From Leucobacter salsicius M1-8 (lineage in GTDB: Bacteria > Actinomycetota > Actinomycetes > Actinomycetales > Microbacteriaceae): a stretch of 64,000 nt of DNA. The notes beneath the pieces were generated by a model. It was not told where the DNA came from. It searched no databases and worked only from the letters and a program-made list of their open reading frames with translations. Below, one piece after another: positions 1 through 64,000 of this stretch. The stretch is from NCBI RefSeq assembly GCF_000350525.1, contig NZ_AOCN01000013.1:1-64000 (forward strand), written 5' to 3'. Within the stretch, counting starts at the first letter, position 1. The number at the start of each line of letters is the position of its first letter. The translations under genes were made by a program, and so were the position numbers.

Positions 1-71
1 CGACGGGCCGTCGCCGTAGAAATCGTCGTATAACTTCGTATAAGTGTATCGCTATACGAAGGTTAGTTACG
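1..71. other. 454 paired-end linker artefact (chimeric read end)
   Basis: Bases 26-71 match the 42-base 454 Titanium paired-end linker, which carries loxP: the left arm ATAACTTCGTATA is perfect. The only differences are single inserted bases at about 44 (G), 50 (C), 62 (G) and 66 (G). Bases 2-25 match window positions 8121-8142 on the same strand with two inserted C bases (4 and 12). This is the order expected when a fragment running from about 72 to 8142 is circularised through the linker and read across the junction. These bases are not native sequence at this place. Confidence 0.93.
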
Positions 72-501
72 AGAACTCGTGCGGATAGCGCGTACCCGCG
101 TCGGCGGGCAGGCCCACCGATTCGAGCGCCTCCGCTACGCGCGAGCGCGCCCCGGGTCCGTGAGCGAGCCCGAGCGACTCGAGCGGCTCGGCCACGATCC
201 GGTCGACGCGCTGGCGCGGGTCGAGCGACGAGTACGGGTCCTGAAACACCGCCTGCACCGACCCCCGAAACCGACGCATGAGCGACCGATCGCGCAGCTG
301 CAGCGGCGCACCCTCGAACAGGACCGAGCCGCGGCTCGGCGCCGCCAACCCGAGCAGCAGGGCGAGCAGCGTGGACTTGCCCGCGCCCGACTCCCCCACG
401 ATGCCCACGGAGTCGCCCGCGCCCACACTCAGGTCGATGCCCTCGAGCGTGAGCCGCTTGCCGTACGAAAAGTCGACCCCGCGGGCCTCGATGAGCGTCA
501 C
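72..501 (-). CDS. Peptide/nickel ABC transporter ATP-binding protein, DppF/OppF-like (3' end missing)
   Basis: This is the second ATPase of a peptide-type ABC importer and would power uptake from the cytoplasmic face. About 143 residues are present. They contain the Walker A motif GESGAGKST near residue 37 and the Q-loop stretch AVFQDPYSSLDP, which is typical of the DppF/OppF family. The reading ends at PHEFS, immediately before the expected GGQRQR signature, because the linker artefact starts there. The missing half (signature, Walker B, H-loop, C-terminal oligopeptide domain) is therefore lost from the assembly and is not evidence of a broken gene. The start ATG overlaps the stop of the upstream ATPase by four bases, so the two are translationally coupled. 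The family usually has 250-330 residues. Confidence 0.9.
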
Positions 502-1379
502 TGTGCCCCGTCCTCTGCGCTTGTTCCGGATCCCGGCTCGCCAGCAGCCCCATCGAGCGCGGCGTCGAGCACCCGTGCGTGCGCGACAAGTTGCGCCGTG
601 TACGGGTGTGCAGGCGAGTGGACTAGCGATGCGACCGTTCCTTCTTCGACCACGTCCCCACGCTGCAAGACGAGCACGCGGTCGGTCATGCGCGACACCA
701 CGGCGAGATCGTGGCTCACAAACAGGAGACCCATGCCGCGTTCGGCCACGAGCCGGTCCAGCAGCGCGAGCACCTCGGCCTGCACGGTCACATCAAGCGC
801 GGTCGTCGGTTCGTCGGCAATGAGCAGCTGGGGTCGCGCGGCCAGCGCCAGCGCAATCGCGACGCGCTGCCGCTGCCCGCCCGACAGCTCGTGCGGAAAC
901 GCGCGCGCATACCGAGGCTCCGTCAGGCTCACCTCGGTCAGCGCCTTCAGCACCGCGGCCTGTAGGGCAGCCCCGCGCAGCCCAAGGTGACGGCGCATCG
1001 GCTCGGCGATCTGCTTGCCCACCCGCATGAGGGGATCGAGCGCGGTCAGGGGCTCCTGAAACACGATGCCCGCGACCGCGCCGCGCAGCGGCTTCAGCGC
1101 GGTCTCGCTGGCTCCCACGGTCTCGACGCCGTTCAGCAGCACCGACCCCGAGGCCGTGAGCATCGACGGAAGCAGGCTGGTCAGGGCGAGCGAGGTGAGG
1201 GATTTGCCGGATCCGGATTCCCCAATCAGCCCCACCCGTTCCCCGGGAGCGACCGTGAACGACACCTCGTTGACCAGCCGGGCCGTGCCCGTTGCGATCG
1301 AGAGGTCGGTCACGCGCAGCAGCTCTGGCGGCGAGGCAGGAGCAACCGAAGTAGCAGCAGTTTCAGAGGCGGCGCTCAC
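498..1379 (-). CDS. Peptide/nickel ABC transporter ATP-binding protein, DppD/OppD-like
   Basis: This is the first ATPase of the importer, 293 residues. Walker A is GESGSGKS near residue 53, the Q-loop is VFQEPLTALDP, the ABC signature is LSGGQRQRVAIALAL, Walker B is LLIADEPTTALD, and the H-loop is FVSHDLAVV. The C-terminal HPYT motif is characteristic of the OppD/DppD branch. It starts at GTG overlapping the permease stop by four bases and runs directly into the second ATPase. It should pair with that protein as a heterodimer on the DppB/DppC-like membrane subunits. The substrate (peptide, nickel or other small solute) cannot be told from the ATPase. Confidence 0.93.
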   Translation of the reverse strand: MSAASETAATSVAPASPPELLRVTDLSIATGTARLVNEVSFTVAPGERVGLIGESGSGKSLTSLALTSLLPSMLTASGSVLLNGVETVGASETALKPLRGAVAGIVFQEPLTALDPLMRVGKQIAEPMRRHLGLRGAALQAAVLKALTEVSLTEPRYARAFPHELSGGQRQRVAIALALAARPQLLIADEPTTALDVTVQAEVLALLDRLVAERGMGLLFVSHDLAVVSRMTDRVLVLQRGDVVEEGTVASLVHSPAHPYTAQLVAHARVLDAALDGAAGEPGSGTSAEDGAQ

Positions 1380-2305
1380 GCGGCACTCCCCTTTCGGCGG
1401 GTCGGGTCGGCGACGTCACGCAGGCCATCCGCGATGAAGTTCACGCCGAGCACGAGCACGATGAGTGCGATACCGGGAGCGATCGCCCCAGCGGGGGCGA
1501 CGAGCACGGTGCCCTGCGCCTCCTGCAGCAGTCGACCCCACGAGGCGTTGGGCGGCGGAGCCCCGAGACCGAGGTATGACAGGCTGGCCTCCGCGAGCAC
1601 TGCCGCACCGAACTGGAGCGCGAACGTGACGTAGAGCGTGGGGGCCATGTTCGGCAGCAGATGCCGCCACACGACACCCCAGGTCGAGGTGCCACTGGTG
1701 CGCGCGGCGGTGATGAACTGCTCTGACGCGATGCGCTTGGCGAGGATGCGTGAGATTCGTGCGACCACGGCCGACATGGCGAGGCCGATCGCGATGATCG
1801 CCGAGCCGAGCGACGGCGGCTGCAGCGCGACGATGAGCATGGCCGTGAGTAGCACGGGGAAGGCGATCGCGACGTCGATGAATGCTGAGATTGCGTCGTC
1901 AATCCAGGAGGTCGCGAGTGCCGCGACGAGGCCGATAATGACGCCCAGCACGGCCGCAATCGCGACCGACCCGAGCCCCACCATGAGCGCGATGCGTGCA
2001 CCCACCATCAGCTGGCTGGCGAGGTCGCGGCCCAGCTTGTCAGTGCCGAGCAGGTGTTCGAGATTCGGGGCCTCGAGCCGGCCGCCCGAGGTATCGTCGA
2101 GCGCGTACGGCAGCCACACGAGCGACACCAGCGCGGTGAGCACGACGAGGCCAACCATTACGATGCCCGCCCACAACGTGATGCTGCGGCGGCGCTTCTT
2201 GGATCCGGATCCAGTACCAGCGGCCTGAGCGGCCTCGCGGCCGTAAGTATTGGGCGCCCCGGGCCCACCAACAGACCCGGTCGCGCCGGTCACTGGAGCG
2301 GTCAT
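1376..2305 (-). CDS. Peptide/nickel ABC transporter permease, DppC-like
   Basis: A 309-residue inner-membrane permease of the binding-protein-dependent transport family. An N-terminal cytoplasmic stretch of about 40 residues is followed by a first membrane helix (about 42-64). The region LGTDKLGRDLASQLMVGARIAL is a hallmark of DppC/OppC proteins. The coupling (EAA) loop lies around residues 200-250, with IASEQFITAARTSG and HLLPNMAPTL. It starts at ATG inside an ATGA overlap with the DppB-like gene and ends in a GTGA overlap with the ATPase gene, so it belongs to one tightly coupled operon. Confidence 0.93.
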   Translation of the reverse strand: MTAPVTGATGSVGGPGAPNTYGREAAQAAGTGSGSKKRRRSITLWAGIVMVGLVVLTALVSLVWLPYALDDTSGGRLEAPNLEHLLGTDKLGRDLASQLMVGARIALMVGLGSVAIAAVLGVIIGLVAALATSWIDDAISAFIDVAIAFPVLLTAMLIVALQPPSLGSAIIAIGLAMSAVVARISRILAKRIASEQFITAARTSGTSTWGVVWRHLLPNMAPTLYVTFALQFGAAVLAEASLSYLGLGAPPPNASWGRLLQEAQGTVLVAPAGAIAPGIALIVLVLGVNFIADGLRDVADPTRRKGSAA

Positions 2306-3264
2306 GCGCTAACTCCCGTCGTGGCGCGGAGTCTCGGGTCCACGAAGCGCTGCGCGAGATCGGCCGCGAAGCCGACGAGCAGCACGATGAGTGTGGTCAC
2401 CACGAGCACTCCTTGAATCGCGGCGAAGTCGTGGCGCGCAATGCCGTCGACGAGGTAGCTGCCGAGGCCGGGGAGCGCAAACACGCTCTCAACGACGACC
2501 GCGCCCAGCAGCGTTGAGGCGAGCTCGATGCCGAGGATCGAGATAACCGGCACCGAACCGTTGCGCAGGCCGTGACGCCACAGGGCCTCGCCGAAGCCGG
2601 AACCGTGGGCGCGGGCCGTGCGCAGGTAGTCGCTGCCGAGCACGTCGATCGTGGCAGAGCGCACGTACCGCGTGAGCGAGGCGCCCATCACGATCGCGAT
2701 CGCGATCGCGGGGAGCGCGAGGGACGACAGCGCGTCGACCGGATAGGCCCAGTCGTCGGTAGGAAACCCGCCGGTCGGAAACCAACCGAGCATGAGTCCG
2801 AAGATCCAGACGAGGATCATGCCGATCCAGAACACGGGCACCGCGATGCCGAACTGCGCGACACCCGAGAGCGCGACGCCGTACCAGCGGTCGGCGCGCA
2901 CGGCGCTCGTGACGCCCGCGACGAGGGCGACGATGACCGCGCCCACGAACGCGATGAGCGTCAGCGGAATCGTGACCTGTAGCCGGGCAGCGACGTCCGG
3001 GCCAATCGCGGCACCGGTGATGACCGATTCGCCGAGGTCGAAGCGCAGCATCTGCGCGGCCCACGCGCCAAACTGCACGAGCAGCGGCTTGTCGGAGCCG
3101 ACCTGGGCCTGGGCCGCAGCAATCTGCTCGTCAGTCGCGCCCACCGAGAGCAGCGCGTTCGCGGGGTCACCCGGCAGCATTCGCAACAGCACAAAGATCA
3201 GCACCATCGCGATCGCGAATGATCCGAGCAGGAGCGCGCCACGTCGCAGCACGTATCCGAGCAT
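2302..3264 (-). CDS. Peptide/nickel ABC transporter permease, DppB-like
   Basis: This permease partners the DppC-like subunit; 320 residues from the chosen start. I chose the ATG at 3264 because AGGAAGGA lies a few bases upstream and the product then begins MLGYVLRRGALLLG, the usual start of DppB proteins. The upstream in-frame ATG at 3333 would add an unconvincing 23-residue leader. The protein has a first helix near residues 8-30, the family sequence LRMLPGDPANALL, and the EAA-type loop YLRTARAHGSG. It sits downstream of the binding-protein gene beyond a hairpin at 3326-3365, a common arrangement that keeps binding-protein mRNA in excess. Confidence 0.92.
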   Translation of the reverse strand: MLGYVLRRGALLLGSFAIAMVLIFVLLRMLPGDPANALLSVGATDEQIAAAQAQVGSDKPLLVQFGAWAAQMLRFDLGESVITGAAIGPDVAARLQVTIPLTLIAFVGAVIVALVAGVTSAVRADRWYGVALSGVAQFGIAVPVFWIGMILVWIFGLMLGWFPTGGFPTDDWAYPVDALSSLALPAIAIAIVMGASLTRYVRSATIDVLGSDYLRTARAHGSGFGEALWRHGLRNGSVPVISILGIELASTLLGAVVVESVFALPGLGSYLVDGIARHDFAAIQGVLVVTTLIVLLVGFAADLAQRFVDPRLRATTGVSA

Positions 3265-3325
3265 CGGTGTTCCTTCCTGGCCGGGGCGAGCGCCCTGACG
3301 CATGAGAGTATTCTCTCGCGTGAAA

Positions 3326-3365
3326 CAGCGCAACGCGCCGAGGTCTCCCCCGGCGCGTTGCGCTG
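3326..3365 (-). terminator. Strong hairpin between binding-protein and permease genes
   Basis: A perfect 15-base-pair inverted repeat, CAGCGCAACGCGCCG at 3326-3340 and its complement at 3351-3365, with a 10-base loop. No clear U-tract follows on the minus strand. Inside an operon between the binding protein and the first permease it more likely trims or partly terminates the message than stops it fully. Confidence 0.75.
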
Positions 3366-3404
3366 CGTCGTTACAGCTGGTGGGTGTTGCTCGTTTCTGG
3401 CCCG

Positions 3405-4910
3405 CTATTCTTTGACGATGTCGTAGGCGAAGAACTGCGAGTTGAGCCCGTTGACGGGGTAGCCCGAGACGCTGTCAGATGCCACGACGATCTGCGGGTA
3501 GAGGTAGAGCCACACGCTCGCCGCATCGGTCGCGATCTGGCGGTTCGCCTTCTTGAGCAGGTCGGCCTGTTCGGCTTCGGTCTTAGCCTGTTCTGCGTCC
3601 GAGATCCAGGTGCTGACCTGGGGGTTATCGTAGCCCCAGTAAAAGTCGGGGTTGCCGTACCAGACCACGTCGCGGTCGTTGACGTGCTCCTGCAGCGTTG
3701 CCTCGAAGTCGCGCTCCTTGAACACCTTGGTGTACCACTCGTCGGCGCTGATCGTGTTGATCTTGACCTCGATGCCGACCTTCTTCAGCTCGGACTGCAG
3801 CAGCTCGGCGACCGCGGGGTGCGGGTCGTAGCTCGGGGTGTCGAGCGTGAACGTGAATCCGTCGGGCAGGCCGGCTTCTGCGAGCAGCTTGGCTGAGCGA
3901 TCCGGATCATAGGGGTTCAGATCGTTCAGATCCTCGTACCACGGGTCACTCGGGGGCACCATCGAGCCGATCAGGGTGCCGTAATCGCCCCAGATCGCGT
4001 TCAGCAGCTTCTCGCGGTCGATCGCCGAGTAAACGGCCTGGCGCACCTTGGCGTCGTCAAACGGGGCAACGCGGTCGTTGAAGGCGAGCAATTCCTTGGT
4101 GGTGGACTGGCCTTCACTGATCGTAAAGCCGCCCTCCTGCTCGAACTGCGGCAGCGAGTCGGGGTTCTGGACGCTCGTGATGAGGTCGACGCGGCCGCTG
4201 CGCAGCGCTGTGTCCTCTGCCGTGGCATCGGTGAAGTAGTTGAACACGACCTGCTTGTTGGCGGCCTTGTCACCCCAGTAGTCGTCCCAGCGGTTGAGCG
4301 TGAGCGTTGAGCCGCGCTTCCACTCGCCGAGCGTGTAGGGGCCGGTGCCGTCGGCCTGCTTCTCAATGTCAGTGGCATCTGCGTTAATGATCCACACGTA
4401 CGAGAGGAGGTACGGCAGCGAGATCGACGGCTGCGCCAGCGTGAAGACAACCGTGTGGTCGTCGGGCGTCTCAATGCCCGTGATGACCTCAAGGCTGCTC
4501 TTGCGCGCCGACTGCGAGTCGGGGCCGAGCACGGCCTCGAGGCTAGCCTTCACGTCTGCCGAGGTGAGCTTCTTACCCGACTGGAACGAGACGTCGTCGC
4601 GCAGCGTGTAGGTATAAACGAGACCGTCCGCGCTCACCTCGTGGCCGGTAGCGAGCAGGGGCTCGACGGTGCCATCGTCATTGAGCTTCGACAGGCTCTC
4701 GTACACGTTGCCCGTGAGCGCCTCGGTGACGCCCTGGCCACCGCCCGCGGTGTTGCTCAGGTTGACCGGCTCGTAGAGCGAGCCGATCGAGATCTTGGCA
4801 TCGGCACCGGTCGCGCCACCGCTGCTCGAGCCCGCGCACCCGGTGAGCGCGAGGGCCGAAACGGCGAGCACGCCTGCAGCGGCGAAGAGGTGCTTCTTGA
4901 AGGAGGGCAT
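3405..4910 (-). CDS. ABC transporter substrate-binding lipoprotein, family 5 (DppA/OppA type)
   Basis: A 501-residue extracytoplasmic binding protein. The N-terminus is a lipoprotein signal with the lipobox LTGC (Cys at about residue 25), followed by a Ser/Gly-rich linker. The body has features of SBP family 5 such as GLVYTYTLRDDVSFQSGK, DDHTVVFTLAQPSISLPYLL and the GTGPY segment. It is first in the operon and delivers solute to the permeases downstream. Family members bind peptides, nickel chelates, sugars or opines, and I cannot separate these from sequence alone. Confidence 0.93.
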   Translation of the reverse strand: MPSFKKHLFAAAGVLAVSALALTGCAGSSSGGATGADAKISIGSLYEPVNLSNTAGGGQGVTEALTGNVYESLSKLNDDGTVEPLLATGHEVSADGLVYTYTLRDDVSFQSGKKLTSADVKASLEAVLGPDSQSARKSSLEVITGIETPDDHTVVFTLAQPSISLPYLLSYVWIINADATDIEKQADGTGPYTLGEWKRGSTLTLNRWDDYWGDKAANKQVVFNYFTDATAEDTALRSGRVDLITSVQNPDSLPQFEQEGGFTISEGQSTTKELLAFNDRVAPFDDAKVRQAVYSAIDREKLLNAIWGDYGTLIGSMVPPSDPWYEDLNDLNPYDPDRSAKLLAEAGLPDGFTFTLDTPSYDPHPAVAELLQSELKKVGIEVKINTISADEWYTKVFKERDFEATLQEHVNDRDVVWYGNPDFYWGYDNPQVSTWISDAEQAKTEAEQADLLKKANRQIATDAASVWLYLYPQIVVASDSVSGYPVNGLNSQFFAYDIVKE

Positions 4911-5001
4911 TGAGGTCCTTTGATGCTTGAGGGGTCGAGGAACTGGGTGCTACGGGAGCGGGTGATTACGATCTGAATCGCGACCGGGCCCGCCACCCGA
5001 T

Positions 5002-5787
5002 TTAGACGAGGGAGTCGTAGATGTCGAAGTCGCCGGAGAAGCGGGGCTGCTTCTCGCCCGCGGTGATCGCCCAGGGCAGGCGGTTCTGCGGAGGCGGCAT
5101 CGGGCAATTGTACTGCGCCGAGTAGCCGCAGGGCGGCACGAACGCGCGGTTGAAGTCGAGTCGCACTGGGGCGCCAGCCGTGCGCTCGGCGCCGGTGAAC
5201 TCGACGAACAAGAACCGGCCCGCGCCGTAGGTCTGTGAGTCGTCGGTCGCGGTGTTGGTCGAGTCACCGAAGACGAGCAGCAGCGTGCCATCGTCATCGA
5301 ACGCGGCGAGCGTGAACGTCTGTCCGTCGCGCTCGAAGGTGATGTCGCCGGGCACGATGAGGTCGCGGGTGCCTCCGGCGTCGCGAATATGCTCGAAGGG
5401 CACGGTGCGGTGGGCCGCCACCGGCGTGAAGGTGGCGTCGATGACCCAGTCGGGGTTGTAATCGAACGTGTCGACGCGCTCGAACGCCTGGATCGCCGCC
5501 GAGTTCGCATCCCACACGCGGAAGCCGTACTCGGGCTCGCCAGTGTTGATGTTGGTGCGCTGCAGCTCGGTCACCGTGATGCCCGCAGCGTCAGCGGCCC
5601 GAGCCTCAGCCACCTGAGCGGCAGCCTCGTCGGCGGTGGTGCCGGCGGGCAGCCAGCGCGTCAGCGTGAGACTCAGGTTGCCCGTGGGGCTGGTGAGTGC
5701 CTCGTGCCGGCCCTGGCGCCAGGCGTCGTGTGCAGCGATCTCGGTATCTACGGCGGTGCTCAATTCGGTGTCCTTCGTCGCGCTCAT
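5002..5787 (-). CDS. DUF1684 family protein
   Basis: A 261-residue soluble protein, with no signal peptide visible. It shows the C-terminal DUF1684 hallmarks: LDFNRAFVPPCGYSAQYNCP, then PPPQNRLPWAITAGEK and a terminal DIYDSLV. The N-terminal half has alternating strands that include LIVPGDITFERDGQTFTLAAFDDDGTLLLVFGD. The biochemical role of the family is not known to me. The two Cys in the PPCG and NCP motifs are conserved in the family and may bind metal (inference). It is transcribed toward the peptide-ABC operon, about 90 bases upstream of its binding-protein gene, and could share its transcript. Confidence 0.85.
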   Translation of the reverse strand: MSATKDTELSTAVDTEIAAHDAWRQGRHEALTSPTGNLSLTLTRWLPAGTTADEAAAQVAEARAADAAGITVTELQRTNINTGEPEYGFRVWDANSAAIQAFERVDTFDYNPDWVIDATFTPVAAHRTVPFEHIRDAGGTRDLIVPGDITFERDGQTFTLAAFDDDGTLLLVFGDSTNTATDDSQTYGAGRFLFVEFTGAERTAGAPVRLDFNRAFVPPCGYSAQYNCPMPPPQNRLPWAITAGEKQPRFSGDFDIYDSLV

Positions 5788-5972
5788 TGCTTGAGTATCT
5801 CAATGCGAGCTATTCAATTACTGAAAGTATCGCGCATCTATCGGCTTGCTCGCTAATTGAACCTGACACAGGCCGTAACGTTTGTCCAGCGCTTCCTGCC
5901 CGATTCAGCCCATCCGGGGAACCTGTTATTTCAGTCTTGACTTATATAAGGCATGGTGGAACCATAAAGGAC

Positions 5973-6341
5973 ATGCACGCGCTCGATATTCTCGGAGACC
6001 CGGTGCGGCGGCGCATTCTCGAACTCGTGCGCGACGGTGAGGAGCCCGCTGGCGCGCTAGCCGCGACGATCACCGATGAGTTTGGCATCAGCCAGCCCGC
6101 GGTCTCACAGCACCTGCGGGTTCTGCGAGAGAACGGCTTCGTGACAGTACGTCCCCTAGGCACGCGTCGACTGTACGCCATTGATCCGGAGGGGCTTCGC
6201 GAAGCCAGCGAGTGGCTGTCGCCATTCGAACGATTCTGGCGCGGCCCCCTCTCGGCTCTCGGCACCGAGCTCGCCCGGGGCAAGCGCGAACGCAGGCTTG
6301 CCGAATCGAATAACCAACCCCATACACCCAAGAAGGAGTGA
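5973..6341 (+). CDS. ArsR-family transcriptional regulator
   Basis: A 122-residue winged-helix repressor. The segment LGDPVRRRILELVRDGE is the usual opening of ArsR proteins paired with SRPBCC genes. The recognition region ISQPAVSQHLRVLRENGFV is intact, followed by the wing GTRRLYAIDPEGL. There are no metal-binding cysteines, so it is not a classical arsenic or metal sensor. I used the ATG at 5973, preceded by AAAGGA; an upstream extension would read through non-protein-like sequence. It sits head-to-tail with the SRPBCC gene, five bases apart. Such pairs are usually autoregulated. Confidence 0.9.
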   Translation: MHALDILGDPVRRRILELVRDGEEPAGALAATITDEFGISQPAVSQHLRVLRENGFVTVRPLGTRRLYAIDPEGLREASEWLSPFERFWRGPLSALGTELARGKRERRLAESNNQPHTPKKE

Positions 6342-6346
6342 CCATC

Positions 6347-7012
6347 ATGGTTGACGTATCCAAGCAAGTCGACGCCGTGACGCGCGGCCTGCAGGTTGCC
6401 GAGGTCGACGGCAAAGCCCTGAACATACAGACCCTCTCGCAGGTGTACCCCGCGGGCATTGACGACGTGTGGAGCGCCGCGACGAACGCCGAGCGCATCA
6501 CTCGCTGGTTCCTACCGGTCTCGGGCGAACTCGAAGTCGGCGGCCGCTACCAACTTGAGGGCAACGCCGGGGGCGAGGTAGTCGAGTGTTCGCCCCCGCG
6601 CGACGGCACCGCCGAGTACCACGTGACCTGGGAGATGGGCGGCGGGGTGACCTGGCTCACGGTGCGCCTCACCGCCGAGGGCACTGAGGCGACTCGCTTC
6701 GAGCTCGAACACCGCGCACTGGCCTCGGACATCCCCGCGGGAATGTGGGAGATGTTTGGTCCCGGTGCCACCGGCGTGGGTTGGGACGGCGGCCTGTTGG
6801 GCCTGTCGCTGCATCTGGGTGCAGTCGAGGGCTCCCTCTCCCCCGCGGAGGCCGCGGCATGGGCGGCGACTGACGAGGGCAAGGCCTTCTACCGTGGTGC
6901 CGCCGATGGGTGGGCCACAGCGCACGTCGCCGCGGGCGCCTCACCCGAGGCGGCCGCGCAGGCCGCCGACGCGACCTTCGGGTTTTATACGGGCACCGCA
7001 CCCGGCGCATAG
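6347..7012 (+). CDS. SRPBCC (AHSA1-like) domain protein
   Basis: A 221-residue soluble protein. The first ~145 residues form an AHSA1/START-like fold, with the typical opening VYPAGIDDVWSAATNAERITRWFLP followed by GGRYQLEGNAGGEV. The C-terminal ~60 residues are Ala-rich and helical. I chose the ATG at 6347 because AAGGAG ends eight bases upstream; the GTG at 6338 overlaps that ribosome site. It is co-transcribed with the ArsR regulator. The family binds hydrophobic ligands or acts as co-chaperone-like proteins, and the ligand here is unknown. Confidence 0.87.
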   Translation: MVDVSKQVDAVTRGLQVAEVDGKALNIQTLSQVYPAGIDDVWSAATNAERITRWFLPVSGELEVGGRYQLEGNAGGEVVECSPPRDGTAEYHVTWEMGGGVTWLTVRLTAEGTEATRFELEHRALASDIPAGMWEMFGPGATGVGWDGGLLGLSLHLGAVEGSLSPAEAAAWAATDEGKAFYRGAADGWATAHVAAGASPEAAAQAADATFGFYTGTAPGA

Positions 7013-7019
7013 CCGCGAG

Positions 7020-7067
7020 GTCGCCCGGCAGTGCGAGGGCCAGTCGCCCTTGCACTGCCGGCGCGAC
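7020..7067. terminator. Bidirectional terminator hairpin between convergent genes
   Basis: An inverted repeat of about 20 paired bases, GTCGC.CGGCAGTGC.AGGG at 7020-7039 against the complement at 7047-7067, with a seven-base loop. It lies in the 76-base gap between the SRPBCC gene (+) and the M13 peptidase gene (-). No long U-run is visible. Confidence 0.75.
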
Positions 7068-7088
7068 TAAGCCGACAGAACCGCCGAA

Positions 7089-9065
7089 CTACCAGATCGA
7101 GACGCGCTCGGCCTCGTCCATCCACAGGGCGTCGCCGGGTACCGTCGCGAACGCCTCGTGGAACGCCTTGAGGTTCTTTACGATCTGGTTGCAGCGGAAC
7201 TCGTTGGGCGAGTGTGGGTCGATCGACAGCAGTCGCTTCGTCTCCTCGGGGCGCGACTTCTGCTGCCAGGCCTGTGACCAGGCGAGGAAGAAGCGCTCGG
7301 CGCCCGTCAACCCGTCGATCACCGGCGACTCGGCACCGGCTAGCGAGCGCAGGTACGCCTTCCACGCGATCTCGAGCCCCGAAAGGTCGCCGATGTTCTC
7401 GCCGATCGTCAGCTCGCCGTTGACCGTCTGGCCGTCGGCGCCCTCGGGCGAGAGCTCGTTGTACTGCGAAATCAGCGCGCCCGTCAGCTTTTCGAACGCG
7501 GCCCGATCCTCCTCGCTCCACCAGTCGACCAGCTTGCCGTCGCCGTCGTAGCGCGAGCCCTGGTCGTCGAAGCCGTGCCCGATCTCGTGACCGATCACGG
7601 CACCGATCGCACCGAAGTTGGTCGCCGCGTCCCACGTCGCGTCGAAGAACGGCGGCTGCAGAATAGCGGCCGGGAACACGATCTCATTGAAGCCGGGGTT
7701 GTAGTACGCGTTGACCGTCTGCGGGGTCATGAACCACTCGTCGCGGTCGATAGGCTTGCCCATCTTCGCGAACTCGCGGGCGAACTCGTACTCAGCGACC
7801 CGGCGCGAGTTGCCGAACAGGTCGCCCGCGTCGGCGGCGAGCGCCGAGTAGTCGCGCCACTTCACGGGGTAGCCGATCTTGGGGGTGAACTTGTCGAGCT
7901 TCTCGAGCGCGCGCTCGCGCGTCTCGGGGCTCATCCACGCGAGCGAGGTGATCGAGTCGCGGTAGGCCTCGATGAGGTGGCCCACGAGCTCGTCCATGGC
8001 ACCCTTCGAGTTCTCATCGAAGTGGCGCTCAACGTAGAGCCGGCCGACAGCTTCACCCATGGCGCCCTCCACGAAGGAGACGCCTCGACGCCAGCGGTCG
8101 CGCTGCTCGGGGGCACCCGTGAGGGCCGTGCCGTAGAAATCGAAGTTGGCGCGCGAGATCTCCTGCGACAGGAGCGCCGCCGAGCCGCGCACGACCGCCC
8201 AGGTGAGCCAGGCCCGCCAGGCCTCAAGCTCGCTCTCTACGAGCAGCGAAGCAATGCCCGCGAGCGCGTCGGGCTGCGCAGCGACGACCTCGGCGAACGC
8301 CGACTCGGGCGCCCCCATGGCCGTCAGGTACGCCGACCAGCCCAGCTCGGGCGTGAGCTCCTGCAGCTCGGCGAACGTACGCAGGTTGTACATCTTTTGA
8401 ATGTCGCGGCTCGCAACCTTGTCCCAGTGGGTAGCGGCAATGCGCTGCTCGAGCCCGTAGGCGAGCTCGGCGACCCGCTCGGCGTTCGCGACGCCCGCGA
8501 GCCCCAGCATGCGCTCGATGTGGGCGCGGTACTGCCCACGAATCTCTTCAAACTGCTCTTCGCGGTAGTAGGACTCGTCGGGCAGGCCAATACCGCTCTG
8601 CATCACGAACACGATGTAGCGATCCGGATTGCCGGGATCGTTGTCGATAAACATGCCGAAGAAGCCGCCGAGCCCCTGGCGCTCGAGATCCGCGACGAGC
8701 GCGGTGAGCTCGTCGATCGAGGCCACCGCGCGCACGCGCCCGAGATCGGCCGCGATGGGCGCGGCCCCCAGCTCGTCGGCGCGCGCGGTGTCCATGAAGC
8801 TCGCGTAGAGGGCCGCGACCTTATCTGCTTCGGTGTGTGCGCCGGATCCGGGCGCCGGGGCATCAGTATGCGTGATGATGTCGCGCACCGCGGCCTCGGC
8901 GTTCTCGGCCAGCACGGCGAAGGAACCATAGCGGGCCTTGTCGCCGGGAATCTCGGTGCGATCGATCCACCGTCCGTTGACGTGGCGATACAGGTCGTCT
9001 TGCGGGCGGGTCTCGGGGTCGAGTTCTGCGAGGTCGATGCCGGAGGCGGGCGCTGCGTTGCTCAT
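7089..9065 (-). CDS. M13 family zinc metallopeptidase (PepO/neprilysin-like)
   Basis: A 658-residue oligopeptidase. The zinc-binding helix VIGHEIGHGFDDQG (HExxH) lies near residue 490, and the third ligand motif ENIGDLSG (ExxxD) near residue 555. The N-terminal region has the usual PQDDLYRHVNGRW opening. The end (NEFRCNQIVKNLKAFHEAFA) resembles the PepO C-terminal motif, with SIW at the extreme terminus. There is no signal peptide or membrane anchor, so it is predicted cytoplasmic, as actinobacterial PepO forms often are. It likely trims peptides. The start is probably leaderless (see 9072-9077). Confidence 0.94.
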   Translation of the reverse strand: MSNAAPASGIDLAELDPETRPQDDLYRHVNGRWIDRTEIPGDKARYGSFAVLAENAEAAVRDIITHTDAPAPGSGAHTEADKVAALYASFMDTARADELGAAPIAADLGRVRAVASIDELTALVADLERQGLGGFFGMFIDNDPGNPDRYIVFVMQSGIGLPDESYYREEQFEEIRGQYRAHIERMLGLAGVANAERVAELAYGLEQRIAATHWDKVASRDIQKMYNLRTFAELQELTPELGWSAYLTAMGAPESAFAEVVAAQPDALAGIASLLVESELEAWRAWLTWAVVRGSAALLSQEISRANFDFYGTALTGAPEQRDRWRRGVSFVEGAMGEAVGRLYVERHFDENSKGAMDELVGHLIEAYRDSITSLAWMSPETRERALEKLDKFTPKIGYPVKWRDYSALAADAGDLFGNSRRVAEYEFAREFAKMGKPIDRDEWFMTPQTVNAYYNPGFNEIVFPAAILQPPFFDATWDAATNFGAIGAVIGHEIGHGFDDQGSRYDGDGKLVDWWSEEDRAAFEKLTGALISQYNELSPEGADGQTVNGELTIGENIGDLSGLEIAWKAYLRSLAGAESPVIDGLTGAERFFLAWSQAWQQKSRPEETKRLLSIDPHSPNEFRCNQIVKNLKAFHEAFATVPGDALWMDEAERVSIW

Positions 9066-9071
9066 GTGTTC

Positions 9072-9077
9072 AGCCTA
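9072..9077 (-). promoter_or_regulatory. -10 box of a leaderless promoter for the M13 peptidase gene
   Basis: On the minus strand TAGGCT is followed by exactly six bases (GAACAC) and then the ATG at 9065. The transcript would begin at or next to the start codon. The same TAnnnT plus six-base arrangement precedes five other genes in this window. Confidence 0.5.
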
Positions 9078-9126
9078 GCGGTCGCCCCCGACACACACCC
9101 GGTAGCGGCTCATGATGCCGCCGCCT

Positions 9127-9588
9127 CTACTGACCGGCGCCGCCGCTCCCGTCAACCTCGTCGATGCCATCGACGATAAAGTGCAGGTTTGTTTCACTCA
9201 GCGACAACACGTGCTCGCCGGGAACGAAGGTGTCCAGGCCGTCCAGGAACTCTCGGATCTGCTGGTTATCGGCCTCGTCGGCCACCTCAAGCACCACTGA
9301 CTCGACGTCGGAGTTGACGGGCAGATACACGTAGACGTAGCCGCCCTGCGCCTCCACCTCGACGTTGGTCACGTACTCGACCCCCTGCACCGTGACAGTG
9401 CTTGGGCCGTCGGCCGTGGGCCGGTTCAGCCAGAGCACCGCGGCCAGCACCACGAGCGCGATGAGCGCAACGCCGCCCGAGATGAGCCAGACCCGCACGG
9501 ACACCGCGCTGCGCCGGTGCCGTACCCGGCGCAGCGGCGGTTGTGCCGCCAGTGCGCCGGGCTCTACGTCCGCGTCGTGATTAGCCAT
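9127..9588 (-). CDS. Small single-pass membrane protein, function unknown
   Basis: A 153-residue protein I do not recognise. It has a basic N-terminal cytoplasmic tail (RRVRHRRSAVSVR, about 27-39), one membrane helix (about 40-61), and an extracytoplasmic domain of about 90 residues rich in Val, Asp and Glu, with the strand-like VEAQGGYVYVYLPV. The C-terminus ends in a Gly/Asp tail. I prefer the ATG at 9588 because GAGGAG lies upstream; the ATG at 9606 has no such site. It begins 25 bases after the stop of the giant surface protein and is almost certainly on the same mRNA. A role in export, assembly or anchoring of that protein is an inference from position only. Confidence 0.7.
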   Translation of the reverse strand: MANHDADVEPGALAAQPPLRRVRHRRSAVSVRVWLISGGVALIALVVLAAVLWLNRPTADGPSTVTVQGVEYVTNVEVEAQGGYVYVYLPVNSDVESVVLEVADEADNQQIREFLDGLDTFVPGEHVLSLSETNLHFIVDGIDEVDGSGGAGQ

Positions 9589-9612
9589 GGCTGTCTCCTC
9601 AGTCATCTGCGG

Positions 9613-12600
9613 TTATCCCTCGCTCTTTGCGCGCTGGCGGCGTATTCCGATAAACACGACGGCCAGGCCCAACAGCACCGCGAGGCCTGCAAGCCCGAGT
9701 TTGAGATCGGATCCGGTGATGGCGAGGTCGCCGACCGGCACCTGCACGAACGGGTACCGCAGTGTGTCATCGCCGTGAATGTCGGCGATGTCCACGTTAC
9801 CCGCGTCGTCGAGCGTGACGATCTGTGCCTCCAGGGAAACGATGAGCTCCCCCTCTGCCACCGCCGTGACGCTCCCCGCGCTCAGGGTGTAGCCACTCGG
9901 GGTCTCCGTGGTCGTGCGGTATTCCCGCGGCTTCAGGTAGCCCGCTGCAGCAGCATCGAAGTCGGTGGGAAGCACCTCGAATGAGTAGCGTCCCTCATCG
10001 TCCGTCAGCTGCACCGAATTGCCGAGGATATCCTCCACAACCGTCCAGTCGCCGTCGATGCGCTCCCACAGCGTGATCTCCTGGTCGGCAAGCGCGAGCT
10101 CGCCCTTCTGCTGCTCACCGTCCTCGTTGGCGTCGTCCCAGACCACTCCACCGATCTCGGCGAAGTGCTCATAGGTCTTCAGCCCCAGGTCCATCTCGAG
10201 GTCATCGCGCACGGTGGTGAAGTCCACGACCTCACCGGCCAGGTCGGCAATCGAGAACACGTGGGTGACGCCCGTGTGGGCCCCACCGAACTCGGAGCCG
10301 ACCGTGCTGGCGTCACTGACGTCGCTATCGATGGCCTTATCGTCGCCCACATTCAGCGGCGACCACGACTCGTAACCGTTCCGGTCAGACGTGACCCGGT
10401 ACTCGCGCGGCTGCAGGAAGTTAGCCTCGCCCTCGTCGTAGTGAGTGGGGGTCACCTCGAACGCGTAACGGCCGCGCTCGTCGGTGACCTGCGTGCGGGC
10501 GCCCCGCACGTCGTCGGCTGGAGTCCACACGCCGTCCACAAGCTCCCACAGGGTGACCGTGCGGCCCGGAGCACCGAACTCCTCACCACTCTGTAGCCCG
10601 TCGAGGTCAGCGTCTTCCCAGATCGCACCACCGATCGTCACCGACGTGTCGTAGACCGCGAACCCGGCGTCGGCCGTGCGCACGTCGCGCGCGGTATCCA
10701 ATTCCACGCGACCGTTGTCGGTATCGACGAGAGTGATCGGCTCGGTCAGCACGTAACTGAAGGGCTTCTCGATGTCGATGCCGCCGTAGTTCGGGTTGCC
10801 CGCGGCGTCCATCAGGCTGCCCGCGTAGAAGAAGACGTTGTCAATCTCTACGAGCCTCATCTGGGCGGGCGCTTCGACCAACACGCGGTATTCCTCGGCC
10901 TGCCGGTAGTGCGGCGACTGCTTGTCGAGGTCTGCAACCTCGACCGCAAATTCGTAGCTGCCGTCCGCGGCAGAGGTGACCGAGGAGTTGCCATCCAGGT
11001 CCTTATGGGCTTCCCACAGCCCCGAATCCTGGTTCAGGCGGAACAGGTTCACCACGAGGCCGTCAATGCCGGGCTCGTCGCTGGCCTGCGCGCCATCACG
11101 GTTCAGGTCCTCGAACAGGGTGTCGCCGAGCACGCGCACGGAGTCGTGCACGACCACGCCACCGTCGACTCCCAGGTCATCTGCCGAGGTATCGAAGCGG
11201 GCAAACCCGCTTCCATCAACCGCCACCAGCGTGACGACGTCAGCAACCGCAGTGTGATCCGGATCAGCAATACTGTGCTGGTAGCCCTGTGAGGCTCCCT
11301 CCCCGAGGCTCACGAAGTTCGAGTCGCGCGCAGTGTCGCCGCCCGCCTGGTGCGGCGCAACGGTCTGGCGCGAGGACAGGGTCATCTCGACCACATACTC
11401 GAACGGCTTGTTGAGGCCCGGGCTCGCGGGGTCGGTGTTTGCGACCTCGGCCGTGAACGTGTAGCCGCCGTCTGCGTCGGTTACCGTTTCCTCGACGGGC
11501 ACCAGCTCGCCGGCAATCAGCTTGTTGAGGACGACACGGACACCCTTGATGCCGGGCTCCGTCGGGTCCTGCACACCGTCACGGTTCTGGTCGTTCCAGA
11601 TGTAGTCGCCCAGCGTGACGTGAGTGGCCAGCGGAATCAGACCGAGATCGACATCTTCAGCGGGCACGCCCGCGAACGTTTCAATCGGCAGCAGCTGATC
11701 TGCGTCGCGCATGGCGCCCAGGATCCGGGGATCCGACACGGCCGTGTTGGAGACGGCACGCTCCGCGTGCGTGAAGTCGCTGTCGAGCGCGGTGTCCGTG
11801 CCCTGCAGCTTCTTCGTCACCTCCTGCCAGAGCGGCACCTCTCCCACCTTGACGCGGTACTCGTAGGGGGTGAGCGCCTTGTTGTTGATGATGTGCAGGT
11901 TCTCAAACAGGTACTCGTTGACGTCGGTGAGTTCGATGGTCGCGTCGGCTGCCGTCGCGAACTCGGGCTCAATCATGACCCCGTTGGCGTCCTGACGAGC
12001 AGGCACCCAGTCGTTGCCCTGACGCACCTCGAGGGCCGCATGGTAGATGCTGTCGGCCTGCTGCTTGTCGTTCTGCACGCCGTCACTGTCAGTATCGATA
12101 AACACTTCGCCCGAAAGGGACGAGTGCCCATGCTTGACGAGCCCGAGGTCGATGGTGTTGTCGGTGATACCGAAGTCCACGCCACCCACCGTCTCGATGA
12201 TGCTCACCAGGTGGGTGCCCACGGCGCCCGCGTGCATCGTGCCATTCTTCTCGAAGTCCGAGTCGACCTCGTGCGCGGAGTCGGGCCCAACTGAACCCGC
12301 CCGAGTCTGTGCAAACGTGTATCCGGTCACCAGATCGTCCACGACAACCTGGTACTTCGTCTCGATGCGCTTGCTGCCCTCGTAGAGGCTGCTCGGCACG
12401 TCACGGAAGTAGTAGTAGCCGTCTGCATTCGACGTGGTCGACTGCGTGAACGCGGTGCGGGTCCAGTCGCCGCCATCGCGAGTGTACTGCTCTAGCCGCA
12501 GCTTCTGGCCTGCAATGCCAGGCTCATTCGCGTCCTGAATACCATCGCGGTTCAGGTCGTCCCACACCCGGTTGCCGATCACGCCTACGGTCGATCGGTC

Positions 12601-15600
12601 ATAGAAACCGATGCTCACCGAAAGCCGCTCGGCAAACTTCGACTCGACCAGCTGCTGCAGGTCGAACTTCAGCGCGTTGGTCTTCACGACCGTCGATCCC
12701 TTAGGGGTGACGCCGTCGTTGTCATCGGCCCGGTTGAACGGGTCCGTGTGATGCACGATCGGCGAAACGACTGTCTCGTGGTTAAACGCGTTGTTCTCGT
12801 CCGTGACCTCGATCGTGTAGCTGCTGTCCGTCGGCAGCACCGTGAAGTCGTATGTGCCGTCGGTACGCGTCTGCATGACCATGTCACGACCCTGCTCGTC
12901 GACGACGGTCTTGCCATCCGATCCCTTGAGGGTGACGTAGTAGTCCTTGATGCCGGGCTCGCCGGCGCCACGGATGCCGTCTAGGGTCTTGAGCTGCTCC
13001 TTAAAGATGGTGCCGCCGAACTTCACGGTGTGCGCCACCCCCATGTCGAAGCTCATGCGCTCATCATCGGTCGTCGCCGAGGTCACGTGCGCAACATCGG
13101 TGATTGTGACGAGCGCGGAGTCGTTGACCGCGGCGGGAATGCCCGCGGCTACTCCGGGCTTGAACACGCTCACGCCGGTGTCCTTGAACACCTCCAGGGT
13201 CGTCGCCGAGAACTGGTCATACGCCTTCGGGAACTCGAACATGACCCGGTAGTCACCGGGCTTGATGTTCGAGAACGTGTAGTACCCGTCGTGTCCGTTA
13301 AAGTCCTGCTCGGTCACGGTGTCAATCGGTCCCTCCGAGCGGATCGGCTTCGAGAAGACTTCATCAAGCACGGGCTTCCCGTCCTTGTCGACAACAACCC
13401 AATCACCTGCCACCCGAGCGATCCGATTGCCCAGGTAGTCGACGTTGTATCCCTCCGGCGACAGCAGGGTGACCTTGACGCCGTTGATGCCGGGGTCGTC
13501 GATCGTGCCGTCGTAGTCCAGGTCCTTTGAGGGCTTCAGCAGCGTGCGGCCATTGCCATCGACAAACGAGTCGCCCTCGTCTTGCAGGCCGTTGTAGTCC
13601 ACGTCGTTCCAGACGTAGTTGCCGATGTAAGCCTTGTCCTTCTGCTCCGTCACGAATGCGCCGGCATTGTTGGACTCCTGCGGCAGGAAGCGGCCCACCC
13701 GCTGGGTCGCAACGAACGAGTTCCACACGGCGTAGTCGCTTGCCTCGCCCTGGGGGAACTGCTCGAGAAACGCCGGAGCGTTCAGCGGCGCGTGCATGTT
13801 GTAGGTGAGCTTGAGCTTGTTCTGGCCCGGAAGCACTTCATTGGCGTTGTTGAAGAGCACCAAAATGCTCTTTGCCTTCTTCAGCAACGCTTCGTTGCCC
13901 TGCACATCGGCGAGCTTGACGAAGTGCGCGTCTCGTACGGCCGACGGCTGGCCGGGCACACCGAGGGAATCGTAGAACGATTCCTTGGCGGCCTCGGCCT
14001 TCGCAACCATGTCGGCCTCTACGATCTCACCGTTCGGCAGCTTCTTCATCGGGCCGACATAGACCGTGTACTCGTTCTTGCCGTAGAGCTTCTTGTCGGC
14101 GCCCTCGCGTTCGAGGCGCATACCGTCGGCCTGCAACCATGCCGAGTACTTCGAGTTGCGCGGGGTCGCCCCGTCAAACATCGAGGTGTCACCCAGATGC
14201 GGCAATTCGTCAAACATGATCGGGTAGGGGTATGCGCGGTCGTCGGCCTCCTTCGAGTTATCGACCGCGATCTCAAACGTGAAATCTCCGCCCTCACGCA
14301 CCGGGGTCATGTTGGGCGAGACGGTGCCGGCCTTGTTCAGGTCGGAGTAGGCCACCTTTCGTTTGCCAAAGTTATCGAAGGTCTCGTACTGGAACATCGT
14401 CTTCTCGGAGAAGACCAGGCGGTCGTTGGCCTTGTCGTTTTCGTTGTAGTCGTTGTTGTCGGTCGCGTACCCCAGCTTGTTCGACGCGTTCTGTCGCGAG
14501 TTCAGGGGCGACAGCAGTCCGGTGCTGTTGGTGATCACGGCCCGCGACTTCAGCCCCTCGGCGTCGGTACCCGGCGAGTACGCGTCGACCGATCCGATGA
14601 ACTCGACCACAACCTTGTCCCCGGGGAACACGTCGCCCTCGAACCACACGGACACCACGTTACGGTCGAGACCGTCCCAGGGGCCCGCATAGATTCGCGT
14701 GTGCTTCAGCTTCGACTCGGGGTGTGCCTCCGTGCCGTCGGCACGCACCAGCTTCCAGGTCCACAGATTGTTCTGTTGGTCCGTCAACGAGTAACGCGAG
14801 CGGTGATCGGTGCTGAGCGGGTGCCCCGCATCGATGTCTTCCTGCGGCACATAGGTGAACTGTCCGCCAGCTTCCATCACCGCGGGCAGCTGGAATGTCA
14901 CGAACGGGTCGATCAGCATGTCTTCGGAGTAGATGTTGTCTTCATCACGCGACCACATTGAGTCGTCGGCGTTGATGAACTCACCCTTGAACTTCAGGTG
15001 CGGGGACGACTTCGGGGAGATGGCCAGCACGTCCGACCAGCCGAACCGTTCGTCGACGGGCTTCGTTGAGTCGCTTCGGTAGTAGAGCGCGTCGTAGTTG
15101 ACGTTCACGACCGGGCGTGAGGGGGTGAGGTACGAACGCGACTCGCTCTGCGCGAGCTTGGAAACGCTCGTGCCCACGTAGTTGCCCCACACCTGCGCGG
15201 TGTCGTAGACGAACAGGGTCGATACTGCGTCTGACGAGACGCGCACACCCAGCTTGATCGCGAAATCGGTCACGGTGTTTGGGTAGGTCGAGGTGCTGTC
15301 GTTGGCTGGGTCCGTATCGAGCACCGACTGCTTTCCATCCAGGTCCGGATCAGCATCGACATCAAGTCGCAGCCCCTGGGGCACGAGGTAGTTGTCGGGG
15401 TCGAGCGCCTTCACCACGACCCGAACCTTCTTGAGGCCCGGTCGATCCTGCTCGGGAATGTCGAAGCGCTCGTTCGTGTCGATGGGGGTGCCACCGGGGT
15501 TGAGCAGCTGCCAGGAGCCCGCCTCGTATCCGTCTTCTGCCTGCTCGTGTGAGATGTACACAAACGTCTTGAATGCCTCATCGACGCTCGTGCCGTTTGC

Positions 15601-18600
15601 AGCGAGGCGGTCGAGCGTATCCTGCGGGAGCGCCCACGTACCCGATGACACAAAGAACGTGTTCGTGTTGATCTTGCGGTTACTGACCGACACCGTGCTG
15701 TCGCCCGTGGTATCGGTGGGCAGGATGTTCTCTACCACAAATTCCTTGAGCCCCGAGCCAGTGTTTTCGGCATGGGTGATCAGGTACTCGATCGTGTCCG
15801 ACGAGTTGAAGTAGGTGTCACCCGACATGCCGTTGGAGTAGGCGATGCGGGGGCGCGTGGTGTTGACCCGCACTTCGGCCTTCGGCTTCAGGACCTCAAT
15901 CTCGGCGTCATCCTTCGCAAAGATGCTCTCGAGGTCGCCGTTGCTATCGATGTCTTCCTGCGCACGATGATCAGTCTCGTGCTCGTGGTAGATGATCGAC
16001 TTCAGCGACTGCACGATGAAATCGTCGGGGTGCTGCCCGCCCTCGATCAGCGTCTTGTCGTTCGGAATGAGCGACACGTAGGAGTCGACAATGAGTTCGT
16101 CGGCGGTCCACACCGGGTCGCCGTCTAGGACGTTGTCAGTGAATCCCTCCACGAGCTGTGCCTCGTAGAGCAGCTTGAAGCTCTCACCCGAGCGCAGTTC
16201 ACCGCGAGTGCCGCGATCGTTGGCTGGGGTAGTGACCAGCCACTGGATCCGGTTGCGCGTCGAGTCCGCCTCGATCTCTGTGGGAGTCTCGCGCGTGACC
16301 GTGTAGCCGAGTGCCTCAAATGCCGCACGATCGTACACATCGCTGCCGAGCTTGATGCGGACATCGCCGGTCGCCTCCGCGAACTTGGTGACGTACTGCG
16401 TCACCAAGAAGCGGGAGTTGTGCACGTCACCCGAGGTCTTGTTCTCCTCGTACGGGTTCGCGTGGGGCGTGGGCGCGTTCGTGACCTCGGTGGAGTACCA
16501 GTACTTGCCCGCGGCATCGACCTGGATCTTCTCCTGTTCGACCGAGTCGGCGTAGTTCGCCACCCGAGTCGAGTTGGTGATCGAGGGCTTCGCGAGGTTA
16601 AGCTTCGTGCCACCGAAGGCGCCCGACTTGTCGTGCTTCGAGGCGAGGCCCGCGGGGGTGAGGTCGACGCCTGGCACCTGCCAGTTGACGTTCTCATTCA
16701 GTGAGATTGCGGTCGCATCGTCGTAGCGCTTCGTGGGCGAGATGAGGCGCTCGGTGACCTTGAGCGCCCCCATGTTGTTGCTCCACGTGCTGGTGGCGTC
16801 GCGCCGCGTGCGGTCGTTCGCGGTAATCGAGAGCCCGTTCGACGACTTTACGTTGTTCGGGGCGCTCGAAACACCCTGGTCGCGCGAGGTCAGGGACGGC
16901 GTCGCGCCGGTCTGGTACCAGTCAGACACGACCGGGTTGAAGACGGGGCGCTTGGTGTTGGCGAGCGTCACAACCTCTTGATAGCGAGCATCATCCGTGT
17001 CCGCACCAAACGCCGGGGTGTCAATGGTGACGACCTTCGGGGAGATCACGAGTGACTGCCCGTACGCGATGTCTGCCGCCCGGTCCTGATTCACCGTGAA
17101 GTGCATGACATAGCGCTCGCCGTGCACGCCCTTTTCCAATTCAACCGTGACGTTGAAGAACTCGGTCACGTCGGTCTTGAGAGTCGAGGACTTGAAGGTG
17201 ATGTCGTTCACCGTGGCGGCGAAGTCGACATTCTGCACGCTCTGAATATCGCTGTAGTAGCGAGCGTAGGAGCCGTCCTTCATCACGGGAACGACGCCGT
17301 AGGGCAGTGCGATGGTGACCGTCGGCTCGAACCAAGAGCCTCGAGCGCCGCCGATGGTCTGTGGCGCGTTGACCCAGATGTCGGCATTGTAGTTATCACC
17401 CGAGTAGCGGTTGTAGCCACTGTTAACTCGGTTGTACTCGCCGATGACCTCGAGCTGCTGGTTCTCGACGGTCGATTCGATCGTGAACTCTTCGTAGAGA
17501 TCGACGCTGAAGTCCTGGATCGAGCGATCATAGGGCCTGCCGTTCGCCCCCTTCGTAGCCTCGTACTGAGACTCGTCCTTGGTCGCCTTGCTCCACACGC
17601 GCAGCGTGGGCTTGCGCATGGCAATCTGGTCGCCCGTGACGAGCACGGGCTTGCCGGTTGCTGCCGTCACGTCGGTGACCTGCGCGTTGAGGCCGCGCAC
17701 GTACTTACCCCAGGGCTCCACCGAGTAGTAGGAGGTGTAGTACCCGAAGTCGTACAGGAGGTCGTTGACGTCAAGTCCCTCTGACATGCCGTCGTTCGGG
17801 TACCGCCAGGGGTTCACCGTGCTGATGCCCGCGTTGAAGGCCCCGTACTCCTTGCTGTATACCTCGGCGTAGGCTTCGTCCGCCAGCGTGGTGAGGGTGA
17901 ACTCGTCGTGCCAGTACGAAATCCCGTCTGCCGAGGGTGGCAGCTCCTCGTACACGCGCACTCGCAGGTCGACGCGCTGATTTTTGTCGGCCGCAACCGC
18001 CTGCGGGGCGTTGAACATTCCGGTCAGCGGGGCGGCAACCTTGATTTTCACGACGTACGGGATCATGTCGTCGCGTGAGGCCTCGGCGAAGCTGCCCGCC
18101 TCCTGCGACTGGGCAGGGGCACGGTAGCCGCGATCATTTGTCGGGCTCTGGGCGACCTCGACCTGGTAAGTAGTCGGGTCGAGCGCGCGGCCCGCACCGT
18201 CGAAGGCGGTGACTCCCAGCAGGGCGCCCTGTGCGTCGTAGGGCGTGATGCCGAGCGGCAGGATCTCGGTGTACTCGAGCCCGCCGACGATCGGGTAGTC
18301 ACCGAGGTTCGCTGCGTGCAACTTCACGGTGAACTCCTCGTGCAGCTGGACGGCGTAGCTGTGGCTGTCTTCCACGTAGGGGGTCAACCCGTAACGGTGA
18401 CGGTTGGACGAGTTGAGCGAACCGTCGTACTCGTAGAAGTTGGCGTCGCCGAACTTGCTCACGTCGGTCGCGTTGCGCTCGACGTCGGGCACCATTTCGC
18501 TCGCGCCGTAGAGCCACGCACGGTTCAACTGCATACCGTCTTGGGTCCAGAGGATGCGCTCGTCTGCCGTGACCTTGAGGTCGTTGACGCGCCCCTTCGA

Positions 18601-21600
18601 GGCAAAGGCAAAGTTCTCATCGAGCGTCGACGACGTAAACGTCGTGTAGAGGTCGTTTGCCTCCGTCTCTCGCAAGTAGGCCTGGTGCGACTTCTGCTTA
18701 TCCGCAGACGAATCGTAGAAGGTGGTCTGGGTGTACGAAGTCGACGAGTCGCTCGCGTTGCGGCGCTGGTTGTTCGCGCCGGGCTGCCACGAGTACGAGT
18801 TCGACAGGAACTCTGCCTTCGTCATTTCGTGACCCTTGTCACCACTGATCCCCGCGTCGTGCAGCAGCGAGGCCATGTCCATGGCAACGGTCTTGGCAGT
18901 GTTCGAGACCGGTGCATTGCTGCCGTACCAGCCGAAGAACGGCGCAAACACCGATTTGCCGTTCGGGTAGGTTGCCACGGGCAGGTCGTTCGTGCGAACC
19001 GTCGCCCGGTAGATGATCTCGAGCTGCTCGCCGCGGCCCAGCTGTTCATCCTCGAAGGTGTAAGTAAACACCTGGAACTCGATCTCGTCGGCCGGGTTCA
19101 CTGCGGTGTTGATCGGCTCGGTGCTCGACAGACGACCCCAGCCATCGTTGTGGCGGTCGTTCCTAAACTCCTGCGATCCGGCAATATCCAGCCCTGGCGC
19201 CGTGCGCACCGTCACCTTGGGCAGTTTGAGGTCGGTGCGCGGCTGGCCGTCTGCCTGCAGCACCCGCAGCGTCAGCTTGCCATCGGCAATGGCCTGTTCG
19301 ACGTTGAGCACACCGCCGCTCACGTAACCCGCAAGTTCGGTTTCCAGGTACTCGGGAATCTTGTCAAAGACCACCGGGTCTTTGAGCGGTGCCTTGCCGT
19401 AGGACGTGTTCGTGTTGATGCCCTGCGAGCTGTTGTGGTTCTTCGCGGTCACTCGGGTGAAGAAGGTGTCACCCGGGCGGTACCCGGACTTGCCGATCAA
19501 CGTGCCGTTATAGGGGGCGTTCGCCTCATCGAGCGTCTCGAATGACTGCAGGTTGAACTCGACTGTGGGGATCGCCTTCCATGCCCGGGACGTGGCTTTG
19601 GAGGTGTAGTGGTACTCCGCGACCGGAGCACCCGCCTCGTCCTGGTGCGTCAGCATCATCTGCGCCTGCGAGGTAATGTCGTACCACTTCTTGGTCTGCT
19701 GGGCTGGCTGTTTGCCCTCGGCTTTCCAGTGCCCAATGCCCGCAATGTCGAACTGCGGCGCCTCGAACATCGCGCTGCTGTGCATCGCCGGCACGACACC
19801 GTACGCGATCCGGAGCTCGTTCACATCGCTCAGCTTGTGTGCCGCAGGATCGAAACTGACCCAGTTCTTCTGGCCGCTCTGATTGAGGCCGTCGAGGATA
19901 AACACCTGCGGCTCGGCGAACTCGCCGACAAAGCCGGCGGGGTAGCTCGGCTTGGGCAGCTCCGTGAGCTCGAAGCCACCGAGAGCGAGCGTGTCGAGCG
20001 TCAGGTACAGGTCGAGACGGGTGTTGTTGTGCAGAATCTCGTTCTTGATGTTCTTGACCGTGAGGGTCATCTTCTCGCCCGAAACGTTCTCGGTGTTGAA
20101 CTTGCTCTCGATACGGAGCTGGTCGGGGTCAGCGTACTTGTAGGCGTGGTTCGAGACCAGACCGAGGTGTTCGACGAAGGCGTCGCCGTCGTAGTTCTTC
20201 TGCGCCGTCGCGCCCGAGACTCGGTTTCCGTTTACGCCATCGCTGTTGTAGCTCATGACGTGGTGCGCGAAGGCGGGGCGGGTGTAGATGTTCCACACCG
20301 GCAACTTGCCCTGGGTGATGCTGAGGTCGGTGTTTCCGTCGTCCGTCGCCGTGAACTCAACATAGAAAAACACCGATTCATTGTGCTCGAGCGTGAGATC
20401 GTACTCGACGTCGGCGCGCTTCGGGTTGAGCTGCGAGATCGCCACGTTTTCGGCGAGTACCTGCTTGGCCTGCACGGGGTTGGGTTTCGCCTGCTGCGTG
20501 ATTTCGTCGATAAGCGAGCTGCGATTGCCGTCGGCGAGCAGCACGTCAGATGCAGCCTCAACGGCTGTGATCTCGAGGTATGCCGGGGCCTCGATGTGCG
20601 CCTGCGGCTGGAACACCGGGATCGCGCCAGCCTCCGTGTCACTGGGTGCCGGGGCACCGACGTTCCGCACTTCATACAGCGCCTTCACCGTGTCACCCAC
20701 GGCGATGTTGCGGTAGTCGATCTGCTCGCCAGTGTCGGCGTCGTAGAACAGGTGCGTCGCGTCGGCGCGCGTGAAGTCGTTGTTCATGTGCACCGCAGAG
20801 GTCTGCATCCGCGCGACGCGAGTGTATAGGCGGGGCGCCTTTTGGCTGGTTGACGAGTTGCCCGTGTGCGTCAGCGTCGGCTTCTCCCCGCGGTTGCCCG
20901 AGGCGCCATCGGTCACAAAGATCGGCTGGTATGCGGTGACCTGCGCGTTCGCGTTGAACGTGCTGTCGTACATGATCTGCTCGTGGCTACCCTTGGGGCG
21001 CTGAGTTTCATGCATGAACGTGGGCTTGGAATCCCAGTTGTGGTCGGTGGCGTTGGCATCGGGGTCAACCCAGACGCCCGATACGAGCACGTTGGCGCCC
21101 TCGCGCATGCGCTTGGGGAGGGTGACGCCGGGCGCCGGCTCGGCGAGCGAGCCCCACAGCCGTACCGTGTCGTCCTTGGGCACGAAGGTGACCGCGATGT
21201 TGTCGACGTGCTGCTTGAGCAGGGTCCCGGCCCCACCGAGCGTGACCTTGGTCTGCTCCGTGGACAGTGCTCCCGAGTCAAAGAGGGGCTGCAGGTTGAA
21301 CTCGTAGTTTCCTGCGCCATTGAGGCTGAAGTCGGCCGGATCAACGTCCACGGCCTTCGACCCCTGAGAGACCTTCACTGACTTGACTGACCAGTCGCTG
21401 TCCGTGAAGATATCTGCCGGGATCTCGATGAGCTGCGAACGGAAGGCCGCATCGGGCTTCACGTTGATGAGCACCGTCTTGATATCGGCCTCGGAAGTGT
21501 TCGTGATGCCCACCTCAACACGGGAGGTGTTGGGGGTGACCCCGTCCTTCCCGTAGTCGTACGCCTTCAGGCTGTCGAACTGCATGTCCAGCGTCGCGCC

Positions 21601-24600
21601 GAGCTTGGGGGTGTAGCCCGTCAGCGTCGCGCTCGTGGTGTGCATGAGCGTGCGCTTCAGTGTGTCGTCGGGCAGACGGTAGAGGTTCGTGGTGCCTTTG
21701 AGGGCCTTGTTGCCGTTGACGATGCCGCCGACGCGCACGTCGACTTCTGAGAGGGCGGCGTTCGCCGCGCCGTTGCCGAGGCGATCCTCGGCAACACCAT
21801 CGAGCTCGGCGGTGCGTTCGCCGAAGCCCGCGATCTTGTTGAACGTGGCCTCGAACTTCGCGGGGTAAACGTCGGCGTCGCCAAATGAGACGGTGAAGCT
21901 GCCGTCTCCGTCATCGTGAACGCCCTTGGCGAGCGAGTTGTCGTAGTCGAATCGAGGGGCCTGGGTGAGCGGCTGGTCAAAGCGCAGCGCTACAGACTCA
22001 CCGTTCTGGCCCAGCACACGCACTCCGGTCAGGTACGGCAGCGTGCTGGTCGCCTCGATGACGACGTGCTTGGGGTCCAGGTGGTAGATCGGGTCGTCGC
22101 TCGGACTTGCGGGGTACACAAACTCGTAGATCAGCTCGTCGTGGAAAGACGAGGGGTCGTGCAGGCCCAGCCACTCGTCGTATTCGGTGGCCGCGGGGGT
22201 GTACACATCGGGTCCGTGGCCCCCGTAGTACGACCAATCTGCGGTGTTCACGTTCCAGATGGAAGCGAGGTATTCGCCCACGTTACCCATCGTGATCACC
22301 TTGTTGGCGAGCGATGTGTTGTCGTGTGCTCCAGTCTTGGCCTGAGCGAACGGGTACTCCACGAGAGAGTTGATCGACGTGCTGGCGCTACGCGTCAGCT
22401 CCTTCTTGAGACCAAAAGTGTCGGTCGAGGTGAGCCCGGTTGCCTTCTTCGCACCCACCGTCTGCAACGGCGAGATCGATGACGAGTGGAATCGGCCCAT
22501 GTACTCGACGATGTCGTCGTTGACGCCCGGCATTTGCGGTGCCGCATCATTACTGTCGCGCGTGAACTCGAGGTTCACCTCGACGCGCGACACCGGCGCT
22601 TCCGGCCGCACATCAGCGTCCCACGCGTCCTTGTAATAGGGGTGATTCTGCACGCCTGCGACCGAATTATGGGTCGCAAAGAGCTCTGCATCGGCCATGT
22701 CGGGGCGGGCCGTGTTAATGCGCCAGTATCGGGCGCCCTCCTGTGAGTTGTCCACCCACTGGTCGCCGTCGACGGTCTTCCAGAGCACTTCCTGGCCGCC
22801 GACCATCCGGTACACGTCGACCGATTGGACGTACGGCTTCATCTCATCACGAATCTTCAGGTAGTAGAGATCGAAGTGCTCGTACGGCAGCGTCACGTCG
22901 ACGCTCACCCGTTGATTGTTGTTGTCTTGCTTGGCAGTGGGGCGCGTCAGCGTCGACGTGAACCCGCCCAACGACTTGTAGCCCTGGTCGAGCGTGTAGT
23001 CATCGGTGTAGTAGTAGCCCGGGTTGCTCCACCGCTTGTAGATTTCGACCGAGTACTTGCTGCCGGCACCGAACGGCTGGGTGACCTGGTTGACGCCCTC
23101 GACCTTGACCCCGGTCTTCGTTTCACGGACCGTGATCTGGTTCTGCTTCGTGGCCGACTTGTCCGCGACATAGGGCAGCTCGGGGGTACCGGTGAACGTT
23201 GCCCGCACGTTCTGCGAGGATCCGATCTCGATGTCGGCATCGTACTCAACGATGGCGATCGTCTGCAGTCCCTGCAGGCTCAGGTTTTTACCCGAAATGA
23301 TGACTTTGGCAATGTCCTTCAGCGTGACGTCGGCCAGGGAGACCTCGTCCGTGCTGAACTCCTGCTTCGTGCCTGCCTTGTCGACAAATGTGATCTTCGG
23401 GTCGGTGACGTTGTCTAGGTAGGCACGTTGCAGCGCAATCTTGTTGAAGACGAGAGCGCCCGACTTGGTCGGGGCGAGCAAGTCGATGACATACTCCGAC
23501 TCAACGGCAGTTACGCCGCGGGTTTCGAGCTGGAATTCAACGCCGAAGGTCGACTCGTATCCGACCGGGGTCGTTCCCGTAGTCTTCGTTGAACCGTAAA
23601 CACCCACGGCCTCGACCTCGGGCAGCAGCTCGTTGGGGAGCTGAATGTCGATGGTGCCCGTGGTCTTGGCGGTGGCTTCCTTGTCGTACGGCTTCGGCTG
23701 GTACGTGCGCATGTGGCCGGTGAAGTCATGCTTCTTGAGCAGCCCCTGCCCGGCCGTCGCCGTTACCGTCACAAAGTTCACCGCACCGTTCGTCGTGATG
23801 TCGTCGGTGTCAATGATGACCTTGGCCACCCGTGCGGGCAGGTCGAAGACGAAGTCCCCTGTTCCTGCGTGGGCGCTCATGTCGATTTCGACCGGAACCG
23901 TGCTGTCCAGGGTGGTGTAGCTCACCCGAACGTTGTCTGCCTGCGCGAAGAGCGCAGACTTCACCGTGAGCGTCGCATCCTGCAGCATCTCGACCGTGGG
24001 GTTGAGATCCAGGGTGGTCGTTGAGTTCTTGGCGCTCGTGTCATTGATGCCAAACAGGAAGTCAATGACGGTCTGTGCCTTGTAGGGCACCGTCGCCCGC
24101 TTGTTCTTGCCGTCGATGTTGACGTCGATGCGGGGAACGACCTCCTTCGGGTAGATCACCTTGAACGTCGCGTCGAGGGTGGTCTCGTGTGCTACTTCGG
24201 TGTAGCTGGTGTTTTGGCCGAAGTCGTCGTTGCTCGCGATCTTCTCGATGAAGGTCGTTGTGGCCGTCGAGGTCATATCGCCCACGCGGTAGGGCTCGCC
24301 GTACACCTTGATGTTCACGGGCAGGGTGTACCCGGGCGCAACCTTGTCGACCAGGCTCATGGTGAACGTGTGATCCCAGTTGAGATCGCGCAGATGTGAC
24401 ACGTCAAACGTCAACGTCACGAGGCCGGTGGCGGCGTCGGTATCGCGCGTGTACGTCGACAAAGTTTCGGTGACCGGGTCGCCGCTGACCTTGTCGATGT
24501 GGGTGTAGCTAATTTCGGCGTTCTTGAACGCGTCAACGTGGGCCTGATCGAACTCATAGGTCACGCGATCGAGCGTGAAGTCCTGATCGACCCCGTACTT

Positions 24601-25980
24601 GATCGTCGGCTTGAAGGTGGGGGCGTTCGAGTCGCTTCGAATGTTTTTGATCTCGTTGTACGTCTCGTACCCGTAGACAACCTCGGGCTGCTTCGTCTCA
24701 TGCGTGAACGAGAAATCGTAGGTTGGGGCGACAATCTCACGCTCGACGATGCGGGTCTTCGACCAGTTCGCGGACTTGGCGAAGAGTACGTTCGTGACCG
24801 CACGGACCTTGAACTTGGCCGGCGGGTTGGGGAATCCCTGTCGGCTCAGCGGCAACGAAACCAGAAACTTGCGTTCAGTATCCCCCGCGGCCCCCGCGGG
24901 GGTGAGGCCCTGCTTGTTCGCGCCGTGTTCACGATCGATCACGATCATGCCCGTGCCCGAGTAGGTATACGGGATCTCTTCAGTGAGTTCGCTTGCGCCG
25001 TCCCAGTCCGTCACGTCATAGATGAGAATGCCTCCCTTACCGGGTACACCCACAAACTGCCCCGCAGTGTCATTGGGGTCGTCATTCTTGACCGGGTCGG
25101 AGCCGTCGACGTGAGACCAACGATTGATATCGAAGGGGATAATGCCGTTGATGTTGCTGTCGGTCGAATCGATATCGAACGTGACCGAGTACCCGTCAAT
25201 GTTGGCGGCGAGGTTGTCGGAGGTGTTCGCAATCGAGTACATGTAGTCGATGTACTGGTACCGGTCCCAGATCGGTACGAGGTCGGAGCCCCCACCCGGG
25301 ACATACGACTCAATCGTCGTTTCCCAGGTCAGGTCAGAGGAGATCACCGAGACGCGCGACTCGTCATCGATCTGGTTGGGGGTCTCCCACGCCGATCCAT
25401 CTACCCGGTCGAACATCTCATATGAGACGTACCCGTTCAGCTCAAACGCCGTGCCCTCTGGGACCCCGCCGTACACTCCGTCGGTGCCATCGTTGTAAGT
25501 GGTGAGGAAAATATCGAACCCGGGGTTCGTGCCGGCCGACAGGTCGCCGTCATACTCCATCACGATGGGGCCACCCTGCACTGTCGTGTTTGACAGCACG
25601 TTCCAACCGCCGCCAGCGCTCACCCGGCCCTGCACACCTAAGGCGGTGGGTGTCCGATCTCGGCCCACAACGCGATAGTCGCCATCGACATATTCGAGTG
25701 AAGGCATATACACCTTGACGATCACACCCGAAGCTGCCCCCTTGGCATACCCGGGCACCAACCGATAGTTGACCCGTGTCTCGGTGCCTGAGGACAGCAC
25801 AACCGACTTCGAGTTCAGGAACCCGGCGGTACTCTCGTCGACCGTGCCGTTCAGCGTGATCGACGGGGTCTCCGCCGCCGACGCCGCCGGAATCGCGGTG
25901 AGGCTGCCAGTCACATCAGCGAACGCCAGCAACATAACGAGTGCGGTGGTAACGACACCGGTAAAGATCTTCTTCAACAC
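9613..25980 (-). CDS. Giant sortase-anchored surface protein with SdrD_B repeats (5,455 aa)
   Basis: The start is the GTG at 25980, preceded by AAGGA and followed by a signal peptide (KK, hydrophobic helix, cleavage near residue 37 after AASA). An extension to 26214 would add 78 non-protein-like residues. Residues about 38-4110 are β-rich, Asp/Thr/Asn-rich, non-identical blocks without enzyme motifs that I recognise; recurring block ends such as KPTLRVWSKAT and RPVVNVNYDAL suggest stacked adhesin domains. Residues about 4110-5400 hold roughly eight SdrD_B-type domains with Ca-binding signatures such as DLNRDGIQDANEPG. The C-terminus has LAITG (about 5419-5423), a membrane helix and RRQRAKSEG, a class E-type sorting signal. 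I noticed no cysteine. GC content is visibly lower than in neighbouring genes. A role in adhesion or biofilm is inferred. Confidence 0.9.
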   Translation of the reverse strand: MLKKIFTGVVTTALVMLLAFADVTGSLTAIPAASAAETPSITLNGTVDESTAGFLNSKSVVLSSGTETRVNYRLVPGYAKGAASGVIVKVYMPSLEYVDGDYRVVGRDRTPTALGVQGRVSAGGGWNVLSNTTVQGGPIVMEYDGDLSAGTNPGFDIFLTTYNDGTDGVYGGVPEGTAFELNGYVSYEMFDRVDGSAWETPNQIDDESRVSVISSDLTWETTIESYVPGGGSDLVPIWDRYQYIDYMYSIANTSDNLAANIDGYSVTFDIDSTDSNINGIIPFDINRWSHVDGSDPVKNDDPNDTAGQFVGVPGKGGILIYDVTDWDGASELTEEIPYTYSGTGMIVIDREHGANKQGLTPAGAAGDTERKFLVSLPLSRQGFPNPPAKFKVRAVTNVLFAKSANWSKTRIVEREIVAPTYDFSFTHETKQPEVVYGYETYNEIKNIRSDSNAPTFKPTIKYGVDQDFTLDRVTYEFDQAHVDAFKNAEISYTHIDKVSGDPVTETLSTYTRDTDAATGLVTLTFDVSHLRDLNWDHTFTMSLVDKVAPGYTLPVNIKVYGEPYRVGDMTSTATTTFIEKIASNDDFGQNTSYTEVAHETTLDATFKVIYPKEVVPRIDVNIDGKNKRATVPYKAQTVIDFLFGINDTSAKNSTTTLDLNPTVEMLQDATLTVKSALFAQADNVRVSYTTLDSTVPVEIDMSAHAGTGDFVFDLPARVAKVIIDTDDITTNGAVNFVTVTATAGQGLLKKHDFTGHMRTYQPKPYDKEATAKTTGTIDIQLPNELLPEVEAVGVYGSTKTTGTTPVGYESTFGVEFQLETRGVTAVESEYVIDLLAPTKSGALVFNKIALQRAYLDNVTDPKITFVDKAGTKQEFSTDEVSLADVTLKDIAKVIISGKNLSLQGLQTIAIVEYDADIEIGSSQNVRATFTGTPELPYVADKSATKQNQITVRETKTGVKVEGVNQVTQPFGAGSKYSVEIYKRWSNPGYYYTDDYTLDQGYKSLGGFTSTLTRPTAKQDNNNQRVSVDVTLPYEHFDLYYLKIRDEMKPYVQSVDVYRMVGGQEVLWKTVDGDQWVDNSQEGARYWRINTARPDMADAELFATHNSVAGVQNHPYYKDAWDADVRPEAPVSRVEVNLEFTRDSNDAAPQMPGVNDDIVEYMGRFHSSSISPLQTVGAKKATGLTSTDTFGLKKELTRSASTSINSLVEYPFAQAKTGAHDNTSLANKVITMGNVGEYLASIWNVNTADWSYYGGHGPDVYTPAATEYDEWLGLHDPSSFHDELIYEFVYPASPSDDPIYHLDPKHVVIEATSTLPYLTGVRVLGQNGESVALRFDQPLTQAPRFDYDNSLAKGVHDDGDGSFTVSFGDADVYPAKFEATFNKIAGFGERTAELDGVAEDRLGNGAANAALSEVDVRVGGIVNGNKALKGTTNLYRLPDDTLKRTLMHTTSATLTGYTPKLGATLDMQFDSLKAYDYGKDGVTPNTSRVEVGITNTSEADIKTVLINVKPDAAFRSQLIEIPADIFTDSDWSVKSVKVSQGSKAVDVDPADFSLNGAGNYEFNLQPLFDSGALSTEQTKVTLGGAGTLLKQHVDNIAVTFVPKDDTVRLWGSLAEPAPGVTLPKRMREGANVLVSGVWVDPDANATDHNWDSKPTFMHETQRPKGSHEQIMYDSTFNANAQVTAYQPIFVTDGASGNRGEKPTLTHTGNSSTSQKAPRLYTRVARMQTSAVHMNNDFTRADATHLFYDADTGEQIDYRNIAVGDTVKALYEVRNVGAPAPSDTEAGAIPVFQPQAHIEAPAYLEITAVEAASDVLLADGNRSSLIDEITQQAKPNPVQAKQVLAENVAISQLNPKRADVEYDLTLEHNESVFFYVEFTATDDGNTDLSITQGKLPVWNIYTRPAFAHHVMSYNSDGVNGNRVSGATAQKNYDGDAFVEHLGLVSNHAYKYADPDQLRIESKFNTENVSGEKMTLTVKNIKNEILHNNTRLDLYLTLDTLALGGFELTELPKPSYPAGFVGEFAEPQVFILDGLNQSGQKNWVSFDPAAHKLSDVNELRIAYGVVPAMHSSAMFEAPQFDIAGIGHWKAEGKQPAQQTKKWYDITSQAQMMLTHQDEAGAPVAEYHYTSKATSRAWKAIPTVEFNLQSFETLDEANAPYNGTLIGKSGYRPGDTFFTRVTAKNHNSSQGINTNTSYGKAPLKDPVVFDKIPEYLETELAGYVSGGVLNVEQAIADGKLTLRVLQADGQPRTDLKLPKVTVRTAPGLDIAGSQEFRNDRHNDGWGRLSSTEPINTAVNPADEIEFQVFTYTFEDEQLGRGEQLEIIYRATVRTNDLPVATYPNGKSVFAPFFGWYGSNAPVSNTAKTVAMDMASLLHDAGISGDKGHEMTKAEFLSNSYSWQPGANNQRRNASDSSTSYTQTTFYDSSADKQKSHQAYLRETEANDLYTTFTSSTLDENFAFASKGRVNDLKVTADERILWTQDGMQLNRAWLYGASEMVPDVERNATDVSKFGDANFYEYDGSLNSSNRHRYGLTPYVEDSHSYAVQLHEEFTVKLHAANLGDYPIVGGLEYTEILPLGITPYDAQGALLGVTAFDGAGRALDPTTYQVEVAQSPTNDRGYRAPAQSQEAGSFAEASRDDMIPYVVKIKVAAPLTGMFNAPQAVAADKNQRVDLRVRVYEELPPSADGISYWHDEFTLTTLADEAYAEVYSKEYGAFNAGISTVNPWRYPNDGMSEGLDVNDLLYDFGYYTSYYSVEPWGKYVRGLNAQVTDVTAATGKPVLVTGDQIAMRKPTLRVWSKATKDESQYEATKGANGRPYDRSIQDFSVDLYEEFTIESTVENQQLEVIGEYNRVNSGYNRYSGDNYNADIWVNAPQTIGGARGSWFEPTVTIALPYGVVPVMKDGSYARYYSDIQSVQNVDFAATVNDITFKSSTLKTDVTEFFNVTVELEKGVHGERYVMHFTVNQDRAADIAYGQSLVISPKVVTIDTPAFGADTDDARYQEVVTLANTKRPVFNPVVSDWYQTGATPSLTSRDQGVSSAPNNVKSSNGLSITANDRTRRDATSTWSNNMGALKVTERLISPTKRYDDATAISLNENVNWQVPGVDLTPAGLASKHDKSGAFGGTKLNLAKPSITNSTRVANYADSVEQEKIQVDAAGKYWYSTEVTNAPTPHANPYEENKTSGDVHNSRFLVTQYVTKFAEATGDVRIKLGSDVYDRAAFEALGYTVTRETPTEIEADSTRNRIQWLVTTPANDRGTRGELRSGESFKLLYEAQLVEGFTDNVLDGDPVWTADELIVDSYVSLIPNDKTLIEGGQHPDDFIVQSLKSIIYHEHETDHRAQEDIDSNGDLESIFAKDDAEIEVLKPKAEVRVNTTRPRIAYSNGMSGDTYFNSSDTIEYLITHAENTGSGLKEFVVENILPTDTTGDSTVSVSNRKINTNTFFVSSGTWALPQDTLDRLAANGTSVDEAFKTFVYISHEQAEDGYEAGSWQLLNPGGTPIDTNERFDIPEQDRPGLKKVRVVVKALDPDNYLVPQGLRLDVDADPDLDGKQSVLDTDPANDSTSTYPNTVTDFAIKLGVRVSSDAVSTLFVYDTAQVWGNYVGTSVSKLAQSESRSYLTPSRPVVNVNYDALYYRSDSTKPVDERFGWSDVLAISPKSSPHLKFKGEFINADDSMWSRDEDNIYSEDMLIDPFVTFQLPAVMEAGGQFTYVPQEDIDAGHPLSTDHRSRYSLTDQQNNLWTWKLVRADGTEAHPESKLKHTRIYAGPWDGLDRNVVSVWFEGDVFPGDKVVVEFIGSVDAYSPGTDAEGLKSRAVITNSTGLLSPLNSRQNASNKLGYATDNNDYNENDKANDRLVFSEKTMFQYETFDNFGKRKVAYSDLNKAGTVSPNMTPVREGGDFTFEIAVDNSKEADDRAYPYPIMFDELPHLGDTSMFDGATPRNSKYSAWLQADGMRLEREGADKKLYGKNEYTVYVGPMKKLPNGEIVEADMVAKAEAAKESFYDSLGVPGQPSAVRDAHFVKLADVQGNEALLKKAKSILVLFNNANEVLPGQNKLKLTYNMHAPLNAPAFLEQFPQGEASDYAVWNSFVATQRVGRFLPQESNNAGAFVTEQKDKAYIGNYVWNDVDYNGLQDEGDSFVDGNGRTLLKPSKDLDYDGTIDDPGINGVKVTLLSPEGYNVDYLGNRIARVAGDWVVVDKDGKPVLDEVFSKPIRSEGPIDTVTEQDFNGHDGYYTFSNIKPGDYRVMFEFPKAYDQFSATTLEVFKDTGVSVFKPGVAAGIPAAVNDSALVTITDVAHVTSATTDDERMSFDMGVAHTVKFGGTIFKEQLKTLDGIRGAGEPGIKDYYVTLKGSDGKTVVDEQGRDMVMQTRTDGTYDFTVLPTDSSYTIEVTDENNAFNHETVVSPIVHHTDPFNRADDNDGVTPKGSTVVKTNALKFDLQQLVESKFAERLSVSIGFYDRSTVGVIGNRVWDDLNRDGIQDANEPGIAGQKLRLEQYTRDGGDWTRTAFTQSTTSNADGYYYFRDVPSSLYEGSKRIETKYQVVVDDLVTGYTFAQTRAGSVGPDSAHEVDSDFEKNGTMHAGAVGTHLVSIIETVGGVDFGITDNTIDLGLVKHGHSSLSGEVFIDTDSDGVQNDKQQADSIYHAALEVRQGNDWVPARQDANGVMIEPEFATAADATIELTDVNEYLFENLHIINNKALTPYEYRVKVGEVPLWQEVTKKLQGTDTALDSDFTHAERAVSNTAVSDPRILGAMRDADQLLPIETFAGVPAEDVDLGLIPLATHVTLGDYIWNDQNRDGVQDPTEPGIKGVRVVLNKLIAGELVPVEETVTDADGGYTFTAEVANTDPASPGLNKPFEYVVEMTLSSRQTVAPHQAGGDTARDSNFVSLGEGASQGYQHSIADPDHTAVADVVTLVAVDGSGFARFDTSADDLGVDGGVVVHDSVRVLGDTLFEDLNRDGAQASDEPGIDGLVVNLFRLNQDSGLWEAHKDLDGNSSVTSAADGSYEFAVEVADLDKQSPHYRQAEEYRVLVEAPAQMRLVEIDNVFFYAGSLMDAAGNPNYGGIDIEKPFSYVLTEPITLVDTDNGRVELDTARDVRTADAGFAVYDTSVTIGGAIWEDADLDGLQSGEEFGAPGRTVTLWELVDGVWTPADDVRGARTQVTDERGRYAFEVTPTHYDEGEANFLQPREYRVTSDRNGYESWSPLNVGDDKAIDSDVSDASTVGSEFGGAHTGVTHVFSIADLAGEVVDFTTVRDDLEMDLGLKTYEHFAEIGGVVWDDANEDGEQQKGELALADQEITLWERIDGDWTVVEDILGNSVQLTDDEGRYSFEVLPTDFDAAAAGYLKPREYRTTTETPSGYTLSAGSVTAVAEGELIVSLEAQIVTLDDAGNVDIADIHGDDTLRYPFVQVPVGDLAITGSDLKLGLAGLAVLLGLAVVFIGIRRQRAKSEG
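10090..13640 (-). repeat. Array of about eight SdrD_B-type domain repeats within the giant gene
   Basis: The coding repeats begin near 13630 (YIGNYVWNDVDYNGLQDE), 13020 (FGGTIFKEQ, diverged), 12590 (IGNRVWDDLNRDGIQD), 12115 (LSGEVFIDTDSDGVQN), 11615 (LGDYIWNDQNRDGVQD), 11135 (LGDTLFEDLNRDGAQ), 10640 (IGGAIWEDADLDGLQ) and 10160 (IGGVVWDDANEDGEQ). After the first, the period is about 430-500 bases (roughly 160 residues). Each contains a DxNxDGxQ calcium-loop type motif followed by PGI.G. and β-strands, then a Y.F/Y.YxF segment and a second conserved region. The repeats are divergent at DNA level. Confidence 0.85.
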
Positions 25981-26402
25981 ACGATTCCTTGAGGGCGCAA
26001 GCCCGCTCCTGGCTTCTTGTGAAAGCCAATTATTGAAACAAGAAAGGGGTACTTCCTGTGGCGTTCGCTGCCCCGCAACTGAGCAGGATACAAACAGCAC
26101 GAAAGCAGCGCGGCGGTCTGCCGCGCTACTTGCTATCGGGGAGGAAAGAACTGCCTGCAGGCGCACCGGATAGCTCGACGGTGCACCGCATAGCAGCAAG
26201 CGTCTTTTGGACACGCCAAAAAGAAACGAGTATTAGCCACGAACTCCCCCAGTTGTTCAAGCGACCACAACAGTAAGCCCCATCCCCACGGGGCCTACAT
26301 ATATACCCAGCCTACTAAGTTTTGCTTACCTATAATTTGTACCGAGTCCACGCCCGGCTGGCCTTTCGCTGTGACCTCGCACGGCCGCAGTACGATGCCA
26401 AT
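25981..26402. promoter_or_regulatory. Divergent control region and leader of the giant surface-protein gene
   Basis: This 422-base gap separates the giant gene (-) from the MATE gene (+). It holds: a hairpin AGCGCGGC/GCCGCGCT at 26107-26127, followed on the minus strand by a T-rich stretch; a 15-base imperfect direct repeat, GGCGCACCGGATAGC at 26160-26174 and GGTGCACCGCATAGC at 26180-26194 (13/15 identical, 20-base period); a hairpin near 26274-26297; and TATAAT at 26331-26336 (+), a candidate -10 box for the MATE gene. The minus-strand message may carry a leader of up to about 300 bases. I could not match it to a known riboswitch. Confidence 0.5.
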
Positions 26403-27776
26403 GTGACCCCCGATCCTGCCGCGCCCGACGCCAGCAATTCCGAGCCCCGCGCCTCAAACGCCCGCCGCTCCATCGATCGCTCCATCGGTGACCTCGCGTT
26501 CCCTGCGCTCGGGGCGCTCATCGCGGAGCCGCTGTTCCTCATCGCCGATTCGGCGATGGTCGGGCACCTCGGCGCCTCACCGCTCGCGGGTCTCGCGGTG
26601 GCGAGCGCGATTTTGCAGACCGTCGTCGGGTTAATGGTGTTTCTCGCATACTCGACAACACCGCTCGTGGCCCGGCGCCGCGGCGCCGGCGACCTCACGG
26701 GTGCGGTGCAGGCCGGGATCGACGGGCTGTGGCTCGCTCTCGGCATCGGCATCATCGTGGGGGCCGCACTGTGGGCGGTGACCGACCCGCTCGTGTTCGC
26801 ATTCAACATCGATGCTGAAACCGCGGGCCACGCCCGCGCATACCTGGCCATCTCATGCCTTGGTGTGCCCGCGATGCTGCTCGTGTTTGCCGCGAGCGGT
26901 CTGCTGCGGGGCCTCATGGATACGCGCACCCCACTCATCGTCGCAACCGTCGCATTCGGCGCCAACATCGCACTGAACTGGGTGTTCATCTATGTCTTGG
27001 GGTTGGGGGTGGCGGGCAGTGCTATCGGAACCGTGATCGCCCAGTGTGGCATGGTGGCGGTGTACCTCGCGGTGATCTCGCGTCACGCGAAGCGCGCGGG
27101 TGCGAGTGTCCTCCCGCGCCGCGATGGGCTCGGGCATGCGGGCCGTAGCGGCTGGTGGTTGTTTGTTCGCACACTCGGGCTACGGGCGGCGCTGCTCGCG
27201 ACCGTGTTTGCCGCCACGAGCCATGGCACTGCCGCGACTGCCGGGTACCAGGTTGTTTTCACGATCTTCTCGACCGCCGCGTTTGCCCTCGACGCACTCG
27301 CGATCGCTGCACAGGCGCTCGTAGGCGAGGCGCTCGGCGCCCGCAACGCCGAGCGGGCGCGGGCCGTGGTGAGGCGCTGCGTCTTCTGGGGCATCGCCTG
27401 CGGCGTCGGCATCGGCGCCCTCCTCGCCGCCACCAGCCCCGTCATCGGCTATGTCTTCACCAGCGACGACCGGGTACTCGAGATCCTGCCCGCCGCGGTA
27501 CTGACGCTCGGCCTCTCGCTGCCACTGGGCGGCTTCGTGTTCGTGCTTGACGGGGTACTCATGGGGGCTGGCGACGCCCGCTACCTCGCGTGGACGAGCC
27601 TCGTTAACCTCGCTGTGTACCTCCCCGTGCTGTGGGCGCTCACGGTGCTCGTGCCCACGGGCACCGTGGCACTCGTCGCGCTCACGGCTGGATTCACCGT
27701 CGTGTTCATGCTTGCGCGGGCCCTCACCCTGGGATTGCGCGCCCGCGGCGGGCGCTGGGTCGTACTGGGCGTGTGA
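26403..27776 (+). CDS. MATE family efflux transporter (DinF-like)
   Basis: A 457-residue multidrug/toxin exporter with about 12 predicted helices. The opening RSIGDLAFPALGALIAEPLFLIADSAMVGHLG is typical of DinF-type MATE proteins. The second half repeats the fold (TAGYQVVFTIFSTAAFALDALAIAAQALVGEALGA). The start is taken as the GTG at 26403, because the upstream extension to 26322 looks non-coding and begins with TTG. No strong ribosome site is visible. It probably uses a Na+ or H+ gradient; substrates are unknown. The gene ends at a perfect CTTGATCCGGATCAAG palindrome shared with the convergent hydrolase remnant. Confidence 0.88.
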   Translation: MTPDPAAPDASNSEPRASNARRSIDRSIGDLAFPALGALIAEPLFLIADSAMVGHLGASPLAGLAVASAILQTVVGLMVFLAYSTTPLVARRRGAGDLTGAVQAGIDGLWLALGIGIIVGAALWAVTDPLVFAFNIDAETAGHARAYLAISCLGVPAMLLVFAASGLLRGLMDTRTPLIVATVAFGANIALNWVFIYVLGLGVAGSAIGTVIAQCGMVAVYLAVISRHAKRAGASVLPRRDGLGHAGRSGWWLFVRTLGLRAALLATVFAATSHGTAATAGYQVVFTIFSTAAFALDALAIAAQALVGEALGARNAERARAVVRRCVFWGIACGVGIGALLAATSPVIGYVFTSDDRVLEILPAAVLTLGLSLPLGGFVFVLDGVLMGAGDARYLAWTSLVNLAVYLPVLWALTVLVPTGTVALVALTAGFTVVFMLARALTLGLRARGGRWVVLGV

Positions 27777-27788
27777 TCTTGATCCGGA

Positions 27789-29288
27789 TCAAGACCCCGC
27801 GTCATCAGCGCTGAGGTCGTCGGTGCACACCTGCCCATCCAGTGTCAGCAGAGTTGCGCTGCCCAGCTCGTCAGCGAGCACCTGTGCGTACTGGAAGGGG
27901 GTCGCGTGGTCGCCCGTAATACCGATTACCAGGATCGGGTCGGCACCCTTTGCCGAGAAGTTATCTGCTTAGTCGAGCCCGCTTTCTGGCAGCGCGTAAC
28001 ACGACATGTCGACGTATGGGGCGAGGACATCGTCGGTCACCTCGGGGCCGCCCATCAGCCGCGGCACCCCGGTTTCTCTCACGTGATCGAGCAGGCCGAC
28101 CACATTGGGGTCGAGGGGAAACGAGTGACAGGTCACGATGTCCATCGCGAGGTCCACGGTTCCTTCGGTCGACAGATTCTCGGCCAGTACGTCGATCGCG
28201 TCTTGATTGCCAAAGAGTGCCAGTGCGATCGTGTCGAGCATGTCCCCGCGCCCCACATGGCTTTGGTAGAGCGTGCCCACCAAGAGCCCATACAGCGCGT
28301 CTCCCGTGACGACGGACGCATCACTCGCGACCAGCGGCTTGCGGTTGAGTTGGTCGAGGACCTCGATGAGGGAGTCCTCCGAGGTGAACGGACACACCTC
28401 GACGACGTCTGCGTACACCGTGCGGCAGGTGTCGGCGAGCGCGGCAAGCGCATTGGAGATGGCGACCTGCTGATCGAACTGATGGATCGGGCTGGCCCAT
28501 TCCGCGTTCTCCGCACTATCGAGCATCATCCGGCCCACGCGCTCGGGGAAGATGCTCGCATATGTCGCACCCAACATGGTGCCGTAGGAGTAGCCCAGGT
28601 AGTCGAGCCGCTCCTCATCCACCAGGTGCCGCAAGAGTTCCATGTCGCGGGCTACCTGCACCGTTCCCATGGTGCGAGCGAGCGAGTTCGCCGCGACGCA
28701 CTCAGCGATCTGCACCGCACGCAACTCTGATCCGGCATCATCGCACTCGATGGGCGTGCTGCGCCCGATTCCGCGCGGGTCGAAACCGAGCAGGTCATAG
28801 TTGTCGAGCACCTCCTCGAACCCCGGAGACAGCGCCATACCGAGCATGAACTCGACACCGGGTTCGCCGGGCCCTCCCGGATTGCCGAGCAGTGTGCCGC
28901 GCGCCGATCCGGTCGACGATACATGCGCGACCGAGAGTTCAATGGTCTCCGAATTGGACGGGTCGTCCCAGTCGAACGGTGCCGCAACCATGGCACATCG
29001 AATGCCATCGGCATCGATACCTGCACGCTCGAGCTCGGCCACCGTCGCGGGGTCAGCTCCGAAACTGTCATCACACGGCGCCCACTCGAGCTTCTGCTTG
29101 TACAGCTCGGAAAAGTTCGACGCCTGCCACGCCGCGCCCCGGGCGGCAGGATCAATGAGCTCCTCAAGACCCGGGGTAGCGGGGGATGCACAGCCCGCCA
29201 GCAGCAGGGTCGCTGATGCGAGCGCCGCAAACAATCCCCGTCGAACTCGATTCCCCCCGCGCGTCCTCATGCGCTCAGACGAGTGCAC
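27789..29288 (-). pseudogene. TAP-like alpha/beta-hydrolase lipoprotein, interrupted by an in-frame stop
   Basis: Residues 1-439 (down to 27969) encode a lipoprotein (lipobox LAGC) of the tripeptidyl-aminopeptidase/SlpD type, with oxyanion region GNPGGPGEPG and nucleophile elbow GYSYGT. An in-frame TAA lies at 27969-27971. The same frame then continues for 59 codons to TGA at 27789, and the continuation clearly belongs to the TAP-like C-terminal domain: ADPILVIGITGDHATPFQYA, then LADELGSATLLTLDG. The catalytic Asp (TGD) therefore falls after the stop, and the usual GHT histidine motif after LxxxDG is absent. Total length would be 499 codons, normal for the family. It is probably a degraded gene; an active truncated product is unlikely. 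Confidence 0.82.
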
Positions 29289-29396
29289 CGTCGCCGCGCG
29301 TGACTAGGCCCACAGCACACCAGTACTGCGCGCAAGTGGCGCGCATTGATACGCTGAATCGTTGGCTCACCTGAGCCACACGACCCCAGGAGTATC

Positions 29397-30716
29397 GTGC
29401 ACACTCGGGCATCGGGCCAGCCCCGCTTCGCTACCCGTTGGACCTACGGCGTGCTTGCCATTTTTGCCCTGCTGGGAACCGGATTGGGCAGCTGGCTGAG
29501 CCGTCTGCCCGCCGTGCGCGACCACCTGGGAGCATCCACGTTTGAGATGAGCCTGATCGGGCTTACCCTCGCCACCGGATCGGTAATTGGGCTCGTGCTC
29601 TCGGGCCGCACTGTGTCACTGCTCGGAGCCCGTCGCTCACTCGCGATCTTCATCGTGACGCAGTCCGTCTTGATGCCGCTTGCCGCGACCCTGTTCTGGG
29701 TCGGCGCGGTGATTCCCGGGGCTATCGCGATCGCACTCTTTGGCTTCTCCTTTGCCACCGCCGACGTCGCCATGAACGTGAGCGGGGCCGGGGCTGAGCG
29801 GGCCCTACGCAAACCCCGCATGTCCCTGTTCCATGCCGGATACAGCCTCGGCAGCGTCACCTCGATGGGGCTCGGCGCCCTCGCGGAGTCGGCCGGAATG
29901 TCAGTGCCCGTGCACCTCGGCATCGTCTACTTCGTGGTTATCGTGGGCGGGCTCATCGCGTTGCGGGTGCTCCCCCACGGCGTCGAGCTCGACCACGCGA
30001 GCCCGGCCGCCGAGGCCGAGGCCGCGAAGGCCCACCCCAGTGTGCACACCGGCCCCATTGAGATCATCAAGGCTCCGGCCGCCGATCCGGAGTCGCAGCA
30101 TGCAGACCCCAGCGCGCCCGGGAAGGGCAAGCGGGCCTACAACCCGTGGCGAGACCCGCGCATCATCATGATCGGCCTCATCACCATGAGCATGAGCCTC
30201 GCCGAGGGCACGGCGAGCGACTGGCTGCCGCTCGCGCTCGCCGATGGCCGCGGGTTCGCCAACGACACGGCGGCACTCACGCTCGCCATTTTCTTTGTGT
30301 CCATGACCCTGGTCCGGATCGCGGGCAGCTGGCTGTTGCCGCGGTTCGGCCGCGTGACGGTGCTGCGAGCGGGCGCCGTGCTCGTCGCCGTGGGCGTCGG
30401 CATCACGATTCTGGTGCCGTCTCCCGCCGCGAGCGTCATTGGTGCGGCACTGTGGGGCATGGGCTGCGCATTCGGGTTCCCGGTGGGTATCTCGGCGGCA
30501 GCCGACGACCCCAAGACGGCCGTGCGCGGCGTGGCGGCGGTCTCGGCGATCGCCTACACCGCGTTCCTGCTCGGCCCCATGCTCATTGGATTCCTGGGTG
30601 AACAGCTGGGCCTGCTGCCCGCATTCTGGCCGCTCGTTATCTTCGCGGCATTCGTGCTGGTCGTGGCTGGGGTGGCGCGCGAGCGTCCGCAGGAACCAAG
30701 CACGCCGGCGCGCTAA
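29397..30716 (+). CDS. MFS transporter
   Basis: A 439-residue major facilitator with about 12 helices in two halves, separated by a long charged loop (about residues 198-245, Ala/Glu/His-rich). The first half has FALLGTGLGSWLSRLPAVRDHLG and the loop 2-3 motif SGRTVSLLGARRSL. The second half has ALWGMGCAFGFPVGISAAADDP, reminiscent of the YbjJ-type subgroup. It starts at GTG, with AGGAG four bases upstream. Substrate is unknown. It stands alone, with its stop codon inside the -10 box of nucS. Confidence 0.88.
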   Translation: MHTRASGQPRFATRWTYGVLAIFALLGTGLGSWLSRLPAVRDHLGASTFEMSLIGLTLATGSVIGLVLSGRTVSLLGARRSLAIFIVTQSVLMPLAATLFWVGAVIPGAIAIALFGFSFATADVAMNVSGAGAERALRKPRMSLFHAGYSLGSVTSMGLGALAESAGMSVPVHLGIVYFVVIVGGLIALRVLPHGVELDHASPAAEAEAAKAHPSVHTGPIEIIKAPAADPESQHADPSAPGKGKRAYNPWRDPRIIMIGLITMSMSLAEGTASDWLPLALADGRGFANDTAALTLAIFFVSMTLVRIAGSWLLPRFGRVTVLRAGAVLVAVGVGITILVPSPAASVIGAALWGMGCAFGFPVGISAAADDPKTAVRGVAAVSAIAYTAFLLGPMLIGFLGEQLGLLPAFWPLVIFAAFVLVVAGVARERPQEPSTPAR

Positions 30717-30719
30717 ACT
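30714..30719 (+). promoter_or_regulatory. -10 box of a leaderless promoter for nucS
   Basis: TAAACT, whose first three bases are the stop codon of the MFS gene, is followed by six bases (GTCGCG) and the GTG start at 30726. This matches the leaderless pattern seen at five other genes here. Confidence 0.5.
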
Positions 30720-30725
30720 GTCGCG

Positions 30726-31418
30726 GTGCGTATCGTTGTTGCTGACTGCTCTGTTGACTATGCGGGGCGCCTCTCCGCCCACCTGCCGAGGGCGAAGCGG
30801 GTGCTCATGCTCAAAAACGACGGCAGCATCCTGGTGCACTCCGATGGTGGCTCCTACAAGCCGCTAAACTGGATGAGCCCGCCGTGCTCGCTCGCCGACC
30901 TCGAACTCGAGGACGATCACCGCGCCGCTGGCATCTCTGAGATGTGGCAGGTGACCCACAAGAAGACCGCCGACAAGCTCGTCGTATCGCTGTTCGAGAT
31001 CTTCCACGACACCTCGTTTGACCTCGGAGTGGACCCCGGGCTTATCAAGGACGGCGTCGAGGCCCACCTGCAGGAGCTGCTCGCCGACCAGATCGACCTC
31101 GTGGGCGACGGGCATCAGCTCGTGCGCCGCGAATACATGACGGCGATCGGCCCGGTCGACATCCTCGCGCGCGACGCCTCGGGCACCGCGGTGGCCATCG
31201 AGATCAAGCGTCGGGGCGAGATCGACGGCGTCGAGCAGCTCACGCGCTACCTCGAACTCATGAACCGCGACCCGCTGCTGGCCCCCGTGACCGGCGTGTT
31301 CGCCGCGCAGGAGATCAAGCCGCAGGCCCGCACGCTGGCCGAGGACCGCGGCATCCGCTGCCTCGTGCTCGACTACGACGCGATGCGCGGCATGGAGGAC
31401 CAGAACACGCTGTTCTGA
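30726..31418 (+). CDS. nucS: Mismatch-specific endonuclease NucS/EndoMS
   Basis: A 230-residue protein that makes double-strand cuts at mismatches, in the non-canonical mismatch repair of actinobacteria and some archaea that lack MutS/MutL. The N-terminal DNA-binding domain has [20 protein letters not shown] and [23 protein letters not shown]. The C-terminal RecB-like nuclease carries GPVDILARD and [21 protein letters not shown] (the D...ExK active site). The tail EDQNTLF ends in the hydrophobic residues thought to contact the β-clamp. Length matches mycobacterial and corynebacterial NucS. Confidence 0.96.
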
Positions 31419-31478
31419 GTTATCCCTTTAGATCATTGGGATGTGGCGGCCACAGCACGCGCTGCCACAACAAAAAAC

Positions 31479-31512
31479 GACCCCGGTGAGGCTAGTAACA
31501 CTCACCGGGGTC
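31479..31512. terminator. Intrinsic terminator between nucS and the bioQ-like gene
   Basis: A perfect 12-base-pair stem (GACCCCGGTGAG at 31479-31490 and its complement at 31501-31512) with a 10-base loop. On the minus strand it is followed by a run of six T bases (31472-31477), so it should end the TetR-family gene transcript. It may also stop the nucS message. Confidence 0.85.
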
Positions 31513-31581
31513 TAACCAAGAAACACCTAGGCGAGTAGGTGAATCAGGGCTGCGTTCAGTCTAGCCGCTTGAGAGTCACCC

Positions 31582-31665
31582 CTGTGACCAGTCACACCGG
31601 TCACAGATGGGAAGGTTTGTTCGTTTTAGAGCGCCCTAAACCGTACAAACTGTCCTATCTGTGAC
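31582..31665. repeat. Long imperfect palindrome with repeated CTGTGAC motifs
   Basis: Bases 31600-31665 form a 66-base palindrome without a loop: 23-base outer arms (31600-31622 and 31643-31665, 19 of 23 paired) around a 20-base near-palindromic core (TTTTAGAGCGCCCTAAA). Just before it, CTGTGACC (31582-31589) is inverted against GGTCACAG (31599-31606). The unit CTGTGAC/GTCACAG thus occurs several times. It lies in the 3' region between convergent genes. Function is unknown. Confidence 0.7.
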
Positions 31666-31679
31666 GCTGCCGGGGCGGC

Positions 31680-32381
31680 CTAGGCAGCGAGGCCCGTGAG
31701 GATGACGTCGAGGCCGCGGGCGAACGCCTCGTCGAGGCCGTCCGTCGACTCGGTTGGGCTGGGGCCAGCCGGGTCGGGTCGGTCGGCCCGGGCGGCAGGG
31801 CCGCTCGAGTCAGCCGGGGCCCCCAGAAGCGCCCCAAACGCCGCCGCCTGGCGATGCATCTGCGTCTGCTGCGCCTGCCCAAACGTGTAGATCAACAGCG
31901 TGCGCGCACCGTCGCGACCCACCAGCTCTGCGAGCTCGTCTTCGAGGTCGGAGGCGCCCATGCGAAACGCGGCCGCCGTAGCCACGACGTCTGCCCCATC
32001 GCGGGTGGCGAGCATCGTGCTGCGCAGCTCCTCGCACATGCACCGAGCCACCCGACGGTTCACCTCGGCCGAGTCGCTCCCCACCGGCCCCATCGCCATG
32101 GGTCTGGTCACGGCGGACCCCGTACCCGCCGGGCGCGAGCCCGCCGCTCCGGGCACCTCGCGGCTCTCGGCCGCCCGCTTGCGAGCCCGAGCACCCACCC
32201 CGGCGACAATGTCGTCAGCCATGAGCGCGAGCAGCGACTGCTTGTCGGGCACGTGGTGGTAGAGCGCACTGGGCTGCACCCCGAGCTCGGCGGCAACCCT
32301 ACGCATCGAGCACCCCTCGAGGCCCTGAGCCCCGAGCACACGCAACGCGGCGGCCACGACGTCGACAAGTGAGTTGCGCAT
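31680..32381 (-). CDS. TetR-family repressor, BioQ-like, of biotin transport
   Basis: A 233-residue regulator. The N-terminal TetR helix-turn-helix covers residues about 8-50 (LVDVVAAALRVLGAQGLEGCSMRR then ELGVQPSALYHHVPDKQSLL). A Gly/Pro/Arg-rich low-complexity stretch (about 75-100) and a Pro/Ser-rich one near 195-220 interrupt the ligand domain. It is divergent from bioY, and the gap holds two TGAAC-N3-GTTC type half-operators, the pattern known for BioQ in corynebacteria and mycobacteria. I infer that it represses bioYMN and itself. It starts at the ATG at 32381, with a leaderless-type -10 box upstream. Confidence 0.8.
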   Translation of the reverse strand: MRNSLVDVVAAALRVLGAQGLEGCSMRRVAAELGVQPSALYHHVPDKQSLLALMADDIVAGVGARARKRAAESREVPGAAGSRPAGTGSAVTRPMAMGPVGSDSAEVNRRVARCMCEELRSTMLATRDGADVVATAAAFRMGASDLEDELAELVGRDGARTLLIYTFGQAQQTQMHRQAAAFGALLGAPADSSGPAARADRPDPAGPSPTESTDGLDEAFARGLDVILTGLAA

Positions 32382-32387
32382 TCCAGA

Positions 32388-32393
32388 ATCCTA
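32388..32393 (-). promoter_or_regulatory. -10 box of a leaderless promoter for the bioQ-like gene
   Basis: On the minus strand TAGGAT is followed by six bases (TCTGGA) and ATG. The operator palindrome begins eight bases further upstream, so repressor binding would cover the promoter. Confidence 0.5.
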
Positions 32394-32400
32394 CCGCTAA

Positions 32401-32432
32401 CCTGAACACTGTTCTCCAGAACACTGTTCAGG
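32401..32432. promoter_or_regulatory. Double BioQ-type operator between the repressor gene and bioY
   Basis: A 32-base near-perfect palindrome made of two copies of GAACACTGTTC (32404-32414 and 32419-32429) flanked by CCT and AGG. Each copy contains GAAC-N3-GTTC, matching the BioQ consensus TGAAC-N3-GTTA/C. Two dimers spaced 15 bases apart would control both divergent promoters. Confidence 0.8.
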
Positions 32433-32473
32433 TTGGGTCGTACCCACCACCCACGCTCCACGAGAGGGATCTC

Positions 32474-33136
32474 ATGTCTCGCACCAGCACCGTTCGCAGG
32501 CCCGCCCGGCGGCACAGCACCGCCACCGACCTGGCCCTCGTCGCAACCTTCGCCGCCCTCATCGCTGTCTGCTCGGTGGTGCCCGGGTTCAGCCTCGGCC
32601 CCGCCGCCATCACGCTGCAGACCTTCGCGGTCCTCCTGTGCGGCGCGGTCCTGGGGGCCAATCGCGGCTTTCTCGCGGTGCTGCTCTATCTCGCGGTCGG
32701 CGCCATCGGCATGCCCGTGTTCTCGGGCGGATCGGCAGGCCTCGCCCCCTTCGCCGGCCCCACCGTGGGCTACCTCCTGAGCTTTCCCCTCGCGGCCTGG
32801 CTCACCGGCTTCATCGTCGAGCGGCTCCCTCGCCAGCGCATGTCCACGAGCGTGCCGCTCATCTTCACGGCGGGAGTCGCCGCCAACCTCGTCTTCATCC
32901 ACACGCTCGGACCGCTCGGGCTCGCCTGGCGCGCGGGTATGTCGATCGGCGAGGCCTTCATCTTCGACCTCGCATTTTGGCCGGGAGACCTGCTCAAGAC
33001 GCTGCTCGTCGCCGTCGTAGCAACCGCGGTGCACCGCGCGTTCCCCGCGCTGCTCCCCCAGCGCCGCCGCGCGAGCACCGCGACCGCACCGGCCGCAACA
33101 ACCTCAGCCGCTTCAGCAACCGCACCCACTGAGTAG
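32474..33136 (+). CDS. bioY: Biotin ECF transporter S component BioY
   Basis: A 220-residue membrane protein that captures biotin. It has about six helices: DLALVATFAALIAVCSVVPG, GPAAITLQTFAVLLCGAVLG, the hallmark LYLAVGAIGMPVFSGGSAGL, and GPTVGYLLSFPLAAWLTGFI. The C-terminal ~30 residues are a basic then Ala/Thr-rich tail. I chose the ATG at 32474; the ORF could be extended upstream but would run through the operator. BioM and BioN follow at once, so this is a complete group I biotin transporter. BioQ-type control from the upstream operator is expected. Confidence 0.95.
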   Translation: MSRTSTVRRPARRHSTATDLALVATFAALIAVCSVVPGFSLGPAAITLQTFAVLLCGAVLGANRGFLAVLLYLAVGAIGMPVFSGGSAGLAPFAGPTVGYLLSFPLAAWLTGFIVERLPRQRMSTSVPLIFTAGVAANLVFIHTLGPLGLAWRAGMSIGEAFIFDLAFWPGDLLKTLLVAVVATAVHRAFPALLPQRRRASTATAPAATTSAASATAPTE

Positions 33137-33147
33137 GCTCTCACAGC

Positions 33148-33867
33148 GTGATCGAGTTCCACGAGGCCGCTGTCTCCGCCCCCACCATCGACGGCGACCT
33201 GACGATCCTGCATCCCGTGAGCCTCACGCTCGCAGAGCCGAAGATCTCGATCATCGGTGCCAACGGGTCGGGCAAGTCCACGCTCGCGAGGCTCATCAAC
33301 GGCCTCGTCGAACCCACCGCGGGCCGCGTCACCATCACGCCCACAACACCCGGCACCCAGTCACCCGGCACCAAGCCGCTCGACACCGCCCGGGACGGCG
33401 CGGCGGTGCGACGCTCCGTGGGCTTTGTGTTCACCGATCCCACCGCGCAGATGATCATGCCCACGGTCATTGAAGACGTCGAACTCTCGCTCCGCCGCAC
33501 CCACCGCAAGAAGCCCGAGCGCCGCGCCGCCGCAGAGCAGACCCTTGAGCGATTCGGCCTGCAGGCGCTCAAGGACCGCAGCGTGCACGCGCTTTCGGGC
33601 GGCCAGCGGCAGCTCCTCGCGATCGCCTCGGTGCTCGCCACCGACCCCGCGATCCTCATCGCCGACGAGCCCACGACGCTGCTCGATCTCACGAACTCGC
33701 GGCGCATCGGTGACCTTCTCCTGGGGCTCGCCCAGCAAACAATCATCGTTACCCACGACTTAGAGCTGGCGGCGCGCGCAGACCGCACCCTCGTGGTCGA
33801 GGCTGGCCGCATCGCCTTCGACGGCGAACCCCACGCGGCGGTCGCCTGGTACCGGGCGAACGCGTGA
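33148..33867 (+). CDS. bioM: Biotin ECF transporter ATPase BioM
   Basis: A 239-residue ABC ATPase that energises BioY/BioN. Walker A is GANGSGKSTLARL (near residue 37), the signature is ALSGGQRQLLAIASVL, Walker B is AILIADEPTTLLD, and the H-loop is IVTHDLELAARAD. The segment VGFVFTDPTAQMIMPTVIEDVELSL matches the ECF-ATPase Q-loop (usually NP..Q). It starts at GTG, 11 bases after bioY, and eight bases before the bioN start region. It is likely translated from the bioY message. Confidence 0.94.
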   Translation: MIEFHEAAVSAPTIDGDLTILHPVSLTLAEPKISIIGANGSGKSTLARLINGLVEPTAGRVTITPTTPGTQSPGTKPLDTARDGAAVRRSVGFVFTDPTAQMIMPTVIEDVELSLRRTHRKKPERRAAAEQTLERFGLQALKDRSVHALSGGQRQLLAIASVLATDPAILIADEPTTLLDLTNSRRIGDLLLGLAQQTIIVTHDLELAARADRTLVVEAGRIAFDGEPHAAVAWYRANA

Positions 33868-33874
33868 GCGCCGC

Positions 33875-34507
33875 ATGAGTACCAACTCACCGCTCGGAAC
33901 CTACCGCGCCGGCCGCGGCCCACTGCACCGACTGCGCCCCGGGGCGAAGCTCGCGGGCCTCTTCGTCGTCGCGATCGCCGTCATGATGACCTCGGGGGTG
34001 TGGTGGACGGCCGCCTGGCTCGCGCTCGGCATCGCCCTCGCGCTCCTCTCGGGCCTGCGGGGTCGCGATTTCTGGCGCGTCGCCCGCGGCTTTGCGCTCA
34101 TCGCGGTGCCGCTCTTCGCGTTTCAGTCGTGGCAGCACGGCTGGGAGCGGGGCTTCACGGTCGTCGGCGGCCTGCTCGCGCTCATCCTTGCGGCGAGCGC
34201 AGTGACCGCGTCCACGGCCACGAGCGACATGCTCGACACGGTGGCCTGGCTGCTGCGGCCCCTCGCACGGCTGGGGATTGATCCGGATCGCATCGCCCTC
34301 GCGTTCTCACTCACCATCACCGCGATCCCGAGCATTTTCGCGGTCGCGAAGGAAACGCAGCATGCCGCCCGCGCCCGCGGGCTCGACCGGAGCCTCAGGG
34401 CCCGGATCGTGCCGCTCGTGCTGCGCACGGTCGCGCACGCGCAGGCCACCGGTGAGGCGCTCGCGGCGCGCGGCGTCGGTGAGCACGAGCCCAAAGCGGG
34501 GCCGTAG
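33875..34507 (+). CDS. bioN: Biotin ECF transporter T component BioN
   Basis: A 210-residue membrane coupling protein (EcfT family). It opens with LGTYRAGRGPLHRLRPGAKLAGL, usual for BioN, and carries the coupling-helix motifs AARARGLDRS and ATGEALAARGVGEHEP, which hold the conserved Ala-Arg-Gly signatures contacting the ATPase. About five helices. It is the last gene of the bioYMN operon; its stop codon overlaps the -10 box of the next gene. Confidence 0.92.
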   Translation: MSTNSPLGTYRAGRGPLHRLRPGAKLAGLFVVAIAVMMTSGVWWTAAWLALGIALALLSGLRGRDFWRVARGFALIAVPLFAFQSWQHGWERGFTVVGGLLALILAASAVTASTATSDMLDTVAWLLRPLARLGIDPDRIALAFSLTITAIPSIFAVAKETQHAARARGLDRSLRARIVPLVLRTVAHAQATGEALAARGVGEHEPKAGP

Positions 34508-34510
34508 GCT
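34505..34510 (+). promoter_or_regulatory. -10 box of a leaderless promoter for the SseB-like gene
   Basis: TAGGCT, which starts with the stop codon of bioN, is followed by six bases (AGTCGC) and the ATG at 34517. A separate start of transcription for the SseB-like gene is therefore likely, in addition to readthrough from bioYMN. Confidence 0.5.
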
Positions 34511-34516
34511 AGTCGC

Positions 34517-34987
34517 ATGACCGAACCGCATGAGGCCGAGAGTATCCCCGAAGACGTTCACGCCGATTACGTCAACGAGGCGGCGCAGGCGGCCCTAGCC
34601 GCGTTTCAGGCGTCGCCCGATTACGAGCACCTCGCCGTGTTCCTGAACGCGCTGCGCGAGGGCTACCTCGTCGTCGACGTGACGGGTGAGCCGTCGAAGA
34701 AGAAGCGCCACCGCATTCGCACGATCCGGTCGACGAAGGGGCAGCTCGTGTTGCCGCTGTTCACGTCGATGGACGAGCTGCGCGAGGTGGTTCCGGCTGA
34801 GCGCCGCCACATGATGCGCGGCGCCGTCATGCCAGCCCGTGACGCGCTCGCATTCATTGGCGCCGACCGCTTCGTCGCGGCGGAGTTCAACAAGGGACCG
34901 GCATCGCTCGTGCTGTTGCGCAAGTACGTCGCCCTCGCGCTGGGCGAGGACGAGATTACCGCGGCTTCGCTCGAAGCCGCGAAGTAG
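34517..34987 (+). CDS. SseB N-terminal domain-like protein
   Basis: A 156-residue soluble protein. The region AALAAFQASPDYEHLAVFLNALREGYLVVDV, then TKGQLVLPLFTSMDELREVVP and a later MPARDALAFIGADRFVAAEFNKGP, matches the SseB N-terminal domain seen in many actinobacterial proteins of unknown role. A basic linker KKKRHRIRTIR lies in the middle. No catalytic motif is evident. It follows bioN by nine bases but has its own probable promoter. Confidence 0.75.
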   Translation: MTEPHEAESIPEDVHADYVNEAAQAALAAFQASPDYEHLAVFLNALREGYLVVDVTGEPSKKKRHRIRTIRSTKGQLVLPLFTSMDELREVVPAERRHMMRGAVMPARDALAFIGADRFVAAEFNKGPASLVLLRKYVALALGEDEITAASLEAAK

Positions 34988-35015
34988 CGGCGAAGTAGCC
35001 GACCGGCGAGACCAA

Positions 35016-35063
35016 CAGTGCGGCCCTGGTCCCCCTCACGAGAGGGCGACCAGGGCCGCACTG
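35016..35063. terminator. Terminator hairpin between convergent genes
   Basis: A perfect 16-base-pair stem, CAGTGCGGCCCTGGTC at 35016-35031 with its complement at 35048-35063. The plus strand continues TGTTTTC, so it fits an intrinsic terminator for the SseB-like gene. It also lies just downstream of the minus-strand DUF308 gene. Confidence 0.85.
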
Positions 35064-35100
35064 TGTTTTCGGCACGCCGCCAAGCGCGCGGTGCCATTGT

Positions 35101-35679
35101 TTAGATGGCGTCGACGGGCTTCAGTTTGAACGCACGAATGACCTGCACGAGACCCATGACCACCATCGAGATACCCAGCAGCAGCCACAGCGTGACGACG
35201 CCCATGAGCGGCGACAAGACCAGCGCAAGACCCGCGATGATGCTGATGATGGCGTAGATGACCGTCCAGGTCTTGTTCTGGCTCTGCCCCAGCGTGGTGA
35301 ACGCCGTGACGCCCTCGAGCAGCCACAGGAACCCGATCGTGAAGCTCAGGAACAGGGCCAGCACGGCCGCCGTAGCACCGAGGTTGACCATCATGATGAT
35401 GCCGCCTGCGATGTAGAGCAGGCCCAGCACGATGTGACCAACACGGCCCCAGCCGCTCAGCGAGCGGCCGAAAATGGACGAGCCGATGTACACGACGCCA
35501 GCCACAAGTGCGTAGGCCGCCATCACGGCGGCCACGATCTGCATGGCCACGGCACCCGATTTGACGGGGAAGAACAAAATCAGCGCACCCAGTACGACAG
35601 CAATCAAGCCACCGACACCGAGCGCGGTGCGGAGCCCGTCAAACGCCCGGTGCTGCTGCTTTTCTTCGGTTACTGACAT
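35101..35679 (-). CDS. HdeD/DUF308 family membrane protein
   Basis: A 192-residue protein with six predicted helices and short loops, arranged as three repeated hairpins: GVGGLIAVVLGALILFFP, then AAVMAAYALVAGVVYIGSS, VGHIVLGLLYIAGGIIMMV, LFLSFTIGFLWLLEGVTA and so on. The repeated GxxxxxxGxxxL.P pattern is that of DUF308/HdeD proteins, linked in enterobacteria to acid resistance. No role is established in actinobacteria that I can name. It is a single gene bounded by a terminator downstream. Confidence 0.85.
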   Translation of the reverse strand: MSVTEEKQQHRAFDGLRTALGVGGLIAVVLGALILFFPVKSGAVAMQIVAAVMAAYALVAGVVYIGSSIFGRSLSGWGRVGHIVLGLLYIAGGIIMMVNLGATAAVLALFLSFTIGFLWLLEGVTAFTTLGQSQNKTWTVIYAIISIIAGLALVLSPLMGVVTLWLLLGISMVVMGLVQVIRAFKLKPVDAI

Positions 35680-35825
35680 GAGGTCTCCTTTAGGCCCTGT
35701 CGCCGATCAAAGTAGGTCACGACGATCTGCTTTCATCATTGCGTACAAGACGACCAAACGTCTATGCATTGCGGCTACAAAGCCCACATCCGCCGACGCA
35801 CAAGTAATGACTACGGGCAATGCCC

Positions 35826-37226
35826 TTAAACCCTCGCCCCGATTACAGGGATTAGCCCTGTGCGGCTCGTCGGATTAGCACGCCACAGGATGGCATACAC
35901 CACGCTCGCGGCGACCGCGGTAAGAATCGGCCCCCAGGTCGCACCGACACCTCCAAGCGCGGGGTTGAAAGTGCCGAGCTGCAGCATCACGATGCCAATG
36001 CCCGTTGCAATCACCCATGAAATCATGCCGTTGGCGTTTACCGCCTTGTAGTCGCGATCATTGATGGCCGCATGCTCTTGCCCTTTGCCCCGCGACAACA
36101 GAATATGCGTGAGCGCTATCGCAACCCACGCCGTCACGAGCACGCCCTGCCAGGCCAGGGCCACCAAAATATACTGGACCACCGGCAGCAGCATCAACAG
36201 GTAGATGATGAGCGACGACAGGAGCACCCAGCCGATGTTGGGCATGCGAATGCGCAGTGCCTTCTCGCCAAATGAACGCAAGTTCGCGGCGCCGAGAAAG
36301 TAGTTGGCTGTGTTGATGCGCGTCTGGGTCGCAATGACCACGATGATGCCCAGCACGCCCATCAAGTTGACGACGCCACCCACGATGCCGGTTTCTGAGG
36401 CCTCCGTGCCGGGAATCATAAAGGTGAGCATGATGCCGACGACCGCAGAGAACCCGAAGGCCACGATGTAGAAGAACGGGCCAAACGTAAAGATCTGGTG
36501 AAACTTCGTATCCTTGCGCTTGCCGAGTGAGGCGTAGTCCATCGTGTACATCATGAGGATCCACACGCCCATGTATCCAGCGAAGGTTGCGAGCCATCCT
36601 GGACCGCCCGAGGCAAATGGCAACGCCACTTCTGGCGTGTAGCTCATCCAGTCCGAGCTGAAGCCGTACTGCACGCCCGCCCACACGACTGCCGCAATCA
36701 GCCCGAAGAAGTAGATCGGTAGCAATAGTCCATTGATTTTGTCGAGGAATCGGCGCACGCCGCCCACGATGAGTGGCGTGGTTCCAGCGACAACGACCAG
36801 GCTCCAGAACCACATGTCACCGCCAAAGGCCTCCATAAACGCATAGGCTACGAGGGACCCCTCAAACACCGCATAGTAGATGGCGATGAGGGCGAAGATC
36901 ACCATTGCGATTGCAGAGCCCGCTTTGCCCAAGATCGTGCGTGAGAATGCGGCAACCGTGGTGCGGTTGTTGATTGCGTAGCGCGAGAGCACGGCGTTAA
37001 TGACGCCATAGACGACGATCGACAACGCAATGCCGATCAATGCGTCGACGGTGCCGTAGGCGAGCGCCATTGCCGCGCCGATGTATACGAAGAAGAACGC
37101 GCTGGACACGCCATAGTAGGCCATGGCCAATGAGCCCCGACTCATCTGGTCTTCGTCATTGCCCTCGCGTGCAAGAGCATCTGTGGATTCAACGTCTTCG
37201 TTGGTGCCGGTGAGATTTAAGGTCAC
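35826..37226 (-). CDS. NCS1-family nucleobase/hydantoin permease (CodB/Mhp1-like)
   Basis: A 466-residue transporter with about 12 helices. It resembles cytosine permeases (YYGVSSAFFFVYIGAAMALAYG at the start, RYAINNRTTVAAFSRTILGKAG in the helix 2-3 region, SLGKRKDTKFHQIF, and GVLGIIVVIATQTRINTANYFLGAANL). It starts at GTG with GGAG upstream. It lies directly downstream of the hydantoinase genes, so uptake of hydantoins, allantoin-like rings or pyrimidines for those enzymes is a reasonable inference. The hairpin at 37276-37314 may lower its expression relative to the enzymes. Confidence 0.87.
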   Translation of the reverse strand: MTLNLTGTNEDVESTDALAREGNDEDQMSRGSLAMAYYGVSSAFFFVYIGAAMALAYGTVDALIGIALSIVVYGVINAVLSRYAINNRTTVAAFSRTILGKAGSAIAMVIFALIAIYYAVFEGSLVAYAFMEAFGGDMWFWSLVVVAGTTPLIVGGVRRFLDKINGLLLPIYFFGLIAAVVWAGVQYGFSSDWMSYTPEVALPFASGGPGWLATFAGYMGVWILMMYTMDYASLGKRKDTKFHQIFTFGPFFYIVAFGFSAVVGIMLTFMIPGTEASETGIVGGVVNLMGVLGIIVVIATQTRINTANYFLGAANLRSFGEKALRIRMPNIGWVLLSSLIIYLLMLLPVVQYILVALAWQGVLVTAWVAIALTHILLSRGKGQEHAAINDRDYKAVNANGMISWVIATGIGIVMLQLGTFNPALGGVGATWGPILTAVAASVVYAILWRANPTSRTGLIPVIGARV

Positions 37227-37275
37227 GATATAACTCCATTGGTATTTCAGTGAACAACTGGATTTTTAGGGAACG

Positions 37276-37314
37276 CCGAGATTGGGGTGTGCGGTACGCG
37301 CACCCCAATCTCGG
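37276..37314 (-). terminator. Hairpin between hyuB-like gene and NCS1 permease gene
   Basis: A 14-base perfect outer stem (CCGAGATTGGGGTG at 37276-37289 against 37301-37314), extended by a short inner stem. No U-run follows on the minus strand. It could be a partial terminator or mRNA-stabilising structure within the hydantoin cluster. Confidence 0.65.
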
Positions 37315-37326
37315 ACAGATGAGTGC

Positions 37327-39348
37327 CTACCGCGCCCAGTTGTCGGCTGAGCGGCGCGTCATCTGCTCGCGGTGCTGCTTGGTGGTCTCCTCAAAGAGTT
37401 CACCCGTGCCCCAGTCGAGGATGACGCCGTGACGACGAATCACGTCGAGTACCACGAGGTCACCCACGCGGTACTGCTGTGCGACCTGCTCGGCGTCGGT
37501 TTCCAGCCACGAGCGGCGGTGCTCACGGATCCACGCGCGCTTTGCGAGCGTGGCATCACGGTCAATCTCGTACTGATCCAGCTCCGGATCAATCGGAATG
37601 ATCACGACGCCGTAGTCCTCTGCGGCCCGCTCGACCGAAACGTAATCATCAATGACATCCTCGAGTACCTCCTCCGCGGTGCGCTCGAGCGGGTCACCGA
37701 AGCCACCGCCGCCCGCGGAGGGGCGGAAGAACGTGTCCCCTGGCTCCACCGGAACCGACGAGAAGATCGAGCCCAAGAACTTCTCGTCCTCGGTGTCCTT
37801 GTTGAGCCATACCCCGTGCGGAATCGAGGGCAGGCCACCCTCAATACCCCAGGTGATCGACCGAGCACGGTCGCAGCAGTAGCTCATGACGGTGTTATCC
37901 GCGTCGGTGAGCGTGCCGCCCTTCTCAACGCCACAGCCACCGCGGAACCGGCCGGGGCCGCCCGAGTCGGTGCCAATCTGGTGCATCGTGGTGAGCACGG
38001 GGGTGAGTCGCTCCTGCCCTTCACAGGCCTGGACGGCGAGGCCGACACCGAAGACGGGAGCGGTTGCGCTCGAGCCGTCCTTGGTTGAACGGCCTCCCCA
38101 GCCACCGGCCATCCAGTCGTACCACATGAAGTACGGCTTCTCGTCGCTGCGCGCGTCTCGGCCGCCCACAAGTAGGTACTCGAGGTTGAACGCGCACGCC
38201 ATCGCACGCTCGGGAACGATCCTTGACCACAGCTCGAAGATGCCGTTCATGATCTTCTCGTAGGGACCCGAGACCGTGCCGGTCACGGCCAGCGGCCAGC
38301 CGGCGTTGATCACGGTGCCTTCGGGGCCGATGTCTGCCGTCACGGCGGCGTAGAAGCCGGAGTTGAGTGGCACGTCCGGGAAGAAGGTTTTCGTGCCGGC
38401 GTAGATGGCCGAGAACGTTGTGCCATAGCCCGAGTTCAAGAATGCCTTGATCGCAGGGCCACCCTCGAGCGTGTAGTGAATGCCCTCGCCATCGAGCGTC
38501 ATCGTAATGTTGATGGGCACGAGGCGCTCGGAGGACCCTGGGTCGAGGTCGAGGTAGTCGGTGGTGCTCCAGGTGCCGCGCGGCAGATCCTCGAGTCTGC
38601 GCAGTACCGTGCGCTCCACGTAATCCTGTGTCTCCTGCATCGCATTTTCTACGGTGTTGGTGCCATATCGGTCGACGAGGCGCAGAATCTCACGCTCACA
38701 CACGGCCGTTGCTTCGGACTGCGCGTGCAGGTCGCCCATGGCCTGCCCGGGGGCACGCGTGTTCCCCACGAGGAGGTTGGCGATGTCGTGAAGGTAGACA
38801 CCCTTCGACCAGATGCGCACCGGTGTGATGCGCAAGCCCTCGCCGAATTGCTCGGTCGCAGCCACGTTGAAGGAGCCGGGCACCGGCCCGCCAATGTCGG
38901 CCCAGTGGCCCTTGTTCTGAGCGTAGGCGATGATCCGCCCCTCGGAGAATATGGGACGGATGAACGACACATCGTTGATGTGAGTGCCGCCACGGTAGGG
39001 GTCGTTGACGGCAAACACATCACCGGGGTGGATGTCGTCGCCGAACTCTTCGATCACTGCCTTGCACTGGAAGTGCAGGGTGCCGACGTGGACCGCGATA
39101 TCGCCTGATCCCTGCATCACGGTGTTGCCCTATGCGTCGCAGAGCGCCGACGAGAAGTCGCGGGAGTAGATCACGAAGGAGTAGCAGGTGCGCAGAATCT
39201 GCTCGCTCATCAGGTCAACACTGGTAGCGAAGGCGTTCTTGAGTACCTCGAAGGTGACAGGATCGAGCCCGTTCGGGCTCTTGACGGGCGTAACTGAAGC
39301 GACCTGCTGCGGCACCGGTGCCGTCAGGGTCTCGACTGGGGTGTTCAT
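37327..39348 (-). pseudogene. Hydantoinase B/oxoprolinase family protein, interrupted by an in-frame TAG
   Basis: Residues 1-72 (39348 to 39133) end at SRDFSSALCDA, then TAG at 39130-39132, and the same frame resumes as GNTVMQGSGDIAVHVG and runs about 600 residues to 37327. This is the normal HyuB sequence, where most homologs have a coding residue between CDA and GN. Total length of 673 codons fits the family. It would form the β-subunit of an ATP-dependent ring-opening enzyme with the HyuA-like protein, whose stop it overlaps by four bases. The frame downstream is undamaged, so this is either a recent nonsense mutation, a sequence error or readthrough. As written, the complex is probably inactive. 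Confidence 0.85.
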
Positions 39349-41387
39349 CGGGTGACCTCCTCAAGGTGGATGCGAATGTTGAGCCATTCATCGATCTCGG
39401 CGCGGCTGAACGGGGGGATAACCGTGGTCGAATCAAGCTGGTTCACGATGGCCGGGCCCACAAACTGCGTACCCGCAGCAAGGTCATCACGGTCGTAAAC
39501 CGGGGTATCGACCCAACCAGTCGTGCCGAAGTACACGGGGCGGATCTCGCTGGGTGTGCCCGGTTCTTGCGTGACGGGCTCCACCGGTCTGAACGAGGGC
39601 TTCGGAATCTTGCCAACCGCGCCGAGGTGCAGCTGGTAGACCTCGACGGGGGCGTCGTCCTGACGGAATGCGAACTCGCGCTCGTACTGCTCGTGGAACG
39701 TGCGGACCGCCTGCTCGAGTGCGCCGGGACCAGTACCCATCGGCACCTGCAGTGAGCGCCACTGGCCCTGGTAACGCATGGAGATCTTGCGCTGCAGCAT
39801 CGCATTCTCATCAGCTACGCCCTCATGGCGGAGCCGTTCGCTCGCCTCAGTTTCGAGCTCGATGAATGCCTGCTCAATGCTGTCCTCGTCTGCTGCCGAG
39901 GCAAGACCGGTGAACATCTGTGCGAGGTCGTGTTGGATGTCGACGAGCAGGCAGCCCATCGCCGAGGTCACGCCGGGGCTCGGTGGCACAACAACCGAGG
40001 GGATACCTAGTTCGCGGGCGACATCGGCGCCGTGCAGGGCGCCGGCGCCGCCAAACGCCAGCAGCGCAAAGTCGCGGGGGTCGTAGCCGCGCCGGATGGA
40101 CACTAGGCGCACGGCATCCGCCATGTTGGCATTCGCAACCGAGACGATCGCCTGCGCCGCTTCCTCGAGTCCCATGCCCAAAGGCTCGGCAATGACGCTC
40201 TGCACTGCTTGCTCGGCGAGCTTCTTGTCTAGCTGCTTGACCCCGCCCGCGAGCGACGTACCGAGGCGTCCGAGCACGACGTTCGCATCGGTGTTGGTCG
40301 GCTGCTCGCCACCGGAGTTGTAGCACGCGGGCCCCGGGTCAGCTCCCGCTGACTGTGGGCCGTTGCGGAGGGATCCTGCGATGTCGGTGTAGGCCAGCGA
40401 GCCACCGCCGGCGCCGATCGTCAGGACCTCGATCGAGGGGAAGATAATGGGGTGTCCGTACTCAACCTGCCACTCTTGCGATACGCGCAGCTCGCCATCG
40501 GCAACGAGTGAGATGTCGGTCGAAGTGCCGCCCATATCGAGGCTCACGGCGTTGTCGTAGCCGCACTGCTGCGCGATGTGCTTCGCCGAGATCGCACCGG
40601 CAGCGATGCCCGATGCGGCAAGCCGTACAGGGAACTTCTCGACGAGGCGCGGAGTCATTGACCCACCACCCGAGTGGAGCAGCAGCAGATCACCCTTGTA
40701 CCCGCCAGCTTGCAGCTGGTCGGCGAGGCGGTTTACATAGCCCGAAACGAGGGGCGCTAGCACGGCGTTGGCAACGGCGGTGTTGAAGCGCGGGTACTCA
40801 AAGATCTCGGGAAGCACCTCGGCCGACGTGGTGATAGTCGCCCCGGGAATCACCTCCTGCAGGATCTCACGCATACGCACCTCATGGGCTGGGTTAGCGT
40901 AGGAGTTCAAAAAGCAGACCGCGATCGTTTTTACCCCTCGGCGCAGCAGCAACTCCGCCAACTTGCGCGCCTCGGCCTCGTCGAGCGGCACAACGGTGTT
41001 GCCCTCTGCATCAATGCGCTCGGTCACCTCGAAGCGATCGCGTCGCCGAATGTAGGGCTCCGAGACGTCGTTGTAGGCGTCCCACAGGTCATCCTTGGTG
41101 CCGTCTCGAATCTCGAGCACGTCCCGGAACCCGCGGGTAGTCACGAGCGCCGCGGCCGGGAAGTTGCGGGTGATCAGCGCGTTGGTGGCGACGGTGGTGC
41201 CATGCGTGAAGAGCTCGACTTCATTGAGGTCAATCTCGCCGCGCTCGACGCCGTTCATCACCGCGATCATCGGGTCATGCGGGGTCGAGGGCACCTTGGT
41301 GACTCTCATCTGGTGGCTCGCTTGGTCAAAAATACAGACGTCGGTGAACGTTCCACCCACGTCTACTGCGACACGAACATTACTCAT
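39345..41387 (-). CDS. Hydantoinase A/oxoprolinase family protein (HyuA-like)
   Basis: A 680-residue ATP-dependent hydantoinase/oxoprolinase α-type subunit. The N-terminus has RVAVDVGGTFTDVCIFD (the phosphate-binding loop of the ASKHA fold) and VELFTHGTTVATNALITR. Further on come SLDMGGTSTDISLV, IGAGGGSLAYTD, SAGADPGPACYNSGGEQPTNTDANVVLGRL, and FGGAGALHGADVARELG, all family hallmarks. A strong AGGAGG lies upstream of the ATG. With HyuB it would open N-substituted hydantoins, 5-oxoproline or similar lactams using ATP. The divergent PucR-type regulator suggests control by a purine or hydantoin-related inducer. Confidence 0.93.
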   Translation of the reverse strand: MSNVRVAVDVGGTFTDVCIFDQASHQMRVTKVPSTPHDPMIAVMNGVERGEIDLNEVELFTHGTTVATNALITRNFPAAALVTTRGFRDVLEIRDGTKDDLWDAYNDVSEPYIRRRDRFEVTERIDAEGNTVVPLDEAEARKLAELLLRRGVKTIAVCFLNSYANPAHEVRMREILQEVIPGATITTSAEVLPEIFEYPRFNTAVANAVLAPLVSGYVNRLADQLQAGGYKGDLLLLHSGGGSMTPRLVEKFPVRLAASGIAAGAISAKHIAQQCGYDNAVSLDMGGTSTDISLVADGELRVSQEWQVEYGHPIIFPSIEVLTIGAGGGSLAYTDIAGSLRNGPQSAGADPGPACYNSGGEQPTNTDANVVLGRLGTSLAGGVKQLDKKLAEQAVQSVIAEPLGMGLEEAAQAIVSVANANMADAVRLVSIRRGYDPRDFALLAFGGAGALHGADVARELGIPSVVVPPSPGVTSAMGCLLVDIQHDLAQMFTGLASAADEDSIEQAFIELETEASERLRHEGVADENAMLQRKISMRYQGQWRSLQVPMGTGPGALEQAVRTFHEQYEREFAFRQDDAPVEVYQLHLGAVGKIPKPSFRPVEPVTQEPGTPSEIRPVYFGTTGWVDTPVYDRDDLAAGTQFVGPAIVNQLDSTTVIPPFSRAEIDEWLNIRIHLEEVTR

Positions 41388-41518
41388 TTGTCCTCCTGAA
41401 TATCGTCGTTGAGTTCGGGATGCATCCCAGACTCGACGGTTTCGCGCGCTGGGTCACTAGAAAATACAAAGCTTTTCAACAATTGGATTGTAATTTTTAC
41501 TAAATCAACATGGTTTCT

Positions 41519-41530
41519 GGACTAAAGTCC
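41519..41530. promoter_or_regulatory. Candidate operator palindrome in the hyuA/pucR-like divergent region
   Basis: GGACTAAAGTCC (GGACT-AA-AGTCC), a perfect 12-base palindrome, lies in the 220-base gap between the HyuA-like and PucR-like genes. The surrounding 41460-41520 stretch is AT-rich for this genome and may contain both promoters. Binding by the PucR-like protein is only inferred from position. Confidence 0.35.
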
Positions 41531-41607
41531 CAGTATCCACTCGTTTGGGAAAAGCAGTTCGCCCCTCCGAGAACCCCCACCCTCAGTGCTGAGAGGACGC
41601 GGCCCAC

Positions 41608-42843
41608 ATGTCACAAGCAGATTCCGATGAATTAGGTCGACTTCAAACGACGCTCGAAATCACCCATTCACTGCTCTCCGCAGTCTCCTCGACGGACCCT
41701 GTCACCGCGCTTGTTGCGCGTATTGCTACCCTCTGCCGGGGTGGAGCGGCAGTGTACGACGAGGAGGGTCGCGTGGTCGCCAACACGGGTGAGGCTCCAG
41801 CCAACCTCATCTGGCACGAAATAGCGGATTCGCTGCAGCCCGACCTGTCGTTCACAGTCGGCCGGTGGAGCGTACGGTCCAGGCGCGTGTCGTTGCAGGA
41901 CGGGGTGCACGTCATCGCGATCTCGAGCCGTGGGCCAGAAACCATCGACCTTATCGGAGGCCTCCTCCTCGACACCGCAGAGCGACTGTTGGGCGCGGTC
42001 CATGGAATTCAGTACGGCGCTTCCCAGCGCGACCGTCGTGACAATGAACAACTCCTTGCCGCGCTCCACGATGGCATGCTGCCCGCTCGCGAACACAGAT
42101 TCTGGGCACGCATGGCCCAGTTCCAGTTCCCCGCCTACGCCCCGATCCGGACTCTCGAGATTAGCCCTCGAGGTGAGACGTCAGCAGCGGGCACCGATCT
42201 CACAAGCCTCGCATCGAGCGCCCGCGCGGCTGGTCTCCCCCTGCTGATCATGCTGCACCGTTCCACCATAGAAGTTACAGCTACAGCCTCGGCCATCGTG
42301 CCTGATTCACCCGCTTCTGACCAATGGATGCATAGCCTCACAGCCGAGTACCTCGTCGGCTCGTCAGCTCCCACTACCTCGCTCACGGAGATTCCCACGA
42401 GCGTGCGTGAGGCCGAAACCGCGCTGCATATTGCTGCAGGCTGGGCTGCGGCAACGCCTAGCCCGACGCCCCTCGCCCCCGTACTGATCGACCGCATCGA
42501 CCTCTCGACTTGGCTCCTGTCACACGTCAGCAAGCGCCAACTTGACCAGCGCATCGAACGCACGCTCGCACCCCTCGACTCGGTACAGCTGCGCGAGACC
42601 CTCATCACGTATCTGGCGGCAGAGCAGAACATTACGCGCACGGCCGAGGCACTATTTCTTCATCCCAACACCGTGCGGTACCGAATCTCGCGCGTCGAAC
42701 AGGCGTTGGGCCACTCCATAACGTCAGCTTTTGGCCTCTCAAATGCCATCTTGGCGCTATACCCCGCAATCATGGGACGCTACGCTGAGCTGCACAACGA
42801 GCCGCGTTCAAGGCAGAACGCGAACCATCAAGGAGGATCATGA
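41608..42843 (+). CDS. PucR/CdaR-type transcriptional regulator
   Basis: A 411-residue regulator. The N-terminal ~150 residues form a sensor-like domain (RIATLCRGGAAVYDEEGRVVANTG is GAF-like). The C-terminus has the PucR HTH_30 domain, with LRETLITYLAAEQNITRTAEALFLHPNTVRYRISRVEQALG. Such proteins activate purine, polyketide or hydantoin-type catabolic genes in response to small ligands. It is divergent from hyuA-like and overlaps the cupin gene by four bases, so the cupin is probably co-translated. Confidence 0.9.
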   Translation: MSQADSDELGRLQTTLEITHSLLSAVSSTDPVTALVARIATLCRGGAAVYDEEGRVVANTGEAPANLIWHEIADSLQPDLSFTVGRWSVRSRRVSLQDGVHVIAISSRGPETIDLIGGLLLDTAERLLGAVHGIQYGASQRDRRDNEQLLAALHDGMLPAREHRFWARMAQFQFPAYAPIRTLEISPRGETSAAGTDLTSLASSARAAGLPLLIMLHRSTIEVTATASAIVPDSPASDQWMHSLTAEYLVGSSAPTTSLTEIPTSVREAETALHIAAGWAAATPSPTPLAPVLIDRIDLSTWLLSHVSKRQLDQRIERTLAPLDSVQLRETLITYLAAEQNITRTAEALFLHPNTVRYRISRVEQALGHSITSAFGLSNAILALYPAIMGRYAELHNEPRSRQNANHQGGS

Positions 42844-43130
42844 GCACCGGTGCAAACGGCGTAATTCAGCTGGAGAACGAGCACTTTCGAGTCACTGAGT
42901 GGACCATTCACCCCGGCGGGGTGATCCCCATGCACAAGCATGACTACGAGTACGTCGTGGTGCCCATGGTGACCGACAAGATGCACGTCGTGCAGTCCGA
43001 CGGCGGTGAAATCGTCGCTGAGCTCGTGGCTGGCCAGAGCTACACGCGTCCCGCCGGCTCCGAGCACCAGGTTGAGAACCGCACCTCGGCCTCCCCCATC
43101 GTCTTCGTCGAGATCGAACGCCTCGCGTGA
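42840..43130 (+). CDS. Small cupin-domain protein
   Basis: A 96-residue single-domain cupin. The first motif is GGVIPMHKHDYEYVVVPM (His-x-His and Glu metal ligands), and the second is GQSYTRPAGSEHQVEN with its His ligand. It starts in an ATGA overlap with the PucR-like gene and ends in a GTGA overlap with the GNAT gene. Its placement beside hydantoinase genes suggests an accessory role in that pathway (for instance a small isomerase or ligand-binding protein), but no reaction can be named from sequence. Confidence 0.82.
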   Translation: MSTGANGVIQLENEHFRVTEWTIHPGGVIPMHKHDYEYVVVPMVTDKMHVVQSDGGEIVAELVAGQSYTRPAGSEHQVENRTSASPIVFVEIERLA

Positions 43131-43591
43131 GCACAGTGGCTAGCACGGCGGTCGTGCGCCCCGTCGAGGCGCATGACCGCGAGGCCTGGGGCGAGCTGTA
43201 CCGCGGCTACCGCGACTTCTATGCGAAGCCGCACGATGCCGAGGTGTTTGAGACCGTGTGGGGCTGGCTGATGGATCCGGATCATGAAACCCGGTGCCTC
43301 ATCGCGACCGTCGATGGCGTGCCCGTCGGGCTCGGCCACTTTCGCAGCTTCGCGCGACCCATCGATGGGGGGCGCGGCCTGTACCTCGACGATCTGTTCA
43401 CGTCGCCCGGGGCACGCGGATCCGGCGCGGGAGGCGCGATTCTCTCGCGCCTCGCCGAGATCGCGCGCGACGAGGGCGCGTCGCTTGTGCGTTGGATAAC
43501 GGCCGCAGACAACGAGACCGCACGCAGGCTCTACGACCGCGTCGCCCGGCAGACGCCGTGGGTGACCTACGACCTCGCGCCCGCGGGCTAG
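43127..43591 (+). CDS. GNAT family N-acetyltransferase
   Basis: A 154-residue acetyltransferase. Core features are RPVEAHDREAWGELYRGYRDFY at the start, IATVDGVPVGLGHFRSF, the β4/acetyl-CoA loop LYLDDLFTSPGARGSGAGGAIL (pyrophosphate-binding R/GxGxxG/A), and the ending ADNETARRLYDRVARQTPWVTYDL. It starts at GTG overlapping the cupin stop. Its end overlaps the convergent thioesterase gene by four bases, leaving no room for a terminator between them. Substrate unknown. Confidence 0.87.
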   Translation: MSTVASTAVVRPVEAHDREAWGELYRGYRDFYAKPHDAEVFETVWGWLMDPDHETRCLIATVDGVPVGLGHFRSFARPIDGGRGLYLDDLFTSPGARGSGAGGAILSRLAEIARDEGASLVRWITAADNETARRLYDRVARQTPWVTYDLAPAG

Positions 43592-43989
43592 CCCTCTCGA
43601 AGCCGCTCGGTGCCCGGGGTCGCCTCGGTGACCCCGTGCACCATCGGGTCGCCGTTGTCATCGACGGCGACGAACACGATTTGCTCGAGCGTGAGCACCT
43701 CCGCCCCGGTCACCGCGTTATCGACGCGGCATGACAGGGTGATCGAGGTGCGGCCAAACTTGCTCACCCGATAGGTCAGTTCAAGCAGGTCGCCCCGGTC
43801 GGCGCGCGACACGAAGTCGATCGCCGACATGTGACGGGTGACCACGTCGATACGTCCGAGCTGGGCAACGGCCATGATCGCGGCTTCCTCGTCCACCCAC
43901 TGCAGTAGCCGCCCGCCGAACAGGGCCCCGTGCTGGTTGAGGTCTTCGGGTTTGACCCACTTGCGCACGATGTGGTGGTACTCGCTCAT
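43588..43989 (-). CDS. Hotdog-fold acyl-CoA thioesterase
   Basis: A 133-residue single-hotdog protein of the YciA/BFIT-type acyl-CoA thioesterase family. It contains HIVRKWVKPEDLNQHGALFGGRLLQWVDEEAAIMA, with the conserved N-x-x-G-x-x-x-G-G and catalytic Asp region, and VVTRHMSAIDFVSRADRGDLLELTYRV. The ATG at 43989 gives the correct family length; an upstream extension to 44217 is antisense-like. It hydrolyses acyl-CoA esters in the cytoplasm; chain-length preference cannot be predicted. Confidence 0.88.
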   Translation of the reverse strand: MSEYHHIVRKWVKPEDLNQHGALFGGRLLQWVDEEAAIMAVAQLGRIDVVTRHMSAIDFVSRADRGDLLELTYRVSKFGRTSITLSCRVDNAVTGAEVLTLEQIVFVAVDDNGDPMVHGVTEATPGTERLREG

Positions 43990-44041
43990 GCCTCCACGAT
44001 AGACCTGGCCGGAGGATCCGGCACCATTGTGCGCGTTCGCC

Positions 44042-44743
44042 CTACTCGCCAGACACAGCCCGGGCGGCACGCTCGAAGATCGGCACGGTGTCGGCACGGC
44101 TGTGCTCGACATGCGCGAGCGCGAGCGCACTGGCGCGCTGCACCTGGCCGCGCAGCACCGCATCGCACAGATCGTAGTGCTCCCGGTGCAGATCGATGGC
44201 GTCGCGGTCGTTCGCAATGTTAAACAGTCGGTTGACGCGCCCCTGCACGGGCACCATCAGGTCGGTGAGCAGCGAGCTATTAGCGAGTTGCACGACGGCG
44301 CCGTGGAAGTCGGAGGTCGCACGGGCGATCGCCTGCCCGTTGCCCGTCGCGATCGCGGCCTCCGCCGCGGCGAGCGCGTCCGACAGCATCGATCCGTCCG
44401 CGCCAGCGGCGCAGCGCTCAGCCGCGAGCCGGGCCGCGAGCACCTCGAGCGCGGCGCGCACGTCGAACACCTCAATGACGTCGCACAGCTCCATGGGCGC
44501 GACGACGGCACCCCGGCGAGGCAAGGTGCGAATGAAGCCCTCGGCTTCGAGCCGCGGCAGGGCCTCCCGCACGGGGACGCGGGAGACCTGAATCTCCTCG
44601 GCCACATCGCGTTCACGGATGCGGGTGCCAGTCGGCAGTGTGCCGTCGATAATCCGGTCACGCACCCACTCGTAGACATACTCGCCCAGTGTCTGGCCCT
44701 GGCTGGTCGGGGCAAGGTCGTTGGTGGCTTCGGGGGTTCCCAT
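44042..44743 (-). CDS. GntR-family regulator with FCD domain
   Basis: A 233-residue regulator. The N-terminal winged helix has YVYEWVRDRIIDGTLPTGTRI, then RDVAEEIQVSRVPVREALPRLEAEGFI and a wing RRGAVVAP. The C-terminal helical FCD domain begins at VIEVFDVRAALEVLAARLAAER and includes D.H and H.H patterns that usually hold a metal (SDFHGAVVQLANSSLL, HREHYDLCDAVLRG). I use the ATG at 44743 with GGAA upstream. It is divergent from the truncated gene at 44958; palindromes at 44817 and 44892 are likely its operators. Confidence 0.9.
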   Translation of the reverse strand: MGTPEATNDLAPTSQGQTLGEYVYEWVRDRIIDGTLPTGTRIRERDVAEEIQVSRVPVREALPRLEAEGFIRTLPRRGAVVAPMELCDVIEVFDVRAALEVLAARLAAERCAAGADGSMLSDALAAAEAAIATGNGQAIARATSDFHGAVVQLANSSLLTDLMVPVQGRVNRLFNIANDRDAIDLHREHYDLCDAVLRGQVQRASALALAHVEHSRADTVPIFERAARAVSGE

Positions 44744-44816
44744 GTGTTCCGTTCTCAATCGCGTACGCGATCGTCGCGCCGGTGCTCGCATCAGTCTATT
44801 GCCCCGCAGCACCGCA

Positions 44817-44902
44817 TTTGGCATACCAAACACACTTAACTTGCGACACATGCGCAGCAATACAGCCGTTCAATTTTTGGATAGCCGGCTTTTGGCATAC
44901 AA
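44817..44902. promoter_or_regulatory. Two candidate GntR/FCD operators
   Basis: TTTGGCATACCAAA (44817-44830) is a 14-base palindrome apart from its central CATA. TTGGCATACAA (44892-44902) is a second, similar site 75 bases away. FCD-type GntR proteins commonly bind TGGTATACCA-like sites. One site lies near each of the divergent start regions. The binding assignment is inference. Confidence 0.55.
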
Positions 44903-44957
44903 TTCTCAACGGATTGCCCCACCGGCGCGACCTGCACCAGAACAAAGGAGTTTGCGC

Positions 44958-45080
44958 ATGCCCCGTTACCTTGTTTATGAGCCCATTCAGTATGAAACTG
45001 GAGGGGTGGTGGCCAATCAGGCCCGGCATGGTTATTGCCCCCAGTCATCCATGATCCGGGGGTGTTGTCACCGGGCCTGA
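44958..45080 (+). pseudogene. 5' fragment of an unknown gene cut by the IS110-family element
   Basis: AAAGGAG is followed eight bases later by ATG and a protein-like start, MPRYLVYEPIQYETGG, after which the frame becomes non-protein-like and stops at 45078-45080. I believe only about the first 15-20 codons belong to the original gene; the rest is IS sequence. The gene was divergent from, and probably controlled by, the GntR/FCD regulator, with an operator at 44892. The fragment is too short for me to identify. Confidence 0.6.
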
Positions 45081-45154
45081 AGGGCGTCGAGTGATCGCTA
45101 ATAGGGGCTCGGCCGGGAACTATTTCCAGGGCCGTCCGTAACGTGGATGCCGAG
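45020..45154 (+). ncRNA. Candidate bridge RNA of the IS110-family element
   Basis: Two nested stem-loops with internal loops lie upstream of the transposase, the place of bridge RNAs in IS110-type elements. Loop 1: GGCCCGG (45020-45026) pairs with CCGGGCC (45071-45077), enclosing CCCCC (45038-45042) with GGGGG (45058-45062), which leaves unpaired sides of about 11 and 8 bases. Loop 2: CTCGG (45108-45112) pairs with CCGAG (45150-45154) around an inner hairpin. TAATAGGGGC at 45099-45108 is identical to the element's right end at 46243-46252, as expected for a donor guide. Assignment is structural inference. Confidence 0.55.
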
Positions 45155-45203
45155 ACACGATGCCAGCAACACGGACACCGTTGAAGCAACGGACGGAGCA
45201 GTC

Positions 45204-46236
45204 ATGATCGAGAACTACGACAACGTCGACGTGTTCGTCGGCATCGACGTCGGCAAAGGCGAACACCACGCCGTTGCCCTGAACCGGGCAGGCAAAACCC
45301 TCTTCGACAAACCATTACCCAACGATGAAACGAAAATGCGAGCCGTCCTTCAGCAGCTCAAACGGCACGGCCTGGTGCTCGTCATCGTCGACCAGCCCGC
45401 CACCATTGGGGCGCTCCCGATCGCGGTTGCCCAGGCTGAGGGTGTGCTCGTGGGATACCTCCCCGGATTCGCGATGCGCCGCATCGCTGACCTTCACCCC
45501 GGCGAAGCAAAAACCGACGCCCGAGATGCCGCGATCATCGCTCAAGCAGCGAGGACCCTTCCGCACGCGCTGCGGTCCATTCAAATGGCGGACGAATCGG
45601 TCGCAGAGCTCTCGATGCTGTGTGGATTTGATGACGACGTCCTCGGTCAAATCACCGCGACAAGTAACCGTGTGCGCGGGCTCCTCACCCAGATTCATCC
45701 TGCTCTCGAGCGTGTGATCGGCCCGCACCTTGACCATCCGGCAGTGCTCGACCTGTTGCTGCGTTACCCCACACCGGCTGCGATGCAGAAAGCCGGGACC
45801 ACTCGTTTAGCAGCGCGCCTCACAAAGCTCGCGCCGCGGATGGGGAGCCGTCTAGCAGTCGACATCGTTGAGGCGTTACACGCGCAGACGGTCGTCGTGG
45901 TCGGCACGAACGCTGCCGCGCTGGTGCTCCCACGTCTCGCGGAGCAGCTCGCCGCCCTACGCCGGGCTCGCGCCGGTGACTCGAAGATCAGGGTCCTCGA
46001 TCCGCGGCGAGCATTCATCCAGGCGCGGCAACCGGGTCCTAAAACGTGCCCTGTTCCTGTCAGCTTTTGCCGCGCTCCGCGACCCAGTCTCGCGCGCCTA
46101 CTATGACCGGAAAATCGCGCAGGGAAAACGACACAACCAAGCCCTCATCGCGCTCGCCAGGCGACGCTGTGACGTTCTCTTCGCGATGCTCCGAGACGGG
46201 TCGCTTTACCAGGCCGATCATGCACTTGCCGCTTGA
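45204..46236 (+). pseudogene. IS110-family transposase, deleted and frameshifted
   Basis: From the ATG at 45204 the frame has the DEDD nuclease domain: VDVFVGIDVGKGEHHAVAL, then VDQPATIG and EAKTDARDAAIIAQAARTL. It continues to about 45960 (LAEQLAALRR). There the sequence jumps into another frame that encodes the C-terminal Tnp20 part, YAGLAPVTRRSGSSIRGEH, with the serine region, and ends LYQADHALAA at 46236. The section that normally lies between, with the GIG-type helix-hairpin-helix motif, is missing. The two edges share GCCGCC(C)TACGCC, so deletion by short homology is likely. The combined 344 residues compare with about 400 in intact relatives. It should not be active. Confidence 0.85.
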
Positions 46237-46254
46237 CAAAAGTAATAGGGGCAC

Positions 46255-46327
46255 CCCCTGAGCAGGCGGTGAGGGCGAGCGCAGCGACTGCTGTGGCTCC
46301 GACCAGTGTGAGGGATCGTTTGAACAC
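46255..46327 (-). pseudogene. 5' fragment of a substrate-binding lipoprotein gene cut by the IS element
   Basis: A GTG at 46327 preceded by AAAGGAG encodes FKRSLTLVGATAVAALALT followed by ACSGGA, a textbook lipoprotein signal with lipobox LTAC. After about 25 codons the sequence passes into the IS right end. It follows the amidohydrolase gene by 92 bases on the same strand. It most likely began an ABC importer operon for the amidohydrolase substrate (inference); the rest of that operon is absent from the window. Confidence 0.8.
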
Positions 46328-46419
46328 GGGGACTCCTTTGTTCCGTTCGCGCGGGGCGCGTGAGATGAGGTACTGCGAAAGCGTTGGCCGAGTTGCCCCG
46401 GCGGGGTGAGTGAGGAAAG

Positions 46420-47484
46420 TTAGGGCAGGGCGGGCAGCTCGAGGCCGGCCCGGATCACCCGTGCGGGTGCGGGGCGATCGACGACGAGCTGTGCGGTGTT
46501 CACAGCATCGAACTCGAGACGCGTCGCAGACTCGGCACCGTTCCAGGTCGCGAGATCCTCGATCCCGAGCATCTTGCCGCCCTCCGTGGAGGAGAGCCGA
46601 TAGGCCCGCTCGAGCTCTGCATCGGTGATCGCGCCGGTGCGGTACGCGAGCAGGTGGGCCCGGTCGACCATGCTGCCGTTGCCGAACGGGCTCCAGGAGT
46701 CTCGCACCCCGTCGGAACCGACGGCCAACTGCACTCCGTGGCGTTCGAACCGCTCGAGGTTCGGCACCGGATCGGGGCCGAGCGCGCAGGTCGCGATCCA
46801 AATGCCAGCCTCCGCGACCGCGTCGAGGGTCTCCCCCAGGCTCGGCAGCGCTTCGTCGCACAGCGCGAACGCGTGGCCGATGGATACGCGCCCCTGTCTT
46901 CCGCCCGCAATCGTGCGGCGGGCGATCTCGCGGATCTCGGCGAGTCCTTCTTCACCGCCGTCGTGCAGGTGGATGTCGAGGTCGCGCCCGGCGCGGTCGG
47001 CGAGCCCGAAGATCGCGTCGAGGTGGCCGTGGAGGTCTCCCTCGACGCCGACGGGGTCGATGCCGCCGACGAGGTCTGCGCCAACCTTCAGCGATTCGGT
47101 CATCGAATCGAGCGCGCCGGGGTCGGTCAGCAGCCCGAACTGGGGGAACGCGACGATCTGCACATCGAGGAACGGCTTCAGCCGGTCGGCCGCCGCACGC
47201 ACGCCCTCCACGTGGGTCGTGCCGATCTCACTCGAGATGTCGACGTGCGCGCGCATCGCGAGCGTTCCGTTCGCCACGGCGTTCGACAATAGAGCGTATG
47301 CGCGTTCTTCAACGGTGAGCTCGAAGTCGAACTGCGTCGCTCGATCGTTTTCAATGAGGTCGGCGAGCGTCGCGGCTGGGCGGCGAGACATCCACGGCCC
47401 GCCCCACGACGTTTTGTCCGGGTGGATATGCGCATCGACGAGGCCCGGCATTGCGAGCCGGGAGGCCTGAGGTGTCACCGTCAT
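46420..47484 (-). CDS. Amidohydrolase, cytosine deaminase-like
   Basis: A 354-residue metal-dependent hydrolase. Features are PGLVDAHIHPDKTSW (HxH metal site with the DKT typical of cytosine deaminase/creatinine deaminase relatives), AMRAHVDISSEIGTTHVEG, DLDIHLHDGGEEGL (second His pair), RVSIGHAFALCDEAL, and GSDGVRDSWSPFGNGSMVDRAHLLAYR (catalytic Asp). The ATG at 47484 has AAAGGG upstream. The first ~25 residues of the usual urease-like N-terminal β-domain are missing, so the protein begins directly before the barrel. The divergent GntR/FCD gene probably regulates it. Deamination of a pyrimidine-like ring is inferred. Confidence 0.85.
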   Translation of the reverse strand: MTVTPQASRLAMPGLVDAHIHPDKTSWGGPWMSRRPAATLADLIENDRATQFDFELTVEERAYALLSNAVANGTLAMRAHVDISSEIGTTHVEGVRAAADRLKPFLDVQIVAFPQFGLLTDPGALDSMTESLKVGADLVGGIDPVGVEGDLHGHLDAIFGLADRAGRDLDIHLHDGGEEGLAEIREIARRTIAGGRQGRVSIGHAFALCDEALPSLGETLDAVAEAGIWIATCALGPDPVPNLERFERHGVQLAVGSDGVRDSWSPFGNGSMVDRAHLLAYRTGAITDAELERAYRLSSTEGGKMLGIEDLATWNGAESATRLEFDAVNTAQLVVDRPAPARVIRAGLELPALP

Positions 47485-47597
47485 TGGGACCCTTTCTCGA
47501 GGTAGTTTGCCGCGCTGCTCACTTTGAAGCTGGCACCGAAGCACTTGTCAGACATATGATAACCATACAACTAGTTCAATCTGCAAGGATGTTTCAC

Positions 47598-48281
47598 GTG
47601 AGACCAATTCAGAAACGCTCCCTCGTAGACACGGTCGTCGACGAGCTCAAGCGCGAAATCAGCGAGGGCAACTGGGTCGTAGGCGACCGAGTCCCCTCAG
47701 AGGCAGAGCTCACCACGGCACTCGGCGTCAGCCGGCCGTCGGTACGAGAAGCAGTGCGGGCGCTCGTCCAGGTCGGGCTGCTCGAGACCCGGCAGGGTGA
47801 CGGCACCTACGTCATCGCGACCGATCCGACCGAGGTCGCCCTTCGGCGCGCCCTCGACTCGGCAGACAGCCGCGAGGTGATTCGCGTGCGCCGGGCCCTC
47901 GACGCACTGGCTGCCCGCGAGGCAGCGATCTCGCGCACCAAGTCAGACGTTGAACGACTCACCCAGCTCCTCGCGGCCCGACGGGACGCGATCGAGGCGG
48001 GTGACACCGCCGCGTTCGCCGAGGCCGACGTTGCGTACCACCTCGGCATCGCCAACGCGTCGGGCAATCGCCTGCTCGCCGGCATCTACGCGAGCTTCGA
48101 TGGCTCGCTGCGCGAGTCCGTCACCGACGCGTCATGCCTCGCGAGTGGCACTGATCCGGATCGTGCCGATATGCACGTCACCCTCCTGCGCGCGATTGCC
48201 ACGCAGGATCCAGATGCCGCTCAGGCCGCGGCCCTCGGGGTCCTCGAGCAGCAGGAACGGCTGCTCGATGAGCAGCACTAG
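47598..48281 (+). CDS. GntR-family regulator with FCD domain
   Basis: A 227-residue regulator. The winged helix covers SLVDTVVDELKREISEGNW and ELTTALGVSRPSVREAVRALVQVGLLETRQGDGTYV. The FCD domain starts at REVIRVRRALDALAAREAA and includes ADVAYHLGIANASGNRLLAGIY. I favour the GTG at 47598, eight bases after AAGGA; the ATG at 47589 overlaps that site. It overlaps the downstream MFS gene by 14 bases, and is divergent from the amidohydrolase. Control of both is likely. The imperfect ATGATAACCAT near 47556-47566 could be a binding site. Confidence 0.87.
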   Translation: MRPIQKRSLVDTVVDELKREISEGNWVVGDRVPSEAELTTALGVSRPSVREAVRALVQVGLLETRQGDGTYVIATDPTEVALRRALDSADSREVIRVRRALDALAAREAAISRTKSDVERLTQLLAARRDAIEAGDTAAFAEADVAYHLGIANASGNRLLAGIYASFDGSLRESVTDASCLASGTDPDRADMHVTLLRAIATQDPDAAQAAALGVLEQQERLLDEQH

Positions 48282-49473
48282 CCGCCGTCGGGGCATCGCC
48301 GCTGGCGCGCTCATTCTCGCAATGGGCCTCAGCGTACGGTTTCCCATCACCTCGGTTTCCCCCCTGCTCAGCGACATTGGTGAGCACTACGGGCTTGGAC
48401 AGTCGGGGCTCGCCGCGCTCAGCTCGATCCCCGTGCTGCTGTTTGGCCTCGCTTCGCCGCTCGCACCGTGGCTCGTGGTCCGCCTCGGCCTCGAGCGCGC
48501 TCTCACCGTGCTGCTGGCGACCCTTGCATTCGCCACGCTCGTGCGCCCGCTGAACACACCGCTGCTGTTTGGCGGCACCGTCATTATCGGGGCGACGATC
48601 GCGCTGATCGGGATCCTGGCGCCCCAGGTGATTCGGCGCTCGCTGCCCAAGCGCGGTGGGTTCTGGACCGGTGTGTACACGACCGCATTCGGGGCAAGCG
48701 CGGCAGCCGGGGCCGCCTTCGCCGTCCCCGTGTTCACGCTCGTTAACGAGCACACCGCGATCGCCCTCGCGAGCTGGGCGATTCCGCTGCTCATCGCGCT
48801 GGGCGTCACCCTCGGGTTCGTGCCGGCGCTGAAGGGCGAGGGGCCCGAGCGCCCCGGCGCGATCCAAGCCCCGGCCGGTTCGGTATTCAAGGCCCGCGGC
48901 CTGTGGCCCGTCACGGGGTTCTTCGCGTGCCAGGCGCTCATCTACTTCTCGCTCACGGCTTGGCTGCCCACGATCGCGGCCGATCGCGGCATGGATCCGG
49001 TGCAGGCCGGCCTGCTGCTCGCCTGGATGAGCATCGCGGGGCTGCCCGCCTCGCTGCTCGCTCCCACGCTCGCGGGGCGCGCGAACCTGCGCACCGCGCT
49101 CATCGTGACGGTCGGGCTGCTCTCGGCCACCGGCCTCTTCGGCCTGGCCTACGGCCCGCTCGCACTCGCTCCGGTCATGGTGGCGGTGCTCGGCATCGCG
49201 CAGAGCGCCGCTTTCGGCCTCAGCATCGCACTCATCGTGTTCACCGCCCCGAGCGCAGCGCAGACCGCGTCGTTCTCGGCGGTCAGCCAGGGCGTGGGCT
49301 ATCTCATCGCCGCGAGCGGGCCCCTACTGCTCGGACTGTTTGCCCAGCTCGGATGGAGCTGGGCAAACATCGTCGCGCTGCTGACGGTGGCCTCGCTGGG
49401 TGTGCTCGTGTGTGGCGTCATGGCCTCACGGGCGTCACTGAAGCCCGAGGCCACGGCTGATCCAGATCAATAA
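48268..49473 (+). CDS. MFS transporter, CynX/NimT-like
   Basis: A 401-residue transporter with about 12 helices. It resembles the cyanate/2-nitroimidazole group of MFS proteins: ILAMGLSVRFPITSVSPLLSDIGEHYGLGQSGLAALSSIPVLLFGLASPLAPWLVVRLG, then GVYTTAFGASAAAGAAFAVPVF and FFACQALIYFSLTAWLPTIAADRG. I place the start at the ATG at 48268 inside the end of the GntR gene, because this gives a normal N-terminus. The frame stays open further upstream only as a shadow of the GntR gene. It is co-regulated with the GntR gene and may carry the amidohydrolase substrate or product. Confidence 0.87.
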   Translation: MSSTSRRRGIAAGALILAMGLSVRFPITSVSPLLSDIGEHYGLGQSGLAALSSIPVLLFGLASPLAPWLVVRLGLERALTVLLATLAFATLVRPLNTPLLFGGTVIIGATIALIGILAPQVIRRSLPKRGGFWTGVYTTAFGASAAAGAAFAVPVFTLVNEHTAIALASWAIPLLIALGVTLGFVPALKGEGPERPGAIQAPAGSVFKARGLWPVTGFFACQALIYFSLTAWLPTIAADRGMDPVQAGLLLAWMSIAGLPASLLAPTLAGRANLRTALIVTVGLLSATGLFGLAYGPLALAPVMVAVLGIAQSAAFGLSIALIVFTAPSAAQTASFSAVSQGVGYLIAASGPLLLGLFAQLGWSWANIVALLTVASLGVLVCGVMASRASLKPEATADPDQ

Positions 49474-49488
49474 CCCGCGGTCTGGTGC

Positions 49489-49707
49489 CTAACTGCGGCC
49501 CAGATCACGCTCCGGATCATCGGAATCATCGGTGTCGGCGGTGTCCGTATCGGCGTCAGCGTCTGCATCGTCACCCTCGTTTGCCGAGTAGATGTGGGTC
49601 GCCGGGCCCAGGTGCGAAGCACCGCCCTCATCAACCCACCCGTCGCCGGGGGTGTGCGCGGGGTCTGAATCGTGGTCAGGAACCCGAGGTTCTTCGGAGA
49701 ATTGCAT
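49489..49707 (-). CDS. Small, highly acidic protein of unknown function
   Basis: A 72-residue predicted disordered protein. An opening MQFSEEPRVPDHDSD is followed by a Gly/His-containing middle and a run of Asp/Ala/Thr repeats (DDADADADTDTADTDDSDD), ending in DLGRS. There are no Cys and no membrane segment. GGGAGG lies five bases before the ATG, a strong ribosome site that supports real translation. I do not recognise it. The net charge is strongly negative, so calcium binding or protection of basic proteins is conceivable but unproven. Confidence 0.6.
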   Translation of the reverse strand: MQFSEEPRVPDHDSDPAHTPGDGWVDEGGASHLGPATHIYSANEGDDADADADTDTADTDDSDDPERDLGRS

Positions 49708-49851
49708 CGTGGCCTCCCTTTCTTCAAAAGGGGTCGCGTCGTCGCTGACCCGTATTCACAGCCTACGCTTGAGGGCCCGAAGCTGAAAGGGGTGACCGGC
49801 CCGAGGGAGGCGGCTCACAGCAGGAACTCTGCATTTGGACAGCGCGGACTC

Positions 49852-49857
49852 TACTAT
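49852..49857 (+). promoter_or_regulatory. -10 box of a leaderless promoter for the tagD-like gene
   Basis: TACTAT is followed by six bases (GGAGGA) and the ATG at 49864. Although GGAGGA looks like a ribosome site, it is only one base from the ATG, too close to act as one. That favours a leaderless start. Confidence 0.45.
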
Positions 49858-49863
49858 GGAGGA

Positions 49864-50262
49864 ATGAAGCGGATCCTCACCTACGGCACCTTCGACCTTC
49901 TCCACTGGGGTCACATCCGGCTGCTGCGCCGAGCCCGTGCGCTGGGCGACTACCTCGTCGTTGCCGCCTCGACCGAGGAATTCAATGAGGGCAAGGGCAA
50001 GAAGACCTACCACGACTTCGGGACGCGCAAGAATATGCTCGAGGCCGTCCGCTACGTCGATCTCGTAATCCCCGAGCAGGCGTGGGACCAGAAGATCCGC
50101 GACGTGCAGAAGTATGAGATCGACGCCGTGGTCATGGGCGGCGACTGGGAGGGCGACCCGCGCTTCGAGGTGCTGCGCGACTATTGCGAGGTCATCTACC
50201 TTGACCGAACCGAGGGCGTCTCGACCACCAAGATCAAGAAGGATCTGGGCGTCAACGCCTAG
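49864..50262 (+). CDS. Cytidylyltransferase, glycerol-3-phosphate type (TagD-like)
   Basis: A 132-residue single-domain nucleotidyltransferase. It has RILTYGTFDLLHWGHIRLLRRA (the HxGH motif is HWGH), RKNMLEAVRYVDLVIPEQAWDQK, and RTEGVSTTKIKKDL (the RTxGISTT motif). This matches glycerol-3-phosphate cytidylyltransferases, which make CDP-glycerol for teichoic acids or surface glycopolymers. Length fits TagD (about 130). It is followed 15 bases later by the convergent CorA gene, with no terminator room. Confidence 0.88.
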   Translation: MKRILTYGTFDLLHWGHIRLLRRARALGDYLVVAASTEEFNEGKGKKTYHDFGTRKNMLEAVRYVDLVIPEQAWDQKIRDVQKYEIDAVVMGGDWEGDPRFEVLRDYCEVIYLDRTEGVSTTKIKKDLGVNA

Positions 50263-50277
50263 TGGCGTTGCCCCGCG

Positions 50278-51303
50278 TCACAACCAGTTCTTGCGCTTGA
50301 AGATGACGTAGAGCGTGCCCGCGAATCCGAGCATGACCGCGATGGTCAGCGGGTAGCCGATGCCCCATCTGAGCTCGGGCATGTTGGCAAAGTTCATCCC
50401 GTAGATTCCGCTGATCAACGTCGGGGCGAAGATGATGGCCGCCCAGCTCGAGATCTTCTTCATCGAGTCAGACTGCTCGATGCTGGTCTGCGTCATCTGC
50501 GCCATCTCCTCCTCGCGCGCCTGAGTCGCGAGGCTGAGGTGCACGCTCAGCACGTTCTGCAGCAGCTGGCGATAGTTGTCAATGCGGTCGCAGATCGGAA
50601 TCAGATGGTCGACCACGTCGCGAAGCGAGTGTCGCAGCTCGACTTCATGCAGCCCCACGGCTTCAAGCTGGTACGGGTCGCGCAGCGTCTCGAGCAGCGG
50701 CTTCGTGGCACGCTGAAACGTGACCACCTCCCGCGACAATAGGTAGATACGGCGGGCGAGCTCACGGCTACTGCCGTCGCCATCGAACAGTTCGTCCTCG
50801 ATCTCATCGAGCGCCTGTTCAATGCCGAGCATCACTGGCTCGTACTCGTCGACCACCCGGTCGACGATGGCGTGCAGCACGCTCGCTGGCCCAAGCTTCA
50901 GCACCTCAGGGCGGCCCTCGAGGGCCTCACGCACCCCCGCAAGCTTCGGGCGCTCAGCGAGCCGGATCGACACCACAAACCCCGGCCCGACAAACACGTG
51001 GAGCTCTCCGAACTCCACCAGGTCATCCGCTTCGATGTAGCGTGCTGGACGCAACACCACGAATGCGGTGTCGTCGTAGCGTTCAAGTTTGGGACGCTGG
51101 TGCCCAAGCGACACGTCTTCGAGCGCTAGTGGGTGGAGCCCGAAGACCTCGCCCAGCTCCTGAATCTCAGCGCCGCTCGGATTCAGCAGCCCCGCCCACA
51201 CGAATCCACCCGTAGCCCGCGCTCTCGCGGCCGCCTCGGGAATCGTGATGGGCCCTGAGACGCGTTTCCCCTCAAGGTATACGGCCACATCGACAATGCT
51301 CAC
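50278..51303 (-). CDS. CorA-family divalent cation transporter
   Basis: A 341-residue Mg2+/Co2+ channel. A large N-terminal cytoplasmic domain (about 1-275, with LEDVSLGHQRPKLERYDDTAFVVLRPARY) is followed by two C-terminal helices. The signature GMNFANMPEL (GMN motif) sits between them (near residue 303), and the ending VIFKRKNWL is basic. It starts at GTG, preceded by a G-rich ribosome site. It should form a pentamer in the membrane. Confidence 0.93.
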   Translation of the reverse strand: MSIVDVAVYLEGKRVSGPITIPEAAARARATGGFVWAGLLNPSGAEIQELGEVFGLHPLALEDVSLGHQRPKLERYDDTAFVVLRPARYIEADDLVEFGELHVFVGPGFVVSIRLAERPKLAGVREALEGRPEVLKLGPASVLHAIVDRVVDEYEPVMLGIEQALDEIEDELFDGDGSSRELARRIYLLSREVVTFQRATKPLLETLRDPYQLEAVGLHEVELRHSLRDVVDHLIPICDRIDNYRQLLQNVLSVHLSLATQAREEEMAQMTQTSIEQSDSMKKISSWAAIIFAPTLISGIYGMNFANMPELRWGIGYPLTIAVMLGFAGTLYVIFKRKNWL

Positions 51304-51366
51304 TGCTGCCCCCTCGCATCACGTCGGCACCGACTCCATCGAGCGTATCGTTCCCTAAACAAGAAA

Positions 51367-51399
51367 GGTGCCCTTCGCAGAGAATCTGCGAAGGGCACC
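51367..51399 (-). terminator. Intrinsic terminator after the amino-acid ABC operon
   Basis: A perfect 15-base-pair stem, GGTGCCCTTCGCAGA at 51367-51381 and its complement at 51385-51399, with a GAA triloop. On the minus strand it is followed by TTTCTTGTTT. A GATCCGGATC palindrome abuts it on the other side (51400-51409). Confidence 0.9.
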
Positions 51400-51433
51400 G
51401 ATCCGGATCCTGGGACCCGAGATGAAACGGGCG

Positions 51434-52213
51434 CTACAGCACCTTCGAGAGGAAGGCCTTCGTACGCTCGCGCTGCGGGTTCGACAGCACCTCAGCGGGA
51501 TCGCCCTCTTCCACGACGACGCCGCCGTCCATGAAGACAAGCTTGTCGGCGACCTCGCGAGCAAAGCCCATCTCGTGCGTCACGACGATCATCGTCATGC
51601 CGCTCTCGGCGAGGCCCTTCATGACGTCGAGCACCTCACCGACGAGCTCGGGGTCGAGCGCGCTGGTGGGCTCATCAAACAGCATGAGCTTCGGGTCCAT
51701 CGCGAGCGCACGCGCGATCGCGACGCGCTGCTGCTGCCCGCCCGACAGGTGCGCCGGGTAGTAGTCGTGCCGGTCGGCAAGCCCCACCCGGGCCAGCAGA
51801 TCCATCGCGCGCGTCTGCAGCGTCGCCTTGGAGCCCTTCTTCAGCAGCGTGGGCGCCAACATTACGTTCTCGAGCGCGGTCTTGTGGGGAAACAGGTTGA
51901 AGCGCTGAAACACCATGCCAATGTCGCGCCGCTGCTTCGCCGCCTCCTTGGGGTGCATCTCGTACACCTTGTCGCCGTGCTGGCGGTATCCCACCAGCTC
52001 GCCGTCGACCCACAGGCGTCCCGCATTGATCGTCTCGAGATGGTTGATGCAGCGGAGGAACGTGCTCTTGCCCGAGCCCGACGGGCCCACGAGGCACAGC
52101 ACCTCCCCGCGCTTGACCTCGAGCGAGATCGACTTCAACACCTCGTTTGAGCCGTAGGCCTTCGATAGCGCCTCGGCCTTCACCATGGGCGTGCTCTTGG
52201 TTGACTCACTCAT
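51434..52213 (-). CDS. Polar amino-acid ABC transporter ATP-binding protein (GlnQ-like)
   Basis: A 259-residue ATPase. Walker A is [18 protein letters not shown], the Q-loop is [20 protein letters not shown], the signature is [19 protein letters not shown], Walker B is [20 protein letters not shown], and the H-loop is [14 protein letters not shown]. The FNLFPH Q-loop is specific to polar amino-acid importers. It is the last gene of a binding protein-permease-ATPase operon, overlapping the permease stop by four bases. Confidence 0.95.
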
Positions 52214-53250
52214 GCTCCGCCTCCTCCGGGCCGTTCATGCGGCGGCACAATGTTTCTGCCACCGCCCTTGCTCGGGTAGGTGGGGGTCGGGTCGTGTTCG
52301 ACACCCATGACTGTGATCGACGACGTCGCGACGCTCGGCTTCATCACATCGGGGCGCTGGTCGACGCCCTTCGCGAAGTGCTTCTCTAGGTAGTACTGAC
52401 CGACCATCAAGATCGACGTCACCAGCAGGTACCAAATCGATGCCACAATCAGCATCGGCACCGGCTGGTAGGTGACGGCTGCAATGTCGCGCTGCCGGCC
52501 GTACAGGTCGAGCGTCAACGGGACGGCCGCAACCAGCGATGTCGTCTTCAGCATCGAGATGACCTCGTTGCCCGTCGGCGGAATGATGACGCGCATGGCC
52601 TGGGGAAGAATGACCCGGGTCATGGTATGGCCCCAGCCCAGTCCCAGCGCGATGGCGGCCTCGTCTTGCCCCTTGTCCACCGACAACAGACCCGCACGCA
52701 CGATCTCGGCCATATAGGCGGCCTCGTTCAGCGCGAGGCCGATGACGGCGAGCGTGAAGTAGTTGAGCAGATCCTTCGTCTCGATCGTCGCGACGAATTC
52801 CGTGAACGGAACCCCCAGCGAGATCGACTTGTAAATGATCGGCACGAGGCCCCAGAAGACGAGCTGCACGTACACGGGCGTACCGCGAAACAGCCACAGG
52901 TACACCCACGCGACGGATCGCACGACCGGGTTGGGTGACAGCCGCATCACGGCAATCGTGATACCCAAGACGATCGCGATGATCATGGAGTAGACCGTCA
53001 GCTGCAGCGTGACCCAGGCACCCTCGAGGATGCGGGTGTCAAACAGGTACTTGCCTACCTCAGGCCAGTTGAAGACGGGGCGATTGAACGCGGCGTCGTA
53101 GATGAACAACACGGCGATCACCACGATCACCACGGCGAACGTGTTACGCCAGGGGTGGCGCAACTTAATCGCCTGGATCGCCTCGGGTGCCGCGTGAGCG
53201 GTGGGGGGCGGGGTTACTGGCCCCGCCCCCTCCATCCGGTTCTCAGACAT
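52210..53250 (-). CDS. Polar amino-acid ABC transporter permease (His/Gln family)
   Basis: A 346-residue permease, longer than the usual 220-250 because of an N-terminal ~60-residue extension (with one extra hydrophobic segment, [18 protein letters not shown]) and a C-terminal cytoplasmic tail of about 50 residues rich in Gly and Pro. The core has [45 protein letters not shown], and the EAA loop [30 protein letters not shown]. It is encoded 18 bases downstream of the binding protein. One permease gene suggests a homodimeric transporter. Confidence 0.92.
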
Positions 53251-53268
53251 AGCGCCTTGACCGGCCGC

Positions 53269-54165
53269 TTAGTTCTCGCCCGCGTTGATGGTCGCCGTCG
53301 TCAGCGCACCTGACTCGATGCCAGCCTTCTTGAGGATCTCGACGTAGGTGCCGTCGTCCATGAGTGACTGCAGTGCAGCCTGCACGGCCTTCGTCATGTC
53401 GCTGTCCTTCTGGGTTGCGAATCCGTAGGGCGCGGCATCGAACAGCTCGCCCACGAGCTCGAGCTTGTCGCCCAGCTTTGCGACAGCGTCGCCGGTCACG
53501 GGCGAGTCAGCCGAGAACGCGGCGGCGCGGCCGTCGATCACGGACTGCGTCACCTCGGGCTGGCCGTCAAAGCGCAGTACCTCGATGGGCTCCTTGCCCG
53601 CGTCGGTGCACTCCTTCGAGCGTGCCGGCATCTCCTCCGTGTCCTGCACGGTCGTCGCCTGGACCGCGATCGTGAGACCGCAGGCGTTGTTCGGGTCGAC
53701 GTCAGAGCCGACAGGTGCGGCCCACTGGCTACCGGCGTTCAGGAAGTTGACGAAGTCAACCGACGCCTGTCGCTCCTTCGTATCCGTGAAGGACGAGGAG
53801 CCCATGTCGAGCCCGTTCTCCTGGATCCGAGGAATGATGCTGTCGAAGCCCATGATCTCCCACTTCGGCGCGAGCCCAAGCTTCTCTGAGACCGCAGTGG
53901 CGAGTTCGACACCCCAGCCGATGGGGTTGCCGTCGGCGTCCTTGTACTCGTTGGGCGGGTACTCGGCATCGGTACCGATACGCAGCTCGCCCGAGTCCTT
54001 GACCTCTGCGGGCAGCAGAGCGACGGCAGCGTCGTCGACCTTGACGGTCGAGGTGCCCGAATCTGCAGGCTTGTCGGTTGGCGTTGCACCATCAGTGTTG
54101 GTGCAACCGGTCAGAGTGAGCAGCGCGGCTGCAGCCATGGCAGGAAGCGCGTAGCGAATCTTCAT
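53269..54165 (-). CDS. Amino-acid ABC transporter substrate-binding lipoprotein (family 3)
   Basis: A 298-residue lipoprotein: signal sequence with lipobox LTGC (Cys about residue 21), then a Thr/Asp-rich linker. The binding domain has ELRIGTDAEYPPNEYKDADGNPIGWGVELATAVSEKLGL, characteristic of SBP family 3, and later DSIIPRIQENGLDMGSSSFTDTKER and VIDGRAAAFSADSPV. A Cys pair (NNACGL and SKECTD) may form a disulfide outside the membrane. It is first in the operon. The ligand is likely a polar or charged amino acid. Confidence 0.93.
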   Translation of the reverse strand: MKIRYALPAMAAAALLTLTGCTNTDGATPTDKPADSGTSTVKVDDAAVALLPAEVKDSGELRIGTDAEYPPNEYKDADGNPIGWGVELATAVSEKLGLAPKWEIMGFDSIIPRIQENGLDMGSSSFTDTKERQASVDFVNFLNAGSQWAAPVGSDVDPNNACGLTIAVQATTVQDTEEMPARSKECTDAGKEPIEVLRFDGQPEVTQSVIDGRAAAFSADSPVTGDAVAKLGDKLELVGELFDAAPYGFATQKDSDMTKAVQAALQSLMDDGTYVEILKKAGIESGALTTATINAGEN

Positions 54166-54356
54166 TGATCCCTCTCAATTGGGAAGACCAGGTCGCCCTG
54201 GTGTTGATGTCGTTTTGAGTGTAGTACCCCGCATTGGTCACTTGACTACAGAGTATCTACCCCGCTCAATACCAGGGCTGTTGCAGGCGTGTTTTTTGGC
54301 GCAATTGCACCAATGCGCACCTCTCGAAGCGTCCATAACGTTCTGGTGACACCGCT

Positions 54357-54362
54357 TAAACT
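54357..54362 (+). promoter_or_regulatory. -10 box of a leaderless promoter for the ICMT-like gene
   Basis: TAAACT is followed by six bases (GATGCC) and the GTG at 54369. No ribosome-binding sequence is present, in agreement with a leaderless mRNA. Confidence 0.5.
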
Positions 54363-54368
54363 GATGCC

Positions 54369-55286
54369 GTGTCGCCCTACTCGCCCTCCCTCGCCCGCGG
54401 GTACTTCGCGGTGCAGGCCGCCGCCGCGGGTGCCTGGTGGCTGCTCGTATTTGCGGTCGAAGCAGTACGCACCGCGACGCTGGGCAGCCTCGATCCGGTG
54501 CTCGTCGGCGCGCTCGACGTACCTCTCTTCGCGATCGCGTCCTTGCTGGTTGCTGTCGGGGCGCGCTGGGCGGTCTGGGTGGTATGGCCGTGGACGCTCC
54601 TCGTCACCGTGGCGCTGGCGGGATATGCGACCGTGACCGGCCTCGCGGGCTGGGGCGTCGTCGCCATGGTCGCGGCGAGCGCCGGCACCTCGGCCGCGGC
54701 CCTGCTCCTCGTGTGGGGCCGCATCCCGACCGAGCTCATGCTCTCGGGGCCGCTACGTATTCGCGAGGCTCGGGCGGCCAGCGCGGCGCGGCATGCCACT
54801 GCCACGGGCGCGCAGATCGTCATCTTCTGGGGTCTCTTTCTGGTGGCCATTCCGCTCGTGATCTCCGTGCTCGAGCAGCGCTGGGGGCTCGCAATTTCCG
54901 TGCCCGCCTGGATCCGGATCGCGGGCGGCGCGCTGCTCGCGGCGGCGAGCGCGCTCGGTATCTGGTCTGCGCTCGCGATGTCGACCCGGGGCGAAGGCAC
55001 TCCGCTCCCCTCGGCCACCGCGCGCAGGCTCGTCGTGGCCGGGCCGTACCGGTTCGTGCGCAACCCGATGGCCCTCGCGGGCATCTCGCAGGGCGTTGCG
55101 GTGGGGCTACTGCTGGGTTCGTGGCTCGTGGTCGCGTATGCCCTCGCCGGTTCGCTCGTGTGGAACTGGGGCGTGCGCCCCCACGAGGAGGCGGATCTCG
55201 AGGAGCGGTTTGGCGCGGAGTTTCGTGACTACCGGGCCGAGGTGCGATGCTGGGTCCCCAGGTTACGGGCGTACGCTCGCCGGTAG
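54369..55286 (+). CDS. Isoprenylcysteine/phospholipid methyltransferase-like membrane protein
   Basis: A 305-residue protein with about seven helices. The first half (1-130) is a four-helix Ala/Val/Trp-rich region without clear family match. The second half has the methyltransferase core: VAGPYRFVRNPMALAGISQGVAVGLLLGSW, then WGVRPHEEADLEERFGAEFRDYRAEVRCWVPRL. The RNP and PHEE..L..RFG..Y..Y motifs belong to the ICMT/PEMT family that methylates lipids or prenylated substrates with S-adenosylmethionine. The actual acceptor is unknown. Confidence 0.8.
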   Translation: MSPYSPSLARGYFAVQAAAAGAWWLLVFAVEAVRTATLGSLDPVLVGALDVPLFAIASLLVAVGARWAVWVVWPWTLLVTVALAGYATVTGLAGWGVVAMVAASAGTSAAALLLVWGRIPTELMLSGPLRIREARAASAARHATATGAQIVIFWGLFLVAIPLVISVLEQRWGLAISVPAWIRIAGGALLAAASALGIWSALAMSTRGEGTPLPSATARRLVVAGPYRFVRNPMALAGISQGVAVGLLLGSWLVVAYALAGSLVWNWGVRPHEEADLEERFGAEFRDYRAEVRCWVPRLRAYARR

Positions 55287-55332
55287 CGCCGCGAGTGCAC
55301 GACGGCGTGACCTGCGAGGCAAAGGAGCCCCC

Positions 55333-55677
55333 ATGATCGGCGAACTATACGGCGTCGTGCTCGACTGCCCCGACCCCGCGACGCTCGCGGAGTTCTACCG
55401 CTCGCTGCTCGGGGGCCGGATCCAAACTGACGTTGAGTGGGTCGACCTCGTGCTCGCCTCGGGCGTGATCATCAGCTTTCAGTCGTGCCCGGGCTACGTG
55501 CCGCCCCGTTGGCCGGGCACCGATGGCGACCAGCAGGCCCACCTTGACGTGCGGGTGGCAGACCTCGCCGCGGCAGACCCGACGGTGCGAGCCGCGGGCG
55601 GCAGGTTTCTCGAGGCCCACGACGGGTTCTATGTCTACCTCGACCCCGTGGGCCACCCGTTCTGCACGGTGCTGTAG
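55333..55677 (+). CDS. VOC family (glyoxalase-like) protein
   Basis: A 114-residue single-module vicinal oxygen chelate protein. It has ELYGVVLDCPDPATLAEFYRSLLGG, then WVDLVLASGVIISFQSCPG, HLDVRVADLAAADPTVRAAGGRF and YVYLDPVGHPFCTVL. It is close to the glyoxalase-like domain often annotated as a bleomycin-resistance relative in actinobacteria. AAAGGAG lies just upstream of the ATG. The role may be binding or modifying a small molecule, which I cannot specify. Confidence 0.85.
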   Translation: MIGELYGVVLDCPDPATLAEFYRSLLGGRIQTDVEWVDLVLASGVIISFQSCPGYVPPRWPGTDGDQQAHLDVRVADLAAADPTVRAAGGRFLEAHDGFYVYLDPVGHPFCTVL

Positions 55678-55842
55678 ACCTCGCATCTCGGGTATACAGA
55701 CTGCACACTCATCCTGCGGTGTGGGGATGCTCGGAGTACATGATGACAGACGCTTTCACCTCCATTTGCATGACCCTCATTCCATTCCATACAGTGCAAG
55801 ACATCGAGCCGTTTCTGTCTCGCCCGCGTTCATTGGAGAATC

Positions 55843-56928
55843 ATGCAGGTCCACCTTCGTCAAAGCCTCACGCACGTGCCCCCGTACCGGCAGGGCAAGC
55901 AACCCCTCCCCGGTGCCAGCAAGCTCTCCTCAAACGAGTCCCCGCACCCCCCGCTCCCCGCGGTAGTTGAGGCCGTCGCCCAGCAGCTCGGCACGATCCA
56001 CCGTTACCCCGACATTGCGGCCGTTCCCGTACGCAGCCTGCTCGCCGAACGCCTCGGGGTAGAGGCCGAGAGCATCACGCTCGGTGCTGGCTCAGTCGAG
56101 GTCGCCGCGCAGCTGATTCACGCGACCACCGAGCCGGGTGACGAAGTCATGTTTGCCTGGCGTTCGTTCGAGGCCTACCCGTCGCTGGTGCGCATCGCTG
56201 GCGCGGTTCCCGTCGAAGTTCCCCTCGACGATAACGCCGCCCACGATCTCGATGCGATGCTCGCCGCAATCACCCCGCGCACCCGGCTCATCTTCATCTG
56301 CAACCCCAACAACCCGACGGGTACTGTGGTCGCGGCCGAGGCGCTCGAGGCGTTCATCTCCGCGGTGCCGCACAACCTGCTCGTCGTCGTCGACGAGGCC
56401 TACGTGCACTTCGATCGCACGCCGAGCCGCGCAGACGGCATCCAGCTCTTTCACCGGCACCCGCACGTCGCCGTGCTGCACACCTTTTCCAAGGCGTACG
56501 GGCTCGCAGGTCTGCGCATCGGGTACGCCGTATCGCCGCCAGCGGTGGCTGAGGCGCTGCGCAAGGTCGCGGTCCCGTTTGGGGTATCGAGCCTGGCCCA
56601 GGCCGCTGCGGTCGCCTCACTCCAGGCGGAGGACGAGCTCGCTGTGCGCATCGAGGAGGTCGTGACCGAGCGCGGCCGCATGTTCGATGCGCTCCAAGCC
56701 GCCGGTCTCAACCCCGTCGAGTCCCAGGCCAACTTCGTGTGGGTGCCCGATCAGAACGCCGCGGGCGTGACAGCGGTGAGCCTCGGCGAGCTGCTCGAAT
56801 CGGGCAAGGTCGTGGCCCGGGTGTTCCCGGGCGAGGGGATCAGGATCTCGAGCGGGGATGCGACCGATGTGGGTCGCGTCGTGGCCGCTATCAGCACGAT
56901 CGCTGCGGCGCAGCCAGCAGCGGTGTAG
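55843..56928 (+). CDS. Histidinol-phosphate/aromatic aminotransferase (HisC-like)
   Basis: A 361-residue class I/II PLP aminotransferase. It has KLSSNESPHPPLPAVVEAV at the start, ITLGAGSVEVAAQLI, FICNPNNPTGTVV, VVVDEAYVHF (PLP-contacting Asp), and HTFSKAYGLAGLRIGY with the PLP lysine near residue 217. It is not in a histidine operon. Lone actinobacterial copies can act as aromatic amino-acid aminotransferases (Pat/HisC2), so the physiological substrate is uncertain. The start ATG has GGAGA upstream. Confidence 0.88.
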   Translation: MQVHLRQSLTHVPPYRQGKQPLPGASKLSSNESPHPPLPAVVEAVAQQLGTIHRYPDIAAVPVRSLLAERLGVEAESITLGAGSVEVAAQLIHATTEPGDEVMFAWRSFEAYPSLVRIAGAVPVEVPLDDNAAHDLDAMLAAITPRTRLIFICNPNNPTGTVVAAEALEAFISAVPHNLLVVVDEAYVHFDRTPSRADGIQLFHRHPHVAVLHTFSKAYGLAGLRIGYAVSPPAVAEALRKVAVPFGVSSLAQAAAVASLQAEDELAVRIEEVVTERGRMFDALQAAGLNPVESQANFVWVPDQNAAGVTAVSLGELLESGKVVARVFPGEGIRISSGDATDVGRVVAAISTIAAAQPAAV

Positions 56929-56943
56929 TTAGCGCAGGTAAGC

Positions 56944-56976
56944 GAGTGCCCGGGCCCCGACGGGGTTCGGGCACTC
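56944..56976. terminator. Bidirectional terminator hairpin between hisC-like and B3/B4 genes
   Basis: A nine-base-pair outer stem, GAGTGCCCG (56944-56952) with CGGGCACTC (56968-56976), and an inner CCCCG/CGGGG stem. It lies between two convergent genes. No clear U-run is visible. Confidence 0.75.
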
Positions 56977-56982
56977 TGCCGT

Positions 56983-57684
56983 CTACAGCGAGAATGCGCG
57001 AGTGTGGGTGTCCACCCAGCCCGTGTCTACCTGCCAGTCGCCCAGCTCGCGCAGCGTGGTGGCCAGGTCGTGCTGCGCCGCCCGCACCGCCGCCTCGTTG
57101 GCGTCAGAGAACCCGTCGATGGGAAACAGGATGTTGGTGCTGTGCGCGCCGATCTTGCCCGTCTCGCTCTGACGCCAGATCCACCGCCGGGTGCGCACCG
57201 ACGAGCCTGCCGCGTACACGACCTCGTCGGGCGCGACCTCTTCGGGCTCCGTCGCCCCAAACGGAATGAACTCGTCGCCGGTGCGCGCGAGACGAATGCC
57301 GAGCTCACCCGCGGTCGAGTCAATGTCGTGCGCCCCGATGGGCACGCGGTGACGCAGGGAAACGGCGTTGCCGAGGTCAACAACGGTGTTGATGCTGGGC
57401 ATTCCCTTGCCCTTGGCGATGCGCGAGAGCAGCGCTTCAATCGAGCACTGAAACTTGTTGGGGTTGATGCCCATCGCCGTGAATGCTTCACGGTAGCGGG
57501 CAACCGATGGATGGGCGCGAACGTCGGTGTCGGCCAGCGCCGCCGTGCACTCACTGACGCTCTCGGTGAGGAGCGCCCCGACCTTCGGATTCGGCGCCGA
57601 GTTGTCGATCCCCGAGACCACAATCACCCCAAAGCAGGCTGGTCCGAGTGCATCGAATACGTCGTCTTGAACGGTAAATCGCAT
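56983..57684 (-). CDS. B3/B4 tRNA-binding domain protein
   Basis: A 233-residue stand-alone B3/B4 domain, related to the editing module of phenylalanyl-tRNA synthetase β. It includes AHPSVARYREAFTAMGINPNKFQCSIEALLSRIAKGKGMPSINTVVDLGNAVSLRHRVPIGAHDID, which is diagnostic, and later VRTRRWIWRQSETGKIGAHSTNILFPIDGF. Free-standing members are proposed to edit mischarged tRNAs or to bind amino-acid-like ligands. I use the ATG at 57684, with AAAGGA upstream. It is divergent from the ABC importer at 57970. Confidence 0.88.
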   Translation of the reverse strand: MRFTVQDDVFDALGPACFGVIVVSGIDNSAPNPKVGALLTESVSECTAALADTDVRAHPSVARYREAFTAMGINPNKFQCSIEALLSRIAKGKGMPSINTVVDLGNAVSLRHRVPIGAHDIDSTAGELGIRLARTGDEFIPFGATEPEEVAPDEVVYAAGSSVRTRRWIWRQSETGKIGAHSTNILFPIDGFSDANEAAVRAAQHDLATTLRELGDWQVDTGWVDTHTRAFSL

Positions 57685-57969
57685 GGAGTTCCTTTGCTGT
57701 GGGCAGTCGATGTGAGCGTAACGGAGGGCACCGGCCCTGAAACACTCGCACCCCCACGAACGCAAATCGCTATACAGCTTGCATACCACCTCTCCGATTT
57801 CACTTGCGCAAATGCACCATCTGTCTATGCGCGGCCCGACGAGTGGCAACGCACCAAATGGTCTCGTTACGATCGAGGCCTGGACAGTGCTGTTCACCCG
57901 CAGTGCTTCCGCATCTGGCGCCAATTCGGGCTCGCAGATCGAAAGCCACCTTCGAATGAGGAAATGACA

Positions 57970-58983
57970 ATGACCGTCAACCGCCTTCCCCGCAAACTGC
58001 TCACCCTCGCGGCCCTCGCCGCGACCGCTGCGCTCGGCCTGAGCGCCTGCTCGCCCAGCGCCGGCAACAACGAAAGCGCCGGCGGCGCTGAAAAGGTCAC
58101 GATCGGCATCGGCCAGTTTGTGCAGGCCCCGCCCCTCGACGCCGCAACGAAGGGCTTCAAGCAGGCCTTCATCGATGCCGGCTACGTCGAGGGCGAGACC
58201 GTCGAGTTCGACGTGAAGAACGCCAACGCAGAGGTCGCCACGAGCACGACCATCGCGCAGACCTTCGCCACGCAGGGTGTCGACCTCGTGCTCGGCGTTG
58301 CCACCCCGATGGCGCAGGCCGCCATGCAGAACATCACCGATGTTCCCGTGCTGTTTACCGCGGTCACCGACCCGGTCGCCGCCGATCTCGTCGAGTCGAA
58401 CGAAGCCCCGGGCTCCAACGTGACCGGCACGAGCGACCTCACCCCGGTCGCCGACCAGATCGACCTCATCACCGAGATTCGCCCCGAGACGAAGAAGATC
58501 GGCATCGTTTACTCATCGGGCGAGGTGAACTCGCAGGTGCTCGTCGAGCTGGCCCGCGAGGCGGCCAAGACCCACGGCATCGAGATCGTCGAGGCCACCG
58601 TGACGAACGCCGGCGAGCTCAAGCAGGCCACCGAGTCACTGGGTGACGTTGACGCCATCTACACCCCAAGCGACAACCTCGTTATCTCGGGCATCGGCGC
58701 CATCGTCGGCGTCGCCGAGGAGCGCGGCATTCTGGTCGTCGGTGCCGACGCGGCACACGTCGAGGGCGGCGCAGTCGCCACCATCGGCATCGACTACGAG
58801 AAGCTGGGCAAGCAGACCGGCGAGATGGCCGTGCGCATCCTGAAGGATGGCGAAGACCCCGCCACGATGGCCGTCGAGACGTCGAATGAGCTGCAGCTCG
58901 TGCTCAACCTCGAGTCGGCCAAGCGCATCGGCGTCGAGCTCCCCGCTGAGCTCGTCGACCGCGCTGACAGCACGATCGAGTAA
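57970..58983 (+). CDS. ABC transporter substrate-binding lipoprotein (TrpX-type family)
   Basis: A 337-residue binding protein of the ABC_sub_bind family. The signal ends in lipobox LSAC (about residue 24). The body shows VTIGIGQFVQAPPLDAATKGFKQAFIDAGYVEGETVEF, ATPMAQAAMQNITDVPVLFTAVTDPVAADLV and IYTPSDNLVISGIGAIVGVAEERGILVVGADAAHVEGGAVATIGIDYEKLGKQTGEMA. The ATG at 57970 is eight bases after AGGAA; the ATG at 57964 is too close to it. Streptococcal relatives (TrpXYZ) import tryptophan. The ligand here is unproven. Confidence 0.9.
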   Translation: MTVNRLPRKLLTLAALAATAALGLSACSPSAGNNESAGGAEKVTIGIGQFVQAPPLDAATKGFKQAFIDAGYVEGETVEFDVKNANAEVATSTTIAQTFATQGVDLVLGVATPMAQAAMQNITDVPVLFTAVTDPVAADLVESNEAPGSNVTGTSDLTPVADQIDLITEIRPETKKIGIVYSSGEVNSQVLVELAREAAKTHGIEIVEATVTNAGELKQATESLGDVDAIYTPSDNLVISGIGAIVGVAEERGILVVGADAAHVEGGAVATIGIDYEKLGKQTGEMAVRILKDGEDPATMAVETSNELQLVLNLESAKRIGVELPAELVDRADSTIE

Positions 58984-58988
58984 CGACC

Positions 58989-59939
58989 GTGATCGGAGCT
59001 CTCGAACTCGGCCTCATCTATGGCGTGATGGCCCTCGGCGTCTACCTGACGTTTCGTATTCTCAACTTCCCCGACCTCACGGTCGACGGCAGTTTCACCA
59101 CCGGAGCCGCCGTCTCGGCAGCCATGATCGTGAACGGTCAGAACCCGCTGCTGGCCACCCTCGCGGGGGCCGCAGCGGGGCTCATCGCGGGCGCCGTCAC
59201 CGGCGTGCTACATACCAAGGGCAAGATCGATGGACTGCTCGCCGGCATTCTGACCATGATCGCGCTGTGGTCCATCAATTTGCGCATCATGGGCATGGCG
59301 AACGTGCCGCTCTTGCGCGAGGACACCCTCTTCACGCCACTGCGCGAGGCCGGCTGGATCGGCAAGACCTGGCTCGCGGTGCTTGTCATCGCGGTGGTGC
59401 TGCTCGCTCTGAAGCTGCTGGTCGACTGGTTCCTGTCGACCGACCTGGGGCTCGCGATTCAGGCCACCGGCAACAACGAGCAGATGATCCGCAGCTTCGG
59501 TGTCAATACCGACGGAATGAAGATCCTCACGCTCGCCCTGTCGAACGGTCTCGTCGCACTGGCGGGCGCCCTGGTGGCGCAGTACCAGGGGTTTGCTGAC
59601 ATCAGCATGGGCATCGGCCTGATCCTGATCGGCTTGGCCTCGGTGATCCTCGGCCAGGCGGTCCTCGGTCAGCGCAACATCTTCATGGCCAGCCTTGCGG
59701 TGCTCGTGGGATCGGTGCTCTACCGACTCATCATCTTCTTCGCACTGATCGCGGGCCTCAACCCGAACGACATGCGCGCGGTCACCGCGGTGCTCGTCGT
59801 GGCGGCCCTGCTGCTGCCGCGTTGGGGGTTCCTCAAGAAGATTCCCTCGCTCAATCAGCGCGGCAATCGAAAGCCCTCGCAGGATCCCCCCAGAGAACCG
59901 GACGTCTCCGCGACGACCGGCGTCAAGATTCCCGTTTAA
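58989..59939 (+). CDS. ABC transporter permease (TrpY-type, branched-chain-like fold)
   Basis: A 316-residue permease of the BPD_transp_2 type with about 8-9 helices: GALELGLIYGVMALGVYLTFRILNFPDLTVDGSFTTGAAVSA, IDGLLAGILTMIALWSINLRIMG, and the coupling segment LAIQATGNNEQMIRSFGVNTDGMKILTLALSNG. A charged C-terminal tail of about 35 residues follows the last helix. It starts at GTG, five bases after the binding-protein stop codon. Confidence 0.9.
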   Translation: MIGALELGLIYGVMALGVYLTFRILNFPDLTVDGSFTTGAAVSAAMIVNGQNPLLATLAGAAAGLIAGAVTGVLHTKGKIDGLLAGILTMIALWSINLRIMGMANVPLLREDTLFTPLREAGWIGKTWLAVLVIAVVLLALKLLVDWFLSTDLGLAIQATGNNEQMIRSFGVNTDGMKILTLALSNGLVALAGALVAQYQGFADISMGIGLILIGLASVILGQAVLGQRNIFMASLAVLVGSVLYRLIIFFALIAGLNPNDMRAVTAVLVVAALLLPRWGFLKKIPSLNQRGNRKPSQDPPREPDVSATTGVKIPV

Positions 59940-59955
59940 GGAAGGTAGCTAGAGC

Positions 59956-60747
59956 ATGCTCAACATCGATCACATCTCCAAGACCTTCTTCCCGGGCACC
60001 ATCAATGAGCGCAAGGCCCTTGTCGACGTCAGCCTGCGGCTCGAGCAGGGTGACTTTGTCACCGTCATCGGCTCAAACGGCGCGGGCAAGTCCACGCTGC
60101 TCAACGCGGTGGCCGGTCGGTACATCGTGGATACCGGCGAGATCTCCATTGACAACAAACCGGTCACCAAGCTGCAGGAGTACCAGCGCGCCAGGTACGT
60201 CGGCCGGGTGTTCCAGGATCCGATGGCGGGCACCGCGCCCGACCTGACGATTGAGAAGAACCTGTCGCTCGCCCTGCTGCGCGGCAAGCACCGCGGGCTC
60301 AAGCGCGGCACCACCAAGGAGCGCCGCGAGCGCTTCGTCGAGGAGCTTCGGTCGCTCGAGCTGGGGCTCGAGAATCGGCTCACCGCCAAGGTGGGGCTGC
60401 TATCGGGCGGCCAGCGCCAGGCGCTCTCGCTGCTGATGTCGGGGTTCACCGAGCCCAGCATTCTACTGCTCGATGAGCACACGGCTGCGCTCGATCCGCA
60501 GCGCGCCGCCCTCGTCACCGATCTGACCGAGCGCATCGTGACAAGCGGCGGCCTCACCACCCTGATGGTGACGCACAACATGGAGCAGGCGCTGCGGTTG
60601 GGTAACCGGCTCATCATGATGCACGAGGGGCGCATCGTCTTCGAGGCGAACGCCGAACAGAAGCGCGAGCTCACCGTGCCGCTGCTGCTCGAGGAGTTCG
60701 CCAAGATCAAGGGCGCCCAGCTCGACGATCGCGCGCTGCTCGCCTAG
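59956..60747 (+). CDS. ABC transporter ATP-binding protein (TrpZ-type)
   Basis: A 263-residue ATPase. Walker A is GSNGAGKSTLLNAVAG (near residue 40), the Q-loop is RVFQDPMAGTAPDLTIEKNLSLALLRGK, the signature is LLSGGQRQALSLLM, Walker B is SILLLDEHTAALDP (His in the place of the usual Pro), and the H-loop is MVTHNMEQALRLG. The DEHTAALDP variation is typical of this transporter subgroup. It completes a three-gene importer that is followed by the hairpin at 60763-60831. Confidence 0.92.
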   Translation: MLNIDHISKTFFPGTINERKALVDVSLRLEQGDFVTVIGSNGAGKSTLLNAVAGRYIVDTGEISIDNKPVTKLQEYQRARYVGRVFQDPMAGTAPDLTIEKNLSLALLRGKHRGLKRGTTKERRERFVEELRSLELGLENRLTAKVGLLSGGQRQALSLLMSGFTEPSILLLDEHTAALDPQRAALVTDLTERIVTSGGLTTLMVTHNMEQALRLGNRLIMMHEGRIVFEANAEQKRELTVPLLLEEFAKIKGAQLDDRALLA

Positions 60748-60762
60748 CTAAGCCCACGCGTC

Positions 60763-60831
60763 ACGCACCGATCCCGCGAAAGCCACCTCAGAAACCCGGG
60801 TTTCTGGGTGCGTTTCGCGGGATCCGTGCGT
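60763..60831. repeat. 69-base inverted repeat downstream of the ABC importer
   Basis: Three nested arms are present: ACGCAC (60763-60768) with GTGCGT (60826-60831), GATCCCGCGAAA (60770-60781) with TTTCGCGGGATC (60813-60824), and CAGAAACCC/GGGTTTCTG at the centre (60789-60806). The arms are separated by short unpaired bulges. No U-tract follows. It could terminate transcription, or be a mobile palindromic repeat. Confidence 0.75.
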
Positions 60832-60957
60832 TGGGCGGGATCCGGATCACGCCTGCGGCGCCGCCCGGCCCGCGAGGCCCACTCCCGGGCACCGGGGCGC
60901 GCCACGCACTCTCCACGACCGAACTGAATAATATTGAGACTGAATACGAGGACGACT

Positions 60958-61455
60958 GTGGCGAACAACGAGGTGGAATTGCAGATCGATTCATTGGACG
61001 CTCGGCTCATTCAGCTGCTGAGCGCCGAGGCGGGCATCTCGATCGTCGAGTGCGCAAGGCGCCTGGGCGTCGCCCGCGCCACCGCGCAGAGCCGGCTCGA
61101 CAAGCTGCGCAGCAAGGGCGTCATCGCCTCAGAGGCTCCCTCGATTGAGCCCGCGGCCCTCGGATACCCGCTGCGCACGTATTGCATCATCCAGGTGCGG
61201 CAGACCATCAGTCACGACGTGATCGCCGAGCGCCTCGCGCTCATCCCCGAGATGCTCGAGCTGCACACGATCACGGGTGACTTCGACATGATGGCCACCG
61301 TAGTGTCGCGGTCGACCGTCGATCTGCAGCGCGTGCTCGACCTGATCTCAAACACCGACGGCATTCTGCGGGTCTCGACGCGCCTCACCCTGGCGAGCCA
61401 CTTCAGAAACCGGGTGCTTCCACTCGTGCAGCAGGCCTCTGAGCAGATTCCCTAG
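60958..61455 (+). CDS. Lrp/AsnC-family transcriptional regulator
   Basis: A 165-residue regulator. An N-terminal helix-turn-helix (SLDARLIQLLSAEAGISIVECARRLGVARATAQSRLDKLRSKGVI) is followed by a RAM/AsnC ligand domain (AERLALIPEMLELHTITGDFDMMATVVSRSTVDLQRVLDLIS). The GTG at 60958 gives the normal length and has GAGG upstream; an extension to 60934 is unnecessary. It follows the TrpXYZ-like importer and may sense an amino acid moved by it (inference from position). Confidence 0.88.
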   Translation: MANNEVELQIDSLDARLIQLLSAEAGISIVECARRLGVARATAQSRLDKLRSKGVIASEAPSIEPAALGYPLRTYCIIQVRQTISHDVIAERLALIPEMLELHTITGDFDMMATVVSRSTVDLQRVLDLISNTDGILRVSTRLTLASHFRNRVLPLVQQASEQIP

Positions 61456-61534
61456 GCGGCTCACGCTCAGGATCACGAACCACCGCTTCTGCAAATCACT
61501 CTTGGGACCGGCGGCCGCGCTCAGGGCGCAGCGC

Positions 61535-63163
61535 CTACTTCGACGCGCGGCGCAGCTGCATCGCCCCGACGAACCCGAGCGCCAGGAACACGAGACCAAC
61601 GAGCATCGAGAACCGCGTCGCATCGGTGAATCCTGACGCGAGCGCGTGCACAGCCGCATCCGTGTGTTCCCCGAGCTTGCTCGCGGCGCCCTCAGCGCGC
61701 AACTGCGTGATCGTGGTGCCCGCCGACTGCCGGGTGGCCGACGCCAGCTGATCGGCCTGCGCCGACGGCAGTCCCGCCCCCGCGAGCGCTGCCGGCAGCG
61801 TGAACGCGAGCGACACCGAGAGCGCAGCTCCGGCGACGGCCGTGCCGAGCGCCGAGCCGATCTGCCGCACCGTGCTCTGGGTCGCTGACCCCTGCCCCGA
61901 GACCTCGACGGGCACGTCGCGCAGCACGGTTCCCGTCAGCTGCGCCGACGCGAGCCCGAGCCCGAGGCCGTAAATCACGAGCGGGGCCGCTACGACCCAG
62001 CCCGAGCTGTCGGGCCTCAGCACGAGCGCGACACCGGCGACGCCGAGCACTTCGAGGCCGAGGCCGATCAACACGGTGCCGGGTGCGCCGAACTTGGCCG
62101 CCACGTGCCGGGCTGCGGCGCCCGACATGAACGCGCCTACCGCCATTCCCGCGAGCACGAGGCCCGCCCCCATGACGTCGAGGCCCAGCGCGTTCACCAG
62201 GTACAGCGGCAACACGAACACGATCGTGAACTCGCCGACCGCCACCATCGCGGCGGTCAGGTTGCCCCACGAGAACGTGCCGAACTTGAAGAGCCCGAGG
62301 TCGAGAATGGCCGAGCGTTGCACACGTTCACGGTGCCGCTCCCAGAACACGAACAGCGTGAGCGCGACCGCGGCGAGTGCGAAGGCGACCGGCACCGCCG
62401 ACACGGGAGCCGACTCAGACCACTTCCACCCGAACACGGTGAGATCGGCCTTGGGCTTCCACCAGCCGAGATCCGGACCCTCGATCACCGCGAACACGAG
62501 CGCGCCAAAGCCGATCGCGCTCAGCAGCGCGCCGTCGACGTCCATACCGGGTCGGTCGGTCCCGCTCTTGGTCTCGCGCACCGTGAAGAGCGCCGCAATG
62601 AACACGAGCGCGCCGATCGGAATATTGACGAGGAAGATCCAGTGCCACGAGGCCCACTGCGTGAGCGCGCCACCCGCGAGCGGGCCGACGGCGGCGGCGC
62701 CCGAGATCACGGCGCCCCACACGCCAAACGCGGCCGCGCGGTACTTGCCGCGGAAGGTCGCGTTCACGGTCGACAGGGTCGACGGCATGATGAACGCGGC
62801 GCCCACGGCCTGCACGGCGCGCGCCGCGATGAGCGGTCCGGCGGCATCGGCCATGGCGGCGAGCACGCTACCGCCGACGAATACGACGATGCCGATGAGG
62901 AACAACAGCTTGCGTCCGAGCCGGTCAGATAGCTTGCCAGTCGATAGCAGCAGCGCCGCGAGCAGCACCGCATACAGGCTGTTGACCCACTGCGCATCGG
63001 TGAGGTCGAGGTGAATATCGGCGATGATATCGGGAAGCGCGACGCCCACGATGGTGCCGTCGAGCACGATCATGCCCAGGCCCGTGGAGAGCACGGCGAG
63101 CGATAGCCAATCGCGGCGACCGGGCGCGCGCGTATCCTTGGTCTGTTGATCCCGCGATGTCAT
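61535..63163 (-). CDS. DHA2-family (14-helix) MFS drug exporter
   Basis: A 542-residue transporter of the EmrB/QacA type. Motifs are GMIVLDGTIVGVALPDIIADIHLDLTDAQWVNSLYAVLLAALLLSTGKLSDRLGRK (motif D1 then motif A), RAVQAVGAAFIMPSTLSTVNATF (motif B), and GPLAGGALTQWASWHWIFLVNIPIG (motif C). A region of about 70 residues (LTVFGWKWSESAPVSAV) separates the halves. It begins 47 bases after the response-regulator stop on the same strand, so the two-component system probably controls this exporter. Confidence 0.92.
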   Translation of the reverse strand: MTSRDQQTKDTRAPGRRDWLSLAVLSTGLGMIVLDGTIVGVALPDIIADIHLDLTDAQWVNSLYAVLLAALLLSTGKLSDRLGRKLLFLIGIVVFVGGSVLAAMADAAGPLIAARAVQAVGAAFIMPSTLSTVNATFRGKYRAAAFGVWGAVISGAAAVGPLAGGALTQWASWHWIFLVNIPIGALVFIAALFTVRETKSGTDRPGMDVDGALLSAIGFGALVFAVIEGPDLGWWKPKADLTVFGWKWSESAPVSAVPVAFALAAVALTLFVFWERHRERVQRSAILDLGLFKFGTFSWGNLTAAMVAVGEFTIVFVLPLYLVNALGLDVMGAGLVLAGMAVGAFMSGAAARHVAAKFGAPGTVLIGLGLEVLGVAGVALVLRPDSSGWVVAAPLVIYGLGLGLASAQLTGTVLRDVPVEVSGQGSATQSTVRQIGSALGTAVAGAALSVSLAFTLPAALAGAGLPSAQADQLASATRQSAGTTITQLRAEGAASKLGEHTDAAVHALASGFTDATRFSMLVGLVFLALGFVGAMQLRRASK

Positions 63164-63210
63164 GGCGCCCCGTCCCGTCGGTGTTGTCTCGCGTGACCGC
63201 CGTGGTCGCG

Positions 63211-63831
63211 CTAAATCAGCCCTGCGTCTTCGGCGACTCGGATCGCCCTCGACCTACTATCGACCTCTAATTTTCCAAATATATGCGACAAGTGACTCTT
63301 GATGGTCGCTTCTGACACGAACAGTTCGCGCGCGATCTCGCGGTTCGTCGCACCGGTCGCGGTAAGCCGCAGCACCTCGACCTCGCGCTCCGTGAGTTTG
63401 GGGAGCGGCTGCCGCATGCCACTGAGCACGCGGGCGGCCAGGTCGCCGGGCAAGAACAAGCCCCCTGTTGCGGCCCGTTCGATGCCCTCGATGATCGTCT
63501 CGGGCGCGACATCCTTGAGGAGGTAGCCCGCCGCCCCCGCCTCGATCGCACCAATCAGCTCGGCATCGCGGTCAAAGGTCGTGAGCATCAACACCGCGGG
63601 GGCCGGGGAAAGCGCGCGCAGCTGTTTGGTCGCTGCGATGCCATCAATGCCGGATCCCAGCCGCAGGTCACACAACACCACATCGGGCTGCAGCGATTGG
63701 GCGAGCAGTACGCCCTCCTCGCCCGTTGCGGCCTCTCCGACAACCTCGATACGTCCGGTGGCCTCGAGCACGGCTCGCAGGCCGCTGCGCACCACCGGGT
63801 GGTCGTCGATCAGCATCACGCGCACGCTCAC
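63211..63831 (-). CDS. NarL/LuxR-type response regulator
   Basis: A 206-residue regulator. The receiver domain covers residues about 1-120, with VRVMLIDDHPVVRSGL (acidic pair), phospho-acceptor Asp in VVLCDLRLGSG (near 54), MLTTFDRDAELI and the Lys in GYLLKDVAPE. The DNA-binding LuxR domain is LTEREVEVLRLTATGATNREIARELFVSEATIKSHLSHIFGKL. It starts at GTG overlapping the histidine-kinase stop by four bases, so kinase and regulator are translationally coupled. Confidence 0.94.
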   Translation of the reverse strand: MSVRVMLIDDHPVVRSGLRAVLEATGRIEVVGEAATGEEGVLLAQSLQPDVVLCDLRLGSGIDGIAATKQLRALSPAPAVLMLTTFDRDAELIGAIEAGAAGYLLKDVAPETIIEGIERAATGGLFLPGDLAARVLSGMRQPLPKLTEREVEVLRLTATGATNREIARELFVSEATIKSHLSHIFGKLEVDSRSRAIRVAEDAGLI

Positions 63832-64000
63832 TGGGCGGCTCCTTCGTTTGGCTCACCTGAAAGTGTAGGGCTGGCAGGGGCGTTGGTGTGGACGGTTGAG
63901 GCTAAAGCGGCTGGTGCGGCCAGGGGCAGGTATGCGCTGATGGCGCAGCCCTCCCCGATCGCGCTCTCGATGTCGAGCCCGCCCCCTAGGTCGTGCAGGC
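63828..64000 (-). CDS. Sensor histidine kinase, C-terminal end only (runs off the window)
   Basis: The last ~57 codons read LHDLGGGLDIESAIGEGCAISAYLPLA, which is the end of a HATPase_c domain (G2-box region), followed by an Ala/Thr/Pro-rich tail of about 37 residues to TGA at 63828. The stop overlaps the response-regulator GTG. It pairs with that regulator as a NarX/DesK-type sensor; the sensing domain lies beyond the window. Confidence 0.85.
   Translation of the reverse strand, partial: LHDLGGGLDIESAIGEGCAISAYLPLAAPAALASTVHTNAPASPTLSGEPNEGAAQ

Follow-up and report, generated by a model that had tools for sequence, protein, structure and literature searches.

A lox sequence at a contig start in Leucobacter salsicius is a sequencing artefact, almost certainly an untrimmed 454 paired-end read

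The lox sequence at the start of contig C13 in the Leucobacter salsicius M1-8 assembly is a sequencing artefact and not biology, and bases 1-71 almost certainly represent the beginning of a 454 GS-FLX Titanium paired-end read that was left untrimmed. This short stretch combines a full linker, a fragment tail before it and the fragment head after it, an artificial contig edge, and errors of the pyrosequencing type. The window, by which we mean the whole stretch of 64,000 nucleotides analysed here (C13:1-64000), begins at base 1 of a contig of 96,828 bases, and is thus bounded on its left by the contig edge. The assembly consists of 28 contigs totalling 3,185,418 bases; the genome report, as excerpted, gives the same 3,185,418 bp and 28 contigs for strain M1-8T, in one scaffold (PMC4148977).

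The 454 Titanium paired-end loxP linker occupies positions 26..71 (+ strand). All 42 of its 42 bases are matched in the alignment, and the 46 bases found here differ from it by four one-base insertions (G, C, G and G), with no substitutions or deletions. The linker letters are those of a 42-base sequence, printed in both strands in the cited part of PMC5199103, that was screened as adapter from Roche-adaptor, Cre-circularised mate-pair libraries. The 24 bases at 2..25 (+ strand) are a displaced mate: they copy 8121-8142 on the same strand, with 22 of 22 bases aligned and two inserted C. Both assignments were made by the sequence-only reading, and the alignments bear them out. The genuine position of the mate, 8121..8142 (+ strand), lies by alignment and gene call within an M13 peptidase gene (7089-9065, - strand), whose product has a Pfam Peptidase_M13 match and was aligned over residues 1-658 in four of six relatives, namely those whose fetched stretch matched. 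Bases 1-25 have a local score of 38 against 8121-8142, compared with 28 for the runner-up site in the window and 32 for the best foreign match among 60 control 25-mers drawn from the window. Base 1 itself does not match 8120, which counts against the linker-read explanation. The 71/72 boundary is good to two bases, since the CG that closes the linker completes a serine codon and may be genomic.

The linker is confined to this place in the genome. A gapped lox pattern has one site in the window and none in 100 shuffles, and a whole-genome search finds a single copy of the lox-like pattern. No second linker was found in the genome, where the only other match (13 bases at E 9.8) falls within the same linker. 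Among 46 contig ends (54 examined, 8 of them N), the C13 start has a linker score of 72 and the next best end scores 22.

As the cited part of the 454 Titanium 8 kb protocol describes, a fragment receives 42-bp loxP linkers at either end and is then circularised by Cre; a second shearing and recovery of the linker-containing pieces follow (PMC6992861). A read across the resulting junction gives tail, linker and head, and the parts found here, read directly in that order and on one strand, are 8121-8142, 26-71 and 72 onward, so that the implied insert, from 72 to 8142, is 8,071 bases. The circularised fragment of ~8.07 kb that the sequence-only reading had proposed is therefore the one that the alignments define. 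In the favoured explanation, a sheared genomic fragment spanning 72-8142 (8,071 bases) would have received loxP linkers by ligation, been closed into a circle by Cre and been sheared a second time, and a read of the junction would run from the fragment tail (8121-8142) through the linker (26-71) into the fragment head (72 onward). One read presumably carried the whole junction, and the six inserted bases may have hidden the linker from the software, leaving the read unsplit and extending the contig end. The stretch thus resembles a Roche/454 Titanium paired-end (Cre/loxP) read in its 42-base linker, in the tail before and the head after it, and in its ~8 kb insert. The libraries named in the excerpted genome report are 454 GS-FLX Titanium 8 kb paired-end, Illumina 150 bp paired-end and PacBio, assembled with gsAssembler 2.6 and CLC Genomics Workbench (PMC4148977); the first of these agrees with the technology and library size predicted from the letters of the contig. 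The same report gives 190-fold Illumina coverage, and that C12 and C13 nevertheless stop four bases apart speaks against the linker-read explanation (PMC4148977, as excerpted).

Over the 64 reference bases of linker and mate, there are six insertions, no substitutions and no deletions. The 454 flow cycle runs in the order T-A-C-G. One of the six insertions lengthens a homopolymer, and all five others fit this cycle, in the sense that the flow of the inserted base falls between the flows of its neighbours. Under uniform insertion, the chance of such a fit is 0.268 for one insertion and 0.0014 for five. Five alternative cycles fit between 0 and 4 of the five insertions, with T-C-A-G fitting four, so the flow test alone is not sharp. 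When 45 contig ends are ranked by flow-order bias, the C13 start leads with 0.57, a value attained by 0.2% of background windows, followed by the C9 start with 0.52 (0.6%). We did not adopt this bias as a signature of 454 contig ends in general, much of the C13 score coming from the linker itself.

From position 72, the window is genuine genome. Positions 72..501 (- strand) hold the 5' part of an ABC-transporter ATPase gene (143 codons plus one base), with a Pfam ABC_tran match to profile positions 1-100 of 137. The genes before it on the same strand encode a family-5 solute-binding protein, two permeases and another ATPase. Its 430 bases align without gaps to the orthologue in a related genome (G015), and the insertion errors are therefore limited to the linker-bearing stretch. 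Relatives of the ATPase in 11 other genomes of the genus are 67-85% identical over no fewer than 142 of the 143 residues; in the six of these genomes that were examined, the protein has 251-261 residues, and SGGQRQR comes next after the part present in the window. The rest of the ATPase lies in the terminal bases of C12, on the opposite strand, and reads through to its stop codon without interruption. When both parts are aligned to the G015 orthologue, that from the window corresponds to positions 1-430 and that from C12 to 435-755, so the gap between the contigs amounts to four missing bases. By this alignment, C12 and C13 adjoin each other, separated by about four bases. Their consecutive numbers agree with the reported single scaffold, although contig numbers do not establish order.

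The ATPase frame stops because the contig stops. A truly broken gene, that is, a pseudogene cut by an insertion, would also account for an open frame that ends at 67, ahead of the signature motif. A pseudogene would have the rest of the gene absent or disabled, but here the missing half is found at the end of C12, intact to the stop codon and four bases off on the G015 scale, and we regard a pseudogene as extremely improbable. The proposal that the artefact explains why the gene stops thus stands, with its continuation on C12 falling four bases short of contiguity. The expectation that annotation would call the gene truncated need not hold, since the in-frame stop codon supplied by the linker yields a spurious but complete-looking frame of 144 residues at 67..501 (- strand) in the list of open reading frames.

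The lox sequence could in principle be a natural one, belonging to a P1-like phage or plasmid and adjoining the ATPase gene. The core of 26-71 is indeed loxP, which is present in P1-type records, and in this respect the linker and the loxP of phage P1 and related plasmids are alike; natural sites, however, do not have the outermost bases of the linker, all 42 of which are matched here. Against 50,697 phage records, the 42-mer has 14 matches. Two of these, both phage Q33, cover positions 1-41; the remaining 12 begin at position 4 or 5 and end at 37-40. Matches occur in 673 of 72,556 plasmid records; among the best 20 of the 673, one Nonomuraea record matches 42 of 42 positions and the other 19 match positions 4-40. 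Neither 53 other genomes of the genus nor 397 others of a family sample contain the lox pattern (1 of 54 and 1 of 398 genomes, respectively, the one being the window's own genome each time; nine members of the family sample belong to the genus set as well). No phage-like feature that could account for a lox site here was identified, and a natural site explains neither the copy of 8121-8142 nor the contig edge. With flanks that are linker-like rather than those of phages and plasmids, and with no counterpart in related genomes, we reject the lox site as biology and give a natural origin only a minute probability.

A linker introduced by a different Cre/lox mate-pair protocol and sequenced by Illumina rather than 454 is slightly less remote and still very improbable. 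A guppy project did combine the Roche adaptor with Illumina reads (PMC5199103, in the part cited). The libraries that the excerpted report lists for M1-8T are instead the 454 8 kb paired-end, Illumina 150 bp paired-end and PacBio libraries (PMC4148977), and the errors found here, all of them insertions, fit pyrosequencing flows.

The break at the end of C12 is not accompanied by unusual structure. For the final 60 bases of C12 the folding energy is -17.0 kcal/mol, at a z of -1.1 relative to 200 shuffles, compared with a mean of -10.3 and a minimum of -23.2 among 134 60-mers of the window, and the last 100 bases fold at -27.5 kcal/mol (z -1.0), which is likewise unremarkable. Because these folds do not stand out from shuffles, a hairpin was rejected as the cause of the contig break. 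A promoter scan of positions 1-600 found none.

Similar linkers persist in other public records. We scanned one genome per species and obtained at least 120 stretches, each of at most 8 kb; 43 from Legionella and Rickettsia were dropped and 77 kept, a design from which no prevalence can be derived. The 77 stretches contain 103 linker-like sites, of which 63 are exact, unlike the linker of C13 with its four insertions. Four tandem arrays were left out, giving 73 stretches with 55 exact linkers. We define a partner as a 40-base flank that recurs at least 500 bases away within the stretch. Partners were found for 25 of the 55 exact linkers, all 25 in the direction predicted by circularisation (23 in that direction only and two in that and another direction), whereas random sites have any partner in 3 of 55 cases. 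The 30 exact linkers that have no partner in their stretch count against the explanation, as do the two with an additional partner in another direction; a stretch of at most 8 kb is mostly too short to show both ends of a long insert.

Individual records illustrate the range of contexts. Lactococcus phage Q33 (NC_049809.1 / JX564242.1) carries 41 of the 42 linker bases at 17544-17584 (L218 and L219), and its portal protein, annotated in RefSeq at 16196-17551, ends inside the linker bases. In the two Q33 relatives BM13 and 50902, whose flanks are otherwise nearly identical, 37 different bases take the place of the linker, and the portal genes are annotated as longer. An exact 42-base linker lies at 3643221-3643262 of NZ_LT559118.1 (L220), an 11.85-Mb record of Nonomuraea gerenzanensis that is labelled a plasmid and has six matching places for the linker. 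IMG/VR viral contigs contain an exact linker in four stretches (L221-L224), twice in one of them. Two Litoribacter populi scaffolds (L032 and L067) each have four exact linkers in tandem arrays near the scaffold start, with a regular spacing of 129 and 123 bases, respectively.

Four of the linker's six frames contain a stop codon. Leaked linkers can make cut genes look complete, and it is somewhat more likely than not that short proteins scattered through published records include such artefacts; the two cases of linker-ended frames that we have seen are the 144-residue frame described here and the Q33 portal protein. The first 71 bases of the contig should be masked, and the 144-residue frame should not count as a protein. 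Reading the raw sequence alone correctly recovered both the library technology and the insert size.

Other contig edges of this assembly have a different appearance. The starts of C15, C26 and C27 and the reverse complement of the end of C11 have their 60 terminal bases in common (L138, L151, L152 and L163). Six plasmid records match L138 at 77-80% identity, and in five of them the matching sequence is annotated as an IS256-family transposase. These breaks look repeat-caused, unlike that between C12 and C13. Elsewhere in the window, an open frame at 9613-26214 (- strand) encodes 5,533 residues, in which repeated domains and a hydrophobic C-terminal stretch can be seen by eye.
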